Part shown: positions 1-64,000 of the stretch, piece after piece | Layout of the letters: each line of letters starts with the position of its first letter | How positions within the stretch are numbered: position 1 is the stretch's first letter | Source of the DNA: Brumimicrobium oceani | GTDB lineage: Bacteria > Bacteroidota > Bacteroidia > Flavobacteriales_D > Crocinitomicaceae | NCBI RefSeq assembly: GCF_003143775.1 | Contig: NZ_QFRJ01000001.1 | Location: forward strand, 62,001 to 126,000 | Length of the DNA stretch: 64,000 bases | Reading direction: 5' to 3' | Notes under the pieces: generated by a model | Databases searched by the model: none | Told to the model about the DNA's origin: nothing | Seen by the model: only the letters and a program-made list of their open reading frames with translations | Translations under genes and position numbers: made by a program

Positions 1-154
1 TGTTGAAATGATTGATGCTAAGGGGAGTGTGATTGTGTCTTCACAAGTTGAATCTAAAGAAATTAAATTAAATACTTCGGATTTAAAACCAGGTGTTTAT
101 GTGTTGGTGTTGAGGTCTGAGAAGGGTGTAAGGATGATAAAGGTGGTGAAGTGA
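1..154 (+). CDS. T9SS cargo protein, C-terminal end only (5' truncated by window)
   Basis: The frame starting at base 2 encodes about 50 residues ending at a TGA at 152-154. It begins VEMIDAKGSV, contains GVYVLVLRSEKG and ends IKVVK. This is the beta-sandwich sorting module recognised by the type IX secretion system and removed at the outer membrane. It is closely similar to the last 50 residues of the RCC1 protein ending at 2751, so the two neighbouring genes are probably paralogous T9SS cargo. Nothing can be said about the passenger domain, which lies outside the window. Confidence 0.75.
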   Translation, partial: VEMIDAKGSVIVSSQVESKEIKLNTSDLKPGVYVLVLRSEKGVRMIKVVK

Positions 155-181
155 TAATCAATTTTCAATTGTGAATTATCA

Positions 182-388
182 ATGGCAACCGTTAGCTATG
201 AACTTTCGTCTGATCATGGAACACTTGAGGTTTATGACTTAGCAGGAAGAAGTATTACAGAACGTGATATAACTAATGCTCAAGGAGAATTACGTTTGAA
301 CACTAGTAGCTATGAAGCGGGAGTGTATGTTGTGGTGGTTCGACAAAAAAATGGCTACACCATGCAACAAAAACTAGTGATCGAATAA
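182..388 (+). pseudogene. Orphan T9SS C-terminal sorting module (probable gene remnant)
   Basis: A 68-residue frame starts MATVSYELSSDHGTLEVYD and ends MQQKLVIE. The whole frame is one type A T9SS C-terminal domain: the phrase ATVSYEL normally follows a PNP motif deep inside a cargo protein. Here there is no signal peptide and no passenger, and it begins 28 bp after the stop of the preceding cargo gene. A T9SS signal without an N-terminal Sec signal cannot be exported, so the best reading is the tail of a deleted gene or a swapped alternative tail. A short expressed protein cannot be excluded. Confidence 0.5.
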
Positions 389-422
389 ATAAACTAATAT
401 AAATCCGATATTTTCGGATCGT

Positions 423-517
423 TGAATCGTAAGTTTGTGAAGTAGTGAAGCCGAAAAGAATCGAATCGTTTCGTTTCTTTTTAAAGCATTCCAACATCTT
501 CACAAATTTACGATTCA
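423..517. repeat. 20-bp inverted repeat upstream of the RCC1 gene
   Basis: Arms at 423-442 and 498-517 are complementary at 19 of 20 positions, with a 55-nt loop rich in GAATCG/CGTTTC words. The right arm ends 24 bp before the ATG at 541. It could fold in the 5' leader of the T9SS gene or be a remnant of a small palindromic mobile repeat. It is not followed by a T-run in the sense direction, so it does not look like a simple terminator. Confidence 0.5.
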
Positions 518-540
518 GCAAAAAAACAAAATATACAAAC

Positions 541-2751
541 ATGAAAAAAGTACTACTAATTACATCTTTATTGTTTTTCACCCAAAGCATTTCAGCACAA
601 TGTTTTGAAGCCTTAACCTTTTCAGGTGGACATACTTTAGGAATAAAACCAGACGGCACTTTATGGGGGTGGGGACCTGGACATTATGGTCAATTAATGA
701 CCGGTAATTCTATTGAAACTTTTCCAGTACAAGTTGGAGTAGCGACGGATTGGGATATTATAGAAAATGGAATTGATAATACCTTTGCCATAAAAAATAA
801 TGGCACACTTTGGGGGGGCGGAAGAAATCAATATGGTACTTTGGGAGTTAATTCACCTTTTCAATCCTTCTCCACTTTCCAGCAAATAACCACAGCAAAT
901 GATTGGGTCAAAGTTTCTATATCAGACAACTTTACCCTAGCACTAAAATCGAATGGTACTATATGGGCATGGGGCCAGAATGATAACTATCAATTGGGTA
1001 ACTCCCCAGCTTCACCGGAACAGTTTTCACCCCTGCAGGTGGGAACTGACACCGATTGGGCAGAAATTTCGGCTGGAATAAGTCGAACAGCTTTTGCCAT
1101 AAAAAATGATGGAACAATTTGGGGGTGGGGGAAAAATCCTTCTTCCATCATAGTTTTAGGTTCTGGAACTGCCAATGTAGCCACCCCAACTCAAGTGGGA
1201 ACGGACACTGACTGGCGCACTATGAGTGTGGGAGGCGGACATATTTTGGCTCTAAAGATAGATAGCACCCTCTGGTCCTGGGGTGGAGGTACTGGATTGG
1301 GAGTTGGTGGAACACCTCCTGTCACTAATACTCCGCAACAAATTTCAACAGATAAATGGGTTAGTTTTTCGGCGGGTGCTGGCAATTCGTATGGAATCAA
1401 GGACGATGGAACTTTATGGGCTTGGGGGTATAATGGAAATGGGCGGTTAGGTGATGGTACAACAATTGATCGATTGATACCTGTCCAAATAGGGATAGAT
1501 AACAATTGGAGCACCATAAAAACTGGTAAGTTTGATGTAACCATGGCTACTAAAACAGATGGAACGGTCTGGTATTGGGGCGGTACAAACTACTATGGGG
1601 AATATGGAAATGGAAATAGTTATGGCACAACTTATATAATGACACCCACCCAAACCTTAGGAATTTGTATAACTCCACTAGTTGGCGGTGGTCCAACCTA
1701 TATTAATTCCGCCATTTCAACTGTAACTTCTACTAATGCCAACGGAGTTGGAACAGCAGTTGGAGATAGCGTAAGATTAATTGGTGTGGTGCATTGTCAA
1801 AACTTCAGCAGTTCAGGATATGATATTACACTCATTGATGCAAACAATGATGGAATTACACTTTTTAGCCCAACGTATATAAATGGCTACATTCCCACAG
1901 AAGGAGACGAAATTGAAGTAGAAGGAGTGATAACACAAGTCAATGGATTAATTCAAATAAAACCTGATAATATTTCTGTGCTTCAACAAGGAGCTGCGCT
2001 TCAAAGTCCAACGCTTACTTCAGTTTTAAATGAAACAACGGAAAGTCAGTTTGTAAGATTAGAAAACCTAGAACTGGTAAACGGTGAAACAATGTGGCCA
2101 GCTAATGGAAACATTGAAGTCACCAACACAATTGATACATTTACAGTTTACATTACTGGAGCATCTGCATTAGCAGGAACACCAACACCAGTTATTAATT
2201 TTCATTTAACAGGAATAGGAAAACAAGATGATGCTTCAAGTCCTTTCGATAGTGGTTATCAGATTTATCCGTGCGGCGTTGATCCTTATTGTGATATTGA
2301 TATTTCAACGACTTTAAATAATAACACCATTTCAGTAGTTGATACTGGTCTTGCTTATCAATGGATAAATTGTGCAGATAGTTCAGTTATTGTTGGAGAA
2401 ACAGGAGAAACATTCACTCCAACAACCAATGGAGATTATGCTGTAATTATCACCCAAGGACCATGTGAGGATACTTCTGCATGTGTTTTTGTTGATGTAC
2501 TAGGAATTGAAGATAATGAGTTGAATGGTATTTCAGTTTACCCGAATCCAATTACAGATGAGTTAAACATCAATAATGAAAACGGAGCATTGATTTCTGT
2601 TGAGATGATTGACGCTAAAGGTAGTGTGGTTGTATCTTCTAAGGCGGCTTCGAAGAGTTTTACTTTTAATACTGGAGAGCTGAACAGTGGAGTTTATATA
2701 TTGATTGTGAGGTCAGAGGAGGCGGTAAGGACATTTAAGGTGGTGAAATAA
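541..2751 (+). CDS. RCC1-repeat secreted protein with T9SS sorting domain
   Basis: A secreted beta-propeller protein of 736 residues. The start at 541 is chosen because it gives a signal peptide (MKKVLLITSLLFF then a cleavage-like SISAQC); the in-frame ATG at 445 would add 32 unrelated residues. Residues about 20-390 carry RCC1/BNR-like repeats of the form G-(S/T)-(L/I)-W-(A/G)-W-G about every 50-60 residues. Next come an OB-fold-like region (VRLIGVV to VEGVITQVNG), an Ig-like region with YQWINC, and a type A T9SS C-terminal domain ending FKVVK. Such proteins are exported through the Sec and T9SS pathways to the surface; a specific ligand cannot be read from sequence. Confidence 0.85.
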   Translation: MKKVLLITSLLFFTQSISAQCFEALTFSGGHTLGIKPDGTLWGWGPGHYGQLMTGNSIETFPVQVGVATDWDIIENGIDNTFAIKNNGTLWGGGRNQYGTLGVNSPFQSFSTFQQITTANDWVKVSISDNFTLALKSNGTIWAWGQNDNYQLGNSPASPEQFSPLQVGTDTDWAEISAGISRTAFAIKNDGTIWGWGKNPSSIIVLGSGTANVATPTQVGTDTDWRTMSVGGGHILALKIDSTLWSWGGGTGLGVGGTPPVTNTPQQISTDKWVSFSAGAGNSYGIKDDGTLWAWGYNGNGRLGDGTTIDRLIPVQIGIDNNWSTIKTGKFDVTMATKTDGTVWYWGGTNYYGEYGNGNSYGTTYIMTPTQTLGICITPLVGGGPTYINSAISTVTSTNANGVGTAVGDSVRLIGVVHCQNFSSSGYDITLIDANNDGITLFSPTYINGYIPTEGDEIEVEGVITQVNGLIQIKPDNISVLQQGAALQSPTLTSVLNETTESQFVRLENLELVNGETMWPANGNIEVTNTIDTFTVYITGASALAGTPTPVINFHLTGIGKQDDASSPFDSGYQIYPCGVDPYCDIDISTTLNNNTISVVDTGLAYQWINCADSSVIVGETGETFTPTTNGDYAVIITQGPCEDTSACVFVDVLGIEDNELNGISVYPNPITDELNINNENGALISVEMIDAKGSVVVSSKAASKSFTFNTGELNSGVYILIVRSEEAVRTFKVVK

Positions 2752-2781
2752 TAACATAATATATACTTTGTTTTTTTAATA

Positions 2782-2812
2782 AAAAGTCTCTCATTCGAGG
2801 GGCTTTTTTTGT
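2782..2812 (+). terminator. Rho-independent terminator after the RCC1 gene
   Basis: A stem AGTCTCTC-ATTC-GAGGGGCT is followed by a run of seven T. It lies 31 bp past the stop of the T9SS gene. The same 31 bp recur with two mismatches, in inverted orientation, at 40579-40609. Confidence 0.7.
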
Positions 2813-2835
2813 AATATTTGGGAGTCTTCGAGTCT

Positions 2836-3024
2836 TCAAAACAAAACTTCCTCAACCTCATCAACATCTAAACCTAAATATTCTGAACATTCCTTTATCG
2901 TAACATACTGATGTGATTTTTTGAGGTAGTGTTCCTTCATCTTTTTTATGAGCTCTCGCGAATATCGTTCAGACTTTCCAGTGATGATCATGACGTCTTT
3001 TGTATGTAGAACGATACGCTTCAT
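2836..3024 (-). CDS. Small DNA-binding-like protein (62 aa), uncharacterised
   Basis: A 62-residue protein beginning MKRIVLHTKDVMIITGK. It contains the phrase TIKECSEYLGLDVDEVEEVL, which resembles a short helix-turn-helix of the kind that selects a DNA or partner site. I believe similar 60-residue proteins recur at the edges of Bacteroidota accessory regions, but I cannot name a family. Its upstream region carries four 11-bp direct repeats (3061-3099), a plausible target for autoregulation. It is the first gene inside the island and points toward the left margin. Confidence 0.6.
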   Translation of the reverse strand: MKRIVLHTKDVMIITGKSERYSRELIKKMKEHYLKKSHQYVTIKECSEYLGLDVDEVEEVLF

Positions 3025-3060
3025 TTTTCTTGATGTTTTTTAGTCTTATTTGATTTTAGC

Positions 3061-3120
3061 CATACACTATCCATACACTATCCATACACTATCCATACAT
3101 GAGCTATGCTCTTGGTATGG
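3061..3120. repeat. Tandem 11-bp repeats plus adjoining hairpin
   Basis: The unit CATACACTATC occurs three times in perfect tandem (3061-3093) with a partial fourth copy (3094-3099). The last copy merges into a hairpin: CCATAC (3093-3098) pairs with GTATGG (3115-3120) and GAGC (3101-3104) with GCTC (3108-3111). The array sits 37 bp upstream of the 62-aa gene, as expected for an operator or iteron-like protein-binding array. Confidence 0.8.
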
Positions 3121-3350
3121 GGTTATTATGGGTGTTTTCTATCTCAAATACAAAATTATAGGAAAATAAAGGATATTAAAAAGGCAAAAACACAGCAAAT
3201 CAGCACAAAGATTATTGAACGGAAGTGATCCCTTTTATGAAGCATGATGATGAGGTAGTTTTGAAGTATCGATTTCATGTCGCGACGAAATTTGAGGAAT
3301 GCTGAGAAAGACTCAGCAGGATATTATTGTCAAATTAAAACTATGTAATC

Positions 3351-4100
3351 ATGGCAAGACAAAAAGGAATAATCAAGCTTACGGGTAAGATTGGAGATTT
3401 GTCCTTCTACAAGTCGAAAGACGGGTATTTGGCACGTGAGAAAGGTGGTGTTGACGGAGAGAGAATCAAGAATGATCCTGCGTTTGTAAGAACCCGAGAG
3501 AACGGAAGTGAGTTCGGGTTGGCAGCAACAGCAGGGAAGACTTTGAGAAATGCTTTCCGTCCGATGATGATGCGTGCAGCAGATAATCGTGTGACTTCAA
3601 GATTAACACGATTAATGTCCCAAATTCGCAAGTTGGACACAACGAGCGATCGTGGAAAGAGATCTGTTGGAGTTGCAATCCAAAATCAAGCTGCAAAGGA
3701 TTTGTTGAAAGGATTCAACTTTAACATTCGTGCAATGTTGAACGCTATCTTGTATCGTCCAATCACATTGGACCAGGCAACTGGAGAAATAGAGATCGCA
3801 GATCTTATTCCAGCAAATCACATTGCTGCATCAGCAAATGCAACGCATGTTTCATTTACAGCTGCATGGGCAAATGTAAACTTTAATGATGGTACGTATG
3901 AGTTGTCACTTTCAAGTGCAACGAATCTCCCATTGGATAGTGCACAATCGACTGTGACTGTAACTCCGTCAGGAGTGCCAGCTGGAACAGGAACGGATGT
4001 TTACATCTTACTTGTCGAGTTTTTCCAAGAAGTTAATGGTACACAATACAGCTTAAACAATGGTGGCTACAACGCCATGAACATTGTAGATGTAGTATAG
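3351..4100 (+). CDS. Uncharacterised 249-aa protein of Bacteroidota accessory regions
   Basis: The protein has a basic, glycine-rich N-terminus (MARQKGIIKLTGKIGDL, then SFYKSKDGYLAREKGG), a helical middle with many Arg/Ala residues, and a Thr/Ser/Ala-rich beta-like C-terminal half from about residue 160. There is no signal peptide or membrane segment. I recall proteins with this N-terminal signature as common in Bacteroidota but without assigned function; a structural or particle-associated role is speculation. It starts a plus-strand run with three smaller genes and has an A-rich leader rather than a Shine-Dalgarno site. Confidence 0.75.
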   Translation: MARQKGIIKLTGKIGDLSFYKSKDGYLAREKGGVDGERIKNDPAFVRTRENGSEFGLAATAGKTLRNAFRPMMMRAADNRVTSRLTRLMSQIRKLDTTSDRGKRSVGVAIQNQAAKDLLKGFNFNIRAMLNAILYRPITLDQATGEIEIADLIPANHIAASANATHVSFTAAWANVNFNDGTYELSLSSATNLPLDSAQSTVTVTPSGVPAGTGTDVYILLVEFFQEVNGTQYSLNNGGYNAMNIVDVV

Positions 4101-4135
4101 TGTTAATCTAGTGAAAATTTAAAACCATTAGTATC

Positions 4136-4381
4136 ATGGAAAAGAAGTTAAGAGACAAGTTGAGTTCCGTTGGAAAACGGTACACAAAAAACACTCCTCC
4201 ATTCTTTAAGAAGCTGCGAACAGCAGGATTGGTATTGGCAGCAATCGGAACTTCGATTGTTGCTGCACCAATTGCGCTTCCAGCAATAGCGGTAACCATA
4301 GGCGGGTATTTAATACTTGGCGGAACTGTTATCACAGCTGTAAGTCAAACTGCAGTAAATGAGATTGACTTTGAGGAGTAA
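4136..4381 (+). CDS. Small two-helix membrane protein (81 aa)
   Basis: After a basic N-terminus (KKLRDKLSSVGKRYTKNTPP) come two hydrophobic stretches, about residues 28-48 (AGLVLAAIGTSIVAAPIALP) and 51-70 (AVTIGGYLILGGTVITAV), and an acidic tail NEIDFEE. It is predicted to be an inner-membrane hairpin. It starts 35 bp after the 249-aa gene and is probably co-transcribed with it. Function is unknown. Confidence 0.65.
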   Translation: MEKKLRDKLSSVGKRYTKNTPPFFKKLRTAGLVLAAIGTSIVAAPIALPAIAVTIGGYLILGGTVITAVSQTAVNEIDFEE

Positions 4382-4466
4382 AACCGAATTAGCACGAGGC
4401 TAATTTGAAGAAAATTATTAAACCGGTGCTTCAGTATATGATCTGGAGGACACAAAATTTAAAAAA

Positions 4467-4667
4467 ATGTCAGAAACAGTAAATGCAAAAGACGAATTGA
4501 TCTTAGAACTCAAGAAAAAGAAAAGACCAAAATTCAAGGCAGGATCAGAGTTAGCAAGTTCGGTAAACCGAATGGTTGTTGATTGGGATAATGAATTGGA
4601 TGAGGATGAAAATCTAGAAACTCTTTCGATCTCAATTCACTTGACTTCAGAGCCAGGTGAAGACTAA
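4467..4667 (+). CDS. Small charged protein (66 aa), unknown function
   Basis: The 66-residue protein has a Lys-rich N-terminal third (LILELKKKKRPKFKAGSEL) and an acidic C-terminal half (DWDNELDEDENLET, ending EPGED). No membrane segment or recognised motif is visible. It sits in the same plus-strand run, followed 20 bp later by a strong terminator, so it closes the transcription unit that starts at 3351. Confidence 0.55.
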   Translation: MSETVNAKDELILELKKKKRPKFKAGSELASSVNRMVVDWDNELDEDENLETLSISIHLTSEPGED

Positions 4668-4687
4668 ATAGAATTATTTAGAAAATT

Positions 4688-4716
4688 AAGCCACCAAGCA
4701 ATTTGCCTGGTGGCTT
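4688..4716 (+). terminator. Rho-independent terminator
   Basis: A perfect 9-bp stem, AAGCCACCA (4688-4696) with TGGTGGCTT (4708-4716), is followed by a T-run. It ends the 3351-4667 gene run and overlaps the upstream in-frame ATG of the next frame, which argues for that gene starting at 4740. Confidence 0.85.
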
Positions 4717-4739
4717 TTTTAATTTCAAATAAGATAAAT

Positions 4740-4922
4740 ATGGAACATTCAGATGATAACACAACATTAATTGGGACCTTATCAGGAACTATTTTGAGTA
4801 TAATAGCAACGTTTGATCTTTCTGATATTGTAAAGACTGTGATTTTAGCTGCGGTTGGAGCTACGGTTAGTTTTTTGGTGAGTAGGGGGTTGAAGTGGTT
4901 GTGGGGGAAGTGGAGGGAATGA
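4740..4922 (+). CDS. Small membrane protein, holin-like (60 aa)
   Basis: Starting at the ATG at 4740 gives MEHSDDNTTLIG followed by two short hydrophobic segments (GTLSGTILSIIATF and VKTVILAAVGATVSFLV) and a Trp/Lys/Arg-rich end (GLKWLWGKWRE). The ATG at 4710 is rejected because it lies inside the preceding terminator. Size and topology fit phage-type holins, and an amidase gene of the same island lies at 33.9 kb, but the holin role is inference only. Confidence 0.55.
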   Translation: MEHSDDNTTLIGTLSGTILSIIATFDLSDIVKTVILAAVGATVSFLVSRGLKWLWGKWRE

Positions 4923-5056
4923 TGTGGTTTTGTTGTGAGTTTTCTTGAAATTGGTATCTTGTGAAGAAAAATAACTATAAAACTGTATTTTTACCACTTA
5001 AATTAATAAATAGCTTTGATTTTTTTGGTTAAACAATTAATCTACCTGAAAGTACA

Positions 5057-8020
5057 ATGAAAAATGAAATAATTAAACTAATCCAAAACTGGAAAGAAGA
5101 AGTATCAAAAGACCTAAGGATTGATGGCGTATTGTTATTCGGTAGCGCTATTTATATGGAAGGGAGGATGTTTAAGCCCAGTAAAAGTGATTTAGATCTT
5201 ATTGTCTTGATACCTGAAAATGTCCATGACGCTATTGAAAGAAGAAATTGGATAGCAAAACTTAAAACTTACAAAGAAAAATTAGAAAAGGATGCTCTGT
5301 TTTTGCTGAAGAAAGAAGATACCAATGAACAAATTGTAAGTATTGTTCCGCTAACAAGAACGGAATTAGATTATAATATTCATAAAGGTGAAACGAGAAA
5401 TTTTTTTGAAATAAATGAATTTTTAGATATTGATACAGGAACTATATTCAAAGGTTCCGAACAATACACATTCAAAATCTGTGAAAGTGAATTCATTATT
5501 CAGGTGCTAAAAAGTGTTCAAAAGGCACGAAACAGCTATCTCACAAATTCTGCAATGGTTGATTATCAAGAATTGGAATGGGAAGGAGAAGATATTATTC
5601 CAAAGACGCTTGCTAGAGAAGCTGCAAAAATAGCTTCGTTTTTCGAAGAAAACTGCAATCCTGGAGATGAGCTAAATACGTCATTTGGTTGTGACTTCAT
5701 TAAGCAAAGTCTTAAGCTAAATAGAAGTGTTGAAGAATACCTAGATTTATATACTTGGATTGACGACAGAAATGGAGGAAGAAGTAATTCTAAAGTAAAA
5801 AACACTCTTAGCCAAAAAAGTCATCTATTATTATTTGAATTACTCTACAATTTAACAATCCAAGCTATGCAATTACCGATGAAAAAACATGAAACTCTGG
5901 ATATAAAATTAACTAACGAATGGCAACTGTTTCTAGAAGATACTGAAATGTTATCTAAAGCACACTCGAGCAAACAATCAGTTTTGTTGAGTGATATTTA
6001 TGTATCTCCATTACTTAAAGAATTTGATGATTCAAAGGATGAATTAGAAGATATCAGTTTTAGCGAGTTGACTGAAGCCCTGAGTGAGAATAGAAAAATC
6101 TTAATTGCGGGTGAAGGTCAATCAGGAAAGACTACATTGTGTAAACGTTTGTTCTCAGAGTTATTTAATCAAGGTTTAGTACCCATTTATCTTTCTGATG
6201 GTAAAAATAAATATCTTGGATCTATAGATTCAAAAATTGAGAAATCATTTAACGAACAGTACGGTGAATCTGATATTAAACTATCAGAAATTGAACCGCA
6301 CAAACTTGTATTAATTTTAGACGATTTTCATTTCGCTAAGCATAAAGAAAAAATTATCGGTCAACTTATAAAGTTTGAAAAACAAATCATAATGGTTGAT
6401 GATATTTTTGGGTTCAATTTTAAAAATGAGACATTAATGGACCAATATAAGCAATTTAAGATTAATGAGTTCAGTCCTTCTCAACGAAATGAACTAATAA
6501 AAAATTGGGTTTTACTTTCTGATAACAATTGGACCACCGACAACGAAATATATCAGGAAATAGATAACAAAACTGAACTTGTTGATTCCGCCTTGGGAAA
6601 AATTATCGGTAAAGGAATAATGCCTTCTTACCCCTTTTTTATTTTATCTTTTATTAGTAATTATGATACTGTTAGTAATCCATTAGACCAAAACATCACG
6701 TCACAAGGATATTTTTATCAAACCTTAGTATACATTTATCTTAGAAAAGAAAGTGTGAAAAATGACGATTTTGACACTTACTTTAATTTTCTTACAGAAT
6801 TGGCTTTTTTCTATTTCAAAAAGGAAAAAACGATAATTAATAAAATAGAATTTGAAAAGTATCTTGAGGAGTATAAGTCTAATTTCAATCTTACTATTGG
6901 AATAGAAGAAGTAATTCGAAATCTTAGAAATACTAATATTCTTCACTTGGACGGTTTAGGTAATTATTCTTTTAGTTATCCATATTTATATTACTTCTTT
7001 GCTGCAAAATATTTTGCTGACAACGCAAATGAGCAATCAAAAAATATTGACAAAATTCTTGGCAATCTGCACATTGATGAATTTGCTTATATCGCAATTT
7101 TTATTTCTCATCATGATAAAAATACGACTGTTTTAGATGAAGTTGTTTTGAACGCAATGACTCTATTTGAAAAATATTCACCAGCCACTCTTAGTGCTGA
7201 TGAACTGAGTTTTTTTGATGAGCGAATAGATGAAGTAGTTCAAGCAGTATTGCCACAGGCAACGGAGTCAGCTGAAAATCATAGAAATGAGGAGTTAAAG
7301 AGAAAAGATGAAATTGAAAAGTCTCATTCAACAAGTAAAAAGAATGAAATTGAAAGCGAATTAGAAGATGATGAATTAGCCATTGAGTTACGTAGAAGTA
7401 TCAAAACAGTAGAAGTAATGGGTAAGATTATAAAAAATCGTGCAGGTTCACTTAAAAAAGATCAGCTAGAATCTATTTTCAAAGAAGGTATGAATGTTCA
7501 TCTCAGAGTTTTGACATCATTTATAGAATTAATAAAAAATAAGGAATCTCAGAGTTTTGTTGAAGAGTTTATAGCGAGAAGATTAGAGCAGATAATTGAT
7601 GCAACAGAGACGGAAGAAGAAAAAAAGAAGTTACTGGCAAATGAAGATAAATTAAAGAAAATAGCTAGGAATATATTCTGGAATGTAAACTTCAGTATTA
7701 TTTACAGTTTTAATAGTAAAATCATTCATTCTTTAGGTTCTAATAAACTAATAAATGTAGTCGAGAATGTTTGTGATTTGGAAAATACTCCAGCCACTTT
7801 TATTATTAAACATGGAATTCTAATGTGGTATAATAAAAGCTTACAAATTGATGAAATTTATGATAAAATTGAATCTGATGGGTTTTCTAGAACTGCTAAA
7901 CGAATAATGGAACATAAAATAGTGAATCATTGTCAAACACACAGCATGGGTTTTAGGGAACATCAAAAAATTGAACAAAGATCAAGAATTCCTAAACGTG
8001 TTTTATTAAAAAGAAAATAG
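5057..8020 (+). CDS. Nucleotidyltransferase-STAND NTPase fusion, candidate defence protein
   Basis: A 987-residue multidomain protein. Residues about 20-110 form a minimal nucleotidyltransferase (VLLFGSAIY near 25, then SDLDLIVLI with the paired Asp near 46-56). About residues 345-440 form a P-loop NTPase of STAND/NACHT type (Walker A GEGQSGKTT near 351; Walker B LVLILDDFHF near 417). A long helical winged-helix/sensor-like C-terminal half follows. Known STAND proteins use the NTPase for ligand-driven oligomerisation and a fused effector to act; here the nucleotidyltransferase would be the effector or signal maker (inference). It stands alone on the plus strand at the start of the cargo region and has a typical AT-rich accessory-gene composition. 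Confidence 0.7.
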   Translation: MKNEIIKLIQNWKEEVSKDLRIDGVLLFGSAIYMEGRMFKPSKSDLDLIVLIPENVHDAIERRNWIAKLKTYKEKLEKDALFLLKKEDTNEQIVSIVPLTRTELDYNIHKGETRNFFEINEFLDIDTGTIFKGSEQYTFKICESEFIIQVLKSVQKARNSYLTNSAMVDYQELEWEGEDIIPKTLAREAAKIASFFEENCNPGDELNTSFGCDFIKQSLKLNRSVEEYLDLYTWIDDRNGGRSNSKVKNTLSQKSHLLLFELLYNLTIQAMQLPMKKHETLDIKLTNEWQLFLEDTEMLSKAHSSKQSVLLSDIYVSPLLKEFDDSKDELEDISFSELTEALSENRKILIAGEGQSGKTTLCKRLFSELFNQGLVPIYLSDGKNKYLGSIDSKIEKSFNEQYGESDIKLSEIEPHKLVLILDDFHFAKHKEKIIGQLIKFEKQIIMVDDIFGFNFKNETLMDQYKQFKINEFSPSQRNELIKNWVLLSDNNWTTDNEIYQEIDNKTELVDSALGKIIGKGIMPSYPFFILSFISNYDTVSNPLDQNITSQGYFYQTLVYIYLRKESVKNDDFDTYFNFLTELAFFYFKKEKTIINKIEFEKYLEEYKSNFNLTIGIEEVIRNLRNTNILHLDGLGNYSFSYPYLYYFFAAKYFADNANEQSKNIDKILGNLHIDEFAYIAIFISHHDKNTTVLDEVVLNAMTLFEKYSPATLSADELSFFDERIDEVVQAVLPQATESAENHRNEELKRKDEIEKSHSTSKKNEIESELEDDELAIELRRSIKTVEVMGKIIKNRAGSLKKDQLESIFKEGMNVHLRVLTSFIELIKNKESQSFVEEFIARRLEQIIDATETEEEKKKLLANEDKLKKIARNIFWNVNFSIIYSFNSKIIHSLGSNKLINVVENVCDLENTPATFIIKHGILMWYNKSLQIDEIYDKIESDGFSRTAKRIMEHKIVNHCQTHSMGFREHQKIEQRSRIPKRVLLKRK

Positions 8021-8072
8021 TCAGGAGATAACTATTTTACAGGATATAGGACCCATTTGAAATACTAGGATG

Positions 8073-8106
8073 AACCCAACGGGCCAAACCTTACCCCGTT
8101 CGGGTT
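8073..8106 (+). terminator. Hairpin after the STAND gene, possible terminator
   Basis: AACCC-A-ACGGG (8073-8083) can pair with CCCGT-TC-GGGTT (8095-8106), 52 bp after the stop codon. The T-run is weak (TTATTTGAG), so termination is only a suggestion. Confidence 0.4.
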
Positions 8107-8128
8107 ATTTGAGAATTAGCTACGACCT

Positions 8129-8320
8129 TCAAGAAATCAACCTCTCACAAAACCGATAAAGCCTTATAAATTTACTTCTCTCTATTCCTGGCGGAGTTTC
8201 AGAAATCTTCTGTTTTAGCTTTTCCATTTCTGCAGGAATTTCTTTCCTGGGCATTGATTTTAAAATGCTCTTTGTGCATGCTGGATTAATATGATACATG
8301 ATATTTGATTTTATGTTCAA
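8129..8320 (-). CDS. Small uncharacterised protein (63 aa)
   Basis: A 63-residue basic protein (core PAEMEKLKQKISETPPGIER, end RLYRFCERLIS). A later start at residue 8 (MYHINPACTK) is possible. It lies 41 bp downstream of the DUF6943-like gene on the same strand and is probably translated from the same transcript. No family is recognised. Confidence 0.4.
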   Translation of the reverse strand: MNIKSNIMYHINPACTKSILKSMPRKEIPAEMEKLKQKISETPPGIERSKFIRLYRFCERLIS

Positions 8321-8361
8321 CCCACCTCATCATTTTTGAGATGGACTGAACGGGTTAATAA

Positions 8362-8784
8362 TTACTGCTTAATTAATTGTTGAACTAGAACTTGTCTTAA
8401 TTGCTTTAGCGTGTTCTGGATTCGCTTGTAGTTCTCTTCTTGCTGCTCTAATTGTAAAAGTGATGAGACAGTCTTCTTAATTGCTTCGGGCTTGTTATAA
8501 GTGATTTTTTGAGCATCCTTAATAATTTTGATGAGGTCATTTTTCCTTATGAAAGGAATCACAGATCCTACTAAAGCAATTTGAAATTGTTTTCCTTGAT
8601 GCAGGGAGTAAACAATCCAGTACAAGCTTTCTTTTTCACTTTCCGAGTTGCAGCTTATCACAAAGCAATTCGGGCAAGGCTTTTTGAGTGGTTTTCCACT
8701 GTTCAATCCTTTATTCAGGATAAAGAAGTGCGGGCCTTTATACACGCCTTTTTGTCGATAGGTAATCATTTTGAAATTAGACAT
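8362..8784 (-). CDS. DUF6943-like protein of Bacteroidota mobile elements
   Basis: Starting at MSNFKMITY (8784) gives 141 residues; the in-frame ATG 24 codons upstream is rejected because the family-like part begins at MSNF. Recognisable phrases are GPHFFILNKGLNSGKPL, CPNCFVI and LYWIVYSLHQGKQF, followed by a helical Gln/Lys-rich C-terminus. I associate this pattern with DUF6943, found near conjugation genes of Bacteroidota integrative elements; function unknown. It borders the structured noncoding region at 8.9-10.9 kb, suggesting both came from one conjugative element (inference). Confidence 0.6.
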   Translation of the reverse strand: MSNFKMITYRQKGVYKGPHFFILNKGLNSGKPLKKPCPNCFVISCNSESEKESLYWIVYSLHQGKQFQIALVGSVIPFIRKNDLIKIIKDAQKITYNKPEAIKKTVSSLLQLEQQEENYKRIQNTLKQLRQVLVQQLIKQ

Positions 8785-8896
8785 AACTACTTGTTTAAAA
8801 ATTAAGTGTTGTCTAAGTCGCTTCGCTCCGCCCTTAATTCCAAAAGAAAAAACCAAAGAAAACGACCAAAAAGGCCGAAAAAAAAGGAAAAAAGAA

Positions 8897-8987
8897 AGCT
8901 CATTCCTCAGGGCTAAAAAGCAGGTTTGTCAAGGTTTTTGACGATAAAAAATTTGACTCCTGCAGTTAAGCCAAAAAATGAATGAGC
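8897..8987. ncRNA. 91-nt nested stem-loop, candidate structured RNA or DNA element
   Basis: Four nested pairings in order: GCTCATTC (8897-8904) with GAATGAGC (8980-8987); GGCT (8910-8913) with AGCC (8969-8972); GCAGG (8919-8923) with CCTGC (8959-8963); GTCAA (8927-8931) with TTGAC (8953-8957). No coding frame crosses it convincingly. The strand of any transcript is unknown. Confidence 0.45.
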
Positions 8988-8995
8988 ACCTTTTG

Positions 8996-9098
8996 ATAAA
9001 AGCAAATGATAGTTAGAATGTAATCACAAAATTATTATTGCAAAACCCGGAGGGCTCGACCTTTACAAAGCTGTGGTTAGCCCTATCTTTGCTTTTAT
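8996..9098. ncRNA. 103-nt stem-loop with 16-bp outer stem
   Basis: The outer stem pairs ATAAAAGCAAA-T-GATAG (8996-9012) with CTATCTTTGCTTTTAT (9083-9098), 16 pairs with a one-base bulge; inside it GGCT (9053-9056) pairs with AGCC (9079-9082). A T-rich stretch follows on the plus strand, so the 3' side could act as a terminator of a plus-strand transcript. It starts 9 bp after the preceding nested stem-loop. Confidence 0.45.
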
Positions 9099-9180
9099 TT
9101 TTTTATTTTATTCTCTCAGAGTTAAGGTAGATGCCTTTTTATATCGAAGCTTAGATTTATATCAAAATGGTAAATGAAAG

Positions 9181-9393
9181 TTCGGAGGTATTACTTTTTT
9201 AAATCAAGTGTGGGTGTTTTTTCGTTGTGATGTGGTTCAACAAGCTACCAATCATATATTACTGTAGAAATATAGATTGGAATGGAGTCGAAAAATAAGC
9301 CCACTCTTGACTTGGATTATGTTTTAATGGAACGTTAAGCTTAAAGTAGCTGCTGACCTTTTGGGAGGCTGCTGCAGTTAATCGGAAATGCTA
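9181..9393. repeat. Structured repeat unit 1 of a diverged array
   Basis: The unit opens with TTCGGAGGTATTA. Outer arms TCAAGTGTGGG (9204-9214) and CCCACTCTTGA (9300-9310) enclose an inner hairpin CCAATC/GATTGG. A second hairpin then pairs GTAGC-T-GCT (9346-9354) with GGC-T-GCTGC (9367-9375), keeping a central T-T mismatch. The unit ends AATGCTA. The same order of elements recurs at 9463, 9804 (partial) and 10067. Confidence 0.65.
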
Positions 9394-9462
9394 GTTGGAA
9401 AGCTGAGCTATTGCTTTGTGATAGGAGGCAAGTAATCAGACGAAGGGAAATCTTCTTTCTGT

Positions 9463-9663
9463 TTCGGAGGTATAAGTTTTTCAAGTGTATGAGTTTTTGA
9501 GTTTGCAGAGATATGATTTTGTAAGAGCTAATCAATGACATAAACTTTAATGCACTTTGCAGAAGGAAACACATACTCTTGGCTTCATTAATTTTAAATT
9601 GGAAGGAAATGCTAAAATACCTGCTGACTTTTTAGGAAGCTGGTAGTTTTTAGAGAAATGTTA
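9463..9663. repeat. Structured repeat unit 2
   Basis: It opens with TTCGGAGGTATAA. The outer arms CAAGTGTATGAG (9482-9493) and CACATACTCTTG (9570-9581) have changed together relative to unit 1. The second hairpin pairs ACC-T-GCT (9619-9625) with AGC-T-GGT (9638-9644), again with the T-T mismatch. It ends AATGTTA. Confidence 0.6.
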
Positions 9664-9803
9664 GTCGGAAGCTAAACTCTTTTTACGAAGCTAATAATTA
9701 TGATTAAAGCATCTTTTTTCTTTGCTAACGCTTAATCGTTTGGAGATAGGCTTTGGTTTGAAATAACTATTAAAATCTCTTTCTTATTAAAACCAACGGC
9801 TGA

Positions 9804-9930
9804 TTCGGAGGTAATGTAGGAGTATTCTTTTTGTGCCAATTAACACTGATAATAAAACAGGAAATACAGCCTTGAGCCTCTACCCATTCAAGAACGAAGG
9901 ATTAATGATTTATTTTTAGATAAAGCATAA
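9804..9930. repeat. Degenerate structured repeat unit 3
   Basis: It opens with TTCGGAGGTAATG at 9804 and keeps a weak arm pairing (AGTATTC with GAAATAC, near 9823 and 9861), but the second hairpin is missing. It runs up to the next TTCGGAGG word at 9931. It is probably a decayed copy. Confidence 0.35.
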
Positions 9931-10066
9931 TTCGGAGGACGCGAGCCGCCTTGCGAGTGGAACGAAGGGGGGAATGGAGAGTGAGAAACAGAGCGATAGC
10001 GGAGTGGAGCGCGGGAATGACCTCTGTGCTTTTTGGCACACGAGGGGCGGTTCCAGTTTTTTGACT
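9931..10066. other. GC-rich noncoding segment inside the array
   Basis: This stretch is clearly richer in G (runs such as GGAACGAAGGGGGG and GAGTGGAGCGCGGG) than the surrounding AT-rich DNA. The only open frames are short and lack recognisable content. It separates the third and fourth repeat units and may be an insertion into unit 3/4. Confidence 0.4.
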
Positions 10067-10276
10067 TCGAAGGGATAATGTTTTACAAGGGTGGGATTGT
10101 TTTTTAATTGTAATGTGTTTCGGTAGACTCAATATTATTTTTTTTGTAGAAACTATTAAAATAGAAAGAGACGAAAAACAATCCCACTCTTGACTTGATA
10201 AATGTAAGATAGAATGTAAATGCTTAAGTGCTTGCTGACCTTTTTCGGGCAGCTTGCACCTCCTAGGGTAATGCTA
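10067..10276. repeat. Structured repeat unit 4
   Basis: It opens with TTCGAAGGGATAA. Outer arms CAAGGGTGGGATTGTTTTT (10086-10104) and AAAAACAATCCCACTCTTG (10174-10192) pair at 18 of 19 positions. The second hairpin pairs GTGC-TT-GCTG (10228-10237) with CAGC-TT-GCAC (10250-10259), with two T-T mismatches in the position of the single one in units 1 and 2. It ends AATGCTA. Confidence 0.65.
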
Positions 10277-10506
10277 AAAAACTGGAATCGCCCTGAAGCC
10301 TGAGAGACTAGCAGGCGAGCCAGACAAGACGCTGCGGTGACACCCCATTAATAGGGAGAGGGAGAGTTTGAGGCACGAGAACTTTTCCTCACCTTTAAGG
10401 GGTTTGGGGTGGCAAAGTAGCAGCAACTGAATGAGGAGACACCCACAGCGAGAAAAATAAGTGGAATGTGGCGCGCGGAGTTTCCGAGCACGACACAATG
10501 GAACGG

Positions 10507-10554
10507 TAAAAACAAGCCCGGAGTGCAACGGAGCTTTGTATAGGCTTGTTTTTA
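10507..10554. terminator. 12-bp perfect hairpin, terminator-like
   Basis: TAAAAACAAGCC (10507-10518) pairs perfectly with GGCTTGTTTTTA (10543-10554), followed by TATTTTTT on the plus strand. The interval 10277-10506 before it is GC-rich and holds no convincing gene. It could end a plus-strand transcript crossing the repeat array, or be part of a transfer-origin region. Confidence 0.5.
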
Positions 10555-10686
10555 TATTTTTTGAGCAGTGAGGTGTTGACGATTGAAGACCTTATTTCCT
10601 GTGCCATACAATCGTCAGTTGGAACCAATTTATGCGAAGCAAGAACCAAAAAATCGTCAGTTGTTGGATAAACCACAAGTTTGGAA

Positions 10687-10727
10687 ACTTGCGGTAGCCT
10701 TTGGAAGACTTGCGGTAGCCTTTGGAA
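10687..10727. repeat. 20-bp tandem direct repeat
   Basis: ACTTGCGGTAGCCTTTGGAA occurs at 10687-10706 and again at 10708-10727, one base apart. A word AATCGTCAGTTG is also repeated just upstream (about 10609 and 10651). No gene is evident; protein-binding or transfer-origin use is possible. Confidence 0.7.
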
Positions 10728-10826
10728 CGGTGGGGTATTTTATCAAAGAGTAATCTTTATTTTGGAAGGATTACTTTACGCCCCGTGGGAAACGGATAGC
10801 TTTTTGAACTGTTTTGCACAGGAACA

Positions 10827-10866
10827 CACTATTACAAAGCGACCTTGGAATGCTCTTGTAATAGTG
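10827..10866. repeat. 11-bp perfect inverted repeat
   Basis: CACTATTACAA (10827-10837) and TTGTAATAGTG (10856-10866) are perfectly complementary with an 18-nt loop. There is no T-run. It lies 59 bp beyond the 3' end of the TIGR04141-like gene and could terminate that gene, or be a nic-adjacent inverted repeat of a decayed conjugative element. Confidence 0.55.
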
Positions 10867-10924
10867 ATGTTTGCGTAGCAAAAACAGGAGAAAACTAGGA
10901 GGTGGAGACGGATTAGGCGCAAAA

Positions 10925-12658
10925 TTAAAAACATTCACTATTATCAATTATTTCAATCGATAAATCATAATACTCGGTTCTCATCTCAGTATAACATTGT
11001 ATTAAAGATATTTTAGCGATGTTAGAAGAGTATTTTGAAATATCCTTAATTATATGCTTGTTTAAAAGATGACCTGTTATTGCCATTACATAGATGATTT
11101 TCTTGGTTTTAAATAGATTAATGAAACCTTCTTCTGTAAGACCATTATTTCTTTCTTTTTTTAGAAGTTGTTTAAAAATAGATTTTAGAAAAGTATTTTC
11201 ATCATCCTTTAGATCGTTCTTTAGTCTTCTTGCTGAGGAGGTAATTTGACTATATAACTCTCTCATTTCGGTCGAAAAACCATATTTAACATGGCACAAG
11301 TATATTTTCTCTTTTTCTATATGAAGCACATCAGCCAGCTCAATTGAGTCAACTATTATCCTATCAAGCACCAGATAATTATCTTTTAAATATCGATCAT
11401 TATAATCAGCTTCATTTTCTCTTTTTTCAAGATCATTCTTCCGCCACTTTTCAGATAGAATAGAGTTATTTAAATTATGATTTGATAAAATTTCTGCAGA
11501 ACGATTATTCATTTCAACTATAAAGATCTCTCTCAATTTATACCATTTAGAATCAAGAAAAATATATGTTCCTATCTTTTTAAGATGAAGCTCAGAATTT
11601 AAATGGTAAAGTAAAGCTGTCCTAAAAATTTTACGACGATTTTTATAGGTAAGTATATATATGTTATAAATTTTGTGCTTAAAAGTGCCAAGATTATTAT
11701 CGTAATTGTTGACTGAAAGAAACTCTAGTATGATTCGCAGTATGTCAGTTTTATTTGATGTAGTACCAATTTTAATATACTTATCATTATCTTTTTTTAA
11801 TTTGATAATGTATTCATCAGCACTATAAAACTCCTCTATTTTACCGGGATAACATATTTCGAAGTTAGATAGCTTTCCTTTTATTATGTTTTTTCTTTCA
11901 TTGAAAAGCAAATTAATTAAACCAGGCTCAAGATTTTTCGCGATAATGTTTTTATCAGTTATTTCTTTATATGAGCTAAAAAAGTCATTTGGATGAATTG
12001 TTTCAATATATTCTAAAGTTTCTATTAATAAGCATAACTCTGAAAATGAAAGCTTCTTATTTAAGTTGAAACCAGTGGAAATATTGAGTATAATGTGTGG
12101 AGACTTTGATGTGATAAAACTATCAAACAGTAAATCAGCCTTTTCGTTAGAAAGTTTTATTTTGAGCTCGGTTGGTATTTTTCCAAACTTAATATAATCC
12201 ATTATTCTATAATTATCTTTAAACTGCTCTTGCATGCCAGCTCTTAATCCTGTAACGCCTCTAGTCTTTATAGAAATGATTTCATCTTTTGCAGGGCTCA
12301 TTATCCTGGAATAGGTATTTAGACCATATGACTGATCTAAATATGGTATTAAATATTTATAAAACGCACCTCCAACAATAGAGAAAATACCAGAGCTAGT
12401 GTTGATTAATAAGACTAAGGACGGCATTTTATACTGGAGTGAAAATTCGTTCACATATTCTGTAGGAAAAAATTTTGACCATTCTGATTCTTTATCATCA
12501 GATTCAATAACTATTAACTTCCCTTCATTCTCATTAAAAACAATATCTTTCTCTTTATATATTTTTCCATTTGTAACCAAATGAGTTTTTATTTCCTCGT
12601 AAACTTTTTTGAAGCTGTATTGAGATTCGATTTTATAGATGGTAGGATTTTGTTTCAT
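10925..12658 (-). CDS. TIGR04141/DUF6119-type sporadically distributed protein
   Basis: The 577-residue protein matches my memory of TIGR04141 (DUF6119): an N-terminal phrase SLVLLINTSSGIFSIVGG, then FYKYLIPYLDQSYGLN and TRGVTGLRAGMQEQF, and a C-terminal phrase IYLCHVKYGFSTEMRELYSQ before SSARRL. This family occurs patchily in bacterial accessory regions and is suspected to be part of conflict systems; no biochemical role is established to my knowledge. It begins 8 bp after the stop of the gene at 12667, so the two are one operon. It is the last gene before the structured noncoding region. Confidence 0.7.
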   Translation of the reverse strand: MKQNPTIYKIESQYSFKKVYEEIKTHLVTNGKIYKEKDIVFNENEGKLIVIESDDKESEWSKFFPTEYVNEFSLQYKMPSLVLLINTSSGIFSIVGGAFYKYLIPYLDQSYGLNTYSRIMSPAKDEIISIKTRGVTGLRAGMQEQFKDNYRIMDYIKFGKIPTELKIKLSNEKADLLFDSFITSKSPHIILNISTGFNLNKKLSFSELCLLIETLEYIETIHPNDFFSSYKEITDKNIIAKNLEPGLINLLFNERKNIIKGKLSNFEICYPGKIEEFYSADEYIIKLKKDNDKYIKIGTTSNKTDILRIILEFLSVNNYDNNLGTFKHKIYNIYILTYKNRRKIFRTALLYHLNSELHLKKIGTYIFLDSKWYKLREIFIVEMNNRSAEILSNHNLNNSILSEKWRKNDLEKRENEADYNDRYLKDNYLVLDRIIVDSIELADVLHIEKEKIYLCHVKYGFSTEMRELYSQITSSARRLKNDLKDDENTFLKSIFKQLLKKERNNGLTEEGFINLFKTKKIIYVMAITGHLLNKHIIKDISKYSSNIAKISLIQCYTEMRTEYYDLSIEIIDNSECF

Positions 12659-12666
12659 ATGATTGG

Positions 12667-13314
12667 TTAATTTATTTTACTAGATAATTTTAAATCCAGA
12701 ACTTCCTTCATTTGAAATATTTCAGAGTATCTTTCTAAACTTCCAATATTGATTTTGATGGGTTCAACTATTTCATTTTCGACATAAAACCTGAATTCCT
12801 TTTGATATTGATACTCTAAAGGCTTTTCAAATACATTTAATTCTTTGCTCTCTTTATTTTTATCATAATAATTTACAAATCCATGATGAAAATTAAACCC
12901 TATTCTTGTTAATTCAGTTTCAACTGCCTCTAAAAAATATTTAATATCCTTTATCATTAAACAATGTGTACCAAACCTTTGGTTCCTTTCATCTAATTCA
13001 AAAATATCAGGTTGAGAAAAACCATGTGAGGAAATACAATAAAGGGAATAAATATTACCTATAACTTCTTGGTAAGACTCAATTAGATGAACTCTTTTAT
13101 AGTTAAATTCTTTGGTAATTCCAGGGATTTTAAACTTTCCAGGAAGTGAATTTACTATGCGGGAAGCGCCTTCATATTTATCTCCTCTTAAAAAATCATC
13201 ATTTGTTTTTCTATGTTGTTCAATTGTGTTGATGAAAACAGTGCCGTTTTCATATAGATCACGAATATTCTTTTCACTACCAAATTTCAAAAACAAAGCT
13301 ATTTCATGTGTCAT
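12667..13314 (-). CDS. Uncharacterised 215-aa protein, partner of the TIGR04141-type gene
   Basis: The protein begins with LFLKFGSEKNIRDLYENG followed by FINTIEQHRK and RGDKYEG, and ends with a phrase QYQKEFRFYVENEIVEP. This layout (short residency phrase near the N-terminus, a conserved E-F-R near the C-terminus) recalls DUF2971-like proteins, but no family can be assigned firmly. It lies directly upstream of the TIGR04141-type gene with an 8-bp gap, so the pair is probably translationally linked and may form one conflict module (inference). Confidence 0.6.
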   Translation of the reverse strand: MTHEIALFLKFGSEKNIRDLYENGTVFINTIEQHRKTNDDFLRGDKYEGASRIVNSLPGKFKIPGITKEFNYKRVHLIESYQEVIGNIYSLYCISSHGFSQPDIFELDERNQRFGTHCLMIKDIKYFLEAVETELTRIGFNFHHGFVNYYDKNKESKELNVFEKPLEYQYQKEFRFYVENEIVEPIKINIGSLERYSEIFQMKEVLDLKLSSKIN

Positions 13315-13338
13315 AGTTTACAAATGTTTAATTAATTC

Positions 13339-13470
13339 CTACATCCCTCTTGTCAATTCCTTAGCCTTATCAAGTGTATAAGCCCCATCTACTGGTTTTT
13401 GGTCGAATACCATGAAGTAGGCGAAGTTATGGCCAGCTCTCCTAGCTCTAGTTGTGCTTCGGTAAATTTC
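13339..13470 (-). pseudogene. Coding remnant between two defence genes
   Basis: On the minus strand a stop-free stretch reads EIYRSTTRARRAGHNFAYF, then MVFDQKPVDGAYTLDKAKEL, and ends RGM-stop at 13339-13341. It looks like natural protein sequence rather than noise, yet has no start codon and is cut off by a stop next to the end of the preceding gene. Reading frame +1 offers MKFTEAQLELGEL, reminiscent of restriction-subunit N-termini, before it stops. I take this as the scar of a deleted gene. The family is not recognised. Confidence 0.35.
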
Positions 13471-13472
13471 AT

Positions 13473-15014
13473 TTATAGTTTTTGTTTTTTAAGCAACCAA
13501 ACTCCTTCTTTTCGACCACCTTCGCGCTCTATGAAGTTTTCTTCTCTTAATTTTTTAATGTAGGTTTGAACAGAACGCTCTGTAACTCCTAAAATTGATC
13601 CTATTTCTTCTGCTGTAATTTCAGGATAAATTATTATGAGCTCTAAGGTTAGTATTTGATTAGGAAGTTTCTTTCCTGAAACTTTCCCGAAGCTTTCCCG
13701 AAGCTTTCCCGAAGTTATCCCGAAATCCTCCATAAAATAAGTCGTAATTGACTCAAAATTCTCATGTAGAAGATTAATATTTTCTTTGGTTGATGCCTTT
13801 CGACGTTCCGAAATTGTTCCAAAATCATATTGTAATTCTGTTAATACAAGTTTTTGTTTTGCTTTAAAGTCAACTACCTGTTCTCCTAATTGGGTATTAC
13901 CAAGTTGGGTATTAGCGAGTTGATGAGGTTTTTCTAGAATAGCTTTCGGGAAAGTCATTCTTAAAAAGTTTTCAGAAAATTTAAAACATTCCCTTCCATA
14001 GTATTCTAAAATTCTAGGTACACCAGAACCCAATTGCTCAACTAAGCCCAGGTCTTTATAAATACGCATTAGTTCTTTATTTCTCGGAACTGAAAACCCT
14101 TCAAAGAATTCGTCTTTACTTAATCCATTAGGCAAACCGCCTGTAGAAGTGATTTCTATTCTGTCATCGAAAATCTCAAATTTTGGTGGTACTTCAGTTG
14201 TGTAATCATTGTGTACGAATGCATTTAATATCGCTTCTCGCAATGCAATGGATGACCATGGACGTTTGTCTATTCGTTCCGTTGAAGTAATGCTTGTATC
14301 GCTTCTGTTTTCAAGTTCTATTTTGTCTAAAACTTGTTTTGTCGCTTTGATTAAAGACTCATACCCGAAATCAGGATTCTCTGCTAAATCTACTCTTGTT
14401 AAACCATTGTATTTTGCCAACTTAATTGAAGTACCATTTTCATCTGCCATTAAATAAGCGACATAATTGTATTCACCTTTTTCAGTTAACAGTTCAAGGT
14501 TCTTCGCGAAATTTTTATTGAGTGTGATGCCTTTTCCTTCATAATAGATTTTCAGTTGCTCGAAAGTGAGGTCTTGCCGGCTCGATCTAATTTTACCGAT
14601 TGATGTTTTGGTTCTTTTGGCAAACAATTCATCAATCAATTTTTGAGGCATGGGATCCGCTGCAGTTCCATTACGGATGTAAGCCCCCTTTTCAGACATG
14701 CCGTATTTGCGTTTGTAATAGGGCTTTTCTGAACCACTAGCTACAGTAATCTTGATAATGTCTTTGTCGTCTTTTTCCTCCGAACTTATATCAAACAATC
14801 CCATGCAGGAAGGAATGATATTGGTTTTTAGACGATCCTTGATTTTGAGCATATCGCCATCTATATCCTCAACGCCTACAACTGTTCCCGTTTTATCAAT
14901 TCCAATATAAATAAAACCACCTTCATTGTAGTTGAGGAAAGCGATTACTTCTTTCTCCAGGTCAATCTCCTTGGTGAGCTTCTCTTTGAATTCTATGCGG
15001 TTTGTTTCGGGCAT
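13473..15014 (-). CDS. AlbA_2/Schlafen-type ATP-binding transcriptional regulator
   Basis: 513 residues. The N-terminal 120 residues form a divergent AAA_4/AlbA_2 (Schlafen-like) domain (RIEFKEKLTKEIDLEKEVIAF, GGFIYIGID). Residues about 250-350 carry a GHKL-like ATP-binding C-domain (ALREAILNAFVHNDY, DRIEITSTGGLPNG, GLVEQLGSGVPRI). A winged helix sits at the C-terminus (ITAEEIGSILGVTERSVQTY). A low-complexity linker includes NTQLGNTQLGEQ and tandem CCCGAA-rich DNA at 13679-13725. Such proteins are often regulators inside defence islands. It diverges from the HNH gene at 15296, leaving a 281-bp shared upstream region. Confidence 0.8.
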   Translation of the reverse strand: MPETNRIEFKEKLTKEIDLEKEVIAFLNYNEGGFIYIGIDKTGTVVGVEDIDGDMLKIKDRLKTNIIPSCMGLFDISSEEKDDKDIIKITVASGSEKPYYKRKYGMSEKGAYIRNGTAADPMPQKLIDELFAKRTKTSIGKIRSSRQDLTFEQLKIYYEGKGITLNKNFAKNLELLTEKGEYNYVAYLMADENGTSIKLAKYNGLTRVDLAENPDFGYESLIKATKQVLDKIELENRSDTSITSTERIDKRPWSSIALREAILNAFVHNDYTTEVPPKFEIFDDRIEITSTGGLPNGLSKDEFFEGFSVPRNKELMRIYKDLGLVEQLGSGVPRILEYYGRECFKFSENFLRMTFPKAILEKPHQLANTQLGNTQLGEQVVDFKAKQKLVLTELQYDFGTISERRKASTKENINLLHENFESITTYFMEDFGITSGKLRESFGKVSGKKLPNQILTLELIIIYPEITAEEIGSILGVTERSVQTYIKKLREENFIEREGGRKEGVWLLKKQKL

Positions 15015-15295
15015 GGTGTTTTTGTTGTTGCTAATATCGTGATTATATTTTAATTATGTTTGAGTCTCGTTTTTGATGTAATAAATCCTTAATTAATCAA
15101 AAAAGTCTTATTTAGATTTTGGTAAGATAGGTTGATTTAATTAAATAAACTTAAAGGTGAAATGAGTTTTTTGAAAATAGATAAAGGATAAGAAAATATC
15201 ATGGTAGAGTATTAGCATTTGGATCTACATTATTGATTGAAATTAGTCTTATAGGCCTAAAAACACTATTATTGATTAGAAAGTAAATGTAAATA

Positions 15296-16501
15296 ATGGG
15301 AACGAGTAAAAAAAAATGTATTGTTTGTAATCAAATTAAAAATGAAACTGAATTTAATCGGGAGCATGTTATTCCTGAAACTATCGGAGGGGTTTATGAA
15401 ATTAAATCAGTTTGTATATTATGTAATGAAAGATTTGGTAAAAAGATAGACACACCTCTGGTAAATCATAAGGTTATTTTGATCAACAGACATGAGTATA
15501 AACTAAAAAGAGGTGGTTACCGAGGTATACCTAATCCTTTTAAAGGTATTTATGTCCAAGATAATGGCGAAAAATATACAGTTAATTTTAATCAAGAAGG
15601 AGAGGCTACTGCTGACATACTACCTAAGTTTGAAGATAATGTTCTGGAAAATAATAAGAGGGTTGGAAAATTAACAATTGCTAAAAAAGATATGGATAAA
15701 ATTCCTAGAATTATAAATCGGGAGTTAATTAATCGTAAATTGTACATGCTCGACAAGATTATGCCTGAACCGATTGAAATTCAGGGTGAAGAACTTGTTT
15801 TAATTGAAAGAACGAATAACAATCCCTTAATATTTGGTGCTTTAAAAATTGCTTATGAATTCTGCCATGAAGTTGTCCCGAATTATGTAAATGATGAGTT
15901 ATCGGAGAAATACAGGAAAGTACTACTTAAACCAATTGACGAAGATAATATTGGTAAATTTTTAATAAAAGATGAAGTTCTTATTAATGCGTTCTTAAAT
16001 AGGGTTTTAAAAATTGATACAATTGAAAAACATCATCATTTAATATTCCTTACTCCTGTTAAGAATAGAGGGACATTTTGCTTTATAAAGCTATTTCAAA
16101 TGACTGTTCTTATCAAAATGTCAAAAAAGGAAATGTTAGAGAATGAGGTTATACTATTTAATGATGTAATTCAGGGTAAATGTGGAATGCAGATTCCTGT
16201 TAATATTAAGTCTTTTGATGTCAAATTAAAATTGGCCGATGATAAATCAAAACCTAAAGGTGCGTTAACTAATGACAATGGTCAAACCCCAGTATTTAAT
16301 GAGAAAGGGGAGATATTGTATAATCATTTAGATAAATTGATAGGAGCAGAATATATAGTTCCAAAACGAAATGAGTTCATTTCCAAAAGCATGAAAATTA
16401 GACAAGAATTTTCAAATAATAATTTTTATTTAAAAGGAACAGATGAAACGGGTCTTTTGAAAATTGAAGCAATAGAGTTTAAGGTGAGACTTTTAATTTA
16501 A
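15296..16501 (+). CDS. HNH-type nuclease-like protein
   Basis: The first 60 residues contain a zinc-ribbon HNH signature: CIVC at residues 9-12, then REHVIPETIGG (the H-V-I-P core) and CILCNERFG. The remaining 340 residues have no recognised motif but include a possible regulatory region. HNH domains cut or nick DNA. It is transcribed toward the AbiGi-like gene, and the two ends converge with a 76-bp gap. It may be a stand-alone restriction nuclease (inference). Confidence 0.65.
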   Translation: MGTSKKKCIVCNQIKNETEFNREHVIPETIGGVYEIKSVCILCNERFGKKIDTPLVNHKVILINRHEYKLKRGGYRGIPNPFKGIYVQDNGEKYTVNFNQEGEATADILPKFEDNVLENNKRVGKLTIAKKDMDKIPRIINRELINRKLYMLDKIMPEPIEIQGEELVLIERTNNNPLIFGALKIAYEFCHEVVPNYVNDELSEKYRKVLLKPIDEDNIGKFLIKDEVLINAFLNRVLKIDTIEKHHHLIFLTPVKNRGTFCFIKLFQMTVLIKMSKKEMLENEVILFNDVIQGKCGMQIPVNIKSFDVKLKLADDKSKPKGALTNDNGQTPVFNEKGEILYNHLDKLIGAEYIVPKRNEFISKSMKIRQEFSNNNFYLKGTDETGLLKIEAIEFKVRLLI

Positions 16502-16577
16502 AGTGATCTCGTTAATATTTTAGGAAAGTTCTTTTTTTAGTATAAGGACCTTTTTAAGTAATTTGAGTATCTTTAAA

Positions 16578-17810
16578 TTAATCCACGTAAGTTTTAGCAT
16601 AAAATGAAGTGCCTAATTTTTTGTTTATAAATACACATACCTCATTTGCGACGAATTCATGATAACTTACACTTTGCGAACCATCCTTTTCTCCAATAAC
16701 ATCTAAAGAATACCCATCACCATAACAATATGCTAATCCAAGTTCAATCATTTTCCTTAAGTATTTATCACGGGGATTATAGCAATGAATATTTGCCTCT
16801 CCGCACGCATCAGCATAATCCCCGTCTTTCATCTTGGTTAAATGCGTTGTTTTGTGGAATTCTAAGGAAGCCTTCTTTGTAATCGTCGTTTTGGCTTCTT
16901 CAATCGTTTCCATAAGCAAACTTAGTTCCTGAGGAGTTAGTGATACAAAATCAACTTTATAATAGGCCTCTGGTGGTAAATCTTCTATTCGATGTGGGTA
17001 TGGAGAAGTATTAGATATATTCTGTAATAGAAGTAGTGAAATATTTTTAGGATCAAAACTAATACCATATTCATTTCCTTTTGAATCTAATTGAGCCAAC
17101 ACAATATCATGTAATTCATCTGCTTCACTTTGATTGCTTACTATCAAAAGTATTTCACTACAATGACTATCTTCCGAAAAAACATTTAGCGCAGGTACTT
17201 CCTCCTGATAAGTTGAGTGATGTTCTCCTATAATGTAATCGGAATCTACTTTTGGCTTTTTTAAGCGCCACTCTCTTTCATGGCTCCAATCTATTTTTTT
17301 ATCAGAAAGATCAAATGTCACTAAGCGATATTGCTCATTTAAAGGAAGAATAGATGAATGTAAAGTTCTATTAAAATTGTTGTTAGTGGTGTACCTAAAA
17401 TCTTGATCTTTCGACAAACCATAAATTACAGGACGAGCACCATATTTGTACATTTCTTTTTTTCTAATCGCTATACCATAGGTACTGTTTGAGTCTGAAC
17501 TTCTTTCTTTTGCATATTCAATAAAGGACTTTAAGGGCATCTCGGTAAAACAAATAACAGGAGAACCTCCGAACAATGTTGTTCTTCCATTTCGAAGGGA
17601 ATAATTATATCTTATACCACATTCTCTAACAATATTTTTTAAGGACTCAAAAGCTGTTAGCGAACTATGACCAAAGGGTAGTTGGTTGGAGTAGTCTAAA
17701 TAATACTCTCCTTCTTCTGATTCATCTTCAATGTATATTTCAGTTTGATTTTTGCTTGAAATATCTTTGGTGAAATGGATAAGCCAATCTGTTATATCTT
17801 TTCTTTTCAT
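16578..17810 (-). CDS. AbiGi/DUF2971-like protein, third gene of a Gabija-like operon
   Basis: 410 residues. N-terminal phrase DWLIHFTKD, a central GSPVICFTEMPLKSFIEYAK, and HEREWRLKKP near residue 200 are typical of AbiGi-like and DUF2971-like abortive-infection proteins; the C-terminal 150 residues are not recognised. Its start codon is one base after the stop of the helicase gene upstream, so it is the last gene of the same operon. The close coupling suggests it works with, or is kept in check by, the nuclease-helicase pair (inference). It has no visible catalytic triad I would trust. Confidence 0.5.
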   Translation of the reverse strand: MKRKDITDWLIHFTKDISSKNQTEIYIEDESEEGEYYLDYSNQLPFGHSSLTAFESLKNIVRECGIRYNYSLRNGRTTLFGGSPVICFTEMPLKSFIEYAKERSSDSNSTYGIAIRKKEMYKYGARPVIYGLSKDQDFRYTTNNNFNRTLHSSILPLNEQYRLVTFDLSDKKIDWSHEREWRLKKPKVDSDYIIGEHHSTYQEEVPALNVFSEDSHCSEILLIVSNQSEADELHDIVLAQLDSKGNEYGISFDPKNISLLLLQNISNTSPYPHRIEDLPPEAYYKVDFVSLTPQELSLLMETIEEAKTTITKKASLEFHKTTHLTKMKDGDYADACGEANIHCYNPRDKYLRKMIELGLAYCYGDGYSLDVIGEKDGSQSVSYHEFVANEVCVFINKKLGTSFYAKTYVD

Positions 17811-17811
17811 C

Positions 17812-19734
17812 TCAAATATTTACGACATTCTCGACACCAAACCACTCTTTAGCTTTTGAGATAACTTCTTGGCTTGGGTTGTTAAAAAATACTGCAAGAT
17901 TTTCTTTTGCTCTGGTACAACATACATAAAATATTTTTTGCGATCTATCCAAAACAGTAGGGGAACCCGCTTCTAAAAACAGATTTTCAAAGTTATAATT
18001 ATTCCACTTACCATTATCTAGGATAACAAGAACATTATCAAATTCTGCGCCTTTAGTTTTGTGCTGTGTAGAGAATGGTGTTTTACCTTCTAAGTATTCA
18101 AACAATTTTTGAAATTCGCTGAATTTTATATTTTTTACTCGATTGTATAAATAAACGTTTTTTTCTTGAAAGTCTTTCAACTTATCATCGATTAAACATA
18201 TTCCCTTTATATTAGCGTCATTAATAACCTCGTCTATTGTTTTTTCTCCAACATCGATTAGGTGTTCAATATTCTCTTTTAAAACTCTTTTACTTTTAAT
18301 ACTGGTTATCTGAAATCGAAAGTCCGTAACTTTTAAAAATTCATTGTACTTTTTGTTTTGATATAAAGAAATATTTTGTTGGATCTTAAATAAGTGCTTA
18401 ATTAGACTGTCTCTTTTTGCTCCTTTTTTACTTTTATCTTCCTCATCTTGTTTTTTATCATCCAAAAGTTGATCTTTAGTAAAATATACTTTAGATAACT
18501 CTAAATAGTTTAAAGTTTTAGCATAATTATAAAGTTCAGTGTTGTTAGCGATAAAATCCTTCATTCCTTTTGTCGGACTAACGGCTTTTAGGTCTCTTCC
18601 TGTTTTGCCATTTTGAAGAATCTCAATTACCTCACCAAAGGTGCTTTCTGAAAAGTCTAGATCAATATCATGTTTTTTAATATAATCTCTAATTCTATCT
18701 CTAAATTTCAGAACAAGATCTTTATCATAAACGCTCATTAAGTTCTCAAAACCTGCTTTATCAGCGATTAAATTATGTGTTAAGTTAAGCTCTTTAGTCT
18801 CTTTTGCCTCCTTAAAATCCCAATCATGATTTTTAACAAGGTATTCTCTAACACTTTCGACATTATCAGTATTAGAGTGTAAAAACAAGACAGTCCCTTG
18901 TTTAACAACACCACTATCCATATTGGGTGCTTTTAAATCCGAAGAAGGGATTTGATTAATGCCGTCTGTTCTAAGCTTATTGGCTAAATCAATCACTTTT
19001 TGAGGATTTCTTCTATTTTGTTCTTTTTTTATTTCATCAATAAGGTCATCTTCTTTGTATGCAGCCAAACTTCCTATCCCTTCAGGATAAATTGCTTGCA
19101 TCGCATCACCAAAAAATCCAATAATATTCTTTTTAGAACTTTTTTTAAAATGATTTAGAAATATCTCTACTACATATTTATTAGTATCTTGATATTCGTC
19201 AATAAAAATGAATTTATATTTATCCTTTACTATACTGCTTAATTTAGGATGGGAAGAAAATAGATAGTTCGCTAGAATCAAAAGTTCATCGTGAGAAATT
19301 ATTCCATCGCGCATTCTAAGAAATTCCTTATATTGAATACCATCATCTAAATTATCAAAATAATTTTCAGGAACAGGGTTTATATCTTTGATTGAAATTT
19401 TAGAAACTTCAATATCGTTTGCTAATGACACCAAAGCTTTTTTCAACTCTTTTTGAAAGTGTTTAATATTATCCCACAAAAAGTCGTGAATCGTAGATAC
19501 ATTCAAATTCTTATGGTTTACTCTTTCTTCTATTTCCTTAACAGCTGCATTAGTATATGTCATACAGGCTACTTGAACAGACGGATTTTCTTCTATTACT
19601 TGTCGAATAACACTTACTAAAGAATAAGTTTTTCCACTTCCTGCCCCACCACTTAATAGAAAGTTTTTCTCATCATCAATTAAGTTGAAAATATCTTGAA
19701 CTTCAGTCTCTAATTTTAATCTTTCTTTAACCAT
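17812..19734 (-). CDS. UvrD/PcrA-like helicase, Gabija GajB-like
   Basis: A superfamily 1 helicase of 640 residues with all main motifs: Walker A GGAGSGKT (residues 29-36), motif II FIFIDEYQDTN, motif III GDAMQAIY, an arginine motif EQNRRNP, motif V TQHKTKGAEFDNV and motif VI YVCCTRAKENL. The ATG at 19734 is preferred over the upstream in-frame start at 19770 because MVKERLKLE leads straight into the helicase fold. It overlaps the 3' end of the OLD nuclease gene by 19 bp. Nuclease plus UvrD-like helicase in this order is the Gabija anti-phage arrangement; this helicase is longer than the approximately 500-residue GajB I recall. Confidence 0.8.
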   Translation of the reverse strand: MVKERLKLETEVQDIFNLIDDEKNFLLSGGAGSGKTYSLVSVIRQVIEENPSVQVACMTYTNAAVKEIEERVNHKNLNVSTIHDFLWDNIKHFQKELKKALVSLANDIEVSKISIKDINPVPENYFDNLDDGIQYKEFLRMRDGIISHDELLILANYLFSSHPKLSSIVKDKYKFIFIDEYQDTNKYVVEIFLNHFKKSSKKNIIGFFGDAMQAIYPEGIGSLAAYKEDDLIDEIKKEQNRRNPQKVIDLANKLRTDGINQIPSSDLKAPNMDSGVVKQGTVLFLHSNTDNVESVREYLVKNHDWDFKEAKETKELNLTHNLIADKAGFENLMSVYDKDLVLKFRDRIRDYIKKHDIDLDFSESTFGEVIEILQNGKTGRDLKAVSPTKGMKDFIANNTELYNYAKTLNYLELSKVYFTKDQLLDDKKQDEEDKSKKGAKRDSLIKHLFKIQQNISLYQNKKYNEFLKVTDFRFQITSIKSKRVLKENIEHLIDVGEKTIDEVINDANIKGICLIDDKLKDFQEKNVYLYNRVKNIKFSEFQKLFEYLEGKTPFSTQHKTKGAEFDNVLVILDNGKWNNYNFENLFLEAGSPTVLDRSQKIFYVCCTRAKENLAVFFNNPSQEVISKAKEWFGVENVVNI

Positions 19735-21794
19735 AATAAACCGTTTTTTATGTAAGATGGAATATTCCAATTAGAGAAGTTTTCATCACTATGATATAAA
19801 ATATCTAAGGCAAAATGTGTTTTCTTCTTTACACAACTTTCAGCTAATTGATAGGCATCATTAGTATCAATGTCAAATAATTTGGGATTTTTCAATCCTT
19901 GAAAGCTACTTTTGTTTCCCTTAATAAAGTCAAGGTTAATGTGTATGAATGAATCTTCAAAGGTTCTTGCATGGTAAGAATCTTCTTCCTGTTGATAAGA
20001 AAGACTTACGATAGCTCCCCCTTGAAGAGAAATCGTTCTATCATCTTCCTGAAAATCTTTAATCTGATCCCATGAAGAGTTTTTTAAGAAGTGTTTAATC
20101 GCAGAATTACTAGTATCTGTTCCCTCCCCAACCGAACAAGTACTCCATACATCTTTTCCGTCTTTATAAGTTTTCATTTTAGGATCGATATCCGTAATTA
20201 TTAAGGTTTTTATTCCCAAAAACTCAATAAAACTTTGAAATATTTGAGAATAAGCTCCAACTTCAATTATTGAAATATTCTGGGACAACAAAGGTAGAAA
20301 AGCATCTTCTTCACCTGTATCTTTCAAGCGTTGATCTTCTTCAATATCGATCTTTCTCATAAAGGTTGGTATCAATATTCTTTCAGTATCACCTTCAATC
20401 ATTATAACTTTATCTGCAAAGAAAATTTCGGCCCTACTTATTGTTAAGTATTGTTTTAAAAATTGATATTGATTTGGAACATTTTCATATTTTTTTATCA
20501 GGTCTTTCAAATTTTTCGTATCAACATTATTCTTACTTATAGCTTTTAGATATTTAATATCTTCGAAATCACTGTCTGCTACTATGTGTGATGAATGTGA
20601 TGTAATAACATATTGAAGCCTTCTATTTATATTATCATCTCTTTTTATTCCTTCACCGAGTAGTTTTTTTATGTTTTTAATGAATACGTACTGCATTTGA
20701 GGATGGGTGTGGGCTTCGGGTTCCTCAATAAACAGTAGGTTTATATCAGCAGGCTTTTTATTTTCATCTCTTTTGAATTCCTGTACCAGAATTTCAATTT
20801 CAAAAATCATGCTGATTAAGTTCATATAACCTAAACCATTATAATGTTCAGGTAATTGATTGTCATCATGAGTGTAAACAACAGTTGTATTTCCTTCAAG
20901 TAACTCCCGATGTTGTAAGGTTGAAATTATTGCTATGTCAGTATCATTAAGCTTAATTCCTCCAAAGTCTTGTACTTTTTTTATTACTTCTTTAAACTGT
21001 TCTTTATAAATATCACTTAACGCATCATCAGTTTCAGAAAGCTGATCTTTAAACTTTTCTGTTGCATCTGATTTTTCAGTATTGTCTTCTTGCTTTTTAT
21101 AAAGAACAGAAGTTTGTTTTGAAAGCGTACTTTCTTTGTCTTTATTTGTTACATCACGTCTTGCACCAATGTACTTAAAATTGACAATTTCTTTTAAACT
21201 AATTCCTTCGCTTTCAAGATTAATACAATTGTTTTCGTTCACTCTTTTAGTTTCAACATCATATTCAAAAGAATACTTCAATATATTAAAGTAGTTTCCA
21301 ATTTCTCTTTTAATAAAGTCTTTTAAGTCTTTAACTTTATACTTCTCGTTTGCATCTTTTTTGACTTTTTCATTGATCACAAAAGTCGAATAATCATCTC
21401 TTAATTTTATTAGTTTATCAAAACCTAAAACATAATTAAAGCCAAGCACTACTATGTTATTATCTGGATCTAGGTCCATTAAAACTCTACTTATATTCGA
21501 AAGGTCGTCAAGCTCATCATACTCAATAAATAATTTAAGCTTGATTCCTATAGGAAGAAATTCTTCAGTTATGGTGGGTGATTTTATTTGATCTTCTAAT
21601 TCTTTTTTGAAGTCAATATTAAAGTCATCGTACGAGAACTTACTTTTTTCATTTAAAAACTTATCTAGTACTGAAAGAATTGAAGTTTTACCAGTATTGT
21701 TCTTTCCTATCACAAGCGTAAGCTCATCTTCTAAATCCATCGAGAAGTTTTTAAGAAGTCTAAAGTTCTCGATTTCTATTCTAAATATTTTCAT
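19716..21794 (-). CDS. OLD-family ATP-dependent nuclease, Gabija GajA-like
   Basis: 692 residues: an ABC-type ATPase (Walker A GKNNTGKTS at residues 30-38; Walker B LLFIEEPEAHTHPQ; switch VITSHSSHIV) followed by a TOPRIM nuclease domain (VIMIEGDTERILIP and LIITDIDPK, giving the acidic metal-binding residues). Together with the overlapping UvrD-like helicase it forms a Gabija-like pair; class 2 OLD nucleases are known to pair with such helicases and to cut phage DNA when nucleotide levels drop. It is longer than the approximately 580-residue type GajA. The type ISP gene ends 63 bp upstream on the same strand. Confidence 0.8.
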   Translation of the reverse strand: MKIFRIEIENFRLLKNFSMDLEDELTLVIGKNNTGKTSILSVLDKFLNEKSKFSYDDFNIDFKKELEDQIKSPTITEEFLPIGIKLKLFIEYDELDDLSNISRVLMDLDPDNNIVVLGFNYVLGFDKLIKLRDDYSTFVINEKVKKDANEKYKVKDLKDFIKREIGNYFNILKYSFEYDVETKRVNENNCINLESEGISLKEIVNFKYIGARRDVTNKDKESTLSKQTSVLYKKQEDNTEKSDATEKFKDQLSETDDALSDIYKEQFKEVIKKVQDFGGIKLNDTDIAIISTLQHRELLEGNTTVVYTHDDNQLPEHYNGLGYMNLISMIFEIEILVQEFKRDENKKPADINLLFIEEPEAHTHPQMQYVFIKNIKKLLGEGIKRDDNINRRLQYVITSHSSHIVADSDFEDIKYLKAISKNNVDTKNLKDLIKKYENVPNQYQFLKQYLTISRAEIFFADKVIMIEGDTERILIPTFMRKIDIEEDQRLKDTGEEDAFLPLLSQNISIIEVGAYSQIFQSFIEFLGIKTLIITDIDPKMKTYKDGKDVWSTCSVGEGTDTSNSAIKHFLKNSSWDQIKDFQEDDRTISLQGGAIVSLSYQQEEDSYHARTFEDSFIHINLDFIKGNKSSFQGLKNPKLFDIDTNDAYQLAESCVKKKTHFALDILYHSDENFSNWNIPSYIKNGLLWLKKD

Positions 21795-21856
21795 AATTTA
21801 TGGTAGGTTTGATCTTAATTATCGATTATATCTATTTTTTACTATTTCCCTTATCT

Positions 21857-24800
21857 CTACTCAATTTCAACCTTATCAATCTCCTTCATCAACCTATCTG
21901 TCTCCGTCAACGCCACAATAATCTTTTGATAATGAAGTATGTCCTCAAACTCTAACGTTCTATCCTTACGGTCTTTTAACCATTTCTGAGCGGGTTGATA
22001 ACCTCCGATATAAAACTCCCAGGCCACCAATGGCACATTATCAAAATATTGATCATCATTTATCCAAACGCGACCTGTTGAATCATCAATGGCCTCATAC
22101 CCGATTTCCGTTTTAGTAAGCTTGCGAGTTACTTTGTTATCTCCACCTATTGGATAGCTTGTAATATAATCTTCTACTTTATCGGATTCTAATAAATGAA
22201 TTTGACGTATTTCACCACCTAGTTTAACAAGTTGCCAAAAAGTTGCTGCGTCTTTTGGATAGGGTACTCTTGGAAAATCTATTTTTAAGAATTCTTTGTA
22301 TTTCTCTCTGTAAGTAGGAGAATGTAAAACAGCATAGATATAGTCTAAAATATCTATTGGGGCGAAAGTGTTTTCTTTTGTTTCTTTTTCGTTGGTAAAT
22401 GTTAAACCTAAATTTAAAGCAATTTGATTTACAATTTCTTGGTTTAGATTAGGTCTTCTATCAGTTTCCTCTTCAATAGTTTGTTGGCCATTTTTAGTAG
22501 GATAATAATAAAGAGGAAAAACATAACCGCCACCTCTGTAAAAGACATTATAATCAACTAATGAATTAGTGCAAAATATCAGATTCCATTGCATATGCCC
22601 TATAACCTGTCCTTGTCTACCAATAATTAAACCTTCGTTTTTGTGCCCATCAAAATGAAACATTGCTTTTTGAGCTGAACGACTAATAATTTCGGGGTCA
22701 TAATATGTCCATCTAGAATCAAACGGGCGGTAAACACTTTGTTTAATATGGTCAGTATTAAACTCCTTATCTCTAATAACAGAGGTGATTTTGTAACTAC
22801 CAGAGTCTTTTATTTTATACTCATCAATAAAATTTTGGTCAAAATCTCCTGTTAAAAGTGAATTAAACCTATTCTTTAAATTTCTTCTGATTGAATCATA
22901 AAAAAGATTATCTCTATCCGTTTTAATACCTGAATTTGAAGCATTAAATAGGGTATTTATTTTGAACCCTTTATTATGGCTTTCTTGTTCTGAAAAATCT
23001 TTTTCAACGAAGAAAAAATAAGGATCTACAGGATTGAGTTCTTTCCAAGAAATATTTTCTAAATTATGGTCATTAAGAAATTTATATTTTTCTTTTCTTG
23101 TTCCATACTGTTCATTATAAAACACAGAATTATTTTGTTTTTTTGTTTTTGAACCTGTTTTAATGAAAATATTTATACTAACACCTTGTTGAATATCAAA
23201 AACATTTTCATCATTATCAGCGATTAAATTTACTTCCTTAAGTTTTGCAAAACCGTGCAAATCAAGTATGTAGATTTTGTCAAAACTCTCCATTAAGTTT
23301 TTTCTCATTTGACGATGGGTAATCCCATCAATAAAACTATTATTTGAGATGTATGCTAAAACCCCACTTCCATTTTTGTCAATAAAGTGTTGACCATAAC
23401 GAATAAACTTAATGTAATCATCATCTAAGTTTATTTTTCTTTCGTTTAAATTTTTCTTATAATCTTTTATTAAATTTTGTATCCAATTGCCTTTGTTGGT
23501 GCTGCTAACAGCATAAGGAGGATTTCCAATCACACACATCACTGGTGTGTCACGTTTAATATGATTGGCTTCATTGGCTTCGCTACTTAACCAATTGGCA
23601 AACAAAGTTCCTGTATCTGGATGATACTCCTCTAAACTATTGGTTAGATAAACTTTTGTTCTTTGATCTCTTGTTGGTTTAAATCCTGTTTCTTTTAATA
23701 ATAAATCCAATTGCAAATGCGCCATAGCATAACTCGCCATCAATAACTCAAAGCCATTCAAACGAGGGAGTAAATCATTTTCAACATAACTACTCCAAAT
23801 CCCTTCTTGGCCTTTAAACTTCTTATTCACGTGTTTAATCACTTCCGCTAAGAACGTTCCTGTTCCTGTAGCAGGATCCAGAATTTGAACTTTGTGAACT
23901 TCTTTTTCTACTTGTTTATATCCAGTTGTAGAACGTTTGTCAGGGGTTTGCGTATCTATATTTATTTTTGTCTTGGAAGTGTCCGCTAGACCTTGTGGTA
24001 AATCAAATTCTGTTTTTAGAATATCATCGACTGCACGAACAATAAAGTTTACAACAGGGGCAGGAGTGTACCAAACACCTCTCGCTTTTCTTAAAGCTGG
24101 ATCGTACTCTGCCAAGAAAGTTTCATAGAAGTGAATAATTGGGTCTTCCATTTGGGTAGATTTCCCATAATTCTTAAGAATTTCTTCAACGTTACACGCC
24201 AAGAATATTTCGGTAAGATTTTCTACAATCCATTTTATCCTATCGTCAATATCAGGTCCTGCAATATACCCAAACAACTTTCTTAAAAAAGGATTTGATT
24301 TAGGAATTAATTCAGCAGCTTCTTGTCTGCTAAATGTATTTATAGTTGGATCATGTAAGCGGGCTGCAAACATTCCATAAGCAATTGTCTGCGCATAAAC
24401 ATCAGCAAATCCTTTGGGCGTTATATCGTGAATTAAAATCTCCTTGAAAGCTTGTTTTTGTTCTCGAAGCGTACTGTTTTGATGATTTTCTTCATCGCTT
24501 GTTAAAGACTTTTCTATAATGTCAGATAAAAGACGTGCTTTCCCTGCCATCATCTCTGCTAACTTTTTAGGACTTTTAATATTTTGTCCCACATGTACAC
24601 AGAAATCTTTAAGAAGATTGGTAAACCTTTCAAAATTTTCAGGTAAACCGACTATTCGCTGATCAGTAATTTCGGCAATAGCAATTTTAGTAATAAACTC
24701 ACCGTCTCGGTATAAGTGAAAATCAAGGTAATCTGTAAATATCAGGTTGTTTAATGATGCTTTGTAGCGGTCAAATTGTTCTTTGTTTACAGACTTCTTT

Positions 24801-25039
24801 TTTCCTTCAAGGTCTTTGTCACCAATATCCTTAGCTTCAATAAATCCAACAGGAATATCTCTTTTTGTCAAGATATAGTCTGGTGCACCACAGGCTTGTC
24901 TTTTAGGTTCATTAGTTGCTCTTACTTCAGGAACTAATGATTCTATCAGATTCTGTAAGTCTCCTCTAAATGTGTGTTCTGTAGCGTTTCCTAATTTGTA
25001 TCGTTGGTTTAGGTTGTCGATGTAGTTATGTATAGTCAT
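21857..25039 (-). CDS. Type ISP-like restriction-modification enzyme (single chain, no helicase)
   Basis: 1060 residues. N-terminal PD-(D/E)xK nuclease: D54 in GAPDYI and E68-A-K70 in GFIEAKDIG. A gamma-type N6-adenine methyltransferase follows: motif I LDPATGTGTFL near residue 390 and catalytic motif IV NPPY near 505. The C-terminal 350 residues resemble the type ISP target-recognition region (phrases VPLVAWEFYIGGYQP, DILHYQKIIVAL). The SF2 helicase found between nuclease and methylase in long type ISP enzymes is absent, so cutting would not use DNA translocation. It opens the cluster that continues into the OLD nuclease and helicase genes. Confidence 0.75.
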   Translation of the reverse strand: MTIHNYIDNLNQRYKLGNATEHTFRGDLQNLIESLVPEVRATNEPKRQACGAPDYILTKRDIPVGFIEAKDIGDKDLEGKKKSVNKEQFDRYKASLNNLIFTDYLDFHLYRDGEFITKIAIAEITDQRIVGLPENFERFTNLLKDFCVHVGQNIKSPKKLAEMMAGKARLLSDIIEKSLTSDEENHQNSTLREQKQAFKEILIHDITPKGFADVYAQTIAYGMFAARLHDPTINTFSRQEAAELIPKSNPFLRKLFGYIAGPDIDDRIKWIVENLTEIFLACNVEEILKNYGKSTQMEDPIIHFYETFLAEYDPALRKARGVWYTPAPVVNFIVRAVDDILKTEFDLPQGLADTSKTKINIDTQTPDKRSTTGYKQVEKEVHKVQILDPATGTGTFLAEVIKHVNKKFKGQEGIWSSYVENDLLPRLNGFELLMASYAMAHLQLDLLLKETGFKPTRDQRTKVYLTNSLEEYHPDTGTLFANWLSSEANEANHIKRDTPVMCVIGNPPYAVSSTNKGNWIQNLIKDYKKNLNERKINLDDDYIKFIRYGQHFIDKNGSGVLAYISNNSFIDGITHRQMRKNLMESFDKIYILDLHGFAKLKEVNLIADNDENVFDIQQGVSINIFIKTGSKTKKQNNSVFYNEQYGTRKEKYKFLNDHNLENISWKELNPVDPYFFFVEKDFSEQESHNKGFKINTLFNASNSGIKTDRDNLFYDSIRRNLKNRFNSLLTGDFDQNFIDEYKIKDSGSYKITSVIRDKEFNTDHIKQSVYRPFDSRWTYYDPEIISRSAQKAMFHFDGHKNEGLIIGRQGQVIGHMQWNLIFCTNSLVDYNVFYRGGGYVFPLYYYPTKNGQQTIEEETDRRPNLNQEIVNQIALNLGLTFTNEKETKENTFAPIDILDYIYAVLHSPTYREKYKEFLKIDFPRVPYPKDAATFWQLVKLGGEIRQIHLLESDKVEDYITSYPIGGDNKVTRKLTKTEIGYEAIDDSTGRVWINDDQYFDNVPLVAWEFYIGGYQPAQKWLKDRKDRTLEFEDILHYQKIIVALTETDRLMKEIDKVEIE

Positions 25040-25283
25040 TCTAAAAGTTCATTGGTTTAGTTGAGTAATCATTTTACGAGTTTCGTTAAAAACAATTCCG
25101 TGATTAATCAGTTTTTTAAATTAGTTGAAAAAGGTACAGATTTTAATCTAATTTGATGATGTTTGGTGTGAAATAATGTTTTTTGTAATTACTTGAATGG
25201 GATTTTGTGGTAGTGAATATGTAAAAGTTGGAGTTGTGGGGTGGGATTCGCCTTAGCACACCCATCTATATCGAATTAGTCCT

Positions 25284-26189
25284 TTAGTTTGTAAAGTTAT
25301 TTATCCAACCTATATTTTCAATGTTTGATAATATTTTCTCTCTTGAATTCTTGTACTGGCTGCTGTATCCTTTGAATTGCTTATACGAAGTTTTTAAAGC
25401 ATTTTTCATTTCAGCGTAATTATGTTCGCATTGCAAGATAAGAGGACCAGATTGTTCTACAAAAGGTAATTCAGGAAACTTTTGATTCAGTTTGTACATA
25501 GGGTTGATTATAGTGGAGTATGTGATGTGAGGATAGTTCCTTTCTTTTAATGGAAGTTTTGTCCAGTGACTCCAATACCTCTCTTGATAATCTAGATATT
25601 CAATTAAAACTTCGCCTTTTCTTGGAAGGTTATTGTTGATTTCATTCAAAAGTCTTTCATGATAGTTTTGATACTCTTGCAGAAAATAGCGGTATTGATC
25701 ATGAAACTCTTTATAATTATTTTGTAAATCCAATAGATTTTTCTCTAACTGACTTTCTAAAAACTTTATATTAGATAATGTATCCCATATATTGTGGAAT
25801 GCTTCTTCTTTTTTAATTCTTTTATTTTTAGAATACCATCTAAATTTGGAGTAAAATGAGTTATGAATTTCATTGAAATCAATAAGGTAAATGATTTCCA
25901 AATAAGAAATAGGCTTATGAGTATACTTCCAACCATCTGTGTTCTCAATTGTGATTGTTGGATAGAACTTTTCTGTGTTCCTTTCTTTATCTTTTAAATT
26001 ATCCGCAACTTTATTAAGTAAGGATGAAAAACGCTGACGAGTGCTTTTTCGTTTTATTAAAATTTTTATGTATTCAAATATAAATTTGCTCAAACCTCCA
26101 ATTATAAATACAATTAGAGAGATTAAGATTGGGACTGTGATCGTGTTGTCAATGCCTAATGCAGTGTTTATCCATTTTACTATTTCCAT
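25284..26189 (-). CDS. Membrane-anchored uncharacterised protein (301 aa)
   Basis: One strong transmembrane segment occupies residues about 18-38 (TVPILISLIVFIIGGLSKFI), followed by a basic stretch and 250 mostly helical, charged residues (many Tyr, Glu and Lys). No motif is recognised. It lies 245 bp upstream of the ISP gene and 143 bp downstream of the HEPN gene, all on the minus strand. A membrane partner of a defence system is possible but unsupported. Confidence 0.55.
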   Translation of the reverse strand: MEIVKWINTALGIDNTITVPILISLIVFIIGGLSKFIFEYIKILIKRKSTRQRFSSLLNKVADNLKDKERNTEKFYPTITIENTDGWKYTHKPISYLEIIYLIDFNEIHNSFYSKFRWYSKNKRIKKEEAFHNIWDTLSNIKFLESQLEKNLLDLQNNYKEFHDQYRYFLQEYQNYHERLLNEINNNLPRKGEVLIEYLDYQERYWSHWTKLPLKERNYPHITYSTIINPMYKLNQKFPELPFVEQSGPLILQCEHNYAEMKNALKTSYKQFKGYSSQYKNSREKILSNIENIGWINNFTN

Positions 26190-26331
26190 AATTTATTTTT
26201 ACGCTTGTGTTGGTGTATTGTAAATTTAATGCTTTAAGTTCTAAGATGAAAAATCATTATGTTTTTCTAAACCTTATGTCTTTTTGCATAAGGAGTGATA
26301 AGATGCTCTGTAATAAATTATGGAACTATTA

Positions 26332-27726
26332 CTACGTTAGCTCTGTGTTTAGCTCCCATTCAGTTATTCCCATTAAATTTAGAATTAGTATCCCACTAAT
26401 TCTATACAGTAATATATTAGATCTATATAGAAGGTTTGCATCTATTTTATCTATACTACCATGGGTAATGTTATTTCGTAATTCATTTATTTCTTTGATA
26501 CTAATGGGGAGAGTTGTTGGGTCTATATTTTGACTTTCTAAAAAGGAGGCCAATTGATTTTTCATCGGCTTGTTTTGAAGAAAAGACTGAACATTTCCCC
26601 AACGTTTTTTAAATTCTTCATGTTCTTCTGGTTTTATTGTTTCTAAAAGTTGGTTTAGTGCATTCTCTTGTTTTTCTTTTCTTTCCTTTTTCGTCAAAGT
26701 AGTCTTGAACTTATCATTAGGCTGTTTTTGTTTATCACAAACCTCAATGATATTGTATCGAATTAAAAAAGCAGATGTATCATCAACCAAGTGTGATTGA
26801 TTAAACAATGCTACCGCTTTAAAAAGGAGTTGGTGGTTTTTTAAAGTTATCTTTTGCCAACTGGATTGTAGAAAGTTATTGAAATCCCAATGAATCCCAA
26901 GGCCCCATAAATTTCCGTCGGCTTCAAATTGTGACTTTCTTTCAATATTTTTAATTGTAATGGTCTTATCTGGTAAGTAAATTTTGCGAAGTATGTAATC
27001 TATTTTGGTATGGTGATAAAAGGATGCAAGCATCAAAACTATATCTCCATAAAGGATGGTCTCTTCTTCAGTTATTTCACTGTTATAATTGAATTGAATT
27101 TTAGGTTCTTTTGTTATAGTACTAGTTCTGTAATTTTTATTGTCTTTTGAATAAAAATTAAACTCTGGACGAAAAGTGGCCTTCTCTAGTTTGTAAAACT
27201 TTTTCGAATCATTCATTCGAACTACCTCAAATTTACCATCATTTTTAAAGAAATTCTTTGGACCTAAATTGCTATAAAATGGACTTACAATATTAAAGCC
27301 TTTGTTTTCTAGATAAAATTCAGCTGAATTTTTTCTTTCCTCATTAGCTTCCCTATAAAACTTAACTTTATCAATTTTAACTATGACATATTGCTTTTTA
27401 CCTTCATAGTAGTTTGAATTAGTTGTAGCACCACAAAATTTAGCTTTTGAAAGATCAACTGCTGTAATGCGTCGGTTTGTATGGTTTGGACTAACTGAAA
27501 CTTTTATGTAAGAACCAAATGTTTTATGGTCTATTGTTGAGGACCACATGGAAAGTTTATCACCGAAATAACTATCATCGTCAAAAAATATCCGAAGTTC
27601 AATTTCATCATTTCTAGAGAATAAATGAGCATGATAGGTTTTATTAACTTCTGTTTTTGCTTTCACAAAATAAGAGTCGAAATCTACATTCGGAAATTCA
27701 ATATCTAAACAATGGAATTTACTCAT
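26332..27726 (-). CDS. HEPN-domain protein, ApeA-like candidate anti-phage factor
   Basis: 464 residues. The C-terminal region carries a HEPN ribonuclease signature: R-N-N-I-T-H (Rx4H) near residue 416 inside NELRNNITHGSID. The N-terminal 230 residues are beta-rich and fit the sensor-like domain of ApeA proteins (for example FPNVDFDSYFVKAKTEV and RRITAVDLSKAKFCG). ApeA is a single-gene HEPN anti-phage protein thought to cut tRNA or other RNA during infection; membership here is from layout, not alignment. The neighbours are an unrelated membrane protein and a RusA-like resolvase on the same strand. Confidence 0.55.
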   Translation of the reverse strand: MSKFHCLDIEFPNVDFDSYFVKAKTEVNKTYHAHLFSRNDEIELRIFFDDDSYFGDKLSMWSSTIDHKTFGSYIKVSVSPNHTNRRITAVDLSKAKFCGATTNSNYYEGKKQYVIVKIDKVKFYREANEERKNSAEFYLENKGFNIVSPFYSNLGPKNFFKNDGKFEVVRMNDSKKFYKLEKATFRPEFNFYSKDNKNYRTSTITKEPKIQFNYNSEITEEETILYGDIVLMLASFYHHTKIDYILRKIYLPDKTITIKNIERKSQFEADGNLWGLGIHWDFNNFLQSSWQKITLKNHQLLFKAVALFNQSHLVDDTSAFLIRYNIIEVCDKQKQPNDKFKTTLTKKERKEKQENALNQLLETIKPEEHEEFKKRWGNVQSFLQNKPMKNQLASFLESQNIDPTTLPISIKEINELRNNITHGSIDKIDANLLYRSNILLYRISGILILNLMGITEWELNTELT

Positions 27727-27879
27727 TACAAATTAATTTTATTGAAGGTTGAGACTAAGGTGTGATTAATATTTTGAAGGAAACATCTCTTTTCAATAAA
27801 TCCATAAGAACTTATCGATTTCCTTTAGGTTTGAATTATTTAAAGCGTAATGATCTGAAAATCTATTCAATTTTTTGTG

Positions 27880-28530
27880 CTATTTTAATAGATATTCATT
27901 TATCTCCATAGTTTGAAAATTATCAACAACTCTTGATTTATGAAAAACTCTTTGAATAGGTATAATTTGATTTGCTTGATAATAGTCCTTTGTTTCAGAT
28001 ACTAACTTATCTCTTAAAATCATCATTCTTTCTAACTGTTCAGTCATAATAAGCTTTACATTTAAAGGGTGATTAGAATGCATAGGGAAATATAAATTTT
28101 CACCTAGATGAACAAACACGAGATTGTTTTTAGTCGTGTATTCTTCAGGATGATATTTTATAGAAATGTTAATTTTATGACTACCACTATATGAATCAAT
28201 CCAATGGCTAGCGACAGCTTGAACTTGACAATCGTCTATAATAACGCCATTAGAACTCGATAAAGAATCTAAAATAACTTTTAATATATTGTCTATATCT
28301 GGAGAGTTAGGATTTTCATAACGTTCCTGTTCATGAACTTCCCATTGAATTTCAATTTTAAGATCACCTGTAAGGAGATAATTTAATGTACTCGTAATCT
28401 TTCTAATTTCACTTTTTAGTAATTCTTTTTTAGCAGGTTTAGATTGCAGTGATACAGGCTCAAAATTAAATGAGAGATTTAGTTCTCCGTATTCAGGTGG
28501 TTGATTAATGTTTAATTGTTGTTTTTTCAT
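27880..28530 (-). CDS. RusA-like Holliday junction resolvase
   Basis: With the start at 28530 (MKKQQLNINQPPEYGEL) the protein has 216 residues. The conserved RusA core is present: NSPDIDNILKVILDSL followed by GVIIDDCQVQAVASHW, giving the acidic residues that bind the metal. RusA enzymes resolve Holliday junctions and are mostly phage or prophage encoded. The family is usually about 120-140 residues, so this one has an extra C-terminal extension of about 90 residues of unknown role. The in-frame ATG at 28614 is rejected because it adds residues unlike RusA. Confidence 0.75.
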   Translation of the reverse strand: MKKQQLNINQPPEYGELNLSFNFEPVSLQSKPAKKELLKSEIRKITSTLNYLLTGDLKIEIQWEVHEQERYENPNSPDIDNILKVILDSLSSSNGVIIDDCQVQAVASHWIDSYSGSHKINISIKYHPEEYTTKNNLVFVHLGENLYFPMHSNHPLNVKLIMTEQLERMMILRDKLVSETKDYYQANQIIPIQRVFHKSRVVDNFQTMEINEYLLK

Positions 28531-28832
28531 ATGATTGTTATAATTATGCAGTGCTATTTGTGTAAATATACTTAATTCGTTTTTGAATTTAAATATTGAA
28601 TCAAATTTCAGCAACTAACCACAAAAATTACTATTCCTGTTTTACTTTACTTTAAAGTATTACTTTAGTCTCGATTTAGGTGGTTAGGTTAGGTTTATAA
28701 GAGGGAATAGGACGCTCGTTCATTCCCTCTTATTGTTTTAAATAAACTTTTAATATCAACCGCAATATAGATCTGACTCCTTATTTTCTTCCAGTAGCTT
28801 TTAGCATTCATTTAAATTATTGCTAATTGTTG

Positions 28833-28840
28833 TACATTCG
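28833..28840 (+). promoter_or_regulatory. Bacteroidota -7-like box in front of the RHS tip gene
   Basis: TACATTCG lies 4 bp before the ATG at 28845 and fits the TAnnTTTG consensus with one change. If used, the transcript would be almost leaderless. No clear -33 TTTG is visible upstream. Confidence 0.35.
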
Positions 28841-28844
28841 TTAT

Positions 28845-31538
28845 ATGAAACTTTTTAATCACCTTCAATTTAAATCTGTTTTTGGAGCCAACGTAGGTGG
28901 TGTTCTCAATCCATCCACGATTAACGATTCACTATTAAATTTATGGGTAACCGGAGGTGGTGTAAGAAATGAAGTGACGAAAAGTTATTATGATGAAACC
29001 ATTATTAATGGCCTTCCAACTGTTTTAGCTGCTGATATTCATACACAACGACAACGTATTATTCATGTAACTTATGAAGATGTTTTCGATGGTGATGATC
29101 AAACTTTTGAACACGCTACACATTATAGTTATGATATTCATGGAAATGTGAAAACACTCTTACAAGACAATAAAAAAATGGAAGATAATTTCCCAAGTCT
29201 TGCTTCCCAACGCTTAAAGCGTATGGATTATTCTTATGATTTATTGAGTGGGAACGTCCACAGAATGAGTGTTCAAAATGGAGCGGATGACCAGTGGCAT
29301 CACGCCTATACTTATGATTCAGATAACAGAATTAAACAAGTTTATACCAATACCCGAGCACCGTTCACTGAAATGTATGACTTTACTCAGAATAAACAGG
29401 AAGAGTTTATTTCTAATTCCGACTGGCAAAACGATGCACAATATTACTATTATGATCATGGCCCTCTAGCCCGTGTAGAAATTGGGCAAAATAACCTGCA
29501 AGGAGTAGATTATTATTACAATTTGCAAGGTTGGTTAAAAGGAGTGAATTCTTCTGTTTTAAAAGATGAAAATGATCCTGGAGAAGACAGTGACCCGAAT
29601 GCTTTAAATGGTTTGTTCGGGAAAGATGTGTTTGGCTTTGGATTGCATTATTATAACGGAGATTATGAAGCGATTGGCGGGGCAACACCGCTTACAAGTG
29701 TAAACAATGGAAGTCATGCTGCGCAAAACAGTCATGATTTGTATAATGGAAATATACGATACATGCAAACTGCGATTACCAGTCCACTGGATAGAAAAAA
29801 AATGCCAATGTTGAACGCTTACAAATATGATCAGTTGAACCGTTTAATTGAAAGTAGAAGTTATGAAAGTGGCTTGTCATCAAATGAATGGAATCCAACA
29901 AACTACGCAAATGAGTATTTCAATGCTTTCACTTTTGATGCTATGGGGAATATTATATATCAAGAACGTCATAAACAAGATGGAACTGAAATTGAAGATT
30001 TAACATACCATTATCAAAGAGATGTCGACAGTAATCTAGTGCGTAACCGTTTGTACCACATCAATGATTCTATAGCGAGTACTGTTGATGCTACTGATAT
30101 TGATGATATGGGAATTTTTTATGATAATAACAATGCAATCAATACAGATAACAATTATTCTTACGATGCTGAAGGACGTTTGGTTAAAGATCGCCAAGAG
30201 GAAATCGACACCATTATCTGGACAGTTAGCGGAAAAGTAAAAGAAATCCGTAGAGATTTGGGAAGTGATCATAAAAATGTTATTTTTGACTATGATGCGA
30301 TGGGAAACAGAATCGCAAAACACATTTACGATAATGAAACACAGATGCTAGAAAAAAGTACATATTACATTTTAGATGCTCAAGGCAATCAAATGAGTAT
30401 GTATGAACATGATGTAGAATCTACAAGTGTTGATTATTACCTTGCAGAAAGAAACATCTACGGAAGTTCTCGTTTAGGAACAACCCGTGACACAATCAAT
30501 ATGTTCTTGCCAAATACCCTGCCTAGTTATGGAGTTGTTGGAAATAGAAATTACGAAATGAGTAATCATTTGGGTAATGTTTTGGCGGTTGTGAATGATG
30601 TGATTTATCCATTAAGTAGCGATAATGTAAATATCAAGAGTTATGAAACTGGTCTTTTACAAGTTTCTGATTATAGTCCGTTCGGAGTGCAATTGGATGG
30701 AAGGACAATTTCTAACGGGGACTACCGTTATGGGTTCCAAGGTCAGGAAATGGATGACGAGATTAAGGGCGAAGGAAATAGCGTAAACTACAAATATCGT
30801 ATGCACGACCCAAGGGTCGGGAGGTTCTTTGCGGTGGATCCGTTGGTAAGAGAGTATCCTTATTTAACACCTTATCAGTTTAGTTCAAATCAACCAATTC
30901 ATGCACCTGAGTTAGAAGGGAAAGAGAGTGCAAAAGAATTAGGAATGTATCTTTTGAGTCCTTATGATGGTGAATTTGTATCTGAAAATTCGGATAAAGC
31001 TCTTAAAGGTGCAAGTCGTTCAGGTTTAATTGGTCAAAGGGATGGTTTAGCTGATGCATTTAGACATGCATTTTGGAATGCTTTGAATACTAGGGATATC
31101 CCTTACATGAAAGCGAAAGCATTTGCTGATGCGCACGAGGAGGCTAGTGAACATGAAAATGATTCAAAGGCTTCAAGTATGGATTATTCAAATAATTACT
31201 ATGGCCGACAATTAGGTGTAAAATTAAAAGGTAAAACTGATTTGGAAGTTGCAGAAGCTGTTCTTGAAGGTCTTGAAAATGGTGATTTAAAAGTTATTAG
31301 GGGAGATATATTCACATTTATAAGTCCTGTTAATGGTAAGTCTATTAATGCTTTTGTTGCAACAGATGATAAAGGAAATCCTATTATTGGTGAAAAAGAC
31401 CCATGGAATAAAGCACTTCAGGATGCGGGTTATACTACCAATACTGATTTAAATGAAAAGAAAATTATTAAATCTAATGAGACTCAGTTTTCGACGGATT
31501 CAAATTTAGAAGGAGAAGATGTTGAATATGAAGATTAG
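28845..31538 (+). CDS. Truncated RHS/YD-repeat protein with DUF6973-like C-terminal toxin
   Basis: 897 residues of RHS shell: YD-like repeats (HYSYDIHGNVKT, YSYDAEGRLVKD), the RHS core (YRYGFQGQEMDDE, then HDPRVGRFFAVDPL) and a variable tip. The tip has the phrase LADAFRHAFWNAL, then FADAHEEAS and SMDYSNNYYGRQLG, which I recognise as a DUF6973-like putative toxin domain. Bacteroidota RHS proteins normally have a signal peptide and 1,500-3,000 residues; here the frame starts inside the shell without a signal peptide. It is thus an orphan tip or a 5'-deleted gene. The next gene overlaps its 3' end. The TTG at 28827 is rejected in favour of the ATG at 28845. Confidence 0.7.
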   Translation: MKLFNHLQFKSVFGANVGGVLNPSTINDSLLNLWVTGGGVRNEVTKSYYDETIINGLPTVLAADIHTQRQRIIHVTYEDVFDGDDQTFEHATHYSYDIHGNVKTLLQDNKKMEDNFPSLASQRLKRMDYSYDLLSGNVHRMSVQNGADDQWHHAYTYDSDNRIKQVYTNTRAPFTEMYDFTQNKQEEFISNSDWQNDAQYYYYDHGPLARVEIGQNNLQGVDYYYNLQGWLKGVNSSVLKDENDPGEDSDPNALNGLFGKDVFGFGLHYYNGDYEAIGGATPLTSVNNGSHAAQNSHDLYNGNIRYMQTAITSPLDRKKMPMLNAYKYDQLNRLIESRSYESGLSSNEWNPTNYANEYFNAFTFDAMGNIIYQERHKQDGTEIEDLTYHYQRDVDSNLVRNRLYHINDSIASTVDATDIDDMGIFYDNNNAINTDNNYSYDAEGRLVKDRQEEIDTIIWTVSGKVKEIRRDLGSDHKNVIFDYDAMGNRIAKHIYDNETQMLEKSTYYILDAQGNQMSMYEHDVESTSVDYYLAERNIYGSSRLGTTRDTINMFLPNTLPSYGVVGNRNYEMSNHLGNVLAVVNDVIYPLSSDNVNIKSYETGLLQVSDYSPFGVQLDGRTISNGDYRYGFQGQEMDDEIKGEGNSVNYKYRMHDPRVGRFFAVDPLVREYPYLTPYQFSSNQPIHAPELEGKESAKELGMYLLSPYDGEFVSENSDKALKGASRSGLIGQRDGLADAFRHAFWNALNTRDIPYMKAKAFADAHEEASEHENDSKASSMDYSNNYYGRQLGVKLKGKTDLEVAEAVLEGLENGDLKVIRGDIFTFISPVNGKSINAFVATDDKGNPIIGEKDPWNKALQDAGYTTNTDLNEKKIIKSNETQFSTDSNLEGEDVEYED

Positions 31539-32019
31539 TTTATTGTTATGTATTGTTCTAGTTTCCTTGACCACTTGCGTGGGAGGTGGTAAGGAATGTG
31601 TTATTTATCTACCAACAGGTGATAAATATTTATCACCAAAAATAAAAGAATTTTCCCCCACTACATTAACAGAAACTGGATATGTTTTTAACTTAAATAT
31701 ACCTTCTTTGGGTATCGATAAAGCTAAGTTGAATCCTTTTTTTTCTAATAAAGGCTTGGCGGGTGGTGATATAAAATTAGATGAGATGTATTCAGAGGAT
31801 CTGCTTTTAGAATATATTTCATTAGTAACAGATAGTTCAATATTTAAAACAAAAGAAGTTATAGATTCTTTATATTCTTTAAATCACTTGGCATGGTTTT
31901 CAGCTTTTAAAATTGATAAGAAAGAGAATGAAATAAGTTATTTCAGTGAAAAAGGTTTAGTTATAAAATTGGAGAAATTAAGAAACAAATCAATTTTGAT
32001 AAAATTTTACTGTAGATAG
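31528..32019 (+). CDS. Candidate immunity lipoprotein of the RHS toxin
   Basis: With the start at 31528 the protein begins MKISLLLCIVLVSLTTC, a signal peptide with a lipobox-like LTTC, then 145 residues of beta-rich sequence. It overlaps the RHS gene by 11 bp, the usual position for an immunity gene. A lipoprotein immunity factor would fit a toxin that acts in the periplasm or envelope (inference). No family is recognised. Confidence 0.55.
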   Translation: MKISLLLCIVLVSLTTCVGGGKECVIYLPTGDKYLSPKIKEFSPTTLTETGYVFNLNIPSLGIDKAKLNPFFSNKGLAGGDIKLDEMYSEDLLLEYISLVTDSSIFKTKEVIDSLYSLNHLAWFSAFKIDKKENEISYFSEKGLVIKLEKLRNKSILIKFYCR

Positions 32020-32044
32020 TAATGAACCAGTGCACACTCCCCCC

Positions 32045-32337
32045 GCTACTCCCGAGACAAAAGCATACAAAGACCTTCGATACAACGAAGGTCTTAAAAT
32101 AGAGTTGATTTCAAATTCTATTAATAGAATACTTAAAAAAGTATAAATTAGTGGTGCTGAAATAGAAATCAGTTTTTAGATTCTAGAGAAAATAATAAAG
32201 CCAATAGTATAAAAAGGACTGTTATTTAACTTTTAGTTACAAACTCCACAATTCACTCTTCTGTTTTGAGTAATTCTATCCTTTTTGGCATCTAGCTTTT
32301 GATTTTTGAAATCAAGGGCTACTCCCGAGATAAAAGC
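32045..32337. repeat. Direct repeat pair of 20 bp, each followed by a hairpin
   Basis: GCTACTCCCGAGACAAAAGC at 32045-32064 recurs with one change (C to T) at 32318-32337. Each copy is followed within 12 bp by a palindromic CTTCG/CGAAG hairpin: AGACCTTCG (32071-32079) with CGAAGGTCT (32086-32094), and ACTTCGTT with AACGAAGT near 32346-32363. The second repeat directly abuts the transposase relic. The duplication probably arose together with transposase-related events. Confidence 0.6.
32233..32320 (-). pseudogene. Relic of the 3' end of a second DDE transposase copy
   Basis: Minus-strand translation reads ALDFKNQKLDAKKDRITQNR, then RVNCGVCN and a stop at 32233-32235. The same order occurs at the C-terminus of the intact transposase gene next door (LDFKQQKLEAKKNRIQQNK, then VNCGINVCKS). 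Only these 29 codons survive. It shows that this family of element has inserted here at least twice, or that the tail was duplicated. Confidence 0.75.
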
Positions 32338-32521
32338 GAATAAACCACTTCGTTGTAACGAAGTTTGTTGAAAAGCAGGGTGTTACGTAATGTAGGGGGA
32401 TGGCAATAAAATTGAAGAAAAGATGTTCTTTGAAATAGAAAAGAGAAAGATAATTAAGGTTAAGTAGAAAAATGGTTGAGCATTTTAAAATACTATAGAG
32501 ACCTTTCTAAAACGTAGTTTC

Positions 32522-33799
32522 TTAACTTTTACAAACATTAATGCCACAGTTCACTGATTTGTTTTGTTGGATTCTATTCTTCTTAGCTTCGAGTTTTTGC
32601 TGTTTAAAATCAAGGTTTATACTTTCGGAAGTATAACATTCCATAGGAGTTAAGCCGAGCAAAGATCCGTGAGGACGAACCGTATTGTAATCATTGATAA
32701 TTTCTTCAAGACATAAAATCAAAGCTTCTATTGTACCAGGAAGTTTTTTCCTCAAATAACGTTTGATAATTTTATTTACAGCTTCCACAGCAGAATTAGA
32801 AAACTTGACATCTTTTAAAGCAAGTAGTTTAATGATATCAGGTGTTTCTATGTTAGTAAGGAAATCCTCCACTAATAAATTATGGTTTTCTCCTCCGCCA
32901 TCAGTTATAAGAGAAGTTGTTTGTAAATCAGGGTGGTGTTTACAAATTGTTTTGATTGCTTTGTTAAGCGCGGTTTTTGCATTTTCTCCATCTTTTTTCA
33001 GGCTTACATTCCAACCAAGTATGGTTTTTGAGAAATTATCACAAACAAGAATTATAGCTGCTTTGATGCCATTAGGTAATGGCCAAAAAGTAGTGTCTAT
33101 GTGAATAAATTCATTAGGTTTTGTTGTAATAATTGGGTTGAAATTTTCTTCAGATGACTTTCTCCATTTGCGTTTTAAACTAAGTAGATTAGTGTATTTG
33201 TAAAATGTACTCAGTGAAATAAAGAGACTGTTATTTCTTATTGCATGGTAGTAAATGGATGCAGCAGGCCAACATTCAAAATCTGGGTTTTTAAACAAGG
33301 ATTTTATAGTCTCAACTTCATTTGCAGCTAATTGCAGAGGATGTCTTTTGAAACAAAGACTTGATGGAGAGATACCACACTTTACCTTTTCTTTGTTTGA
33401 CCAACTATAAAAAGTATTAGGAGAAATAGATAGGAGTTTGAAGACCGTTTTTCTAGGAAATGTTTCAAACAATTGTTGAATACAATTCATTGTTATTTGT
33501 TTATGCTCTTCAGTCTTTGTTAAGATTGGTGTAACTATGCATGATAACTGCATCCAAATTTTAGTAATTAAAAACACCAATTGTTTTAACCTTTTATGTT
33601 TCTGGAAGATTTCAAACTGCTCCATTGCATCTCTTTGAAGAACACCTACCTCATGTCCAATATAGTCCGAATAGTTTATGTTTCTCCAAGTAGAAACTGT
33701 TGAATAGGGGATAGTTTTTCTTATTTTATACGGGATTAAATGTTCTTTGTTTTGGATATAGAGCCAGATTAAAAAAGAGTCGTATTTGTTACGTTGCAT
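32522..33799 (-). CDS. DDE (rve-type) transposase
   Basis: 425 residues with an integrase-like catalytic core: first Asp in FIHIDTTFWP, second Asp in SLITDGGGENHN, and the Glu in SNSAVEAVNKIIKRYL, followed by NDYNTVRPHGSLLGLTP, typical of IS3/IS481-like transposases. The N-terminal 150 residues include a helical DNA-binding part. Clear terminal inverted repeats were not found by eye. Such genes often lie just downstream of Bacteroidota RHS genes and may swap their tips (inference). Confidence 0.8.
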   Translation of the reverse strand: MQRNKYDSFLIWLYIQNKEHLIPYKIRKTIPYSTVSTWRNINYSDYIGHEVGVLQRDAMEQFEIFQKHKRLKQLVFLITKIWMQLSCIVTPILTKTEEHKQITMNCIQQLFETFPRKTVFKLLSISPNTFYSWSNKEKVKCGISPSSLCFKRHPLQLAANEVETIKSLFKNPDFECWPAASIYYHAIRNNSLFISLSTFYKYTNLLSLKRKWRKSSEENFNPIITTKPNEFIHIDTTFWPLPNGIKAAIILVCDNFSKTILGWNVSLKKDGENAKTALNKAIKTICKHHPDLQTTSLITDGGGENHNLLVEDFLTNIETPDIIKLLALKDVKFSNSAVEAVNKIIKRYLRKKLPGTIEALILCLEEIINDYNTVRPHGSLLGLTPMECYTSESINLDFKQQKLEAKKNRIQQNKSVNCGINVCKS

Positions 33800-33894
33800 A
33801 AAGTAAGTTTCATATTAAATACAATTTTATTAAAAATTATTCTCTATCCAAATCTTTAATAGCATTTTAAGAGCCTGTGTTGGATAGACATTCC

Positions 33895-34830
33895 TCATAA
33901 CCCCAACAACATCTCAATCAACCCCTCTTGCGGAGCAATATCCAACTTCCATTTATTGACATTCGCATGTGACCATACGCCAGGACTATCATTGCACATT
34001 TTCGTTCCAATAAATTCAAAAGCTTTAACTCCTTCCTTTCGGATGAGGTTTGGTAAACCTTCTCGAACATCAATATTATGTTCATTTGCTAATTTGAGTA
34101 GCAATTCCTTGAGAGATTTGAGTTGTTCGATAGAATACTTGTGAAAGTAGTTATAACCTCTAAATTCATTCTCTAATTCAACAACTTGTTCTGGATCTAC
34201 TTCTTGGCCAACGTAAGTGAAAAAGCTATTTTTAGCTTTGTGAACGTATTTTGGTTTATTGTCCTCTGTTTTTTCAAAGTAACCTTTGGTAAGTGCTCCA
34301 AAGCTGCATAGTTCTATTCCAATGCTTTCACGATGTAGCGGTTGGTTACCGATTCCAAGGTGCCAAGCCCAGCCATTATTTGGAATTGCATGGAGTATTT
34401 TACCATCGTGATCTGAATTGTCATTGTGGATTGATTGGCCACCAATCACAAATTCAGTTGCAATGTTTTTTTCTGAATTTTCGTTCCAGGTATCAATCAC
34501 CCGGTAAGGGTTTTGCCAACCTGCAGTATGATGTAGAAATATCCATTTCTTTTGGGTTGGTTTAGTATGCGTTTTCTTGTAGGGTAGGAAGTAGGGTGTG
34601 TACAAGTCTGTTTTTTCTTCGAGCGAATGGTGGATTAATTCCCAACCATCGTAGAGTAAAGACCAAGTGATTGGTCCTACGATTCCATCATCTTCGATGT
34701 TTTGAGATTGTTGGAAGTTGAGAACGGCAAGTTGTGTTGCTGGTCCGAATATTCCATCGGGTAAGATGTTGAGGAGGATTTGAAGTTGTGTTACTTCTTG
34801 GCCACGTGAGTGGAGTTTTATTGTTTTCAT
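33895..34830 (-). CDS. N-acetylmuramoyl-L-alanine amidase with peptidoglycan-binding domain
   Basis: 311 residues. Residues 1-62 are a PG_binding_1 domain (SRGQEVTQLQILLN, PDGIFGPATQLAVLNFQQ, DDGIVGPITW). Residues about 90-200 are an amidase_2 domain with zinc-ligand phrases WIFLHHTAG and a later histidine in NGWAWHLGIGNQ. There is no signal peptide, so export would need a holin or lysis. Amidases of this type cleave the peptide from muramic acid. It follows the DnaC-like gene on the minus strand; with the small holin-like protein at 4740 it suggests a phage-derived lysis pair in the same island (inference). Confidence 0.85.
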   Translation of the reverse strand: MKTIKLHSRGQEVTQLQILLNILPDGIFGPATQLAVLNFQQSQNIEDDGIVGPITWSLLYDGWELIHHSLEEKTDLYTPYFLPYKKTHTKPTQKKWIFLHHTAGWQNPYRVIDTWNENSEKNIATEFVIGGQSIHNDNSDHDGKILHAIPNNGWAWHLGIGNQPLHRESIGIELCSFGALTKGYFEKTEDNKPKYVHKAKNSFFTYVGQEVDPEQVVELENEFRGYNYFHKYSIEQLKSLKELLLKLANEHNIDVREGLPNLIRKEGVKAFEFIGTKMCNDSPGVWSHANVNKWKLDIAPQEGLIEMLLGL

Positions 34831-34834
34831 ATTT

Positions 34835-34871
34835 TAGTTATCAAGTTTGTTAGTTTTCAAGTTTTCAAGTT
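34835..34871. repeat. AGTTTTCAAGT-type low-complexity repeat
   Basis: Short copies of the words TAGTTTTCAAG and TTTGTTAG. The same repeat family fills 51737-51879 and 52262-52446 in the chromosome, so it is host-wide and not specific to the island. Confidence 0.6.
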
Positions 34872-34903
34872 GTGGTTTGGACTTCGCTCAACCACCTTTG
34901 TTC

Positions 34904-35527
34904 TTACTTTCGTTTATCAACTGTTTCAGCTGGGAATGATATCAAATTGAACATTTCTCGGAGGCGTGAACGAACTCGTTTGCCATATAATTCTTCAAGT
35001 TCATCAGCATTGAGATTAGTAGTAGCATGGGTTACAATTTGATAATTCCTCAATAAATCATAGCGTTGGAGAAGAATTTCACCGATGGTGTTGCACTCGT
35101 TGCCATAGAACTTACTGTTGCTTTCTACTCCCAAATCATCAATGAAAAGTGGGGTGTGTTTTTTGCCATATCGATTAATTATTTCAACACCTTCTCGCTG
35201 ATACTCGAGTGCTATGTCTCGAGAAGATTTGATGTTGTAAAGCTGTTCTTTGAAAAGAAATACGCGCAACAAATTCATGATTGATGTTTTGCCTGATCCA
35301 ATTGGACCAATGAGCAAGATTCCTTTGTTGAGGTCAATGTTGTATTTCTTGCATTGGCGATCTTCATGAATCATGTAAATGATCAAACGATGAAGTGTAA
35401 CAACATCTGAACGATGAATTTTAAATTCCTCACCGTATTTTGACTTGCCGAGGAATTGGATGTATCGAAGTGTTTTTTTAAAATTGAAAACACGTTGATT
35501 GTTAACTATTTTGTATGGTTTTTCCAT
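34904..35527 (-). CDS. DnaC-like helicase-loader ATPase
   Basis: 207 residues with Walker A GPIGSGKTS near residue 75 and Walker B TPLFIDDLG near residue 127, plus an arginine-rich phrase RVRSRLREMFNLI at the end, as in DnaC/IstB-type AAA+ loaders. Such proteins load a replicative helicase for an element's own replication. It lies 11 bp downstream of the replication-like gene at 35539 on the same strand and is probably translated with it. Confidence 0.7.
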   Translation of the reverse strand: MEKPYKIVNNQRVFNFKKTLRYIQFLGKSKYGEEFKIHRSDVVTLHRLIIYMIHEDRQCKKYNIDLNKGILLIGPIGSGKTSIMNLLRVFLFKEQLYNIKSSRDIALEYQREGVEIINRYGKKHTPLFIDDLGVESNSKFYGNECNTIGEILLQRYDLLRNYQIVTHATTNLNADELEELYGKRVRSRLREMFNLISFPAETVDKRK

Positions 35528-35538
35528 GATTTGTTTTT

Positions 35539-36534
35539 TTAAAGTGGGATATCGTAATCTTTGTTTTCGTTGACGTGAAGGCGTTGTTGTGCTGGACTTC
35601 TGCTTTGTGCTTGGTACTTTTCATCTCGTGTGATCCAGTTCCGAGCTGCGGCTTTCCAATTTTTCATTTTAGCTTTCCCACCAACCAACCATCCATTGGA
35701 TTCAAAATGATTGAAAAACATTTCAGCAACTTGGTAGGAAGATTTATTCTCGTGAAAAAATGTTTTTACTTCTTTGAGTTCCGGAGGAACGAATCTTTTG
35801 CGTGTGGAGGGCAATTTCAAATCGCCCTTACTCGCTTTTTTGGATTTGGACGAATCCGATGATGGCAAATCGTTTTTATTGGGTGAATTCAATTCAACCC
35901 TACTGGCTTTTTTGGGCGAATGGAATTCGTCCTTACTTCCTTTTTCAAAAAAAGAAGATTCATCATTTTTAAATTGAGAGGTGGAGGAGAGGAAATTTTT
36001 ATTTCCCTCTCTCTTTAGTTTGTAATGTTTATTATGTTTATACTGTTTAATACTGTTTATAGAAGATACCACTACTTGTCCCACAAGTCGGCCTGGTACT
36101 TGTCCCAGAACTAGACCCAGTAGTTGTTCACCTACTTGTCCACCTACTTGTCCTTGTACTTGTCCTTGTACTTGTCCCTTTTTTGTACTAGTGTTGGACA
36201 TGTTGTTTTTATTACTTTTTTTGGACTTCTCATTGGCAAAAAAATCTACCATTTTTATTAAACTTCCTTTAAGCGGATTATTTGAAGGGAAATACTCTAT
36301 GTAACCCCATTCATCAAGTTGATTAATACAACGATGATAGGTTGTTTTAGATCCAACTTTAGAAACCCTCATTACATCAGATCTGTTAATTGAAACAGGG
36401 TTTTTAAATCTATTTAAATTCCAGAAAGAAAATAATGATATATACAGACTCACATGAGTAGAACTCAGACGATCATCGTCTGAAAATCTACTTATTGCCT
36501 CAGTGAGATGAGAAATGTAATTTACATTTTGCAT
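35539..36534 (-). CDS. Replication-initiator/DnaD-like protein with GQ repeats
   Basis: 331 residues. The N-terminal 100 residues contain a winged-helix region (SSTHVSLYISLFSFWNLNRF, then SINRSDVMRVSKVGSKTTYHR, split here). The C-terminal 70 residues (EVKTFFHENKSSYQVAEMFF, then WKAAARNWITRDE) resemble DnaD-type replication proteins of Bacteroidota mobile elements. Between them is a low-complexity linker of VQGQ-type units and of SP/KK motifs, encoded by 12-bp tandem repeats. It is followed by the DnaC-like gene, giving a helicase-loading pair. Confidence 0.6.
   Translation of the reverse strand: MQNVNYISHLTEAISRFSDDDRLSSTHVSLYISLFSFWNLNRFKNPVSINRSDVMRVSKVGSKTTYHRCINQLDEWGYIEYFPSNNPLKGSLIKMVDFFANEKSKKSNKNNMSNTSTKKGQVQGQVQGQVGGQVGEQLLGLVLGQVPGRLVGQVVVSSINSIKQYKHNKHYKLKREGNKNFLSSTSQFKNDESSFFEKGSKDEFHSPKKASRVELNSPNKNDLPSSDSSKSKKASKGDLKLPSTRKRFVPPELKEVKTFFHENKSSYQVAEMFFNHFESNGWLVGGKAKMKNWKAAARNWITRDEKYQAQSRSPAQQRLHVNENKDYDIPL
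36074..36180. repeat. 12-bp tandem repeats inside the replication gene
   Basis: Units of the type ACTTGTCCTTGT/CACCTACTTGTC are repeated about eight times with variation and keep the reading frame (four-residue units such as GQVQ). Copy number could vary by slippage and change the linker length. Confidence 0.75.
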
Positions 36535-36536
36535 AT

Positions 36537-36821
36537 CTACACATTTTGCTTGTTATCATCAATGATGTTAAGGATGTCCTGTTTATCATAGAAAATTACT
36601 CCTCCAACTTTTGAGAAAGGGAGTGTACCATTCACGCGCATATTTTGTAAAGTTCCTGGAGAGATGCCCAGCATGCGTTGAACCTGATGAGATTTTAGAA
36701 GAACGATATCATTTAACTGATTGTGATTTTTTAAATGGTCCTTTAGCATGGTTCCTACTGATTCAACAAAAAACTCTTTTAATTCTTGCAGGTCTTCCTG
36801 CGTTACAATTGAAATATTCAT
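36537..36821 (-). CDS. Excisionase-type helix-turn-helix protein
   Basis: 94 residues. A MerR-like/excisionase HTH_17 domain occupies residues about 40-90: SHQVQRMLGISPGTLQNMR, then GTLPFSKVGGVIFYDKQDI. Such proteins steer integrase toward excision or regulate element genes. The gene ends 2 bp before the replication gene start and heads a minus-strand operon (HTH, replication protein, DnaC-like, amidase). An inverted repeat (36882-36917) lies 61 bp upstream and is a plausible autoregulatory site. Confidence 0.75.
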   Translation of the reverse strand: MNISIVTQEDLQELKEFFVESVGTMLKDHLKNHNQLNDIVLLKSHQVQRMLGISPGTLQNMRVNGTLPFSKVGGVIFYDKQDILNIIDDNKQNV

Positions 36822-36881
36822 AAGATATTTGGTTTTAAGATTCAGTACAAATAGAAGTAATACTTATGGTATCTTGGGGGT

Positions 36882-36917
36882 GCAAGGGGGTGCAGATTTA
36901 GTTGCATCCCTTTGCAT
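36882..36917. promoter_or_regulatory. 14-bp inverted repeat upstream of the excisionase-like gene
   Basis: TGCAAGGGGGTGCA (36882-36895) and TGCATCCCTTTGCA (36904-36917) pair at 12 of 14 positions with an 8-nt spacer, and GGGGGTGCA is also a direct repeat (36877 and 36887). It sits between the divergent HTH gene and the structured element at 37.0 kb, which fits an operator. Confidence 0.55.
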
Positions 36918-36986
36918 TTATTGAGATAGGACATGAAAAAAATATTTTATATTTTTTTCATTTAATAGAAAGAATATTGATTTACC

Positions 36987-36994
36987 TATCTTTG
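36987..36994 (+). promoter_or_regulatory. Possible -7 box for the structured leader
   Basis: TATCTTTG fits TAnnTTTG exactly. A start a few bases downstream would place the nested stem-loop at 37041 near the 5' end of the transcript. No good -33 box was seen at the usual distance. Confidence 0.35.
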
Positions 36995-37040
36995 TGGTGA
37001 AGAAAAGAGAAATAGTATTGTAGTGTAAACTATTTTTGGG

Positions 37041-37188
37041 TAACGAAATCGCCAAATTTTAATCCCCCATGAAAATAGACTTTACGCTCATGCCAAAAGG
37101 CGTGGGCTGATGTTTATTGGGGGAAGGCTTTGGCGAGCCTACGTTATCGATGAACTTTTGGCTCACGCTCATATTGCGAGCCTCAAAA
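37041..37188 (+). ncRNA. Nested stem-loop plus second hairpin, candidate structured RNA
   Basis: Five nested pairings: TAACG (37041-37045) with CGTTA (37142-37146); CGCCAAA (37050-37056) with TTTGGCG (37129-37135); TCCCCCA (37063-37069) with TGGGGGA (37118-37124); CATGCC (37089-37094) with GGCGTG (37099-37104) closing an AAAA loop. A second hairpin pairs TTTTGGCTC (37156-37164) with GAGCC-TC-AAAA (37178-37188). The 63-aa gene starts 10 bp later, so this may be its 5' leader (riboswitch-like or RNA-binding site) or an independent RNA. No known family is recognised. Confidence 0.5.
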
Positions 37189-37197
37189 CCTTAAAGG

Positions 37198-37389
37198 ATG
37201 AAAGCTATCTTAAAAAGATATAAGCTAACAGATGAGGAAATAAATACGGTTGTCGTATTTATGCTGCTCTATGGATATAAATCTGTGGATGATTTATTAA
37301 ATACTGAATCCAAAGAGCTTGTTAAGCATAAAGATTGGAATGAAGAAATTGCGGCGTGCATTCTTAAAATGAAAGATTTTAAGGCATAA
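37198..37389 (+). CDS. Small uncharacterised protein (63 aa) behind the structured leader
   Basis: The protein (MKAILKRYKLTDEEINTVV, then FMLLYGYKSVDDLLN) is predicted to be alpha-helical with no membrane anchor. It is the only plus-strand gene in the right part of the island. Its stop lies next to the stop of the convergent 504-aa gene. It is short, so expression is not certain; the dedicated leader supports it. Confidence 0.5.
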   Translation: MKAILKRYKLTDEEINTVVVFMLLYGYKSVDDLLNTESKELVKHKDWNEEIAACILKMKDFKA

Positions 37390-38904
37390 TCAATCAAGAT
37401 TTTTATTAATGTTGTTAAGTGCTTGGATTAATCTAGTTTTTATACTTTCTATAACCACAGGGTCTTTATCATAAAAGTAATTTCTTAATTGACTTGTCGA
37501 AATATTTTCAGTGTTTTCGGTTCTTAAACAATTCGACCCAATTCTAGCTAATTCAGAATAAGATTCAGAACTGACAATTCCAGAGTCATTTAAAGTTTTA
37601 AGTAAAACAGATACTTCGGGAACGGATAATGTTGTCTTTAGTTTCAAAATGTTTTCTTCATTTACGGTTTGATTATTTATTTCAATATGTTTTATAATAT
37701 TTTCGAGCTCAATTTCTATCCATTCTAAAAGCACCTGATCAATTTCCTTTGATTTTGGATCATACGTTAAATCAATAGTTGGGAAACATTGAATGATTGC
37801 ATTTCTTTTATCTAATAAGTAAGTTCGTTTATCATTTCCATTAATTGTAGACTCTAATTGTAGTCGAATTTCATCCGTTATGAATTTAATGAATTTCAAG
37901 TTGTTGAATCTGTTTGAAATAAGAAGGAAGATGATGTCTTCTGTAGTATTCTTTCTCTTTTCATAAATAAGAAAGTGGTTTGTTAACCCGTTGATGTACT
38001 TTATGAAATAATCTAATTCATGATATGTTAAACGATTTTCATTATCAATGTCAGTTATCCTATTTAGTTGATGTTCAATAATATTTATTAGCGTTAGATT
38101 GACCTTTTCATTTTTAAGATGTTTTTTAATAATTTTTATTTTGTGATCGAACTTATTTTCATTTATTATTTCAGAGTAATATGGAACCTGGAATGTCTTA
38201 TTGATTTGGATATGATAGTTTTCATATAAGTAATTCAGAAGATTAATTATGGAAGAGTAAATAAGTAGAAAGTAATCCTGATTATTATAAGAACTCTTCA
38301 CTCTAAAACTCAACAGATTATTTTTAATCGTATATGTTTTGCTTAGTTCTTTTAGGTAAAGCATTAGAGTCTTTTGAACTTTAGTAATAAGTTTTTTAAA
38401 ATCAATTTCATCAAGTTCAAAATCTAATAGTTTGATTCTGCTTTTTAAATCAAAAGAACTCTTTTTGAGAACTTGGTAATAATAACAGTACTTAGATCTG
38501 TCATAATTTATTTCATTCCAACTAGAATTTCTACAAACACCTATTGATTGGATATTTTTTTCTGACTTAGAAATTGTGAATTGAATATTATCAGTTTTGG
38601 GACTTAATTCATCTAAAATTTTCTGAATAATAACTTCATCTAAATCATTTTCAAAATTTATATTTTCTTGTGAAAAGTAGTCTTTTTTCAAAGGATGAGC
38701 ATTTGAAATTGATACTTTTTCAACCACTTCAAATCTGTTTTTTAGAAACTTAACTTTGATTATCTCAAGGTCTTCACAAGAACTGAAAGTGCTTTCTAGA
38801 TGGTTGATAATTAGTTTTTTATTTTTATTATCTAAGTTAGGGGGAGCTAAATCCCCATAGATAAAATCATCATAGATTTGTAGTAGAAAGTAACATTGAT
38901 GCAT
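37390..38904 (-). CDS. Uncharacterised 504-aa accessory protein
   Basis: A mostly helical, Lys/Ile/Asn-rich protein. The C-terminal 90 residues (LKTTLSVPEVSVLLKTLNDS, then SSESYSELARIGSN and SQLRNYFYDKDP) resemble a tail I have seen on several Bacteroidota mobile-element proteins, but no function is attached to it. No signal peptide, P-loop or metal motif is visible. It lies between the excisionase-replication block and the integrase, the position of a cargo gene captured near the attachment end. Confidence 0.6.
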   Translation of the reverse strand: MHQCYFLLQIYDDFIYGDLAPPNLDNKNKKLIINHLESTFSSCEDLEIIKVKFLKNRFEVVEKVSISNAHPLKKDYFSQENINFENDLDEVIIQKILDELSPKTDNIQFTISKSEKNIQSIGVCRNSSWNEINYDRSKYCYYYQVLKKSSFDLKSRIKLLDFELDEIDFKKLITKVQKTLMLYLKELSKTYTIKNNLLSFRVKSSYNNQDYFLLIYSSIINLLNYLYENYHIQINKTFQVPYYSEIINENKFDHKIKIIKKHLKNEKVNLTLINIIEHQLNRITDIDNENRLTYHELDYFIKYINGLTNHFLIYEKRKNTTEDIIFLLISNRFNNLKFIKFITDEIRLQLESTINGNDKRTYLLDKRNAIIQCFPTIDLTYDPKSKEIDQVLLEWIEIELENIIKHIEINNQTVNEENILKLKTTLSVPEVSVLLKTLNDSGIVSSESYSELARIGSNCLRTENTENISTSQLRNYFYDKDPVVIESIKTRLIQALNNINKNLD

Positions 38905-39015
38905 AGTGGCGAAATTTATGTTGACATACTAAGGTAGTATAATTAACATTATTTAAAAGTAAATAATATTTAATTTAATTAAACTACTAGTGATAAATAC
39001 ACCAATTTTAAAATA

Positions 39016-39041
39016 AATACCAAGCTTTAAAGCTTGGTATT
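39016..39041 (-). terminator. Perfect 26-nt palindrome after the integrase gene
   Basis: AATACCAAGCTTT (39016-39028) and AAAGCTTGGTATT (39029-39041) form a perfect 13-bp palindrome just past the integrase stop at 39057. Minus-strand reading continues into TATTTTAAAATTGG, so it is a fair terminator for integrase. Confidence 0.65.
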
Positions 39042-39056
39042 TTAGTAATAACTTAT

Positions 39057-40382
39057 TTATCCAATTTTAAGTTTATCTGAATTATCCATTTGATTTTCAT
39101 TCGAAACTTTAGTATTGTTTCCAAACAACTTTTCTTTCAGGTTTCGCATGTCTTCAGACACTTTTTGTTCAATAACTTTTGCGTAAACTTGAGTGGTTCT
39201 AATGGAGGAGTGTCCAAGCATTTTACTCACAGTTTCAATGGGTACGCCATTGGCTAAAGTTACTGTAGTCGCAAAAGTATGTCTAGCAATATGAGACGTA
39301 ATTTTCTTCTCAATTCCACAAATGTCAGCGAGTTCCTTGAGGTATGCATTATAACATTGATTACTATTTACAGGAAGTAATTTATTTTCAGCAATACAAT
39401 ATTCGTTATCACGGTACTTTTTAATTATGTCTAAAGCTACTGGTAGGAGGGGAACACTTTCTTTGACGCCAGTTTTTTGTCGTTCAGTAGATAACCAGTA
39501 TTCACCATCAATTCCTTTACTTATTGAGTTATAATCGAATTTGTAAATATCAGAATAGGCAAAGCCGGTGTAACAACAAAAGACGAAAACATCACGAACT
39601 TGATCAATACGGGGAATTGAAATGTTTTTAGATCTTAACATGTGTAATTCATCTTGAGTTAAGACTTCTCTTTTTGGAGCCACGTAGCTGCAGCGGAAAT
39701 TATTAAAAGGATTAGATGGAATCCAATCAAGTCCAACGGCCATGTTCATTATCTTCTTGAGATTCTTAATGTATTTATGAGCGGTATTGATTTGGAGTTT
39801 CCCACGCGTTAAAAGATAATGTTCGAATTCTGTTACAAATCGAAGACGTAGTTCTGGCAACGGCATGTCTTTAGCTTTGTATTGATGTTTCATGAAGGCA
39901 CGCACTTTGTTTTTTGTGATGTTGTATCGCTCTAGTGTCTTTTTCACTACTTGACCAATCTTGACTTGCTCTTCCATTTTTGTATTGTGGTAGTTGAAGG
40001 CCTCAAGAATAGTTTTGTGATTGATTTGAGTTTTTACTGATTTACCACTTAAAACAGCCTTAATTTTCTTCGCACTAATTTCTTCTTCAGATGCCAACAG
40101 TTTATTGAAAATTTCAAGTACTTTGCCTCTCAACATGTCCAAATATCCATTTATTTGAATGGCATTTTTCTTCCTGTCTTTTACTCTTTGCGCTTTAGCG
40201 TTCCAGGAACTTTCTTCAATAAATCGATTGGTCGAAAGTTCGGCTCTTTTACCGTCTACAGTTATTCTCATGTAGATTGGAATTTCGCCTAGTTTGTTTT
40301 TTCTTGTCTTTTGTCCCCAGAATAAAATTGAAAAGGAATTCATTTGTGATTCATTCATCATTGAAATAGTTTTGTTAAACAT
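39057..40382 (-). CDS. Tyrosine recombinase/integrase of the island
   Basis: 441 residues: Arm DNA-binding and SAM-like N-terminal parts, then a catalytic domain with H364-x-x-R367 (SHIARHTFATT), H391 (GHSSIRTTQ) and the nucleophile Y400 (TTQVYAKV). At the place of the first catalytic Arg the phrase is YTGFAYSDIY, with Ala instead of Arg, as in part of the Bacteroidota IntDOT-like group. The gene ends inside the island and its start is 230 bp from a tRNA-Lys, the usual arrangement for tRNA-targeted integration. A second start at MNSFSILFW is possible. Confidence 0.9.
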   Translation of the reverse strand: MFNKTISMMNESQMNSFSILFWGQKTRKNKLGEIPIYMRITVDGKRAELSTNRFIEESSWNAKAQRVKDRKKNAIQINGYLDMLRGKVLEIFNKLLASEEEISAKKIKAVLSGKSVKTQINHKTILEAFNYHNTKMEEQVKIGQVVKKTLERYNITKNKVRAFMKHQYKAKDMPLPELRLRFVTEFEHYLLTRGKLQINTAHKYIKNLKKIMNMAVGLDWIPSNPFNNFRCSYVAPKREVLTQDELHMLRSKNISIPRIDQVRDVFVFCCYTGFAYSDIYKFDYNSISKGIDGEYWLSTERQKTGVKESVPLLPVALDIIKKYRDNEYCIAENKLLPVNSNQCYNAYLKELADICGIEKKITSHIARHTFATTVTLANGVPIETVSKMLGHSSIRTTQVYAKVIEQKVSEDMRNLKEKLFGNNTKVSNENQMDNSDKLKIG

Positions 40383-40446
40383 TAGTTTCTTTGGTGAATC
40401 TCAAAACCTATATGTCTACATCAATTGCAACGACTGGAATCTGGCC

Positions 40447-40491
40447 CAATTCGGTTAACAAAACTACAACAAAAGTTTGTTAACCGAATTG
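40447..40491. promoter_or_regulatory. 16-bp perfect inverted repeat upstream of integrase
   Basis: CAATTCGGTTAACAAA (40447-40462) and TTTGTTAACCGAATTG (40476-40491) are perfectly complementary with a 13-nt loop. The word AAAGTTTGTTA overlaps the right arm and repeats at 40499-40509. Position, 65-109 bp before the integrase start, fits arm-type recombinase sites or an integrase operator. It lies between integrase and the tRNA, so it could also mark the attachment region. Confidence 0.6.
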
Positions 40492-40578
40492 TTGTAATAA
40501 AGTTTGTTATTTGATGGTGAATGATGTTATTCTGAATGTGGTCAGTTTTAGCTAAACCATTATATTTAGTGGGTTTTA

Positions 40579-40609
40579 ACAAAAAAAGCCTCTCGAATGA
40601 GAGGCTTTT
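40579..40609 (-). terminator. Terminator of the first tRNA-Lys gene
   Basis: A perfect hairpin AAGCCTCTC-GAAT-GAGAGGCTT with a T-run on the minus strand, 3 bp from the tRNA 3' end. The same 31 bp occur with two mismatches at 2782-2812 in the opposite orientation. Confidence 0.75.
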
Positions 40610-40611
40610 AG

Positions 40612-40684
40612 TGATCCCGCTGGGGTTCGAACCCAGGACCCTTACATTAAAAGTGTAATGCTCTACCAGCTGAGCTACGGAATC
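40612..40684 (-). tRNA. tRNA-Lys(UUU), copy 1
   Basis: The minus strand reads GATTCCGTAGCTCAGCTGG through to GGGATC plus discriminator A; 73 nt with no encoded CCA. The anticodon stem TTACA/TGTAA closes the loop CTTTTAA, so the anticodon is TTT (Lys). Acceptor pairing GATTCCG/CGGGATC has one G-T pair. The integrase gene starts on the 3' side of this tRNA. Confidence 0.95.
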
Positions 40685-40732
40685 TAATATTAATATGTCA
40701 AATCTTCTGCGACTTGTCCCGATACTTCGGGA

Positions 40733-40746
40733 AGCTACGGAATCAT
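40733..40746 (-). pseudogene. Fragment of a tRNA-Lys 5' end
   Basis: AGCTACGGAATCAT is identical to the 5' end and first upstream bases of tRNA-Lys copy 2. Nothing else of a tRNA remains, and it is preceded by CGATACTTCGGG. It probably records an unequal recombination or element insertion between tRNA copies. Confidence 0.55.
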
Positions 40747-40888
40747 ATTTCAACTAAAAATCTTAACTTCTTAAGAGGTCACAAAATTACTATTATTGTT
40801 GAAAAACTCACTATCAAAAGAGATAAAAATCAGTAAAGTTTTCCGTTCTCTATAAAGTGACAAACAATAATTCAAAGTTGTTAAAATA

Positions 40889-40920
40889 AAAAACCAACCT
40901 GTTGTTACAAATTGGTTTTT
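40889..40920 (-). terminator. Terminator of the second tRNA-Lys gene
   Basis: AAAAACCAA (40889-40897) pairs with TTGGTTTTT (40912-40920), with T-runs on the minus strand, 7 bp past the tRNA 3' end. Confidence 0.6.
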
Positions 40921-40926
40921 ATTTGG

Positions 40927-40999
40927 TGATCCCGCTGGGGTTCGAACCCAGGACCCTTACATTAAAAGTGTAATGCTCTACCAGCTGAGCTACGGAATC
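40927..40999 (-). tRNA. tRNA-Lys(UUU), copy 2
   Basis: Identical over all 73 nt to copy 1, with anticodon TTT in the loop CTTTTAA. The two tRNAs are separated by 242 bp and each has its own terminator. Confidence 0.95.
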
Positions 41000-41239
41000 A
41001 TTGATGTCAATTCAATCCTTTTTATATCTAATCCAAAAACCGCTGTTTTTGTTTATTTATATCGTGATTGCGGGTGCAAATATACTGGCATTATTTAGAC
41101 TGACAAGTGTAAAATTGATTTTTTTTGAATTTAAATTTTGATTTATATTGAACTCGTTGATTTTTAAGTAATAGTAAGCCTAAAATATTTTAGAATGATT
41201 TAAAAGAATTTATCAAATAGGAATCTTTAAATTTGCTTT

Positions 41240-41758
41240 ATGCAGAATAATCGAATATTTTTAATTGGTTTTATGGGAGTAGGGAAGACTTCAATAGGGA
41301 AGAGGCTAGCCAATAAGCTGAATATTCCTTTTGTAGACCTAGATCAAGAAATTGAAAAGAAATTTAAAATAAGTATCAATGAGTTCTTTTCAAAATATGG
41401 TGAGCTAAGTTTTAGAAAGGAGGAAACGAAAATGCTTCTGGATACTATTCATGAATTCCAAAATGCCATTATATCTGTTGGTGGTGGTCTACCTTGTTTT
41501 AATCAGAATATGAAAACAATGAATAACAACGGGGTAACATGCTATTTGCATAGACCTCCAAAGGAATTATTTCATCGCTTGGTGAATAGTAAATCGGAAC
41601 GCCCACTGCTGAAAGACCTGAATGATGATCAATTATTGGAATTTATTGAAAATAAAGTGGAGGAAAGAGAAGCCTTTTATAATCAGGCAAAGATTGTCTT
41701 CAATAGAGATGAGCAAGAGCTAGATTCAATGATTAAAGTTTTGAAACCTTTAATATAA
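41240..41758 (+). CDS. aroK: Shikimate kinase
   Basis: 172 residues, the usual length. It phosphorylates shikimate with ATP in the aromatic amino acid pathway. Walker A GFMGVGKTS, the DLDQEIE phrase with the shikimate-binding Asp, FRKEE, SVGGGLP and the lid phrase SERPLLK are all visible. A TAAATTTG box at 41228-41235 lies only 4 bp before the ATG, so the transcript is probably leaderless. It is the first chromosomal gene to the right of the tRNAs. Confidence 0.95.
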   Translation: MQNNRIFLIGFMGVGKTSIGKRLANKLNIPFVDLDQEIEKKFKISINEFFSKYGELSFRKEETKMLLDTIHEFQNAIISVGGGLPCFNQNMKTMNNNGVTCYLHRPPKELFHRLVNSKSERPLLKDLNDDQLLEFIENKVEEREAFYNQAKIVFNRDEQELDSMIKVLKPLI

Positions 41759-41760
41759 AA

Positions 41761-42147
41761 CTAAAACTCCTGAATTAAAATCCAGTCATAGGCATCCTTC
41801 GCTTTTTTGAAAATCTTTATATTCGGAACTTCATGCCGTTTAACCAGTTGTCCAAGCAGTAACTGCATAGGTAATGAGTTTACAACAAGCGAAATCACGT
41901 TTTCAAAGTTGTTTTCTGTTAGGTAGTATTCACACGCTTCATCATTAGGAAGTGCTAAACTACCAGTAGTATCAATTATCGTTTTATAGGGTTTTCCTCC
42001 TGATTCAACAGCTAAATATCGTTTTTGATTCCTTGCTTCTTCCAAATCAAATGCTGTAGAAGTGTTTTTAAGCTTAAACACGAATATTCCATTTTCATCT
42101 TTCGTTATCCTTGCAACAGGACTGTCATATTCATTTTTGGTCTGCAT
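41761..42147 (-). CDS. DUF7793-like STAS-type protein (128 aa)
   Basis: A 128-residue protein (DENGIFVFKLKNTSTAFDL, then TIIDTTGSLALPNDEACEY) with alternating beta and alpha segments like STAS/SpoIIAA folds; the family is conserved in Flavobacteriia, and I recall it as DUF7793. There is no signal peptide. It converges with aroK, with the two stops 2 bp apart. Function unknown. Confidence 0.55.
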   Translation of the reverse strand: MQTKNEYDSPVARITKDENGIFVFKLKNTSTAFDLEEARNQKRYLAVESGGKPYKTIIDTTGSLALPNDEACEYYLTENNFENVISLVVNSLPMQLLLGQLVKRHEVPNIKIFKKAKDAYDWILIQEF

Positions 42148-42488
42148 TGATCTGGTTTTTTAATAGTGTGACCAAATATAGATTTAAATAAATTAGAAAA
42201 ATACTTTTTCCAATACTATTTTTAATTTATTTTAAAATTCACTAAAAACATTTTACGTAGACGAATGGTTGTTTTGTTGTGCTTAAATGGTATTTCTGTT
42301 CCGTGAATGGTTTTTTAAAATTTTATAGTTTTATCTTCGTTTATCAGTTAAACTCCTTGTTTTATTTTTAAATTTCTAAGACAAAAACAAGCGCTTACTC
42401 TATTTTTTTGCTGAATAATTGCTGTTAAATTGAATGGTTTTATTCATGAAAAACAAAGCACAACAATAAAATACTGGATAACAAAAAA
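42148..42488. other. Gene-free AT-rich interval
   Basis: 341 bp between the DUF7793-like gene and the proline-operon terminator. It holds T-rich runs and the upstream region of the 128-aa gene; no open frame, RNA or repeat was found by eye. Confidence 0.5.
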
Positions 42489-42532
42489 GCCTTGAATTAG
42501 ATTTTGATTTCAATCAAAATCTAATTCAAGGC
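42489..42532 (-). terminator. 21-bp perfect hairpin terminator of the proline operon
   Basis: Arms 42489-42509 and 42512-42532 are perfectly complementary over 21 bp with a 2-nt loop, followed on the minus strand by a run of six T. It lies 21 bp after the proA stop. Confidence 0.95.
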
Positions 42533-42552
42533 TCAATATGATCGTTGGTTGC

Positions 42553-43749
42553 TTACCTCACCTGACCATCACCAAAAACATAGTATTTATTGGTAGTCAA
42601 TTGCTTTAATCCAAGTGGACCTCTGTGGTGTAATTTATCTGTACTAATCGCCAGTTCGGCTCCAACGCCCATGGCTCCTCCATCGGTAAATCTAGATGAT
42701 GCGTTTTGATAAACCGCAGCACTGTCTATTTGTTCCATGAACATTAATGCCTCGTTTTTATCTTCTGTCATTATAATTGAAGAGTGTTTTCCAGAATGCT
42801 CATTAATTTTTTCTATGGCCTCTTCCTTACTTTCCACTGTACCAATCAAGATTTTCATGGCGAGAAACTCTTCTTTCCATACGTCTTCATTTTCCATTAC
42901 TTCCTTATCGGAAAGAACGGATTTTGTTTTTTCGTCAACTATGATTTCTACGCCTGCTTTTGTTAAAACAGCATCTAAGTCCTTTAGTTTTTCTTCGTAT
43001 GCTTCTATATTTCTATCAATAAGGATGTTGTCTAAAGCATTACAAGCGGATGTTTTATCTGTTTTTGCGTTCAACATCACAGTTATGGTTTTCGCCCAAT
43101 CAGCCTGTGGAGATATATACATAAAGTTGTTTCCTCTTCCAGAAATTAAAACGGCACATTTCGCATGTTGCTTTACAAAATCGATTAATCTTTCTCCACC
43201 TCTTGGTACAATCAAGTCTAGTTTTTCAGTCGGATTTCTTAAGAATTCTTGTGTTTCCTCACGATTCATCTCCAACATTTTTATCCAGTCTTTATCTAAA
43301 CCGTTTGCTTCAAGTGCTTCATGCCAACATTTCACCAATACCTTATTACTGTGGTATGCTTCACGTCCACCTTTAAGTAAAATTTTGTTATTCGCTTTAA
43401 ATGCTAAAACAGCAGCTTCAATTGTAACATCCGGACGAGATTCATAAATTATCATTATCGTTCCAAATGGATCCGTTTTATTAATTACTTCTAAACCATT
43501 TTCTAGTTTAAGTTCAGAAATCTTCTTTCCTACCGGGTCTTCTTGACCTTTTACCTGACGAATAGCGGTAATCATTCCGTCAATTTTATCTTGATCTACA
43601 ACCAAGCGGTCATACAATGCTTGGTCATCTCTTTCAAAAGCATCTAAATCTTTTTTATTCTCTTCGAGAATTTCATCTCTCTTTTTATCGATAATATCTA
43701 TCATCGATTGTAAAACATTATTCTTTTTGTCTGTATCTAAAAATTTCAT
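42553..43749 (-). CDS. proA: Glutamate-5-semialdehyde dehydrogenase
   Basis: 398 residues. It reduces glutamyl-5-phosphate with NADPH in proline synthesis. Visible signatures are IIYESRPDVTIEAAVLAFKA, then NKILLKGGREAYHSN and the active-site Cys in NAKTDKTSACNALDN. It is the last gene of proC-proB-proA on the minus strand, with 166 bp between proB and proA that include a 9-bp palindrome. The ending FGDGQVR is typical. Confidence 0.95.
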   Translation of the reverse strand: MKFLDTDKKNNVLQSMIDIIDKKRDEILEENKKDLDAFERDDQALYDRLVVDQDKIDGMITAIRQVKGQEDPVGKKISELKLENGLEVINKTDPFGTIMIIYESRPDVTIEAAVLAFKANNKILLKGGREAYHSNKVLVKCWHEALEANGLDKDWIKMLEMNREETQEFLRNPTEKLDLIVPRGGERLIDFVKQHAKCAVLISGRGNNFMYISPQADWAKTITVMLNAKTDKTSACNALDNILIDRNIEAYEEKLKDLDAVLTKAGVEIIVDEKTKSVLSDKEVMENEDVWKEEFLAMKILIGTVESKEEAIEKINEHSGKHSSIIMTEDKNEALMFMEQIDSAAVYQNASSRFTDGGAMGVGAELAISTDKLHHRGPLGLKQLTTNKYYVFGDGQVR

Positions 43750-43837
43750 TTCTGTTGTTGTTTTTTTTGTAATTATTTGTTTTTGAATGTATCAATAAAT
43801 ATAATTGTCAATATGAATGGAAATCCTCCAAGGAAAC

Positions 43838-43857
43838 GGACGATTTACAAATCGTCC
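43838..43857. repeat. 9-bp perfect palindrome between proB and proA
   Basis: GGACGATTT-AC-AAATCGTCC. It has no T-run, so it is more likely a dispersed palindromic repeat or RNA-stability hairpin than a terminator. Confidence 0.6.
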
Positions 43858-43915
43858 CTACATTGTATCTTCGATCAATGTAATCTTGTAGAAATTTTTC
43901 CAATTCGCAATTAAA

Positions 43916-44689
43916 CTAAACGAATTTCGTTCCCACTTCTTTACCTTCCAAAATGTCAATAATAATATTGTCCTCTTTTCCGTTGGCAATATATGTTGGT
44001 ATGTTTTTGTTGGCTGTAGACTTCGCAATTTTTAACTTAGATCCCATTCCACCGCGGCCTTCACCTTCACCTTTTTCTGATGCTTGAACATATTTCTCAA
44101 CGTTTTCATCTCCTTCAACATGGTGTAAAAGTTCAGATTCATCATCGTCTGGATGACCAGTGTAAAGTCCGTCAGTGTCTGTCAACATAATTAACATGTC
44201 AGCATCTACGAGTTCTGCCACTAAACTTGCCAATTCATCATTGTCAGAAAACATCGACATGGTTAAAGAAACCGCATCATCTTCATTGGCTATTGGCACA
44301 ATTCCCTCATTCAATAAAGCTTCGTAACAATTAATCATGTTGTCTCTATATTCACCAGGTGCAAAATCTCTTTTTGTGGCCAAGACTTGTGCGCAATTAA
44401 TTCCAAAATCATGAAACATCGAATAATAATGTCTCATTAAACGCGGTTGACCTACAGAAGAAAAAATCTGTCTTCTCGTTGTTGGGTCAATTGCAGAACA
44501 ATCTCCTAAAACTTCTTTCCCCGCAATTGCAGAACCAGAAGAAACCAAAATTGTGATGATGTCTCGTTCATACAAATACGCAATTTGTCGAACAAGATTT
44601 TTTAAAATTGGACCAACAATTCTGTTGTTTTTATTGGTCATTACATTTGTTCCTACTTTTATTACTACTCTTTTCTTAAATTCTTCCAA
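43916..44689 (-). CDS. proB: Glutamate 5-kinase (short form without PUA domain)
   Basis: 257 residues. Amino acid kinase fold that phosphorylates glutamate, first step of proline synthesis. Signatures: RVVIKVGTNVMT, TILVSSGSAIAGKE, IANEDDAV, LIMLTDTDGLYTG, and the GMGSKLKIAKSTA phrase. The C-terminal PUA domain of the E. coli enzyme is absent, as is common in Bacteroidota. It is separated from proC by 56 bp and shares its operon. Confidence 0.93.
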   Translation of the reverse strand: MEEFKKRVVIKVGTNVMTNKNNRIVGPILKNLVRQIAYLYERDIITILVSSGSAIAGKEVLGDCSAIDPTTRRQIFSSVGQPRLMRHYYSMFHDFGINCAQVLATKRDFAPGEYRDNMINCYEALLNEGIVPIANEDDAVSLTMSMFSDNDELASLVAELVDADMLIMLTDTDGLYTGHPDDDESELLHHVEGDENVEKYVQASEKGEGEGRGGMGSKLKIAKSTANKNIPTYIANGKEDNIIIDILEGKEVGTKFV

Positions 44690-44745
44690 ACCTTTATTTA
44701 TAATTATTTAATTTTATTTATGTTGATAAGCTTTTAATAGCTTTT

Positions 44746-45555
44746 TTATTCAGGGTCTTTACCCAATTCTACAGCTCTATTAAATGCAGCATAAGCGGCT
44801 TCTTTAATTAACTCTCTCACATTATTGTCGTCCATTGAATCCAATGCTGCTTGCGTTGTTCCTCCTTTCGAAGCAACTCTGTCCATCCATTTTTGAGGTG
44901 AAATATCTCCCTCGTTAAATAAGGTAACCGCACCCTCAAAAGTTGAACTCACCAATATTTTTGAATCATTTTCAGAGAATCCCATTTTTCTTGCTGCTTC
45001 TAGCATAGAATTCATAAAATAGAAAACATAAGCTGGACCACTTCCTGAAATTCCTGTTGATTTGTCAATAAAGCTCTCTGTTTCCACATGAATAGAGGCT
45101 CCAGTTGTATCAAGTAGATTTCTAACCATCAATAATTCAACTCTTGATACATCGTGTGATTCGGTGAATGAAGTAACACCTTTCCCTACTTTTGCAGGAA
45201 GATTAGGCATTGTTCTTACCACTTTTGATACACCTAAATTTTCTTTAATAAAATCAATTGTTACTCCAGCCATCAACGAAACAAATAATTGCTGATCATT
45301 AACCATGTCTTTCATTTTGTCGAATAAATCCACACAGTGATATGGTTTTACCGCAATAAAAATGATGTCTGCTGTAGGAAGGCAGTCTTCAATATTGTCA
45401 TAGACTTCAAAATCAGGATTTTGTTCTAATTTTGCAAGTGTATCAGGGTTTAAGTCCTGAATCATTAATTTTCTCCGGTTCAATAACGGGGATTGTGACA
45501 TTCCTTCAGAATAGGTTAAACCCATATTTCCGCCACCGATTACTAATAATTTCAT
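44746..45555 (-). CDS. proC: Pyrroline-5-carboxylate reductase
   Basis: 269 residues. It reduces pyrroline-5-carboxylate to proline. Rossmann motif GGGNMG at residues 7-12, FIAVKPYHC, VVRTMPNLPAKVG and the signature SGISGSGPAYVFYF are visible (allowing that the start phrase is TG). It is the first gene of the proline operon; the 577-bp region upstream separates it from a divergent glycosyltransferase gene. Confidence 0.95.
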   Translation of the reverse strand: MKLLVIGGGNMGLTYSEGMSQSPLLNRRKLMIQDLNPDTLAKLEQNPDFEVYDNIEDCLPTADIIFIAVKPYHCVDLFDKMKDMVNDQQLFVSLMAGVTIDFIKENLGVSKVVRTMPNLPAKVGKGVTSFTESHDVSRVELLMVRNLLDTTGASIHVETESFIDKSTGISGSGPAYVFYFMNSMLEAARKMGFSENDSKILVSSTFEGAVTLFNEGDISPQKWMDRVASKGGTTQAALDSMDDNNVRELIKEAAYAAFNRAVELGKDPE

Positions 45556-46095
45556 GTATTCTATTATTTATGTTTATATATGTAATTCCTTTTGTGCAAC
45601 AATTGTTCTAATCTCCATTAATCTGTATTTATGCCTGATTTCTTAAGTGTAAACATGCGCAAAGACAGTGTAGTCAATGATTTGGATGAGTGTGTCAATG
45701 TATCATGATATTCTGTCATGGTTAAAATAATTGTGTTTTCCCTTAAACTAAAACAATTTTCAAGCTAGTTAGTTACGGAAGCGAACTAATATCACAATAA
45801 ATCTTAATTGTGTTGAAATACGCAACCCGCTCTATCTAATTAGTAATAGTAAATGGTCAAGTATTATTATGAGCCTATTCCGTCTACATTTTCAAGTTGT
45901 CTTGTCTTTTGCTATTTTGTTAATGTGCTGGAGGAGCATTCCGCTGGTCGCTCTCCAATCACAAAACAAAATTTAGCCAAAGTCTTCACCAAGCTTTCCA
46001 CCTCCGCCGGGGCTTAAAAACGAAAAACCAAGCATTTCCCCTGTACAAACAGAGTTTTCAAAATGGGTCTACATTTTTTTACTTGGTCTACATAC
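45556..46095. other. Gene-free interval between proC and the glycosyltransferase
   Basis: 540 bp of shared upstream DNA. The part 45932-46016 is richer in GC and has a hairpin GGAG-GAGC with GCTC-TCC. No credible open frame occurs on either strand. It must contain the promoters of proC and of the gene at 46132. Confidence 0.5.
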
Positions 46096-46127
46096 TTGAA
46101 TTTTCAGTTTTGAATTGAGTATATTCG
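46096..46127 (+). promoter_or_regulatory. Likely Bacteroidota promoter of the glycosyltransferase
   Basis: A TTG at 46096-46098 and TATATTCG at 46120-46127, 21 bp apart, fit the TTTG-N19-TAnnTTTG pattern. The GTG start is 4 bp further, predicting an almost leaderless transcript. Confidence 0.45.
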
Positions 46128-46131
46128 CAAC

Positions 46132-47109
46132 GTGAAAAAATTCTTAATTATACAGACCGCTTTTTTAGGAGATGTGATACTTTGCACTCCAATAATATCA
46201 GAGCTAAACCGAATTTATCCGGATGCAAAAATTGATGTGGTAGTCCGAAAAGGAAACGAGTCTTTGTTGACCAATAACCCAAAGATTAATCACGTTTACG
46301 TTTGGAATAAGAATGAAGGAAAATACAAAAGCTTAATCGCAATTATTCGTTCAATAAGAAAGCAGAAATATGATGAAGTAATTACGCTGCAGCGATATAC
46401 AAATGCTGGACTAATGACCCGATTTGCAAGAGCTAAAAGTAAAATAGGATTTGATAAAAACGCCTTTTCTAAAATGTACTCTAAGACAGTTCCTCATTCT
46501 TTGGAAGATGGAACACATGAAGTGGAGAGGAATTTAAAAACAATTGCACATCACGGAGCAAAATCTTTAATCCGTCCAGAGTTATTTCCTTCATCTTCAG
46601 ATCGTGAAGCTATCGCTGAATTCAGCAGTAAGAAATACTATTGTTTGGCCCCTGCATCTGTATGGGAAACTAAAAAAATACCCACATCAAAATGGACGGA
46701 ACTTATTGAGTTGTTGATTCAAAAAGGGGAGGTGAAGTTACTTGGTGGACCAACAGACTTTGAATTATGTGCAGATCTTCAACAGGAATTCCCAAAAGGC
46801 GTTCACAATTTGGCTGGAAAACTAACACTGTTGCAAAGCGCTGCTTTAATGGAAAATGCAGAAATGAATTATGTAAATGATTCAGGACCTTTGCACATCG
46901 CTTCTGCTATGAATGCGCCAACGCGAGCTTTCTTCTGTTCAACAATTCCTCAATTTGGATTTGGTCCTTTGGCGGAAGATTCTAAAATTTTAGAAACTAA
47001 AAACAAATTAGATTGTCGACCTTGTGGTTTTCATGGTCATAAAAAATGTCCACTCGGTCATTTTGATTGTGGACATACAATTGAAATATCAGAGGAAAGT
47101 ATTCGATAG
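46132..47109 (+). CDS. Family 9 glycosyltransferase (heptosyltransferase-like)
   Basis: 325 residues with a GTG start. Phrases FLIIQTAFLGDVILCTPII at the N-terminus, then YYCLAPASVWETKKIP, and VNDSGPLHIASAMNAPT in the C-lobe match GT9 enzymes that add heptose to the inner core of lipopolysaccharide. A Cys-rich tail (CRPCGFHGHKKCPLGHFDC) is also seen in related proteins. It acts at the cytoplasmic face of the inner membrane. It converges with the PKD gene, sharing a bidirectional terminator. Confidence 0.85.
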   Translation: MKKFLIIQTAFLGDVILCTPIISELNRIYPDAKIDVVVRKGNESLLTNNPKINHVYVWNKNEGKYKSLIAIIRSIRKQKYDEVITLQRYTNAGLMTRFARAKSKIGFDKNAFSKMYSKTVPHSLEDGTHEVERNLKTIAHHGAKSLIRPELFPSSSDREAIAEFSSKKYYCLAPASVWETKKIPTSKWTELIELLIQKGEVKLLGGPTDFELCADLQQEFPKGVHNLAGKLTLLQSAALMENAEMNYVNDSGPLHIASAMNAPTRAFFCSTIPQFGFGPLAEDSKILETKNKLDCRPCGFHGHKKCPLGHFDCGHTIEISEESIR

Positions 47110-47133
47110 AGAAAATGAAGTTTGTCAATAAAA

Positions 47134-47166
47134 AAAATGGGACAACTAAAGCAGATGTCCCATTTT
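47134..47166. terminator. Bidirectional terminator
   Basis: AAAATGGGACA (47134-47144) pairs with TGTCCCATTTT (47156-47166), flanked by A-run and T-run, between convergent genes. Confidence 0.85.
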
Positions 47167-47182
47167 TTAATTATGGTGGAGT

Positions 47183-49222
47183 TTAATCGTTAACGACTTG
47201 CACAAAACCGTGCTCCTCATAATTCTGTCCTTTTATGGTACTAAAGTTAGCCTTGTAAAAATAAGTTCCATCACTTACTTTGTTGCCTGATTTATTTGTA
47301 CCATCCCAAATAAAGTCTGGCTCAGAGTATGTTTTAACTACTGTTCCCCATCTATTGAGAATCACAATTTCAAACTCAGTAATGGTCTCATAAGCGGCGA
47401 TATAGTTAATATAGAATCCGTCATTTACACCATCATTATTTGGTGTGAATACATTAGGGATTTCTAAAATAACTTCTGGATATTCCACTCTAATTTCCAA
47501 GCTATATGTATTGGTACACCCTTCTGGACTGGTACCTGTGTGCGAAACATTATAGAGTCCTGCATCTTCAAATGAGTTGTATATGGTATCATTCAGCTCA
47601 ATTGTTGTATTACCATCTTGGAAATCCCAGTAGTTATCAACTAAACCAGAAATATCTGTTAAGAAAGTAACATCTAAAACAGGTTCTCCAAATATTGGAT
47701 CCGCCGTAAAAGAAACATCTGGAGCAGGATTTACAAACACAGTCTGCGTTGAATTACTGATACATGCACCGTTTATATCTTCTACAATTAGCGTAACATC
47801 ATAGTCACCACTTCCTTCAAAAATAAAAGTCGTGTCTTCAGCATAGATGGTATCCGTGTCGTTAGTAAACACCCAATGAGAATTTTCATAATTCCCCAAG
47901 GAAGTGTTTGTAAATTCGACCTCTTCCCCTTGACAAGCTTGCGTATAGTCAAAGTTAGCAAAAGGTGAAGGTTCTATAAAGAAGGTTATGGTGGTATCTC
48001 CTGTACATCCAAATTCTGTTTCAACGGTTAGTTTTACATTATATGTACCTACTCCTGAGAATAAATGACTTGGATTTTGGTCTGTAGATGTTGCACCTTG
48101 GTTATTGAAATTCCAGTTCCATGTATCCACAGTGAATCCTGGAGGCAATAGCGTGGAGTCTATAAAGTTTGTTGGTGCACCTTGACAAAGTGGCGATGCA
48201 GAGAAATTAACCTCTGGATTAGGGTGCATTCCAAAATCTATGGTATCTGATGCTGTACAACCAGGATAAGTTCCATCAACAATATCTACATAGTAAATAT
48301 TTGTAGTGGCGTTCTCTATAGTATTGTCAGTATCTCCGTTATTCCATAAGAAATCATAAGTTCCAGTTCCACCTGTTGGGTTAGATACAATATCTATATC
48401 CGTGTAACCACAGAACGAAGTGTCATTTGGTAAGTTTGGATACATTACAGCATGCATATCTATTGATGCATAACAAGTATCTTGAAATCCATCTGTGAAA
48501 ATCACATTATAAGTTTCAGTGTTCTGAGTGATACAGATATTCGTATCAGCAGGGTTAGTTGTACCATCAACATTCCAGTCGTAATAATAAGAGTTACATA
48601 GGTTTCCTAAAATCGCTACATTGTCAATTCCCCAGTGGTCATTGGAAGCAGAGGTTGGATCATCCGATTGCCAACGAAATAATGTGCTTGTTGTTTGCGC
48701 AGCTGGAGGAATAGAAAAACAATAGTTTGCCCATTGATAGTAAGGTCCTGATTTGTTATTTGTTGGTTGGAAATAAAAGATAGTTACCCAACTTGCTCCA
48801 TTGTTTATTGAATATTGAAAGTAAACACCTTCATTGGGTTGGTCTGGATCTTCACAGTGAGGACCGCCGTCATCTCCTGCAAAATCTAAATCAAAACAAA
48901 CATCACCACCACATGTAAGGTCAAATGCAACTGATGTTAAAGTTCTTGGTGGTGGAACATTCCCCCACCATAATGCTGGTGATCCATCGAGCGTTGGTCC
49001 ACATGGGTTTCCAAACATAACATTGTTTGTGGTTGACCAACCAGAAGACAGTCCATTATTGAAATCTTCATATTGTAATGTGTCTTGCGCAATTCCTACA
49101 GCAGTTAAATCGAAACATTCTGCACAATCAACGGAGTCAGAGGCTGTTTGAATTGTTACGGAACATTGGGAATAGGACCAAAAGGCGAGGAATACAAAAA
49201 TTGCTGTGTATAATAGTTTCAT
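47183..49222 (-). CDS. PKD-domain surface protein with type B T9SS (gliding-associated) C-terminus
   Basis: 679 residues. Signal peptide (MKLLYTAIFVFLAFWSYS then QC), a jelly-roll-like region (residues about 50-210), two or three PKD domains (PSHLFSGVGTYNVKLTVET, FEGSGDYDVTLIVED), and a C-terminal gliding-motility-associated module beginning IPNVFTPNNDGVNDGFYI and including NRWGTVVKTYSEPDFIWDG. Type B substrates stay attached to or are released at the cell surface with PorP/SprF-like partners. A small secreted protein gene lies 11 bp upstream. Confidence 0.9.
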   Translation of the reverse strand: MKLLYTAIFVFLAFWSYSQCSVTIQTASDSVDCAECFDLTAVGIAQDTLQYEDFNNGLSSGWSTTNNVMFGNPCGPTLDGSPALWWGNVPPPRTLTSVAFDLTCGGDVCFDLDFAGDDGGPHCEDPDQPNEGVYFQYSINNGASWVTIFYFQPTNNKSGPYYQWANYCFSIPPAAQTTSTLFRWQSDDPTSASNDHWGIDNVAILGNLCNSYYYDWNVDGTTNPADTNICITQNTETYNVIFTDGFQDTCYASIDMHAVMYPNLPNDTSFCGYTDIDIVSNPTGGTGTYDFLWNNGDTDNTIENATTNIYYVDIVDGTYPGCTASDTIDFGMHPNPEVNFSASPLCQGAPTNFIDSTLLPPGFTVDTWNWNFNNQGATSTDQNPSHLFSGVGTYNVKLTVETEFGCTGDTTITFFIEPSPFANFDYTQACQGEEVEFTNTSLGNYENSHWVFTNDTDTIYAEDTTFIFEGSGDYDVTLIVEDINGACISNSTQTVFVNPAPDVSFTADPIFGEPVLDVTFLTDISGLVDNYWDFQDGNTTIELNDTIYNSFEDAGLYNVSHTGTSPEGCTNTYSLEIRVEYPEVILEIPNVFTPNNDGVNDGFYINYIAAYETITEFEIVILNRWGTVVKTYSEPDFIWDGTNKSGNKVSDGTYFYKANFSTIKGQNYEEHGFVQVVND

Positions 49223-49233
49223 CGTTGTAGTTT

Positions 49234-49650
49234 TTAGTATTTTGTAGAAATTGATTCGAATTTGAATTGAGCGTCAGAGGCTTTTTGACCACTATTTCCA
49301 ATTAAGAATTCTTTGAAAAGGGTAAGTTCTCTTTTTGAACGGTAGTCTCCTTTTATACTTTCACCAGGTTTTAAAGTTATTGGTTCAAATTGATCATGCG
49401 AAAGTGAATTTTTTAATACTCCATTTTCATCCTTGTAATTGAAAACAGGCTTAAATGTCACATCACTATTTGAGGTGTTCTTAATGTATAGAACATAGTA
49501 TTCTAGAAATATATCGTTTACTTTATCAGTTAGTTGTTCAACTTTCACGTTGTACTTTAGCTTGTCATCTGAGCCCGAATAAACAGATTGCTGAGCGAAC
49601 ATAGCTATTGTAAACAGCGTGGAAATTGATAGAAGGATTAGTTTTTGCAT
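49234..49650 (-). CDS. Small secreted protein (138 aa)
   Basis: A signal peptide (LILLSISTLFTIAMFAQQS) precedes a 115-residue beta-rich domain (YVLYIKNTSNSDVTFKPVF, then ITLKPGESIKGDYRS), like an immunoglobulin-type fold. It is 11 bp upstream of the PKD gene, so it is co-transcribed and may assist it. No family name can be given. Confidence 0.7.
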   Translation of the reverse strand: MQKLILLSISTLFTIAMFAQQSVYSGSDDKLKYNVKVEQLTDKVNDIFLEYYVLYIKNTSNSDVTFKPVFNYKDENGVLKNSLSHDQFEPITLKPGESIKGDYRSKRELTLFKEFLIGNSGQKASDAQFKFESISTKY

Positions 49651-50025
49651 AATAGTGTTTTTTTAAAATTAAAATGGTTCAATAAATATAACTAAAATAA
49701 TTGGAGTAACAATTCCAATTTCATTCATGGGATTAACTCCTTCTTAAAAGACTGAAGACTTTGAAAAAGGTTGCATCAGTTTTATGATAGATTTAAAAAT
49801 TTTCGGGTAGGTTGTCAGTTAGTTTGGGTTTAACGAGGTCATTAAAAGTTTGGGTAACCCGTTTTAATTGATGACTCGAAGACAATGTTTTGGTTATCAA
49901 TATTAAGTTGTAAGTTATACAGGGAAGAGAATTTGCTACTACATTCTGTGACTTAAAAGGAAAGTTCTGTTAAAAATAAAGCACCCGCTGAATTTTGTTC
50001 AACGGGTGCTCAGTAGTTTTTGAAA
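49651..50025. other. Interval with one terminator
   Basis: 375 bp. The hairpin GCACCCG (49981-49987) with CGGGTGC (50003-50009), plus inner TGAA/TTCA pairs, has a T-run on the minus strand and ends the DUF3820 gene. The rest is the upstream region of the secreted-protein gene; nothing else was seen. Confidence 0.65.
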
Positions 50026-50241
50026 TTATTTTCGAACCAATGGCCGAATTAGATTTTCCAAGCCGTTCACTTTAATTTCATACATTAACTGCATTTGGTT
50101 TCCCAACTTTCCTTTTGGAAATCCTTTTGAATTGTACCAAACATAGTAAGGCTCTGGAATTTCAACAAGAAGAAGCCCCTTGAATTTTCCAAAGGGCATT
50201 CTCATATTTGCTAAATCAATTAATTCTTGTTGATTATTCAT
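50026..50241 (-). CDS. DUF3820 family protein
   Basis: 71 residues with the family phrase MPFGKFKGLLLVEIPEPYYVW and a C-terminal IRPLVRK. DUF3820 proteins are small basic proteins sometimes called putative quorum-sensing-regulated; no mechanism is known. It lies 15 bp after pepD and is probably co-transcribed. Confidence 0.8.
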   Translation of the reverse strand: MNNQQELIDLANMRMPFGKFKGLLLVEIPEPYYVWYNSKGFPKGKLGNQMQLMYEIKVNGLENLIRPLVRK

Positions 50242-50256
50242 CTTAAATTTCGGAGA

Positions 50257-51717
50257 TTAAGCAGTTTTCTTTGGTGTTTCTTTTAATACTTCCAAAAGGA
50301 ATCCCCAGAATTTTTGTACTGAACTAATCTGGCAGCATTCGTCTGGAGAGTGTGCATGGCGAATATTTGGCCCGAAAGAAATCATATCTACATTAGGTAG
50401 GTGAGTTCCTAAGATTCCACATTCCAATCCTGCGTGACAAGCCATAACATTTGGCTTCTCGTTGAAACGTTTTTCATACATTTCACGCATGGTTTTTAAG
50501 ATGGAAGAATCTGGGTTGGGCTCCCATCCAGGATAATCTCCGGATTGCTCAACATCAGCTCCTAGCAAATCAAACACACTGCGAATTGTTCTTGCAACAT
50601 CATCTTTCGTTGTTTCAACAGAGCTTCGCTGTAAGGATTTTGATTCGAAAGTTCCATCTTTAATGATTACTTGTGCCAATGAACTCGATGTTTCAACAAG
50701 GTTATCAAAGTTTAAACTCATTTTAAATACACCATTAAAAACCGCGTTTAAAGCAGCTAAGATTGCATTCTTGTCATGATTTGCAAGCATTTTTGCTGGT
50801 GTTTCAGTTTTCGAAACGCTTAAATCTATCTTCGTTTCTACTGGAGAATATTCTGTTGCGAAAACTGCAGCCATTGAGGCTACATAATCCTCAAATTTCG
50901 AAGTCACTGAATGTGCTACTGAAACTGTGGCTTTTGCTTCTCGTGGAATAGCATTACGTAAACCTCCGCCATTCATGTCGTGTAAAATCAATTCAACTGG
51001 CGATTCGATTAGTAAGCGCGCCATCATTTTGTTGGCATTTCCTCTTCCTTTATCGATGTCCATTCCTGAGTGACCGCCCATTAAACCTTTCAATTCAACT
51101 ATATAAGTGGTTACATCTGAAATAGAATCTACTTCTTCATATTCGTAAGTTGTATTGGTGTCAATTCCTCCAGCACAGCCAATACTGATTTCGTCGTCAT
51201 CTTCTGTATCGAGGTTTAATAAAATTGTTCCTTCGTAAAATGATGGGTCCAATTCTTTTGCTCCTGTCATTCCTGTTTCTTCATCCACAGTAAACATTGC
51301 TTCTAAAGCTGGGTGTGGAATGTCAGAACTGGCTAAAAGCCCCATGATTGCTGCAACACCAATTCCATTATCCGCGCCTAATGTTGTTCCGTCAGCTTTT
51401 ACCCAATCTCCGTCAACAATCATTTTAATTCCTTCTTTGTCGAAGTCGAAATCTGTTGCGTTATTTTTTTGGTGAACCATATCTACATGCGATTGCAAAA
51501 TCACCGTTTGACGGTCTTCCATTCCTTCTGTAGCTGGTTTTTTAATTATAATGTTCCCAACTTTATCCGTTTCTGTTTTTAATCCCAGTTTGTTTCCAAA
51601 ATCAACCATGAATTGGATTACGCGTTCTTCTTTTTTACTTGGTCGGGGTACTGCGTTTAAATCTGCAAAATTCTCCCAAATTTCTTTAGGTTCTAATGCT
51701 CTTACTTCGTTTGACAT
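50257..51717 (-). CDS. pepD: Beta-Ala-His/aminoacyl-histidine dipeptidase
   Basis: 486 residues, M20 metallopeptidase family. Metal-ligand phrases are visible: QSHVDMVHQKN (first His/Asp), LGADNGIGVAAIMG (bridging Asp), DEETGMTGA (catalytic Glu pair) and a C-terminal AHSPDECC with the last His. It cleaves Xaa-His dipeptides in the cytoplasm. The protein is full length and starts at MSNEVRALEP. Repeats of the AGTTTTCAAG type fill the upstream region. Confidence 0.93.
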   Translation of the reverse strand: MSNEVRALEPKEIWENFADLNAVPRPSKKEERVIQFMVDFGNKLGLKTETDKVGNIIIKKPATEGMEDRQTVILQSHVDMVHQKNNATDFDFDKEGIKMIVDGDWVKADGTTLGADNGIGVAAIMGLLASSDIPHPALEAMFTVDEETGMTGAKELDPSFYEGTILLNLDTEDDDEISIGCAGGIDTNTTYEYEEVDSISDVTTYIVELKGLMGGHSGMDIDKGRGNANKMMARLLIESPVELILHDMNGGGLRNAIPREAKATVSVAHSVTSKFEDYVASMAAVFATEYSPVETKIDLSVSKTETPAKMLANHDKNAILAALNAVFNGVFKMSLNFDNLVETSSSLAQVIIKDGTFESKSLQRSSVETTKDDVARTIRSVFDLLGADVEQSGDYPGWEPNPDSSILKTMREMYEKRFNEKPNVMACHAGLECGILGTHLPNVDMISFGPNIRHAHSPDECCQISSVQKFWGFLLEVLKETPKKTA

Positions 51718-51736
51718 GTTTTTTTTATTTTTTTAT

Positions 51737-51879
51737 TTAGTTTTCAAGTTTGTTAGTTTTCAAGTTGTCAAGTTTTTTAGTTGGTTAGTTATCGAGTTGT
51801 TTAGTTTTCAAGTTTGTTAGTTTTCAAGTTGTCAAGTTTTTTAGTTTTCAAGTTTGTTAGTTTTTAAGTTTGTTAGTTT
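51737..51879. repeat. AGTTTTCAAGTTTGTT low-complexity repeat tract
   Basis: About ten tandem imperfect copies of words such as TAGTTTTCAAGTTTGT and TTAGTTGGTTAG, between pepD and the four-helix-bundle gene. The same family occurs at 34835-34871 and 52262-52446. Confidence 0.85.
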
Positions 51880-52251
51880 TTAAGTTCTTTTTTTATCGGG
51901 GTTTTCGCTTAAGTGTTTTATGAAACCTGAAATAAGACGTATGGCATCTAGGCTTAGTTTATGAAGCTTTTCGAATTGTTCATTGGAAATGTAGTTAAAT
52001 TCTTTTGCTAGATAGAGCATTGAACGTACTTCTCCGCATGAGCCTTTGGCAATATATAGATAACGTATGAAAACTCTGTTTGTTTGACTTTCGTATCCTT
52101 CCGCTATGTTATTCATTACTGAAACTGCTGCGCGCTGGATTTGATCCTTAAAACCATAGTCCTTGTTGTCTGAGAAATTTTTGTAGACTCCTATGCTTAG
52201 CTCTTTTGCTTTTTGCCATCCTTGGATTTCTTCAAATTCGTAAATTCTCAT
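51880..52251 (-). CDS. Four-helix-bundle protein (S23/IVS type)
   Basis: 123 residues. The sequence (FEEIQGWQKAKELSIGVYKN, then QIQRAAVSVMNNIAEGYE) is the known four-helix-bundle family also found inside 23S rRNA intervening sequences. Function is unknown. It is embedded in the repeat tracts on both sides, and such repeats commonly flank this family, possibly because both are mobile (inference). Confidence 0.85.
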   Translation of the reverse strand: MRIYEFEEIQGWQKAKELSIGVYKNFSDNKDYGFKDQIQRAAVSVMNNIAEGYESQTNRVFIRYLYIAKGSCGEVRSMLYLAKEFNYISNEQFEKLHKLSLDAIRLISGFIKHLSENPDKKRT

Positions 52252-52261
52252 TTTATTTTAT

Positions 52262-52446
52262 TTAGTTTTTTAGTTTTCAAGTTGGTTAGTTGGTTAGTTT
52301 TCAAGTTATTTAGTTATTTAGTTTTCAAGTTTTTAAGTATTCAAGTTGTCAAGTTTTCACGTTGTTTAGGTTTACATTTTTTAACTAGGTTATACTAAAC
52401 CACTTGAAAACTTGACTACTTTTTTAACTTGAAAACTTGAATACTA
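52262..52446. repeat. Second AGTTTTCAAG-type repeat tract, with inverted copies
   Basis: Copies of TAGTTTTCAAGTT (52262-52365) are followed by the opposite orientation (ACTTGAAAACTTGA words at about 52401-52442), so the tract can fold on itself. It lies between the four-helix-bundle gene and the ettA stop codon. Confidence 0.8.
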
Positions 52447-52448
52447 TT

Positions 52449-54137
52449 CTAATCTACTGTTAACTTTCTGTATTTTAGTCTTTTTGGGGTGTGATCTCCT
52501 AAGCGTTTCTTTTTGTTTTCTTCGTATTCAGAGAAACTTCCTTCGAATGAGTATATTTTTGAATCTCCTTCAAAGGCCAATATGTGGGTACAAATTCTGT
52601 CTAGGAACCATCTGTCGTGAGAAATTACAACTACACAACCGGCAAAGTTCATTATTCCTTCTTCTAAAGCACGAAGCGTATTAATGTCGATGTCGTTGGT
52701 TGGCTCATCCAATAATAAAACGTTGGCTTCTGTTTTTAGTGTCAAGGCTAGGTGTAAACGATTTCGCTCACCACCTGATAAAACTCCAACTTTCTTGTTT
52801 TGGTCCGAACCAGAGAACGCAAACTTTGAAATGTAAGCCCTAGCGTTCACTTTTTGGTCTCCAATTTCCATTAAATCTGTTCCGCCCGATACCACTTCAT
52901 AAATGGTTTTTTCGGGATCCAAATCTTCATGTGCTTGGTCAACGTAACCTAATTCTACAGTTTCACCAACTTTAAATTCTCCAGCATCGGGCTCTAATTC
53001 TCCCATAATCATTTTGAAAATGGTTGTTTTACCCGCACCGTTTGGTCCCACAATTCCAACAATTCCGTTAGGAGGGAGGCTGAAATTCAAATCGTCATAC
53101 AAGAGTTTGTCTCCAAAAGATTTAGCAACTCCAACTGCATCAATAACATTGCTTCCTAATCGTGGTCCGTTTGGAATTGGGATTTCTAAGTTGATTTCTT
53201 TAGCCTTAGAATCCTCAGACATTAATTTATCGTAGTTACTTAAACGCGCTTTGTTTTTAGCATGACGTCCTTTCGGATTCATTCTTACCCATTCCAACTC
53301 GCTGTCTAGCATTTTCTTGCGCTTAGAGGCTTGTTTGTCCTCTTGCTCTAAGCGTTTTGCTTTTTGTTCTAACCATAAAGAGTAATTTCCTTTCCATGGA
53401 ATTCCTTCTCCGCGGTCTAACTCTAAAATCCATCCTGCTACATTATCTAAAAAATAACGGTCGTGAGTTACGGCAATTACAGTCCCTTTGTATTGTTGTA
53501 AATGTTGCTCTAACCAATGAATTGACTCCGCATCCAAGTGGTTGGTAGGCTCATCCAATAATAGAATGTCAGGTTTTTGAAGTAATAAGCGCGTTAATGC
53601 CACACGGCGACGCTCACCTCCAGAAAGATGTTCAACTGATTGGTCGTTTGGTGGACACCTCAAAGCGTCCATTGCTCTGTCTAATTGAGTGTCTAATTCC
53701 CAAGCATCAACAGCATCAATTTTATCCTGAACCTTACCTTGGCGGTCAATTAGTTTTTCCATTTTTTCAGGATCATTCAAGACTTCCTCATCCATAAAAG
53801 AATTGTTGATTTCTTCATATTCTTTAAGAATATCAACCGTTTCTTGAACACCTTCCATTACGATTTCTTTTACCGTTTTTGTAGGGTCTAATTCTGGTTC
53901 TTGAGGTAAATAACCTACAGTATAACCATCTGCAATTGTTAAATCACCAATAAATGATTTGTCAATTCCTGCAATAATTTTCATCACAGTAGATTTACCA
54001 GATCCGTTTAAACCGATAATACCGATTTTCGCACCGTAGTAGAACTGTAGAGAAATATCTTTTATAATTTGCTTTCCTGCTGGAGTGGATTTACTCACTC
54101 CCATCATTGAAAAAATGATTTTTTTATCGTCTGACAT
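52449..54137 (-). CDS. ettA: Energy-dependent translational throttle protein, ABC-F
   Basis: 562 residues with two ABC domains: GLNGSGKST and GPNGAGKTT (Walker A), HLSGGERRRVALTRLL and LSGGERNRLHLAL (signatures), LLLDEPTNHLD and LLLDEPTND (Walker B). ABC-F proteins of the EttA type bind the ribosomal E site and gate entry into elongation according to ATP level. The start MSDDKK at 54137 is preferred because the upstream MKLKISN residues are not family-like. Confidence 0.93.
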   Translation of the reverse strand: MSDDKKIIFSMMGVSKSTPAGKQIIKDISLQFYYGAKIGIIGLNGSGKSTVMKIIAGIDKSFIGDLTIADGYTVGYLPQEPELDPTKTVKEIVMEGVQETVDILKEYEEINNSFMDEEVLNDPEKMEKLIDRQGKVQDKIDAVDAWELDTQLDRAMDALRCPPNDQSVEHLSGGERRRVALTRLLLQKPDILLLDEPTNHLDAESIHWLEQHLQQYKGTVIAVTHDRYFLDNVAGWILELDRGEGIPWKGNYSLWLEQKAKRLEQEDKQASKRKKMLDSELEWVRMNPKGRHAKNKARLSNYDKLMSEDSKAKEINLEIPIPNGPRLGSNVIDAVGVAKSFGDKLLYDDLNFSLPPNGIVGIVGPNGAGKTTIFKMIMGELEPDAGEFKVGETVELGYVDQAHEDLDPEKTIYEVVSGGTDLMEIGDQKVNARAYISKFAFSGSDQNKKVGVLSGGERNRLHLALTLKTEANVLLLDEPTNDIDINTLRALEEGIMNFAGCVVVISHDRWFLDRICTHILAFEGDSKIYSFEGSFSEYEENKKKRLGDHTPKRLKYRKLTVD

Positions 54138-54243
54138 ATTCGAAATTTTGAGTTTCAAATGTAGTCATTTTTATTGAGTTGACAATCTTGAAGAATGGAC
54201 GTTTTTCTAGGTGAAAAAATCGATAGTTTAGCACTTGGTAGAT

Positions 54244-55737
54244 TTATTTAACCTCTACAATTTTTTGTTTTAAGCACTTGCTCACTTGGTCAAAATCTTC
54301 TTCCTTGTCGGTAAGAACTACCAAAATGTCATTGGCTTCAATAACCGTAGAACCATCTGGAGTGATGAATAAGTCTCCTCTTTTAATCATGGAGATTACC
54401 GCAGAGTTTGGAAAACCTAAATTTACAATCTTGTTTCCTATCGCAATGCAATTATCTAACACATGTACTTCTTGCATCATCATTTTAGGTTCATTGGAGA
54501 TGAATAAATCATGTTCGGTTACTATTTTCTCTCCTTCTGGTAAGTCTACTTTTAACCATTTCGCAAACATACTTAAGGTTGTACCCTGAAGAACGATGGA
54601 GGTGACAGAAATAAAGAATACGATGTTAAACATCATGTCCGCCTTATCAATTCCTGCGATTAAAGGATAAGTTGCAAAAACGATAGGAACAGCCCCCCTA
54701 AGTCCAACCCATGAAATGAAAAGTTTACGTTTTACTTTCATTTTGAATGGAATTAAACTGATAAAAACAGCCAGCGGACGAGCAATGAAAATTAAGAAAA
54801 GGGAAATTAATAATCCAATTCCCATAAATGGCATTACATGTGAAGGAAATACCAGTAATCCCAGCGTTAAGAACAGAATGATTTGCATTAACCAAGCCAA
54901 TCCGTCATACATTTTGAGAATGGTCTTTTTGTAAATCAAATCTTGATTTCCTAGGTAAACAGCACAAATATAGATGGCTAAAAATCCGTTTCCACCTAAA
55001 GCATCTGTTGCCGAAAAGGTAATAAACATGAGTGCAATTACAAGAACAGGATAAAGCCCTTCAAAGCCCAGTTTAAGATTGTTGATGATGTATTTGCTCA
55101 AAATTCCAAAGCCAAATCCGGCTATTCCTCCCAAAATCATTTGTAGAAGGAATATTGGAATAATGGAGAGTAAACCTTGATCTTGATTGATTACCAAAGT
55201 TAGAAATGAAATTGTAAGTACATAAGCCATTGGGTCGTTACTCCCACTTTCAAGCTCTAGGGTAGGACGAATATTCGATTTTAGAGCTATACTTTTGGAA
55301 CGTAAAATGGAGAATACAGCGGCAGCATCCGTAGAGGAAACAATTGAACCTAAAAGTAAACTTTCATAAATAGTGAAATCAGTTAACCAAAAAACGAAAA
55401 GTCCGAGAGACATTGCGGTGAAGAAAACTCCAATTGTGGATAAAACAACTCCTTCTCTTAAAATTGGTTTTACTGTTTTCCAGTTGGTATCTAATCCACC
55501 AGAGAATAAAATGAAGTTTAATGAAACAATACCAATAAATTGAGCAATTTTTGGATTGTCGAATTTAATTCCTGCTATTCCATCAGAACCAGCCATCATA
55601 CCAATGGTGAGGAAAAGAAGTAAGGTTGGAACACCAAATCGAGAAGAAGTTTTCCCTATTACAATACTAATGAATAGTAACAATGAACCAATCAGTAAAA
55701 TATTCTCACTCGTTAGAAACATATTAAAGTTTATCAA
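54244..55737 (-). CDS. Potassium/proton antiporter (NhaP2/CvrA type)
   Basis: 497 residues: about 12 transmembrane segments (for example ILLIGSLLLFISIVIGK and LLFLTIGMMAGSDGI), an Asp pair phrase SSTDAAAVFS typical of CPA1 antiporters, and a C-terminal TrkA_C/RCK-like domain (VIEANDILVVLTDKEED). It expels K+ in exchange for protons at the inner membrane. Confidence 0.88.
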   Translation of the reverse strand: MINFNMFLTSENILLIGSLLLFISIVIGKTSSRFGVPTLLLFLTIGMMAGSDGIAGIKFDNPKIAQFIGIVSLNFILFSGGLDTNWKTVKPILREGVVLSTIGVFFTAMSLGLFVFWLTDFTIYESLLLGSIVSSTDAAAVFSILRSKSIALKSNIRPTLELESGSNDPMAYVLTISFLTLVINQDQGLLSIIPIFLLQMILGGIAGFGFGILSKYIINNLKLGFEGLYPVLVIALMFITFSATDALGGNGFLAIYICAVYLGNQDLIYKKTILKMYDGLAWLMQIILFLTLGLLVFPSHVMPFMGIGLLISLFLIFIARPLAVFISLIPFKMKVKRKLFISWVGLRGAVPIVFATYPLIAGIDKADMMFNIVFFISVTSIVLQGTTLSMFAKWLKVDLPEGEKIVTEHDLFISNEPKMMMQEVHVLDNCIAIGNKIVNLGFPNSAVISMIKRGDLFITPDGSTVIEANDILVVLTDKEEDFDQVSKCLKQKIVEVK

Positions 55738-56042
55738 ATTTGTGGCGCTGGAACTTTCCTGAAATCACCAATTCGTAAAAATAAGAATTTAAAACTAGTA
55801 TAGTATTAGACCCTTGGGAACTGAAAATGGAATATTACAAATGACTGTAATTAGAGGAAAAGTCGTTCAAAATTGAAAATAGTGTACTTTTCCAATCAGC
55901 TTGTCTTCCTTCCTTAGTTCATATTCTTTATTCTATTTTGTTTTTCAACGCTTTCACTGTTTATCCTAATTTAGCTTTCATTGTTTCTTGTTTCACTTTG
56001 TAGCGAAAAAACAATCATCGTGAAAGCCCAACGCATTATACA
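55738..56042. other. Gene-free interval
   Basis: 305 bp between the antiporter and the 181-aa membrane protein. It contains the promoter side of the antiporter gene; no gene, hairpin with T-run or repeat was seen. Confidence 0.5.
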
Positions 56043-56588
56043 TTAAAGCTTAGAATCTACCTCTTTTTTCATCAAAAACGAATGAATTATCGTTATTACA
56101 ATCAAAACGGCATATAGAATCTTATCGAAAAATGAAATATCTTCTACAAAGTATTGGAAGCCCAAAACGATAAACATGTAGGTAAAATGGGCGGCCAAAC
56201 CACCCAAAATAAAGAATGTATAGATTCTTTTCTTGCGATACATTAGGGCAAGACCAAAGAAAACAAAAAGCCATATAAATAAATTATTGAAGTAGAATGT
56301 GGTAATGGAGATCAGAAATTCTTCGCCGTTAAAACCAAGATTTTGACCATTCTTGATTATCACTTCATCAACAGAAAAACCTTTATTCTCTTTAATGATA
56401 TCTGAAGTGAGGAGAACAAAATAACTTACAGCATTCCAGACGACCAGTAATAACCAGGATAAGAGTGAAATTGAGAATGTGATTTGCGTAAAACCATCGG
56501 GCTTTTGCTTGCCTAAAATTATGTTTTTTAAACGTACAAATAATGGGATTGCATCTTCAGGTTTTAATTCTGTTAATGGTTTTTTCAT
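56043..56588 (-). CDS. Uncharacterised inner-membrane protein (181 aa)
   Basis: About four transmembrane segments (for example SISLLSWLLLVVWNAVSYF, LFIWLFVFFGLALMY, FFILGGLAAHFTYMFIV). The stop-start overlap with the spore-maturation-like gene upstream (shared base 56588) shows that they are translated together. Function unknown. Confidence 0.75.
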   Translation of the reverse strand: MKKPLTELKPEDAIPLFVRLKNIILGKQKPDGFTQITFSISLLSWLLLVVWNAVSYFVLLTSDIIKENKGFSVDEVIIKNGQNLGFNGEEFLISITTFYFNNLFIWLFVFFGLALMYRKKRIYTFFILGGLAAHFTYMFIVLGFQYFVEDISFFDKILYAVLIVITIIHSFLMKKEVDSKL

Positions 56589-57820
56589 TAAGTATAGAAT
56601 AAAAAAGAAATGAAAATAGCTGCAATTATTCCAGCCGCATCAGCGATTAATCCAGCTCCAGCGGCATAGCGCGTTTTCTTAATTCCCACCGAGCCAAAGT
56701 AAACAGCCAATACATAAAATGTAGTTTCGGTAGAGCCTTGGAAGGTAGCTGCCATTTTACCAATAAAGGAATCTACTCCGTGTGTAGCAAAAGTTTCTAA
56801 CATCATTCCCCGAGCTGCACCACCACTAAATGGTTTCATAAATGCGGTGGGTAAAGCTTCTATGAATTCTGTATTGGTTACAGAGGCTTGAATCAATAGC
56901 AATCTTATTCCATCAAAAAGAATTTCCATCGCTCCTGATGCTTTAAAAACTCCAATTGCAACAAGAATTGCGACTAAATAGGGGACAATTTTAATGGCTA
57001 CATCAAAACCTCCTTTTGCTCCGTCAATAAACACTTCATAAACATTGATCTTTTTCCGAATTCCCAACCCTAAAAAGGTGATGATTACGGAAAATAAGAG
57101 CAAGTTCCCTCCAACACTTGAAACAGGTTCCACCATGTCGGGATTGTTGTATAGCCAAATCAATAATCCAACAATCAATGCGGTTAACGTTCCTAAATAG
57201 GCAAGAACGGTTTTGTTGAGTAAATTTATTTTCTGTTTAAAGGCAACAACAAATAATCCAACCAATGAAGCGAAAAACGTAGAAATTAAAATGGGTAAAA
57301 ATACTTCTGATGGGGAGACTGAACCAGCGCCACTTCGGTAGGCTAAAATGCTTACAGGAATGATCGTTAATCCAGAAGTATTCATGACCAAAAACATAAT
57401 TTGCGCATTTGAAGCGGTGTCTTTTTTTGGATTAAGTTCTTGTAATTGTCCCATTGCTTTTAAACCAAGTGGAGTAGCGGCGTTATCTAATCCAAGCATA
57501 TTGGCACTGAAATTCATCATCATAGAACCCACTGCAGGATGGTCTTTTGGAACGTCTGGAAATAATTTTCCGAATAAGGGCGCAACTAAGCGGGTTAATG
57601 CATTGATCGCACCGCCTTTTTCACCGATTTCCATAAAACCCATCCAAAGACATAATGCACCAGTTAGGAAAAGGGCAATTTTAAAAGCCAATTCTGCACT
57701 TTCGAATAAAGCATCGACCATCTCCTTGAAAATAAGCATGTCACCAAAGAAAATCAATTTCCCTAGTCCCACAGCCAAAGCTGAGAAAAACAATCCAATC
57801 CATAAACGGTTTAATAACAT
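56588..57820 (-). CDS. Spore maturation protein A/B fusion-like membrane protein
   Basis: 410 residues with two nucleoside-recognition/Gate domains joined, as in fused SpmA-SpmB proteins of Bacteroidota. Phrases LFGKLFPDVPKDHPAVGSMM, then LGLDNAATPLGLKAM and GSTETTFYVLAVYFG are diagnostic. It is an inner-membrane transporter-like protein of unknown substrate; sporulation is not implied. It starts 29 bp after the amidotransferase-like gene. Confidence 0.85.
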   Translation of the reverse strand: MLLNRLWIGLFFSALAVGLGKLIFFGDMLIFKEMVDALFESAELAFKIALFLTGALCLWMGFMEIGEKGGAINALTRLVAPLFGKLFPDVPKDHPAVGSMMMNFSANMLGLDNAATPLGLKAMGQLQELNPKKDTASNAQIMFLVMNTSGLTIIPVSILAYRSGAGSVSPSEVFLPILISTFFASLVGLFVVAFKQKINLLNKTVLAYLGTLTALIVGLLIWLYNNPDMVEPVSSVGGNLLLFSVIITFLGLGIRKKINVYEVFIDGAKGGFDVAIKIVPYLVAILVAIGVFKASGAMEILFDGIRLLLIQASVTNTEFIEALPTAFMKPFSGGAARGMMLETFATHGVDSFIGKMAATFQGSTETTFYVLAVYFGSVGIKKTRYAAGAGLIADAAGIIAAIFISFLFYT

Positions 57821-57849
57821 GAGCGCTAAGTTCTTAAATTATGTGGAAT

Positions 57850-58422
57850 TCAATCTGATTTGTGCAGAGAAATATTCACAAAGTTATCCATGATTACCGC
57901 TCCAAGATTTCCAGAAACTTCGGGAATAAACTGAACTCCATAAATGGGTTTGTCGTGTTTTTTCATCGCCTCATTAATACTGAAATCTGAACTGGCTAAC
58001 AATTGAAAACCGGGAGGAATAGAAATGGTTCCAGCATTGTCTTTTATCAATTGGACTTCATACGGTAATTTATCAAAGATTCCTTCGGTTTGCAGAATAC
58101 CAATATCCACTAATTCATTTCTGTAAGGTTCGAAAGCAGGTCGGGCATTAAAACAAACTCCTATTAAATGATGTCCGACGCCTATGCCCAAAACAGGAAT
58201 TTCTAATTTAAAAACCTCCTCAATCTTCTCAATGTATTTTTCAACATTGGTTTCGTTGATTGAAATGTGAGCATGACTAATTATCGCTCCTTTCGGATTA
58301 ATTTTTTGAAGCTCTTCTAGTTGAATGTCGTAAATAGATACAGTCTTATAATCGCTGTACTGATCCACTAAATCTTCCAATTTATAAATAGAACTATATC
58401 CGCAATCAACAATGAGAATCAT
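57850..58422 (-). CDS. Class I glutamine amidotransferase-like protein, catalytic residues lost
   Basis: 190 residues with the class I GATase fold, but the nucleophile elbow reads LGIGVGHHLIG where active enzymes have G-x-C-x-G, so Cys is replaced by Gly. The later motif reads YGVQFIPEVSG where GVQFHPE carries the catalytic His, here replaced by Ile. It is therefore a pseudoenzyme without glutaminase activity, most similar to the amidotransferase half of GMP synthase. Its start overlaps the stop of the lipoprotein gene upstream by 4 bp. Confidence 0.75.
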   Translation of the reverse strand: MILIVDCGYSSIYKLEDLVDQYSDYKTVSIYDIQLEELQKINPKGAIISHAHISINETNVEKYIEKIEEVFKLEIPVLGIGVGHHLIGVCFNARPAFEPYRNELVDIGILQTEGIFDKLPYEVQLIKDNAGTISIPPGFQLLASSDFSINEAMKKHDKPIYGVQFIPEVSGNLGAVIMDNFVNISLHKSD

Positions 58423-58856
58423 ATTTTTGGAGCTTTTAAAGTGTTAAATTCCCAAATGGCCGCTGGGTTAAGACGGGCTTTGACAACTAACTTTGAATTA
58501 CTAATGGAATGAATGCTTAACTTTAATGTTTCCTCATTCGAATAGTTCAATAGAATTTCGTAATTAGAATCTTTTTCTGCTTTTTTGATTTTGTATTTAC
58601 CTGTTTGTCCTCTGTTACTCCCTAAGTGGATTAACTCTTGGTCTCTAAAAGTGTTGTTTGAATGAAAGGTAAGTGTTTTTCTGTAATTTTCGAGCGATGA
58701 AAAATAGGGATCAGTTGAAATATTGCTCTTGGAAAGTATCCATACTTTTGCGCTATTACCATGAAGTAGCTGAATTGGAAAAGAAAAATGGGAATTGTTT
58801 TCGTTTTTACATGAATAGAGCAGAAGAATTGATATTATGAAAACCACATTTTTCAA
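58419..58856 (-). CDS. Lipoprotein (145 aa)
   Basis: Signal peptide with lipobox (VFIISILLLYSC, Cys at residue 16) and a 125-residue mature part with lipocalin-like strands (TFRDQELIHLGSNRGQTGKY). It overlaps neighbouring genes on both sides by 4 bp, so it is inside an operon. Location: envelope. No named family. Confidence 0.75.
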   Translation of the reverse strand: MKNVVFIISILLLYSCKNENNSHFSFPIQLLHGNSAKVWILSKSNISTDPYFSSLENYRKTLTFHSNNTFRDQELIHLGSNRGQTGKYKIKKAEKDSNYEILLNYSNEETLKLSIHSISNSKLVVKARLNPAAIWEFNTLKAPKI

Positions 58857-59575
58857 AAGATGAGTTCTTTTTCGTTTATACGCTCTAATATGGCCTTAGA
58901 AGCCCTTCTTTTTAAATCTTCTGACTCGAATTTTCCTTTCAAATCTCCAATAGCCTCAACAAAATGATATTTTCCGTCCTTGTATCTCAGTAAAACATCA
59001 TATCGATCAAATTTATCGTTGCCTAAATCATCAAATACTGCGACAATTAAATCATCTATTTCGTTGGGACGGGAAATTCGTTCAACTAAATAGCCTACTA
59101 TACCATTCATTAAAACAAGTTTTCCCCTTTCTCTCACAAAAATTAAAAGCCTTCTGTAGGGATAGTTGTTAACTCCTGCTTTAATTTGCAAAAGAAAGGC
59201 GTCATCAATTTTCCGTTTGTGGTTGTAAGGGTAAAAATTGAAAAAACGCGAACTGCATGGCGTTGAACCATCACTTATTGAATCGCTGTAGTTTGGATTG
59301 CATAAATGGGTCTCAATCAATAAATCATAATAGATTTTGTCATCAAAACCTCCTATTTTAAATAAAGCATCGGTTTTTATGGTGTCTGGGTTGAAATTTT
59401 CGGGTAAATCATCGGGTGAATGAATTGGAGCGCTATCGCTATTTAGCTCTTTCTTTTGTTCTATTTCACCAGGGTACTCCATAAATGCAATGGTGTCCTC
59501 ATTCTTTTCCTCTGAATCATCAGTACAAGAGAAAAGTAAAAATAGAATTGATATGGAAATGAGTCTCAGTTTCAT
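58853..59575 (-). CDS. Lipoprotein (240 aa)
   Basis: Lipobox ILFLLFSCTDD (Cys at residue 17), then an acidic linker and a 170-residue domain (IVAVFDDLGNDKFDRYDVLL). Its overlap with neighbours places it in the same operon as the head-GIN protein and the shorter lipoprotein. Function unknown. Confidence 0.75.
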   Translation of the reverse strand: MKLRLISISILFLLFSCTDDSEEKNEDTIAFMEYPGEIEQKKELNSDSAPIHSPDDLPENFNPDTIKTDALFKIGGFDDKIYYDLLIETHLCNPNYSDSISDGSTPCSSRFFNFYPYNHKRKIDDAFLLQIKAGVNNYPYRRLLIFVRERGKLVLMNGIVGYLVERISRPNEIDDLIVAVFDDLGNDKFDRYDVLLRYKDGKYHFVEAIGDLKGKFESEDLKRRASKAILERINEKELIF

Positions 59576-60261
59576 ATTTTTTCAATAGTTCCACCGAGGG
59601 TTACTTTTTGCGTTACCTTCGGATTACCCGTATAGCTTATTGTCCCACCGCTGGTTACATTTGCATTTAAAACTTCTATTGGAGCACATATGATTTCACC
59701 CCCTAAAGCAACGTTTGCATTCACTTCTTTAGAAATTAGTCTTACAGAAGCTATGGTTCCGCCTGTTTTAACTGTGGGTTCAAAGATTGGAGTTTCTCCA
59801 TTGATACTTATGGAGCCTCCTTTTGTTACTTCCGCCTTTACTAGGGGTGCATAAACTTTATCCACCACAAATTTACCGCCGGAGTCTGCTTTGTAACTAA
59901 CCGTGGAGGTAAAAGTTCCTGCATCTCTTACTTTCACCTGAGCACCTCTTCTTGCTTCTATTGCTGAAATTAAACCAGGGTGAAAGAGCGTTAATTCAAT
60001 ACCTACTTCTTCAACGAAACTGCCGCTATATTTTATCGTAAGCGTTTTTTGACTATAAGAAAAAGATAAATTGTCCAAGTTTGCTTTGGATCCAATTTTG
60101 TCAACGATGGCTTCTTTTCGATCTGAGCTTATAACTTCAAGGGGAAAGTTTCCTATCACTATCAAACGTTCAAAATTAGACAGTTCGAATGCGGTCACTT
60201 CCTGTGCATAATGGGATGAAAACAAGCCAAATGAAAAGGCGATAAATATTAAAAACTTCAT
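59572..60261 (-). CDS. Head-GIN (DUF2807) adhesin-like secreted protein
   Basis: 229 residues: signal peptide (FLIFIAFSFGLFSSHYAQE) and a beta-helix of about 200 residues with repeated V-x-x-G-G-x-I steps (EVTKGGSISING, ALGGEIICAPIE, VTSGGTISYTG), the DUF2807 putative auto-transporter adhesin fold. It lies 12 bp downstream of the HMG-CoA lyase gene. Confidence 0.85.
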   Translation of the reverse strand: MKFLIFIAFSFGLFSSHYAQEVTAFELSNFERLIVIGNFPLEVISSDRKEAIVDKIGSKANLDNLSFSYSQKTLTIKYSGSFVEEVGIELTLFHPGLISAIEARRGAQVKVRDAGTFTSTVSYKADSGGKFVVDKVYAPLVKAEVTKGGSISINGETPIFEPTVKTGGTIASVRLISKEVNANVALGGEIICAPIEVLNANVTSGGTISYTGNPKVTQKVTLGGTIEKI

Positions 60262-60273
60262 TTAATCGCTAGT

Positions 60274-61128
60274 TTAGAATACGTAATTACTTTGGTTAAC
60301 TGCATCGTTTAATGCGGTTAAATTGAGGTTGGTTCTAATGTTGTTGTTTGAAAACCATTCAACCATTTTTTCTGTAGGCATATTTCCGACCAAATCATCT
60401 TTTGCCATAGGACATCCGCCAAAGCCTCTTATTGCACCGTCAAATCTTCTGCACCCTGCATCATAGGCTGCTTTAACCTTCTCTTGATAAGTGTCAGGAG
60501 TGGTGTGTAAATGAACTCCAATCTCAGCATTTGGTAGTTCAGGAAGTATTCCATTCAAAATACTAGTGATTGTTCCAGGTTCTGAAACACCAATTGTGTC
60601 AGAGAGTGATAAAATATCGATTCCTAGTTCTTTGTTGAGTCTTGAAGCCCACTTTAGGACTGTTTCAGTGTTCCAGTCGTCACCGTATGGATTTCCAAAT
60701 CCCATGGATAGATAAACAACTAGTTTTTTGTTTGAATTGATTGCTGTATTTTGAATGTTCTCCAGTCGATTCAAGCTTCCCTCAATGGATGTGTTTGTAT
60801 TTCGCTGTTGAAATGTTTCCGAGATAGAGAAGGGGTAGCCTAAATAATCAATTTCTTCAAATGTAGCTGCGTCCTTAGCACCTCTTTCGTTAGCCACAAT
60901 AGCTAATAATTTTGATTGTGTTTTTGAAAGATCTAGTTTGTCTAAAACACTTGCGGTGTCTCTCATTTGAGGAATTGCTTTTGGAGAAACAAAACTTCCA
61001 AAATCTACTGTGTCGAAGCCCACTTTTAATATTTCATTGATGTATGAAATCTTCGTTGTTGTTGGAATGAATTCACTAATTCCTTGCATAGCATCTCTAG
61101 GACACTCAATTATTTTTAAATTTTCCAT
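60274..61128 (-). CDS. Hydroxymethylglutaryl-CoA lyase
   Basis: 284 residues, HMGL-like TIM barrel. It splits HMG-CoA into acetyl-CoA and acetoacetate in leucine breakdown. Signatures are the N-terminal ECPRDAMQGISEFIP, SLSDTIGVSEPGTI, and the C-terminal IRGFGGCPMAKDDLVGN with the active-site Cys. Full length. It lies 21 bp after pyrD on the same strand. Confidence 0.88.
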   Translation of the reverse strand: MENLKIIECPRDAMQGISEFIPTTTKISYINEILKVGFDTVDFGSFVSPKAIPQMRDTASVLDKLDLSKTQSKLLAIVANERGAKDAATFEEIDYLGYPFSISETFQQRNTNTSIEGSLNRLENIQNTAINSNKKLVVYLSMGFGNPYGDDWNTETVLKWASRLNKELGIDILSLSDTIGVSEPGTITSILNGILPELPNAEIGVHLHTTPDTYQEKVKAAYDAGCRRFDGAIRGFGGCPMAKDDLVGNMPTEKMVEWFSNNNIRTNLNLTALNDAVNQSNYVF

Positions 61129-61149
61129 AGTTACGAATATAGTAAAAGC

Positions 61150-62172
61150 TTATGATTTTAATAAGGCTTCGTTTATTTTCTTGATTAATTTAGGGCCTTC
61201 ATAGATGAATCCAGTGTATAATTGTACAAGTGATGCGCCAGCTTCAAATTTTTCTAAAGCGTCTTCTGCAGAATGTATTCCACCAACACCTATGATTGGA
61301 AAACTAGCATTGGAATTTTTATGTAGATAACGAACAACTTCTGTAGATCTTTTTGTTAAAGGTTTTCCAGAAAGACCTCCAGCTCCTATAGATTCGACAT
61401 TTTTTGTCTTTAAGTTAGACCTGTCAATTGTTGTATTTGTTGCGATGATACCATCGATTTTTGTGGTGGCAACAATATCTATAATATCGTCTAATTGTTC
61501 GTCGGTGAGATCAGGAGCAATTTTTAATAATATTGGTCGCTGAACGCTTTTGGAAGCATTTAACTTTTTAAGCGTAATAAGGAGGGCTGTTAGTGGCTCC
61601 TTGTCTTGAAGCTCACGCAAATTAGGCGTGTTTGGAGAACTCACATTGACAACGAAATAGTCTACGTATTGATAAAGTGCTTCAAAGCATTTTACATAAT
61701 CATCGACCGCGTTTTCATTTGGAGTAATTTTATTCTTACCAATGTTTCCTCCAATAATAAGTTTAGTTTTTCGGTTTTTCAGTTCTTCAACCAGTGCCTC
61801 CAAGCCGTCATTGTTGAAGCCCATCCTGTTGATGATGGCCTCGTCTTCCACCAATCTGAACAAGCGTTTTTTGGGGTTTCCATCTTGCGCTTTAGGTGTA
61901 ACGGTTCCTACTTCGATAAATCCAAAACCAGTATATTCTAAATCATTAAAAAGCTTTCCGTTTTTGTCAAAGCCAGCCGCCAAGCCTACTGGATTTTTAA
62001 ATTTCAAACCAAATAGTTCTCTTTCAAGCCTTTTGTCTTCTAACACAAACCACTTTTTCCATAGAGCTTTCATTCCAGGAATGGAGAGTGTTGTTTTGAT
62101 AAGTTTAAAAGTAAAATAATGGATTTTTTCTGGGTCGAAAAGAAAAAAGAAGCGCTTAATTGATGCGTACAT
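61150..62172 (-). CDS. pyrD: Quinone-dependent dihydroorotate dehydrogenase
   Basis: 340 residues, class 2 enzyme of pyrimidine synthesis at the inner membrane. Visible: [16 protein letters not shown] near the FMN site, [16 protein letters not shown] with the catalytic Ser, and [19 protein letters not shown] with the C-terminal flavin-binding GVGGI. The N-terminal hydrophobic helix ([15 protein letters not shown]) fits quinone binding. Confidence 0.93.
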
Positions 62173-62215
62173 ATTAAACTGAGTTAATTGTTTTCACAAA
62201 AATAGAAATAAAAAA

Positions 62216-62236
62216 AGGTGAGGGGTCACCTCACCT
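62216..62236 (-). terminator. Terminator after the beta-barrel gene
   Basis: AGGTGAGG (62216-62223) pairs with CCTCACCT (62229-62236), followed by eight T on the minus strand, 25 bp past the stop at 62261. Confidence 0.85.
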
Positions 62237-62260
62237 AATAATATTTCATTTAATCCGATT

Positions 62261-63205
62261 TTAGAATTTCGTTCTACCGTTCCATCTACCTCTAGACATT
62301 CCTCTAGTTTTCTTGTAAGTGATGTTTCTGGTTACGGTCAGGTTTGTGAAAATATAAGCATCCTTATCATCCGGGTTTCCTCTTTGTTGTCCAGCAGTAA
62401 ACCAAGTGTGATTTTCTATCGATGGATCTGCTGCGTAAACTGCATCTTTCCCTACTTTTTTGGCTAATACTTCAGGGTCGTAGTAATCCGTACTTACGTC
62501 ATCTATGTAATCGGTGAATGTTTTGTTGAATGAAACTTCCATTCCCAATCTCCAGAATTTTCCAATTGCGAATTTTAAACCAATTCCCATGGGTATGGCT
62601 ATACTAAATTTACCATATTCTTCCTGACCTCCTGGTAAACCTTGTCCTTCGGTTCTAAGCGGTCTTAAATTTGTCCAAGAACCATTGATTTGCGTCTGTG
62701 GATTGTAATAAAACCCTGATATTCCCGAGAAAACGTATAGCATATCGGCTTTCGTTGACCTTCCTTTAGTACCTAGTCGAGAGTATCTTGCTCCTCCTTC
62801 CTCTTTTGATAATACTATAAACTCAACACGTTGACTTAATTCTAAAATTGGGGATCTAAAAGATAGGTTTCTACTTCTTCTAATTACTTCATCTGTATTC
62901 GCATCTGCTCCAGAGACAATTCCAAATTGCAATTGGGTTGAGGTAGCCCATCTTGGATGAAATCGAAATCTATATCCAATTCCACCACCTATTCTAGTGC
63001 TAGATAAATCTAAATCGACCAATGATTTTTGCGTACCCTCTCTGTTTAATCCTCCTAAATCTCCTAAGAAATGAGTAGAACCGATATTGAAAAATACCTC
63101 ATGTTTGTTTAGAGACCAATTTTTGGAATTCCCGAAACCACCACTGTTTTGGCCAAAGACGATGCTTGAGCTGAGCACAAGGAAAAAAAGTAGAATTCTT
63201 CTCAT
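62261..63205 (-). CDS. DUF6089-like outer-membrane beta-barrel protein
   Basis: 314 residues: signal peptide (ILLFFLVLSSSIVFGQ), then repeated amphipathic strands with conserved phrases VFFNIGSTHFLGDLGG, GIGYRFRFHPRWATST, MGIGLKFAIGKFWRLGME and a C-terminal ITYKKTRGMSRG. It fits outer-membrane beta-barrels of the DUF6089 group in Bacteroidota. No transport role is known. A strong terminator follows. Confidence 0.8.
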   Translation of the reverse strand: MRRILLFFLVLSSSIVFGQNSGGFGNSKNWSLNKHEVFFNIGSTHFLGDLGGLNREGTQKSLVDLDLSSTRIGGGIGYRFRFHPRWATSTQLQFGIVSGADANTDEVIRRSRNLSFRSPILELSQRVEFIVLSKEEGGARYSRLGTKGRSTKADMLYVFSGISGFYYNPQTQINGSWTNLRPLRTEGQGLPGGQEEYGKFSIAIPMGIGLKFAIGKFWRLGMEVSFNKTFTDYIDDVSTDYYDPEVLAKKVGKDAVYAADPSIENHTWFTAGQQRGNPDDKDAYIFTNLTVTRNITYKKTRGMSRGRWNGRTKF

Positions 63206-63350
63206 TTATTGTTTTTGACGAGTTTCTTAGTATTTAAAGATACAAATATATAAAGTAATCTTCAAAAAATCAAACTAAAATATTCAATTCAAGCCAATTA
63301 TTGCTTAATTCAAATACGAGTTTTTTAATAATTGCTTTGTAGTTCACTAC

Positions 63351-64000
63351 TTAATTAATCTGTAATTCATTCAAGTTAGCGTAAACACCGTTCTCTTTCA
63401 CTATCAGCTCTTCGTGAGTTCCTTGTTCAACTACTTTACCATTTTCCATTACTAGAATAGTGTCCGCTTTTCTAATGGTTGAAAGTCTGTGTGCAATGAT
63501 AAATGAAGTTCTATTTTCCATTAATCGGTCCAGTGCTTCCTGCACTAATCTTTCTGATTCAGCATCAAGTGCTGATGTAGCTTCATCTAAAATTAGAATG
63601 TTTGGATCTTTTAGAATAGCCCTAGCAATAGCAATTCTTTGTTTTTGTCCACCTGAGAGTTGTATTCCGCGATCACCAACTTCGGTTTCAAATCCTTCTG
63701 GAAAAGAAGAAATAAAGTCAAAGGCATTGGCTTTTTTTGCAGCCATTTCAACTTCTTCATCAGTGGCGTCTTGCTTTCCAAATAAAATATTTTCTTTTAT
63801 TGAACCACTAAATAGAATAACTTCCTGTGGAACAAGTGCCATGTTTTTTCGTAAATGATTTAAATCGTAATCTTCCACATTGTGTCCATCTATCGTATAG
63901 GAACCAGAAGTAGGGGAGTAGAACCTTTGTAGTAAAGATGCAATTGTCGATTTTCCAGCTCCTGATGCTCCTACCAGGGCTATCTTGTCTCCGCGTTTAG
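63351..64000 (-). CDS. ABC exporter, ATP-binding half (5' end beyond window)
   Basis: The frame continues in the minus direction past the visible ATG at 63878 to the window end, so the first residues seen are [18 protein letters not shown] (Walker A at 63950-63980). Further: Q-loop [19 protein letters not shown], signature [19 protein letters not shown], Walker [14 protein letters not shown] and a switch IIAHRLST. It is the C-terminal nucleotide-binding domain of an exporter of the MsbA type; the transmembrane half is outside the window. Confidence 0.9.

Follow-up and report, generated by a model that had tools for sequence, protein, structure and literature searches.

In this study, the window, the whole stretch of 64,000 nucleotides of Brumimicrobium oceani that was analysed, was found to carry what seems to be an integrative island spanning about 2.8–40.6 kb. 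Its left part holds P249 (3351–4100, plus strand), a conserved 249-aa gene of such islands that was recognized by its linkage to the RNA described below, and P88 (4136–4381, plus strand), a small conserved gene with hydrophobic stretches. The DUF6943 gene follows (8362–8856, minus strand; Pfam PF22105, E 2.9e-48); the methionine of the conserved protein lies near 8784, and a longer frame runs from 8856. Beyond a region without genes lie the cargo genes (10925–25039, minus strand), which start with a TIGR04141 protein (10925–12658) and include helicase-like and methylase-like proteins (labels assigned by eye); according to the gene list, all but one of them point at the RNA, and an HNH-like gene (15296–16501) is on the plus strand. 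A replication-initiator-like gene (35539–36534, minus strand; phmmer E 7.1e-51) and an excisionase-like helix-turn-helix gene (36537–36821, minus strand; phmmer E 1.1e-21) were identified from their homologues on the Marivirga plasmid p1, which match phrog_1032 (E 2.7e-6) in the first case and HTH_17 (E 2.8e-9) and phrog_66 (E 8.4e-6) in the second. A tyrosine integrase gene (39057–40382, minus strand), whose product matches that of locus L026 (phmmer E 3.4e-121), lies at the right end.

The integrase gene adjoins a tRNA-Lys gene (40611–40684, minus strand; ARAGORN), which is the probable integration site; tRNA-Lys (TTT) is present twice at this end, at 40611–40684 and 40924–40999, about 240 bp apart. 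The left boundary is tentatively placed near 2.79 kb from a hairpin similar to that of the right end, and no direct repeat of at least 10 bases joins the two ends of the island. In L254 (18640–19060) and L256 (12790–13215), the integrase lies beside a tRNA-Gln gene, with a hairpin resembling an intrinsic terminator between them; the hairpin of L256 is identical to that of the window and the hairpin of L254 is different, and in both loci attachment may take place at this hairpin. No tRNA was found beside the integrase in L253, L234, L231, L026, L250 and L262. Long direct repeats indicate tandem islands in genomes G001 (period 25.3 kb) and G060.

A reading made from the sequence alone had described 8880–10866 as free of any convincing gene and rich in inverted repeats. 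The list of open reading frames of the window bears out the former, and the latter were recovered, for example at 10086–10104/10174–10192, 10045–10062/10276–10293, and 9857–9873/10586–10602. Four like units had also been proposed. Those at 9181, 9463, and 10066 are homologous (nhmmer E 3e-61, 2.3e-49, and 4.6e-59, which are self-match scores, since the profile was built from these three units themselves), and their homology is independently supported because the profile also finds units in other genomes, so that homologues exist outside the strain’s own genome. The fourth proposed unit heads no unit at all: the motif at 9803 had no match to the unit profile in a scan of the window. A trailing AATGCTA, taken as a fixed feature of the units, is not constant among those compared. 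Conserved non-coding elements, found by blastn across loci and given without a strand, flank the RNA described below: element A (8859–8952) adjoins the DUF6943 gene, element B (9031–9110) is a hairpin followed by a T-rich run (by eye), and element C (10760–10922) has been moved away from the RNA in L028, where a gene is inserted between the two. Hairpins are visible in these flanking elements (8859–9110 and 10760–10922).

Alignment with relatives changed the view of the array. Positions 9857–10602 of the plus strand form one conserved block, a large structured RNA domain of about 745 nt that is closed by helix P1 (9858–9864/10595–10601), as judged from alignment A5 and its pair counts, and the unit at 10066–10275 is internal to it, inside helix P5. 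The repeat array, which the sequence-only reading had treated as the main feature, is thus an amplification of one domain of this RNA. By profile scan and unit alignment, the free-standing units U1 (9181–9400, plus strand) and U2 (9463–9670, plus strand) are tandem copies of this internal domain. Such free-standing copies lie upstream of the RNA twice in the window, three times in L023, and twice each in L024, L025, and L060; L059 has one copy and a fragment, and broken copies precede a whole one in L028. The extra upstream copies were seen in genomes of the window’s genus, Brumimicrobium, and the unit profile scan found none in L026, L027, L063, and L064.

The domain is built from a series of helices, all on the plus strand. 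Hairpin P4 (10021–10045; 78.8% of cells paired, two-sided changes in 3 of 9 pairs) precedes the U domain (10046–10292), which is closed by P5 (10046–10062/10276–10292; 81.5% paired, two-sided changes in 11 of 17 pairs). Inside it, inverted repeats together with alignments A5 and A6 define P6, the outer stem of the unit (10086–10099/10179–10192, within 10086–10192), and the two alignments define P7 (10229–10258), the second hairpin with its constant T-T mismatch. The inner extension of P6 is poorly kept (56% paired in A5), as is one pair of P7 (29% paired in A5). The most conserved core (10298–10440) follows, with P8 (10298–10302/10312–10316), P9 (10331–10335/10420–10424), and P10 (10341–10347/10405–10411); it was delimited by pair counts in alignment A2 and by R1, a covariance model of the core whose E-values are rough. 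Hairpin P12 (10509–10518/10543–10552, within 10509–10552) is 94.8% paired, with two-sided changes in 6 of 10 pairs. A candidate pseudoknot of TTCGAAGG with the P7 loop, considered by eye, was dropped because L026–L028 do not keep the pairing. The inner part of the U domain is missing in L063, L064, and L066 and strongly altered in L067, L068, and L073. The U domain behaves as a module that may be lost, kept single, or tandemly amplified with its structure preserved.

The sequence-only reading had argued from compensatory changes for selection on structure, and the relatives support this and extend it to 21 loci. In A5, 83 pairs in 11 helices are paired in 86.5% of 1617 cells (39.5–49.8% in slid controls); these percentages are favoured by the way the helices were selected, visually, with the window and the alignment as guides. 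Both sides have changed in 38 pairs and 170 cells, compared with 28.1 and 66.1 after shuffling, and none of 500 shuffles reached as high; the shuffle controls ignore the kinship of the loci, so the counts are strong but not phylogeny-corrected. Further pair types showed no excess (73 vs. 73.1 shuffled). P9 and P10 are paired in 100% and 98% of cells, respectively, and the closing helix P1 in 90%, with double changes in 4 of its 7 pairs; two items among the 11 helices are poor, the 56% and 29% given above. A5 comprises 21 of 23 ranges, leaving out L025 (near L060) and L072, and the ranges do not include L062 (broken by an insertion) or L074 and L076 (truncated where their contigs end). The core gave a similar picture in A2, which comprises 20 of 24 loci without L071 and L072 (long inserts), L028, and L025: 97.6% of cells are paired, and 6 of the 17 pairs, with 19 cells in all, have changed on both sides (1.8 and 3.5 shuffled), with no excess of further pair types (8 vs. 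7.3).

The units tell the same story as paralogs. A6 aligns 16 U domains from seven loci, nine free-standing and seven internal, and 85.9% of the cells of its 24 pairs are paired (32–56% in slid controls). The compensatory change first noticed between units holds here, with two-sided changes in 10 pairs (5.9 shuffled; 1 of 500 shuffles as high) and 33 cells (12.6 shuffled; 0 of 500); further pair types are less striking (20 vs. 16.7; 12 of 500). The T-T mismatch said to mark the second hairpin is unpaired in all 16 U domains. The structure of the region is almost certainly under selection. The region could otherwise be the debris of a decaying mobile element or of hairpins, kept by common descent and without present function, and partial or broken copies of the RNA do occur in L028, L061, and L062; with two-sided changes in both the RNA (A5) and its paralogous units (A6), we regard this as highly improbable.

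The pairs also bear on the active strand. Read on the plus strand, G.T cells outnumber A.C cells by 19 to 1 in the 16 units of A6, and in A5 by 56 to 25 over the 83 pairs and 27 to 15 over 69 robust pairs. This excess favours the plus strand as the putative active one; it would arise for single-stranded DNA as well as for RNA. The fold might act as single-stranded DNA, for example as a single-strand origin, an oriT, or a structured recombination site for replication, excision, or transfer. Carriers do have integrase, excisionase-like, and replication-initiator-like genes, and the conserved DNA starts sharply, by eye, at the terminal inverted repeat. A circular form also exists, namely p1, a 25,320-bp plasmid of Marivirga sp. 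BKB1-2. This circle carries genes for an integrase, an excisionase-like protein, and an initiator-like protein, together with P249 and a divergent RNA (E 6.1e-6 with R1; E 1.2e-5 for the 5' half), and the integrase, P249, and RNA follow one another as they would if an island had closed into a circle. The P249 frame of p1 looks interrupted (126-aa frame). The plasmid suggests that elements of this kind can take a circular form. However, a fold of about 745 nt, with many separate helices and conserved loops, is far larger than the origins known to us; the amplification of units and the loss of whole domains suit a modular RNA; and no relaxase was recognized by eye beside the RNA. A single-stranded DNA is thus unlikely, and the molecule probably acts as RNA. 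The sequence-only reading had left it undecided whether the region belongs to a conjugative element; no conjugation genes (relaxase, type IV secretion) were recognized by eye in the gene lists, which as yet gives no support to a conjugative element.

The RNA recurs in the family Crocinitomicaceae and is sparser beyond it. Among 240 genomes of the family, DNA searches found matches to unit U1 in 6 (E <= 1e-3) and to 9855–10620 in 36, from 13 of 24 genera (E <= 1e-4), and R1 matched 61. A draw from the order gave R1 matches in 62 of 399 genomes (57 in the family and 5 outside), and a draw from the class in 23 of 395 (3 in the family and 20 outside, most of the latter weak). The largest number of RNA copies in one genome was six (G060). 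A pattern scan for the core in named genomes returned 86 stretches; among the 80 listed, 49 also match the RNA profile, all under Bacteroidota names, and 31 do not, all under names of other phyla. Among the named carriers are Brumimicrobium salinarum, B. glaciale, B. aurantiacum, and Fluviicola MAGs, as well as MAGs labelled Chryseobacterium and Chitinophaga. In Sphingobacterium, 13 loci align to the first 55–65 nt or so of the core profile and no further, and all 13 match R1 (E 9.8e-9 to 1.7e-6). Neither P249 nor DUF6943 was found in the DNA examined at these loci, and their neighbours are mostly on the plus strand; whether the short match reflects kinship to the RNA is uncertain. B. oceani itself has another RNA-bearing element, at C12:34166 and 42186 (L222, 7148–7449 and 15168–15469), in two copies that are nearly identical (99.8%) over at least 5 kb. 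It carries two Xer-like recombinases in tandem and, as judged from its likeness to the equally arranged L027, a large primase-like protein.

The RNA is linked to P249. When all genomes with a P249 match or an R1 match were taken from the 240 of the family, 51 had both, 10 had the RNA alone, 20 had P249 alone, and 159 had neither (RNA in 61, P249 in 71; Fisher p 1.3e-25). Of 97 RNA sites in the family, counted from strong P249 rows (E <= 6.5e-59) and the family rows of the order draw, with others dropped, 60 lie on a contig with a strong P249 match no more than 30 kb away, on the same strand in 60 of 60 and upstream in 59 of 60. Such a match is missing at the other 37 sites, many of whose contigs are short. 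An association with DUF6943, which the sequence-only reading had thought worth checking, is real: among the 38 loci whose upstream DNA spans 7 kb or more, DUF6943 is present in 21, P249 in 28, and either in 35. P249 is thus the better marker of RNA loci (28/38 vs. 21/38). Neither protein was found within the DNA examined at L068 and at both L222 copies. At L223 (7920–13140), a 2.1-kb inverted repeat (86%) holds two head-to-head P249/DUF6943 sets.

P249 had no match in Pfam, NCBIfam, or PHROG, and its predicted model is of low confidence (mean pLDDT 62), with no fold match at E <= 0.001. The P88 homologue of L060 had no PHROG or Pfam match and sub-threshold NCBIfam matches. The predicted structure of DUF6943 is good (86.5), and its best fold matches are HsdS recognition domains (E 4e-3 to 1.4e-2). 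This weak predicted likeness to the recognition domains of type I restriction specificity proteins is a lead, and because of it DUF6943 may bind nucleic acid; a literature search found no publication on DUF6943. Both marker proteins have phage kin, because five IMG/VR contigs (L257–L261) carry DUF6943 relatives, with head genes identified in L258 and L259, and in phage contig L259 a relative of P249 (35% identity, E 2e-40) lies about 600 bp from the DUF6943 relative, on the other strand. A search from this P249 relative found no other contig, a pattern search for P249 in viral contigs yielded none that was confirmed, and in the phage records searched neither the P249 protein nor DUF6943 had a match; among plasmids P249 matched one, Marivirga p1. 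The RNA itself was not found by R1 in the examined DNA of L257–L261, and two IMG/VR contigs with the core pattern matched neither the RNA profile nor R1. The DNA of the window region had no blastn match in 50,697 phage records, a search insensitive to divergent copies, and no match among plasmids.

The orientation of the cargo genes raises another explanation, in which the RNA would regulate in cis or as antisense, with a long structured leader or 3' region governing the neighbour operons that converge on it. Downstream DNA of 4 kb or more is available at 58 loci, and at 50 of them the nearest gene of 150 aa or more on that side is oriented towards the RNA. The 13 Sphingobacterium loci were excluded from the neighbour-gene counts (38 upstream and 58 downstream loci), and one neighbour-gene comparison left out 13 loci duplicating others. 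However, the genes neighbouring the RNA differ from locus to locus, conservation among distant loci, by eye, begins and ends at P1, and no expression platform or terminator was identified; cis-regulation is quite unlikely. No shared promoter was seen, because the sequence just upstream of P1 is, by eye, unconserved among distant loci. A trans-acting structural RNA of the element is the simplest reading, because the RNA is conserved independently of the cargo, has its own closing helix, and keeps a fixed order with P249 and DUF6943. The RNA marks integrative islands in which a tyrosine integrase, P249, DUF6943, and the RNA are followed by cargo genes pointing at the RNA. On balance, we lean towards the view that the plus strand of 9857–10602 encodes a structured non-coding RNA of about 745 nt, of a new family carried on integrative islands.

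In such a scheme, the plus strand of 9857–10602 would be transcribed and would work as a folded RNA in trans. The RNA may be a scaffold that binds proteins of the element or the host, or copies of itself, as proposed for GOLLD and ROOL; if it is an RNA, we give a scaffold role in trans roughly even chances, by analogy with these RNAs. Oligomerisation or caging as in GOLLD and ROOL would likewise be an analogy. The U domain could serve as a modular platform for binding, the tandem copies in Brumimicrobium increasing its valency, and DUF6943 and P249 may belong to the same machine as the RNA. A bolder proposal, which we consider rather unlikely, is that a self-assembling giant RNA forms with P249 and DUF6943 a particle or RNP for excision, maintenance, or transfer of the island, with a docking domain that amplifies in tandem. 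A family in culturable environmental Bacteroidota that is tied to two marker proteins, on an island with a circular relative, offers candidate protein partners, and its natural variants, with the U domain lost, single, or amplified, allow direct tests of how giant ornate RNAs function.

The sequence-only reading knew of no described family with this layout, and the region has no match in Rfam 15. At gathering scores, tRNA alone matched in the window and in eight divergent loci, and a permissive search of 8800–10950 gave 8 matches, all far below gathering scores. To our knowledge, only a handful of bacterial RNAs of such size and intricacy are known. Among the matches listed for large RNAs, Bacteroidetes candidate RNAs, islands, Brumimicrobium, and Crocinitomicaceae, this RNA is described in no title or abstract opening. 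The islands share folded repeats, rich cargo, and a tyrosine recombinase with integron attC arrays. Nevertheless, they are not integron arrays, because the integrase of L026 is not of the IntI type (TIGR02249, 47.6 bits against a cut-off of 265) and the units of the window are contiguous and gene-free instead of one site per cassette. OLE is also a large, well conserved structured RNA; it occurs, according to PMC12054373, mostly in Gram-positive extremophiles and anaerobes of Bacillota, whereas the RNA here, from other hosts, has no Rfam match. PMC12286853 describes ROOL as an RNA of complex fold (659 nt for one solved) on mobile DNA, and our RNA is alike in size class, fold complexity, and location; it differs in its hosts, the lack of an Rfam match, and its link to P249/DUF6943. 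In the same paper, GOLLD is a very large multi-domain non-coding RNA on mobile DNA, often near tRNAs, with a conserved 3' and a variable 5' part, and the functions of GOLLD, ROOL, and OLE are called poorly understood. Our RNA resembles GOLLD, as so described, in its great size, its several domains, its place on mobile DNA, and its conserved 3' and variable 5' parts, and a tRNA gene lies beside the integrase in the window, L254, and L256. A large covarying multi-domain fold like those of GOLLD and ROOL is also seen here (A5). It differs in that GOLLD resides on phages and prophages, whereas this RNA resides on integrative islands of Bacteroidota and has tandem copies of one domain. By the Rfam models it is a member of neither family, and at most it would work like them. 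In our view it represents a large “ornate” RNA family that is new with respect to the Rfam models, in a comparison that lies outside the thousands of motifs of PMC8040213, and that is comparable in kind to GOLLD and ROOL.
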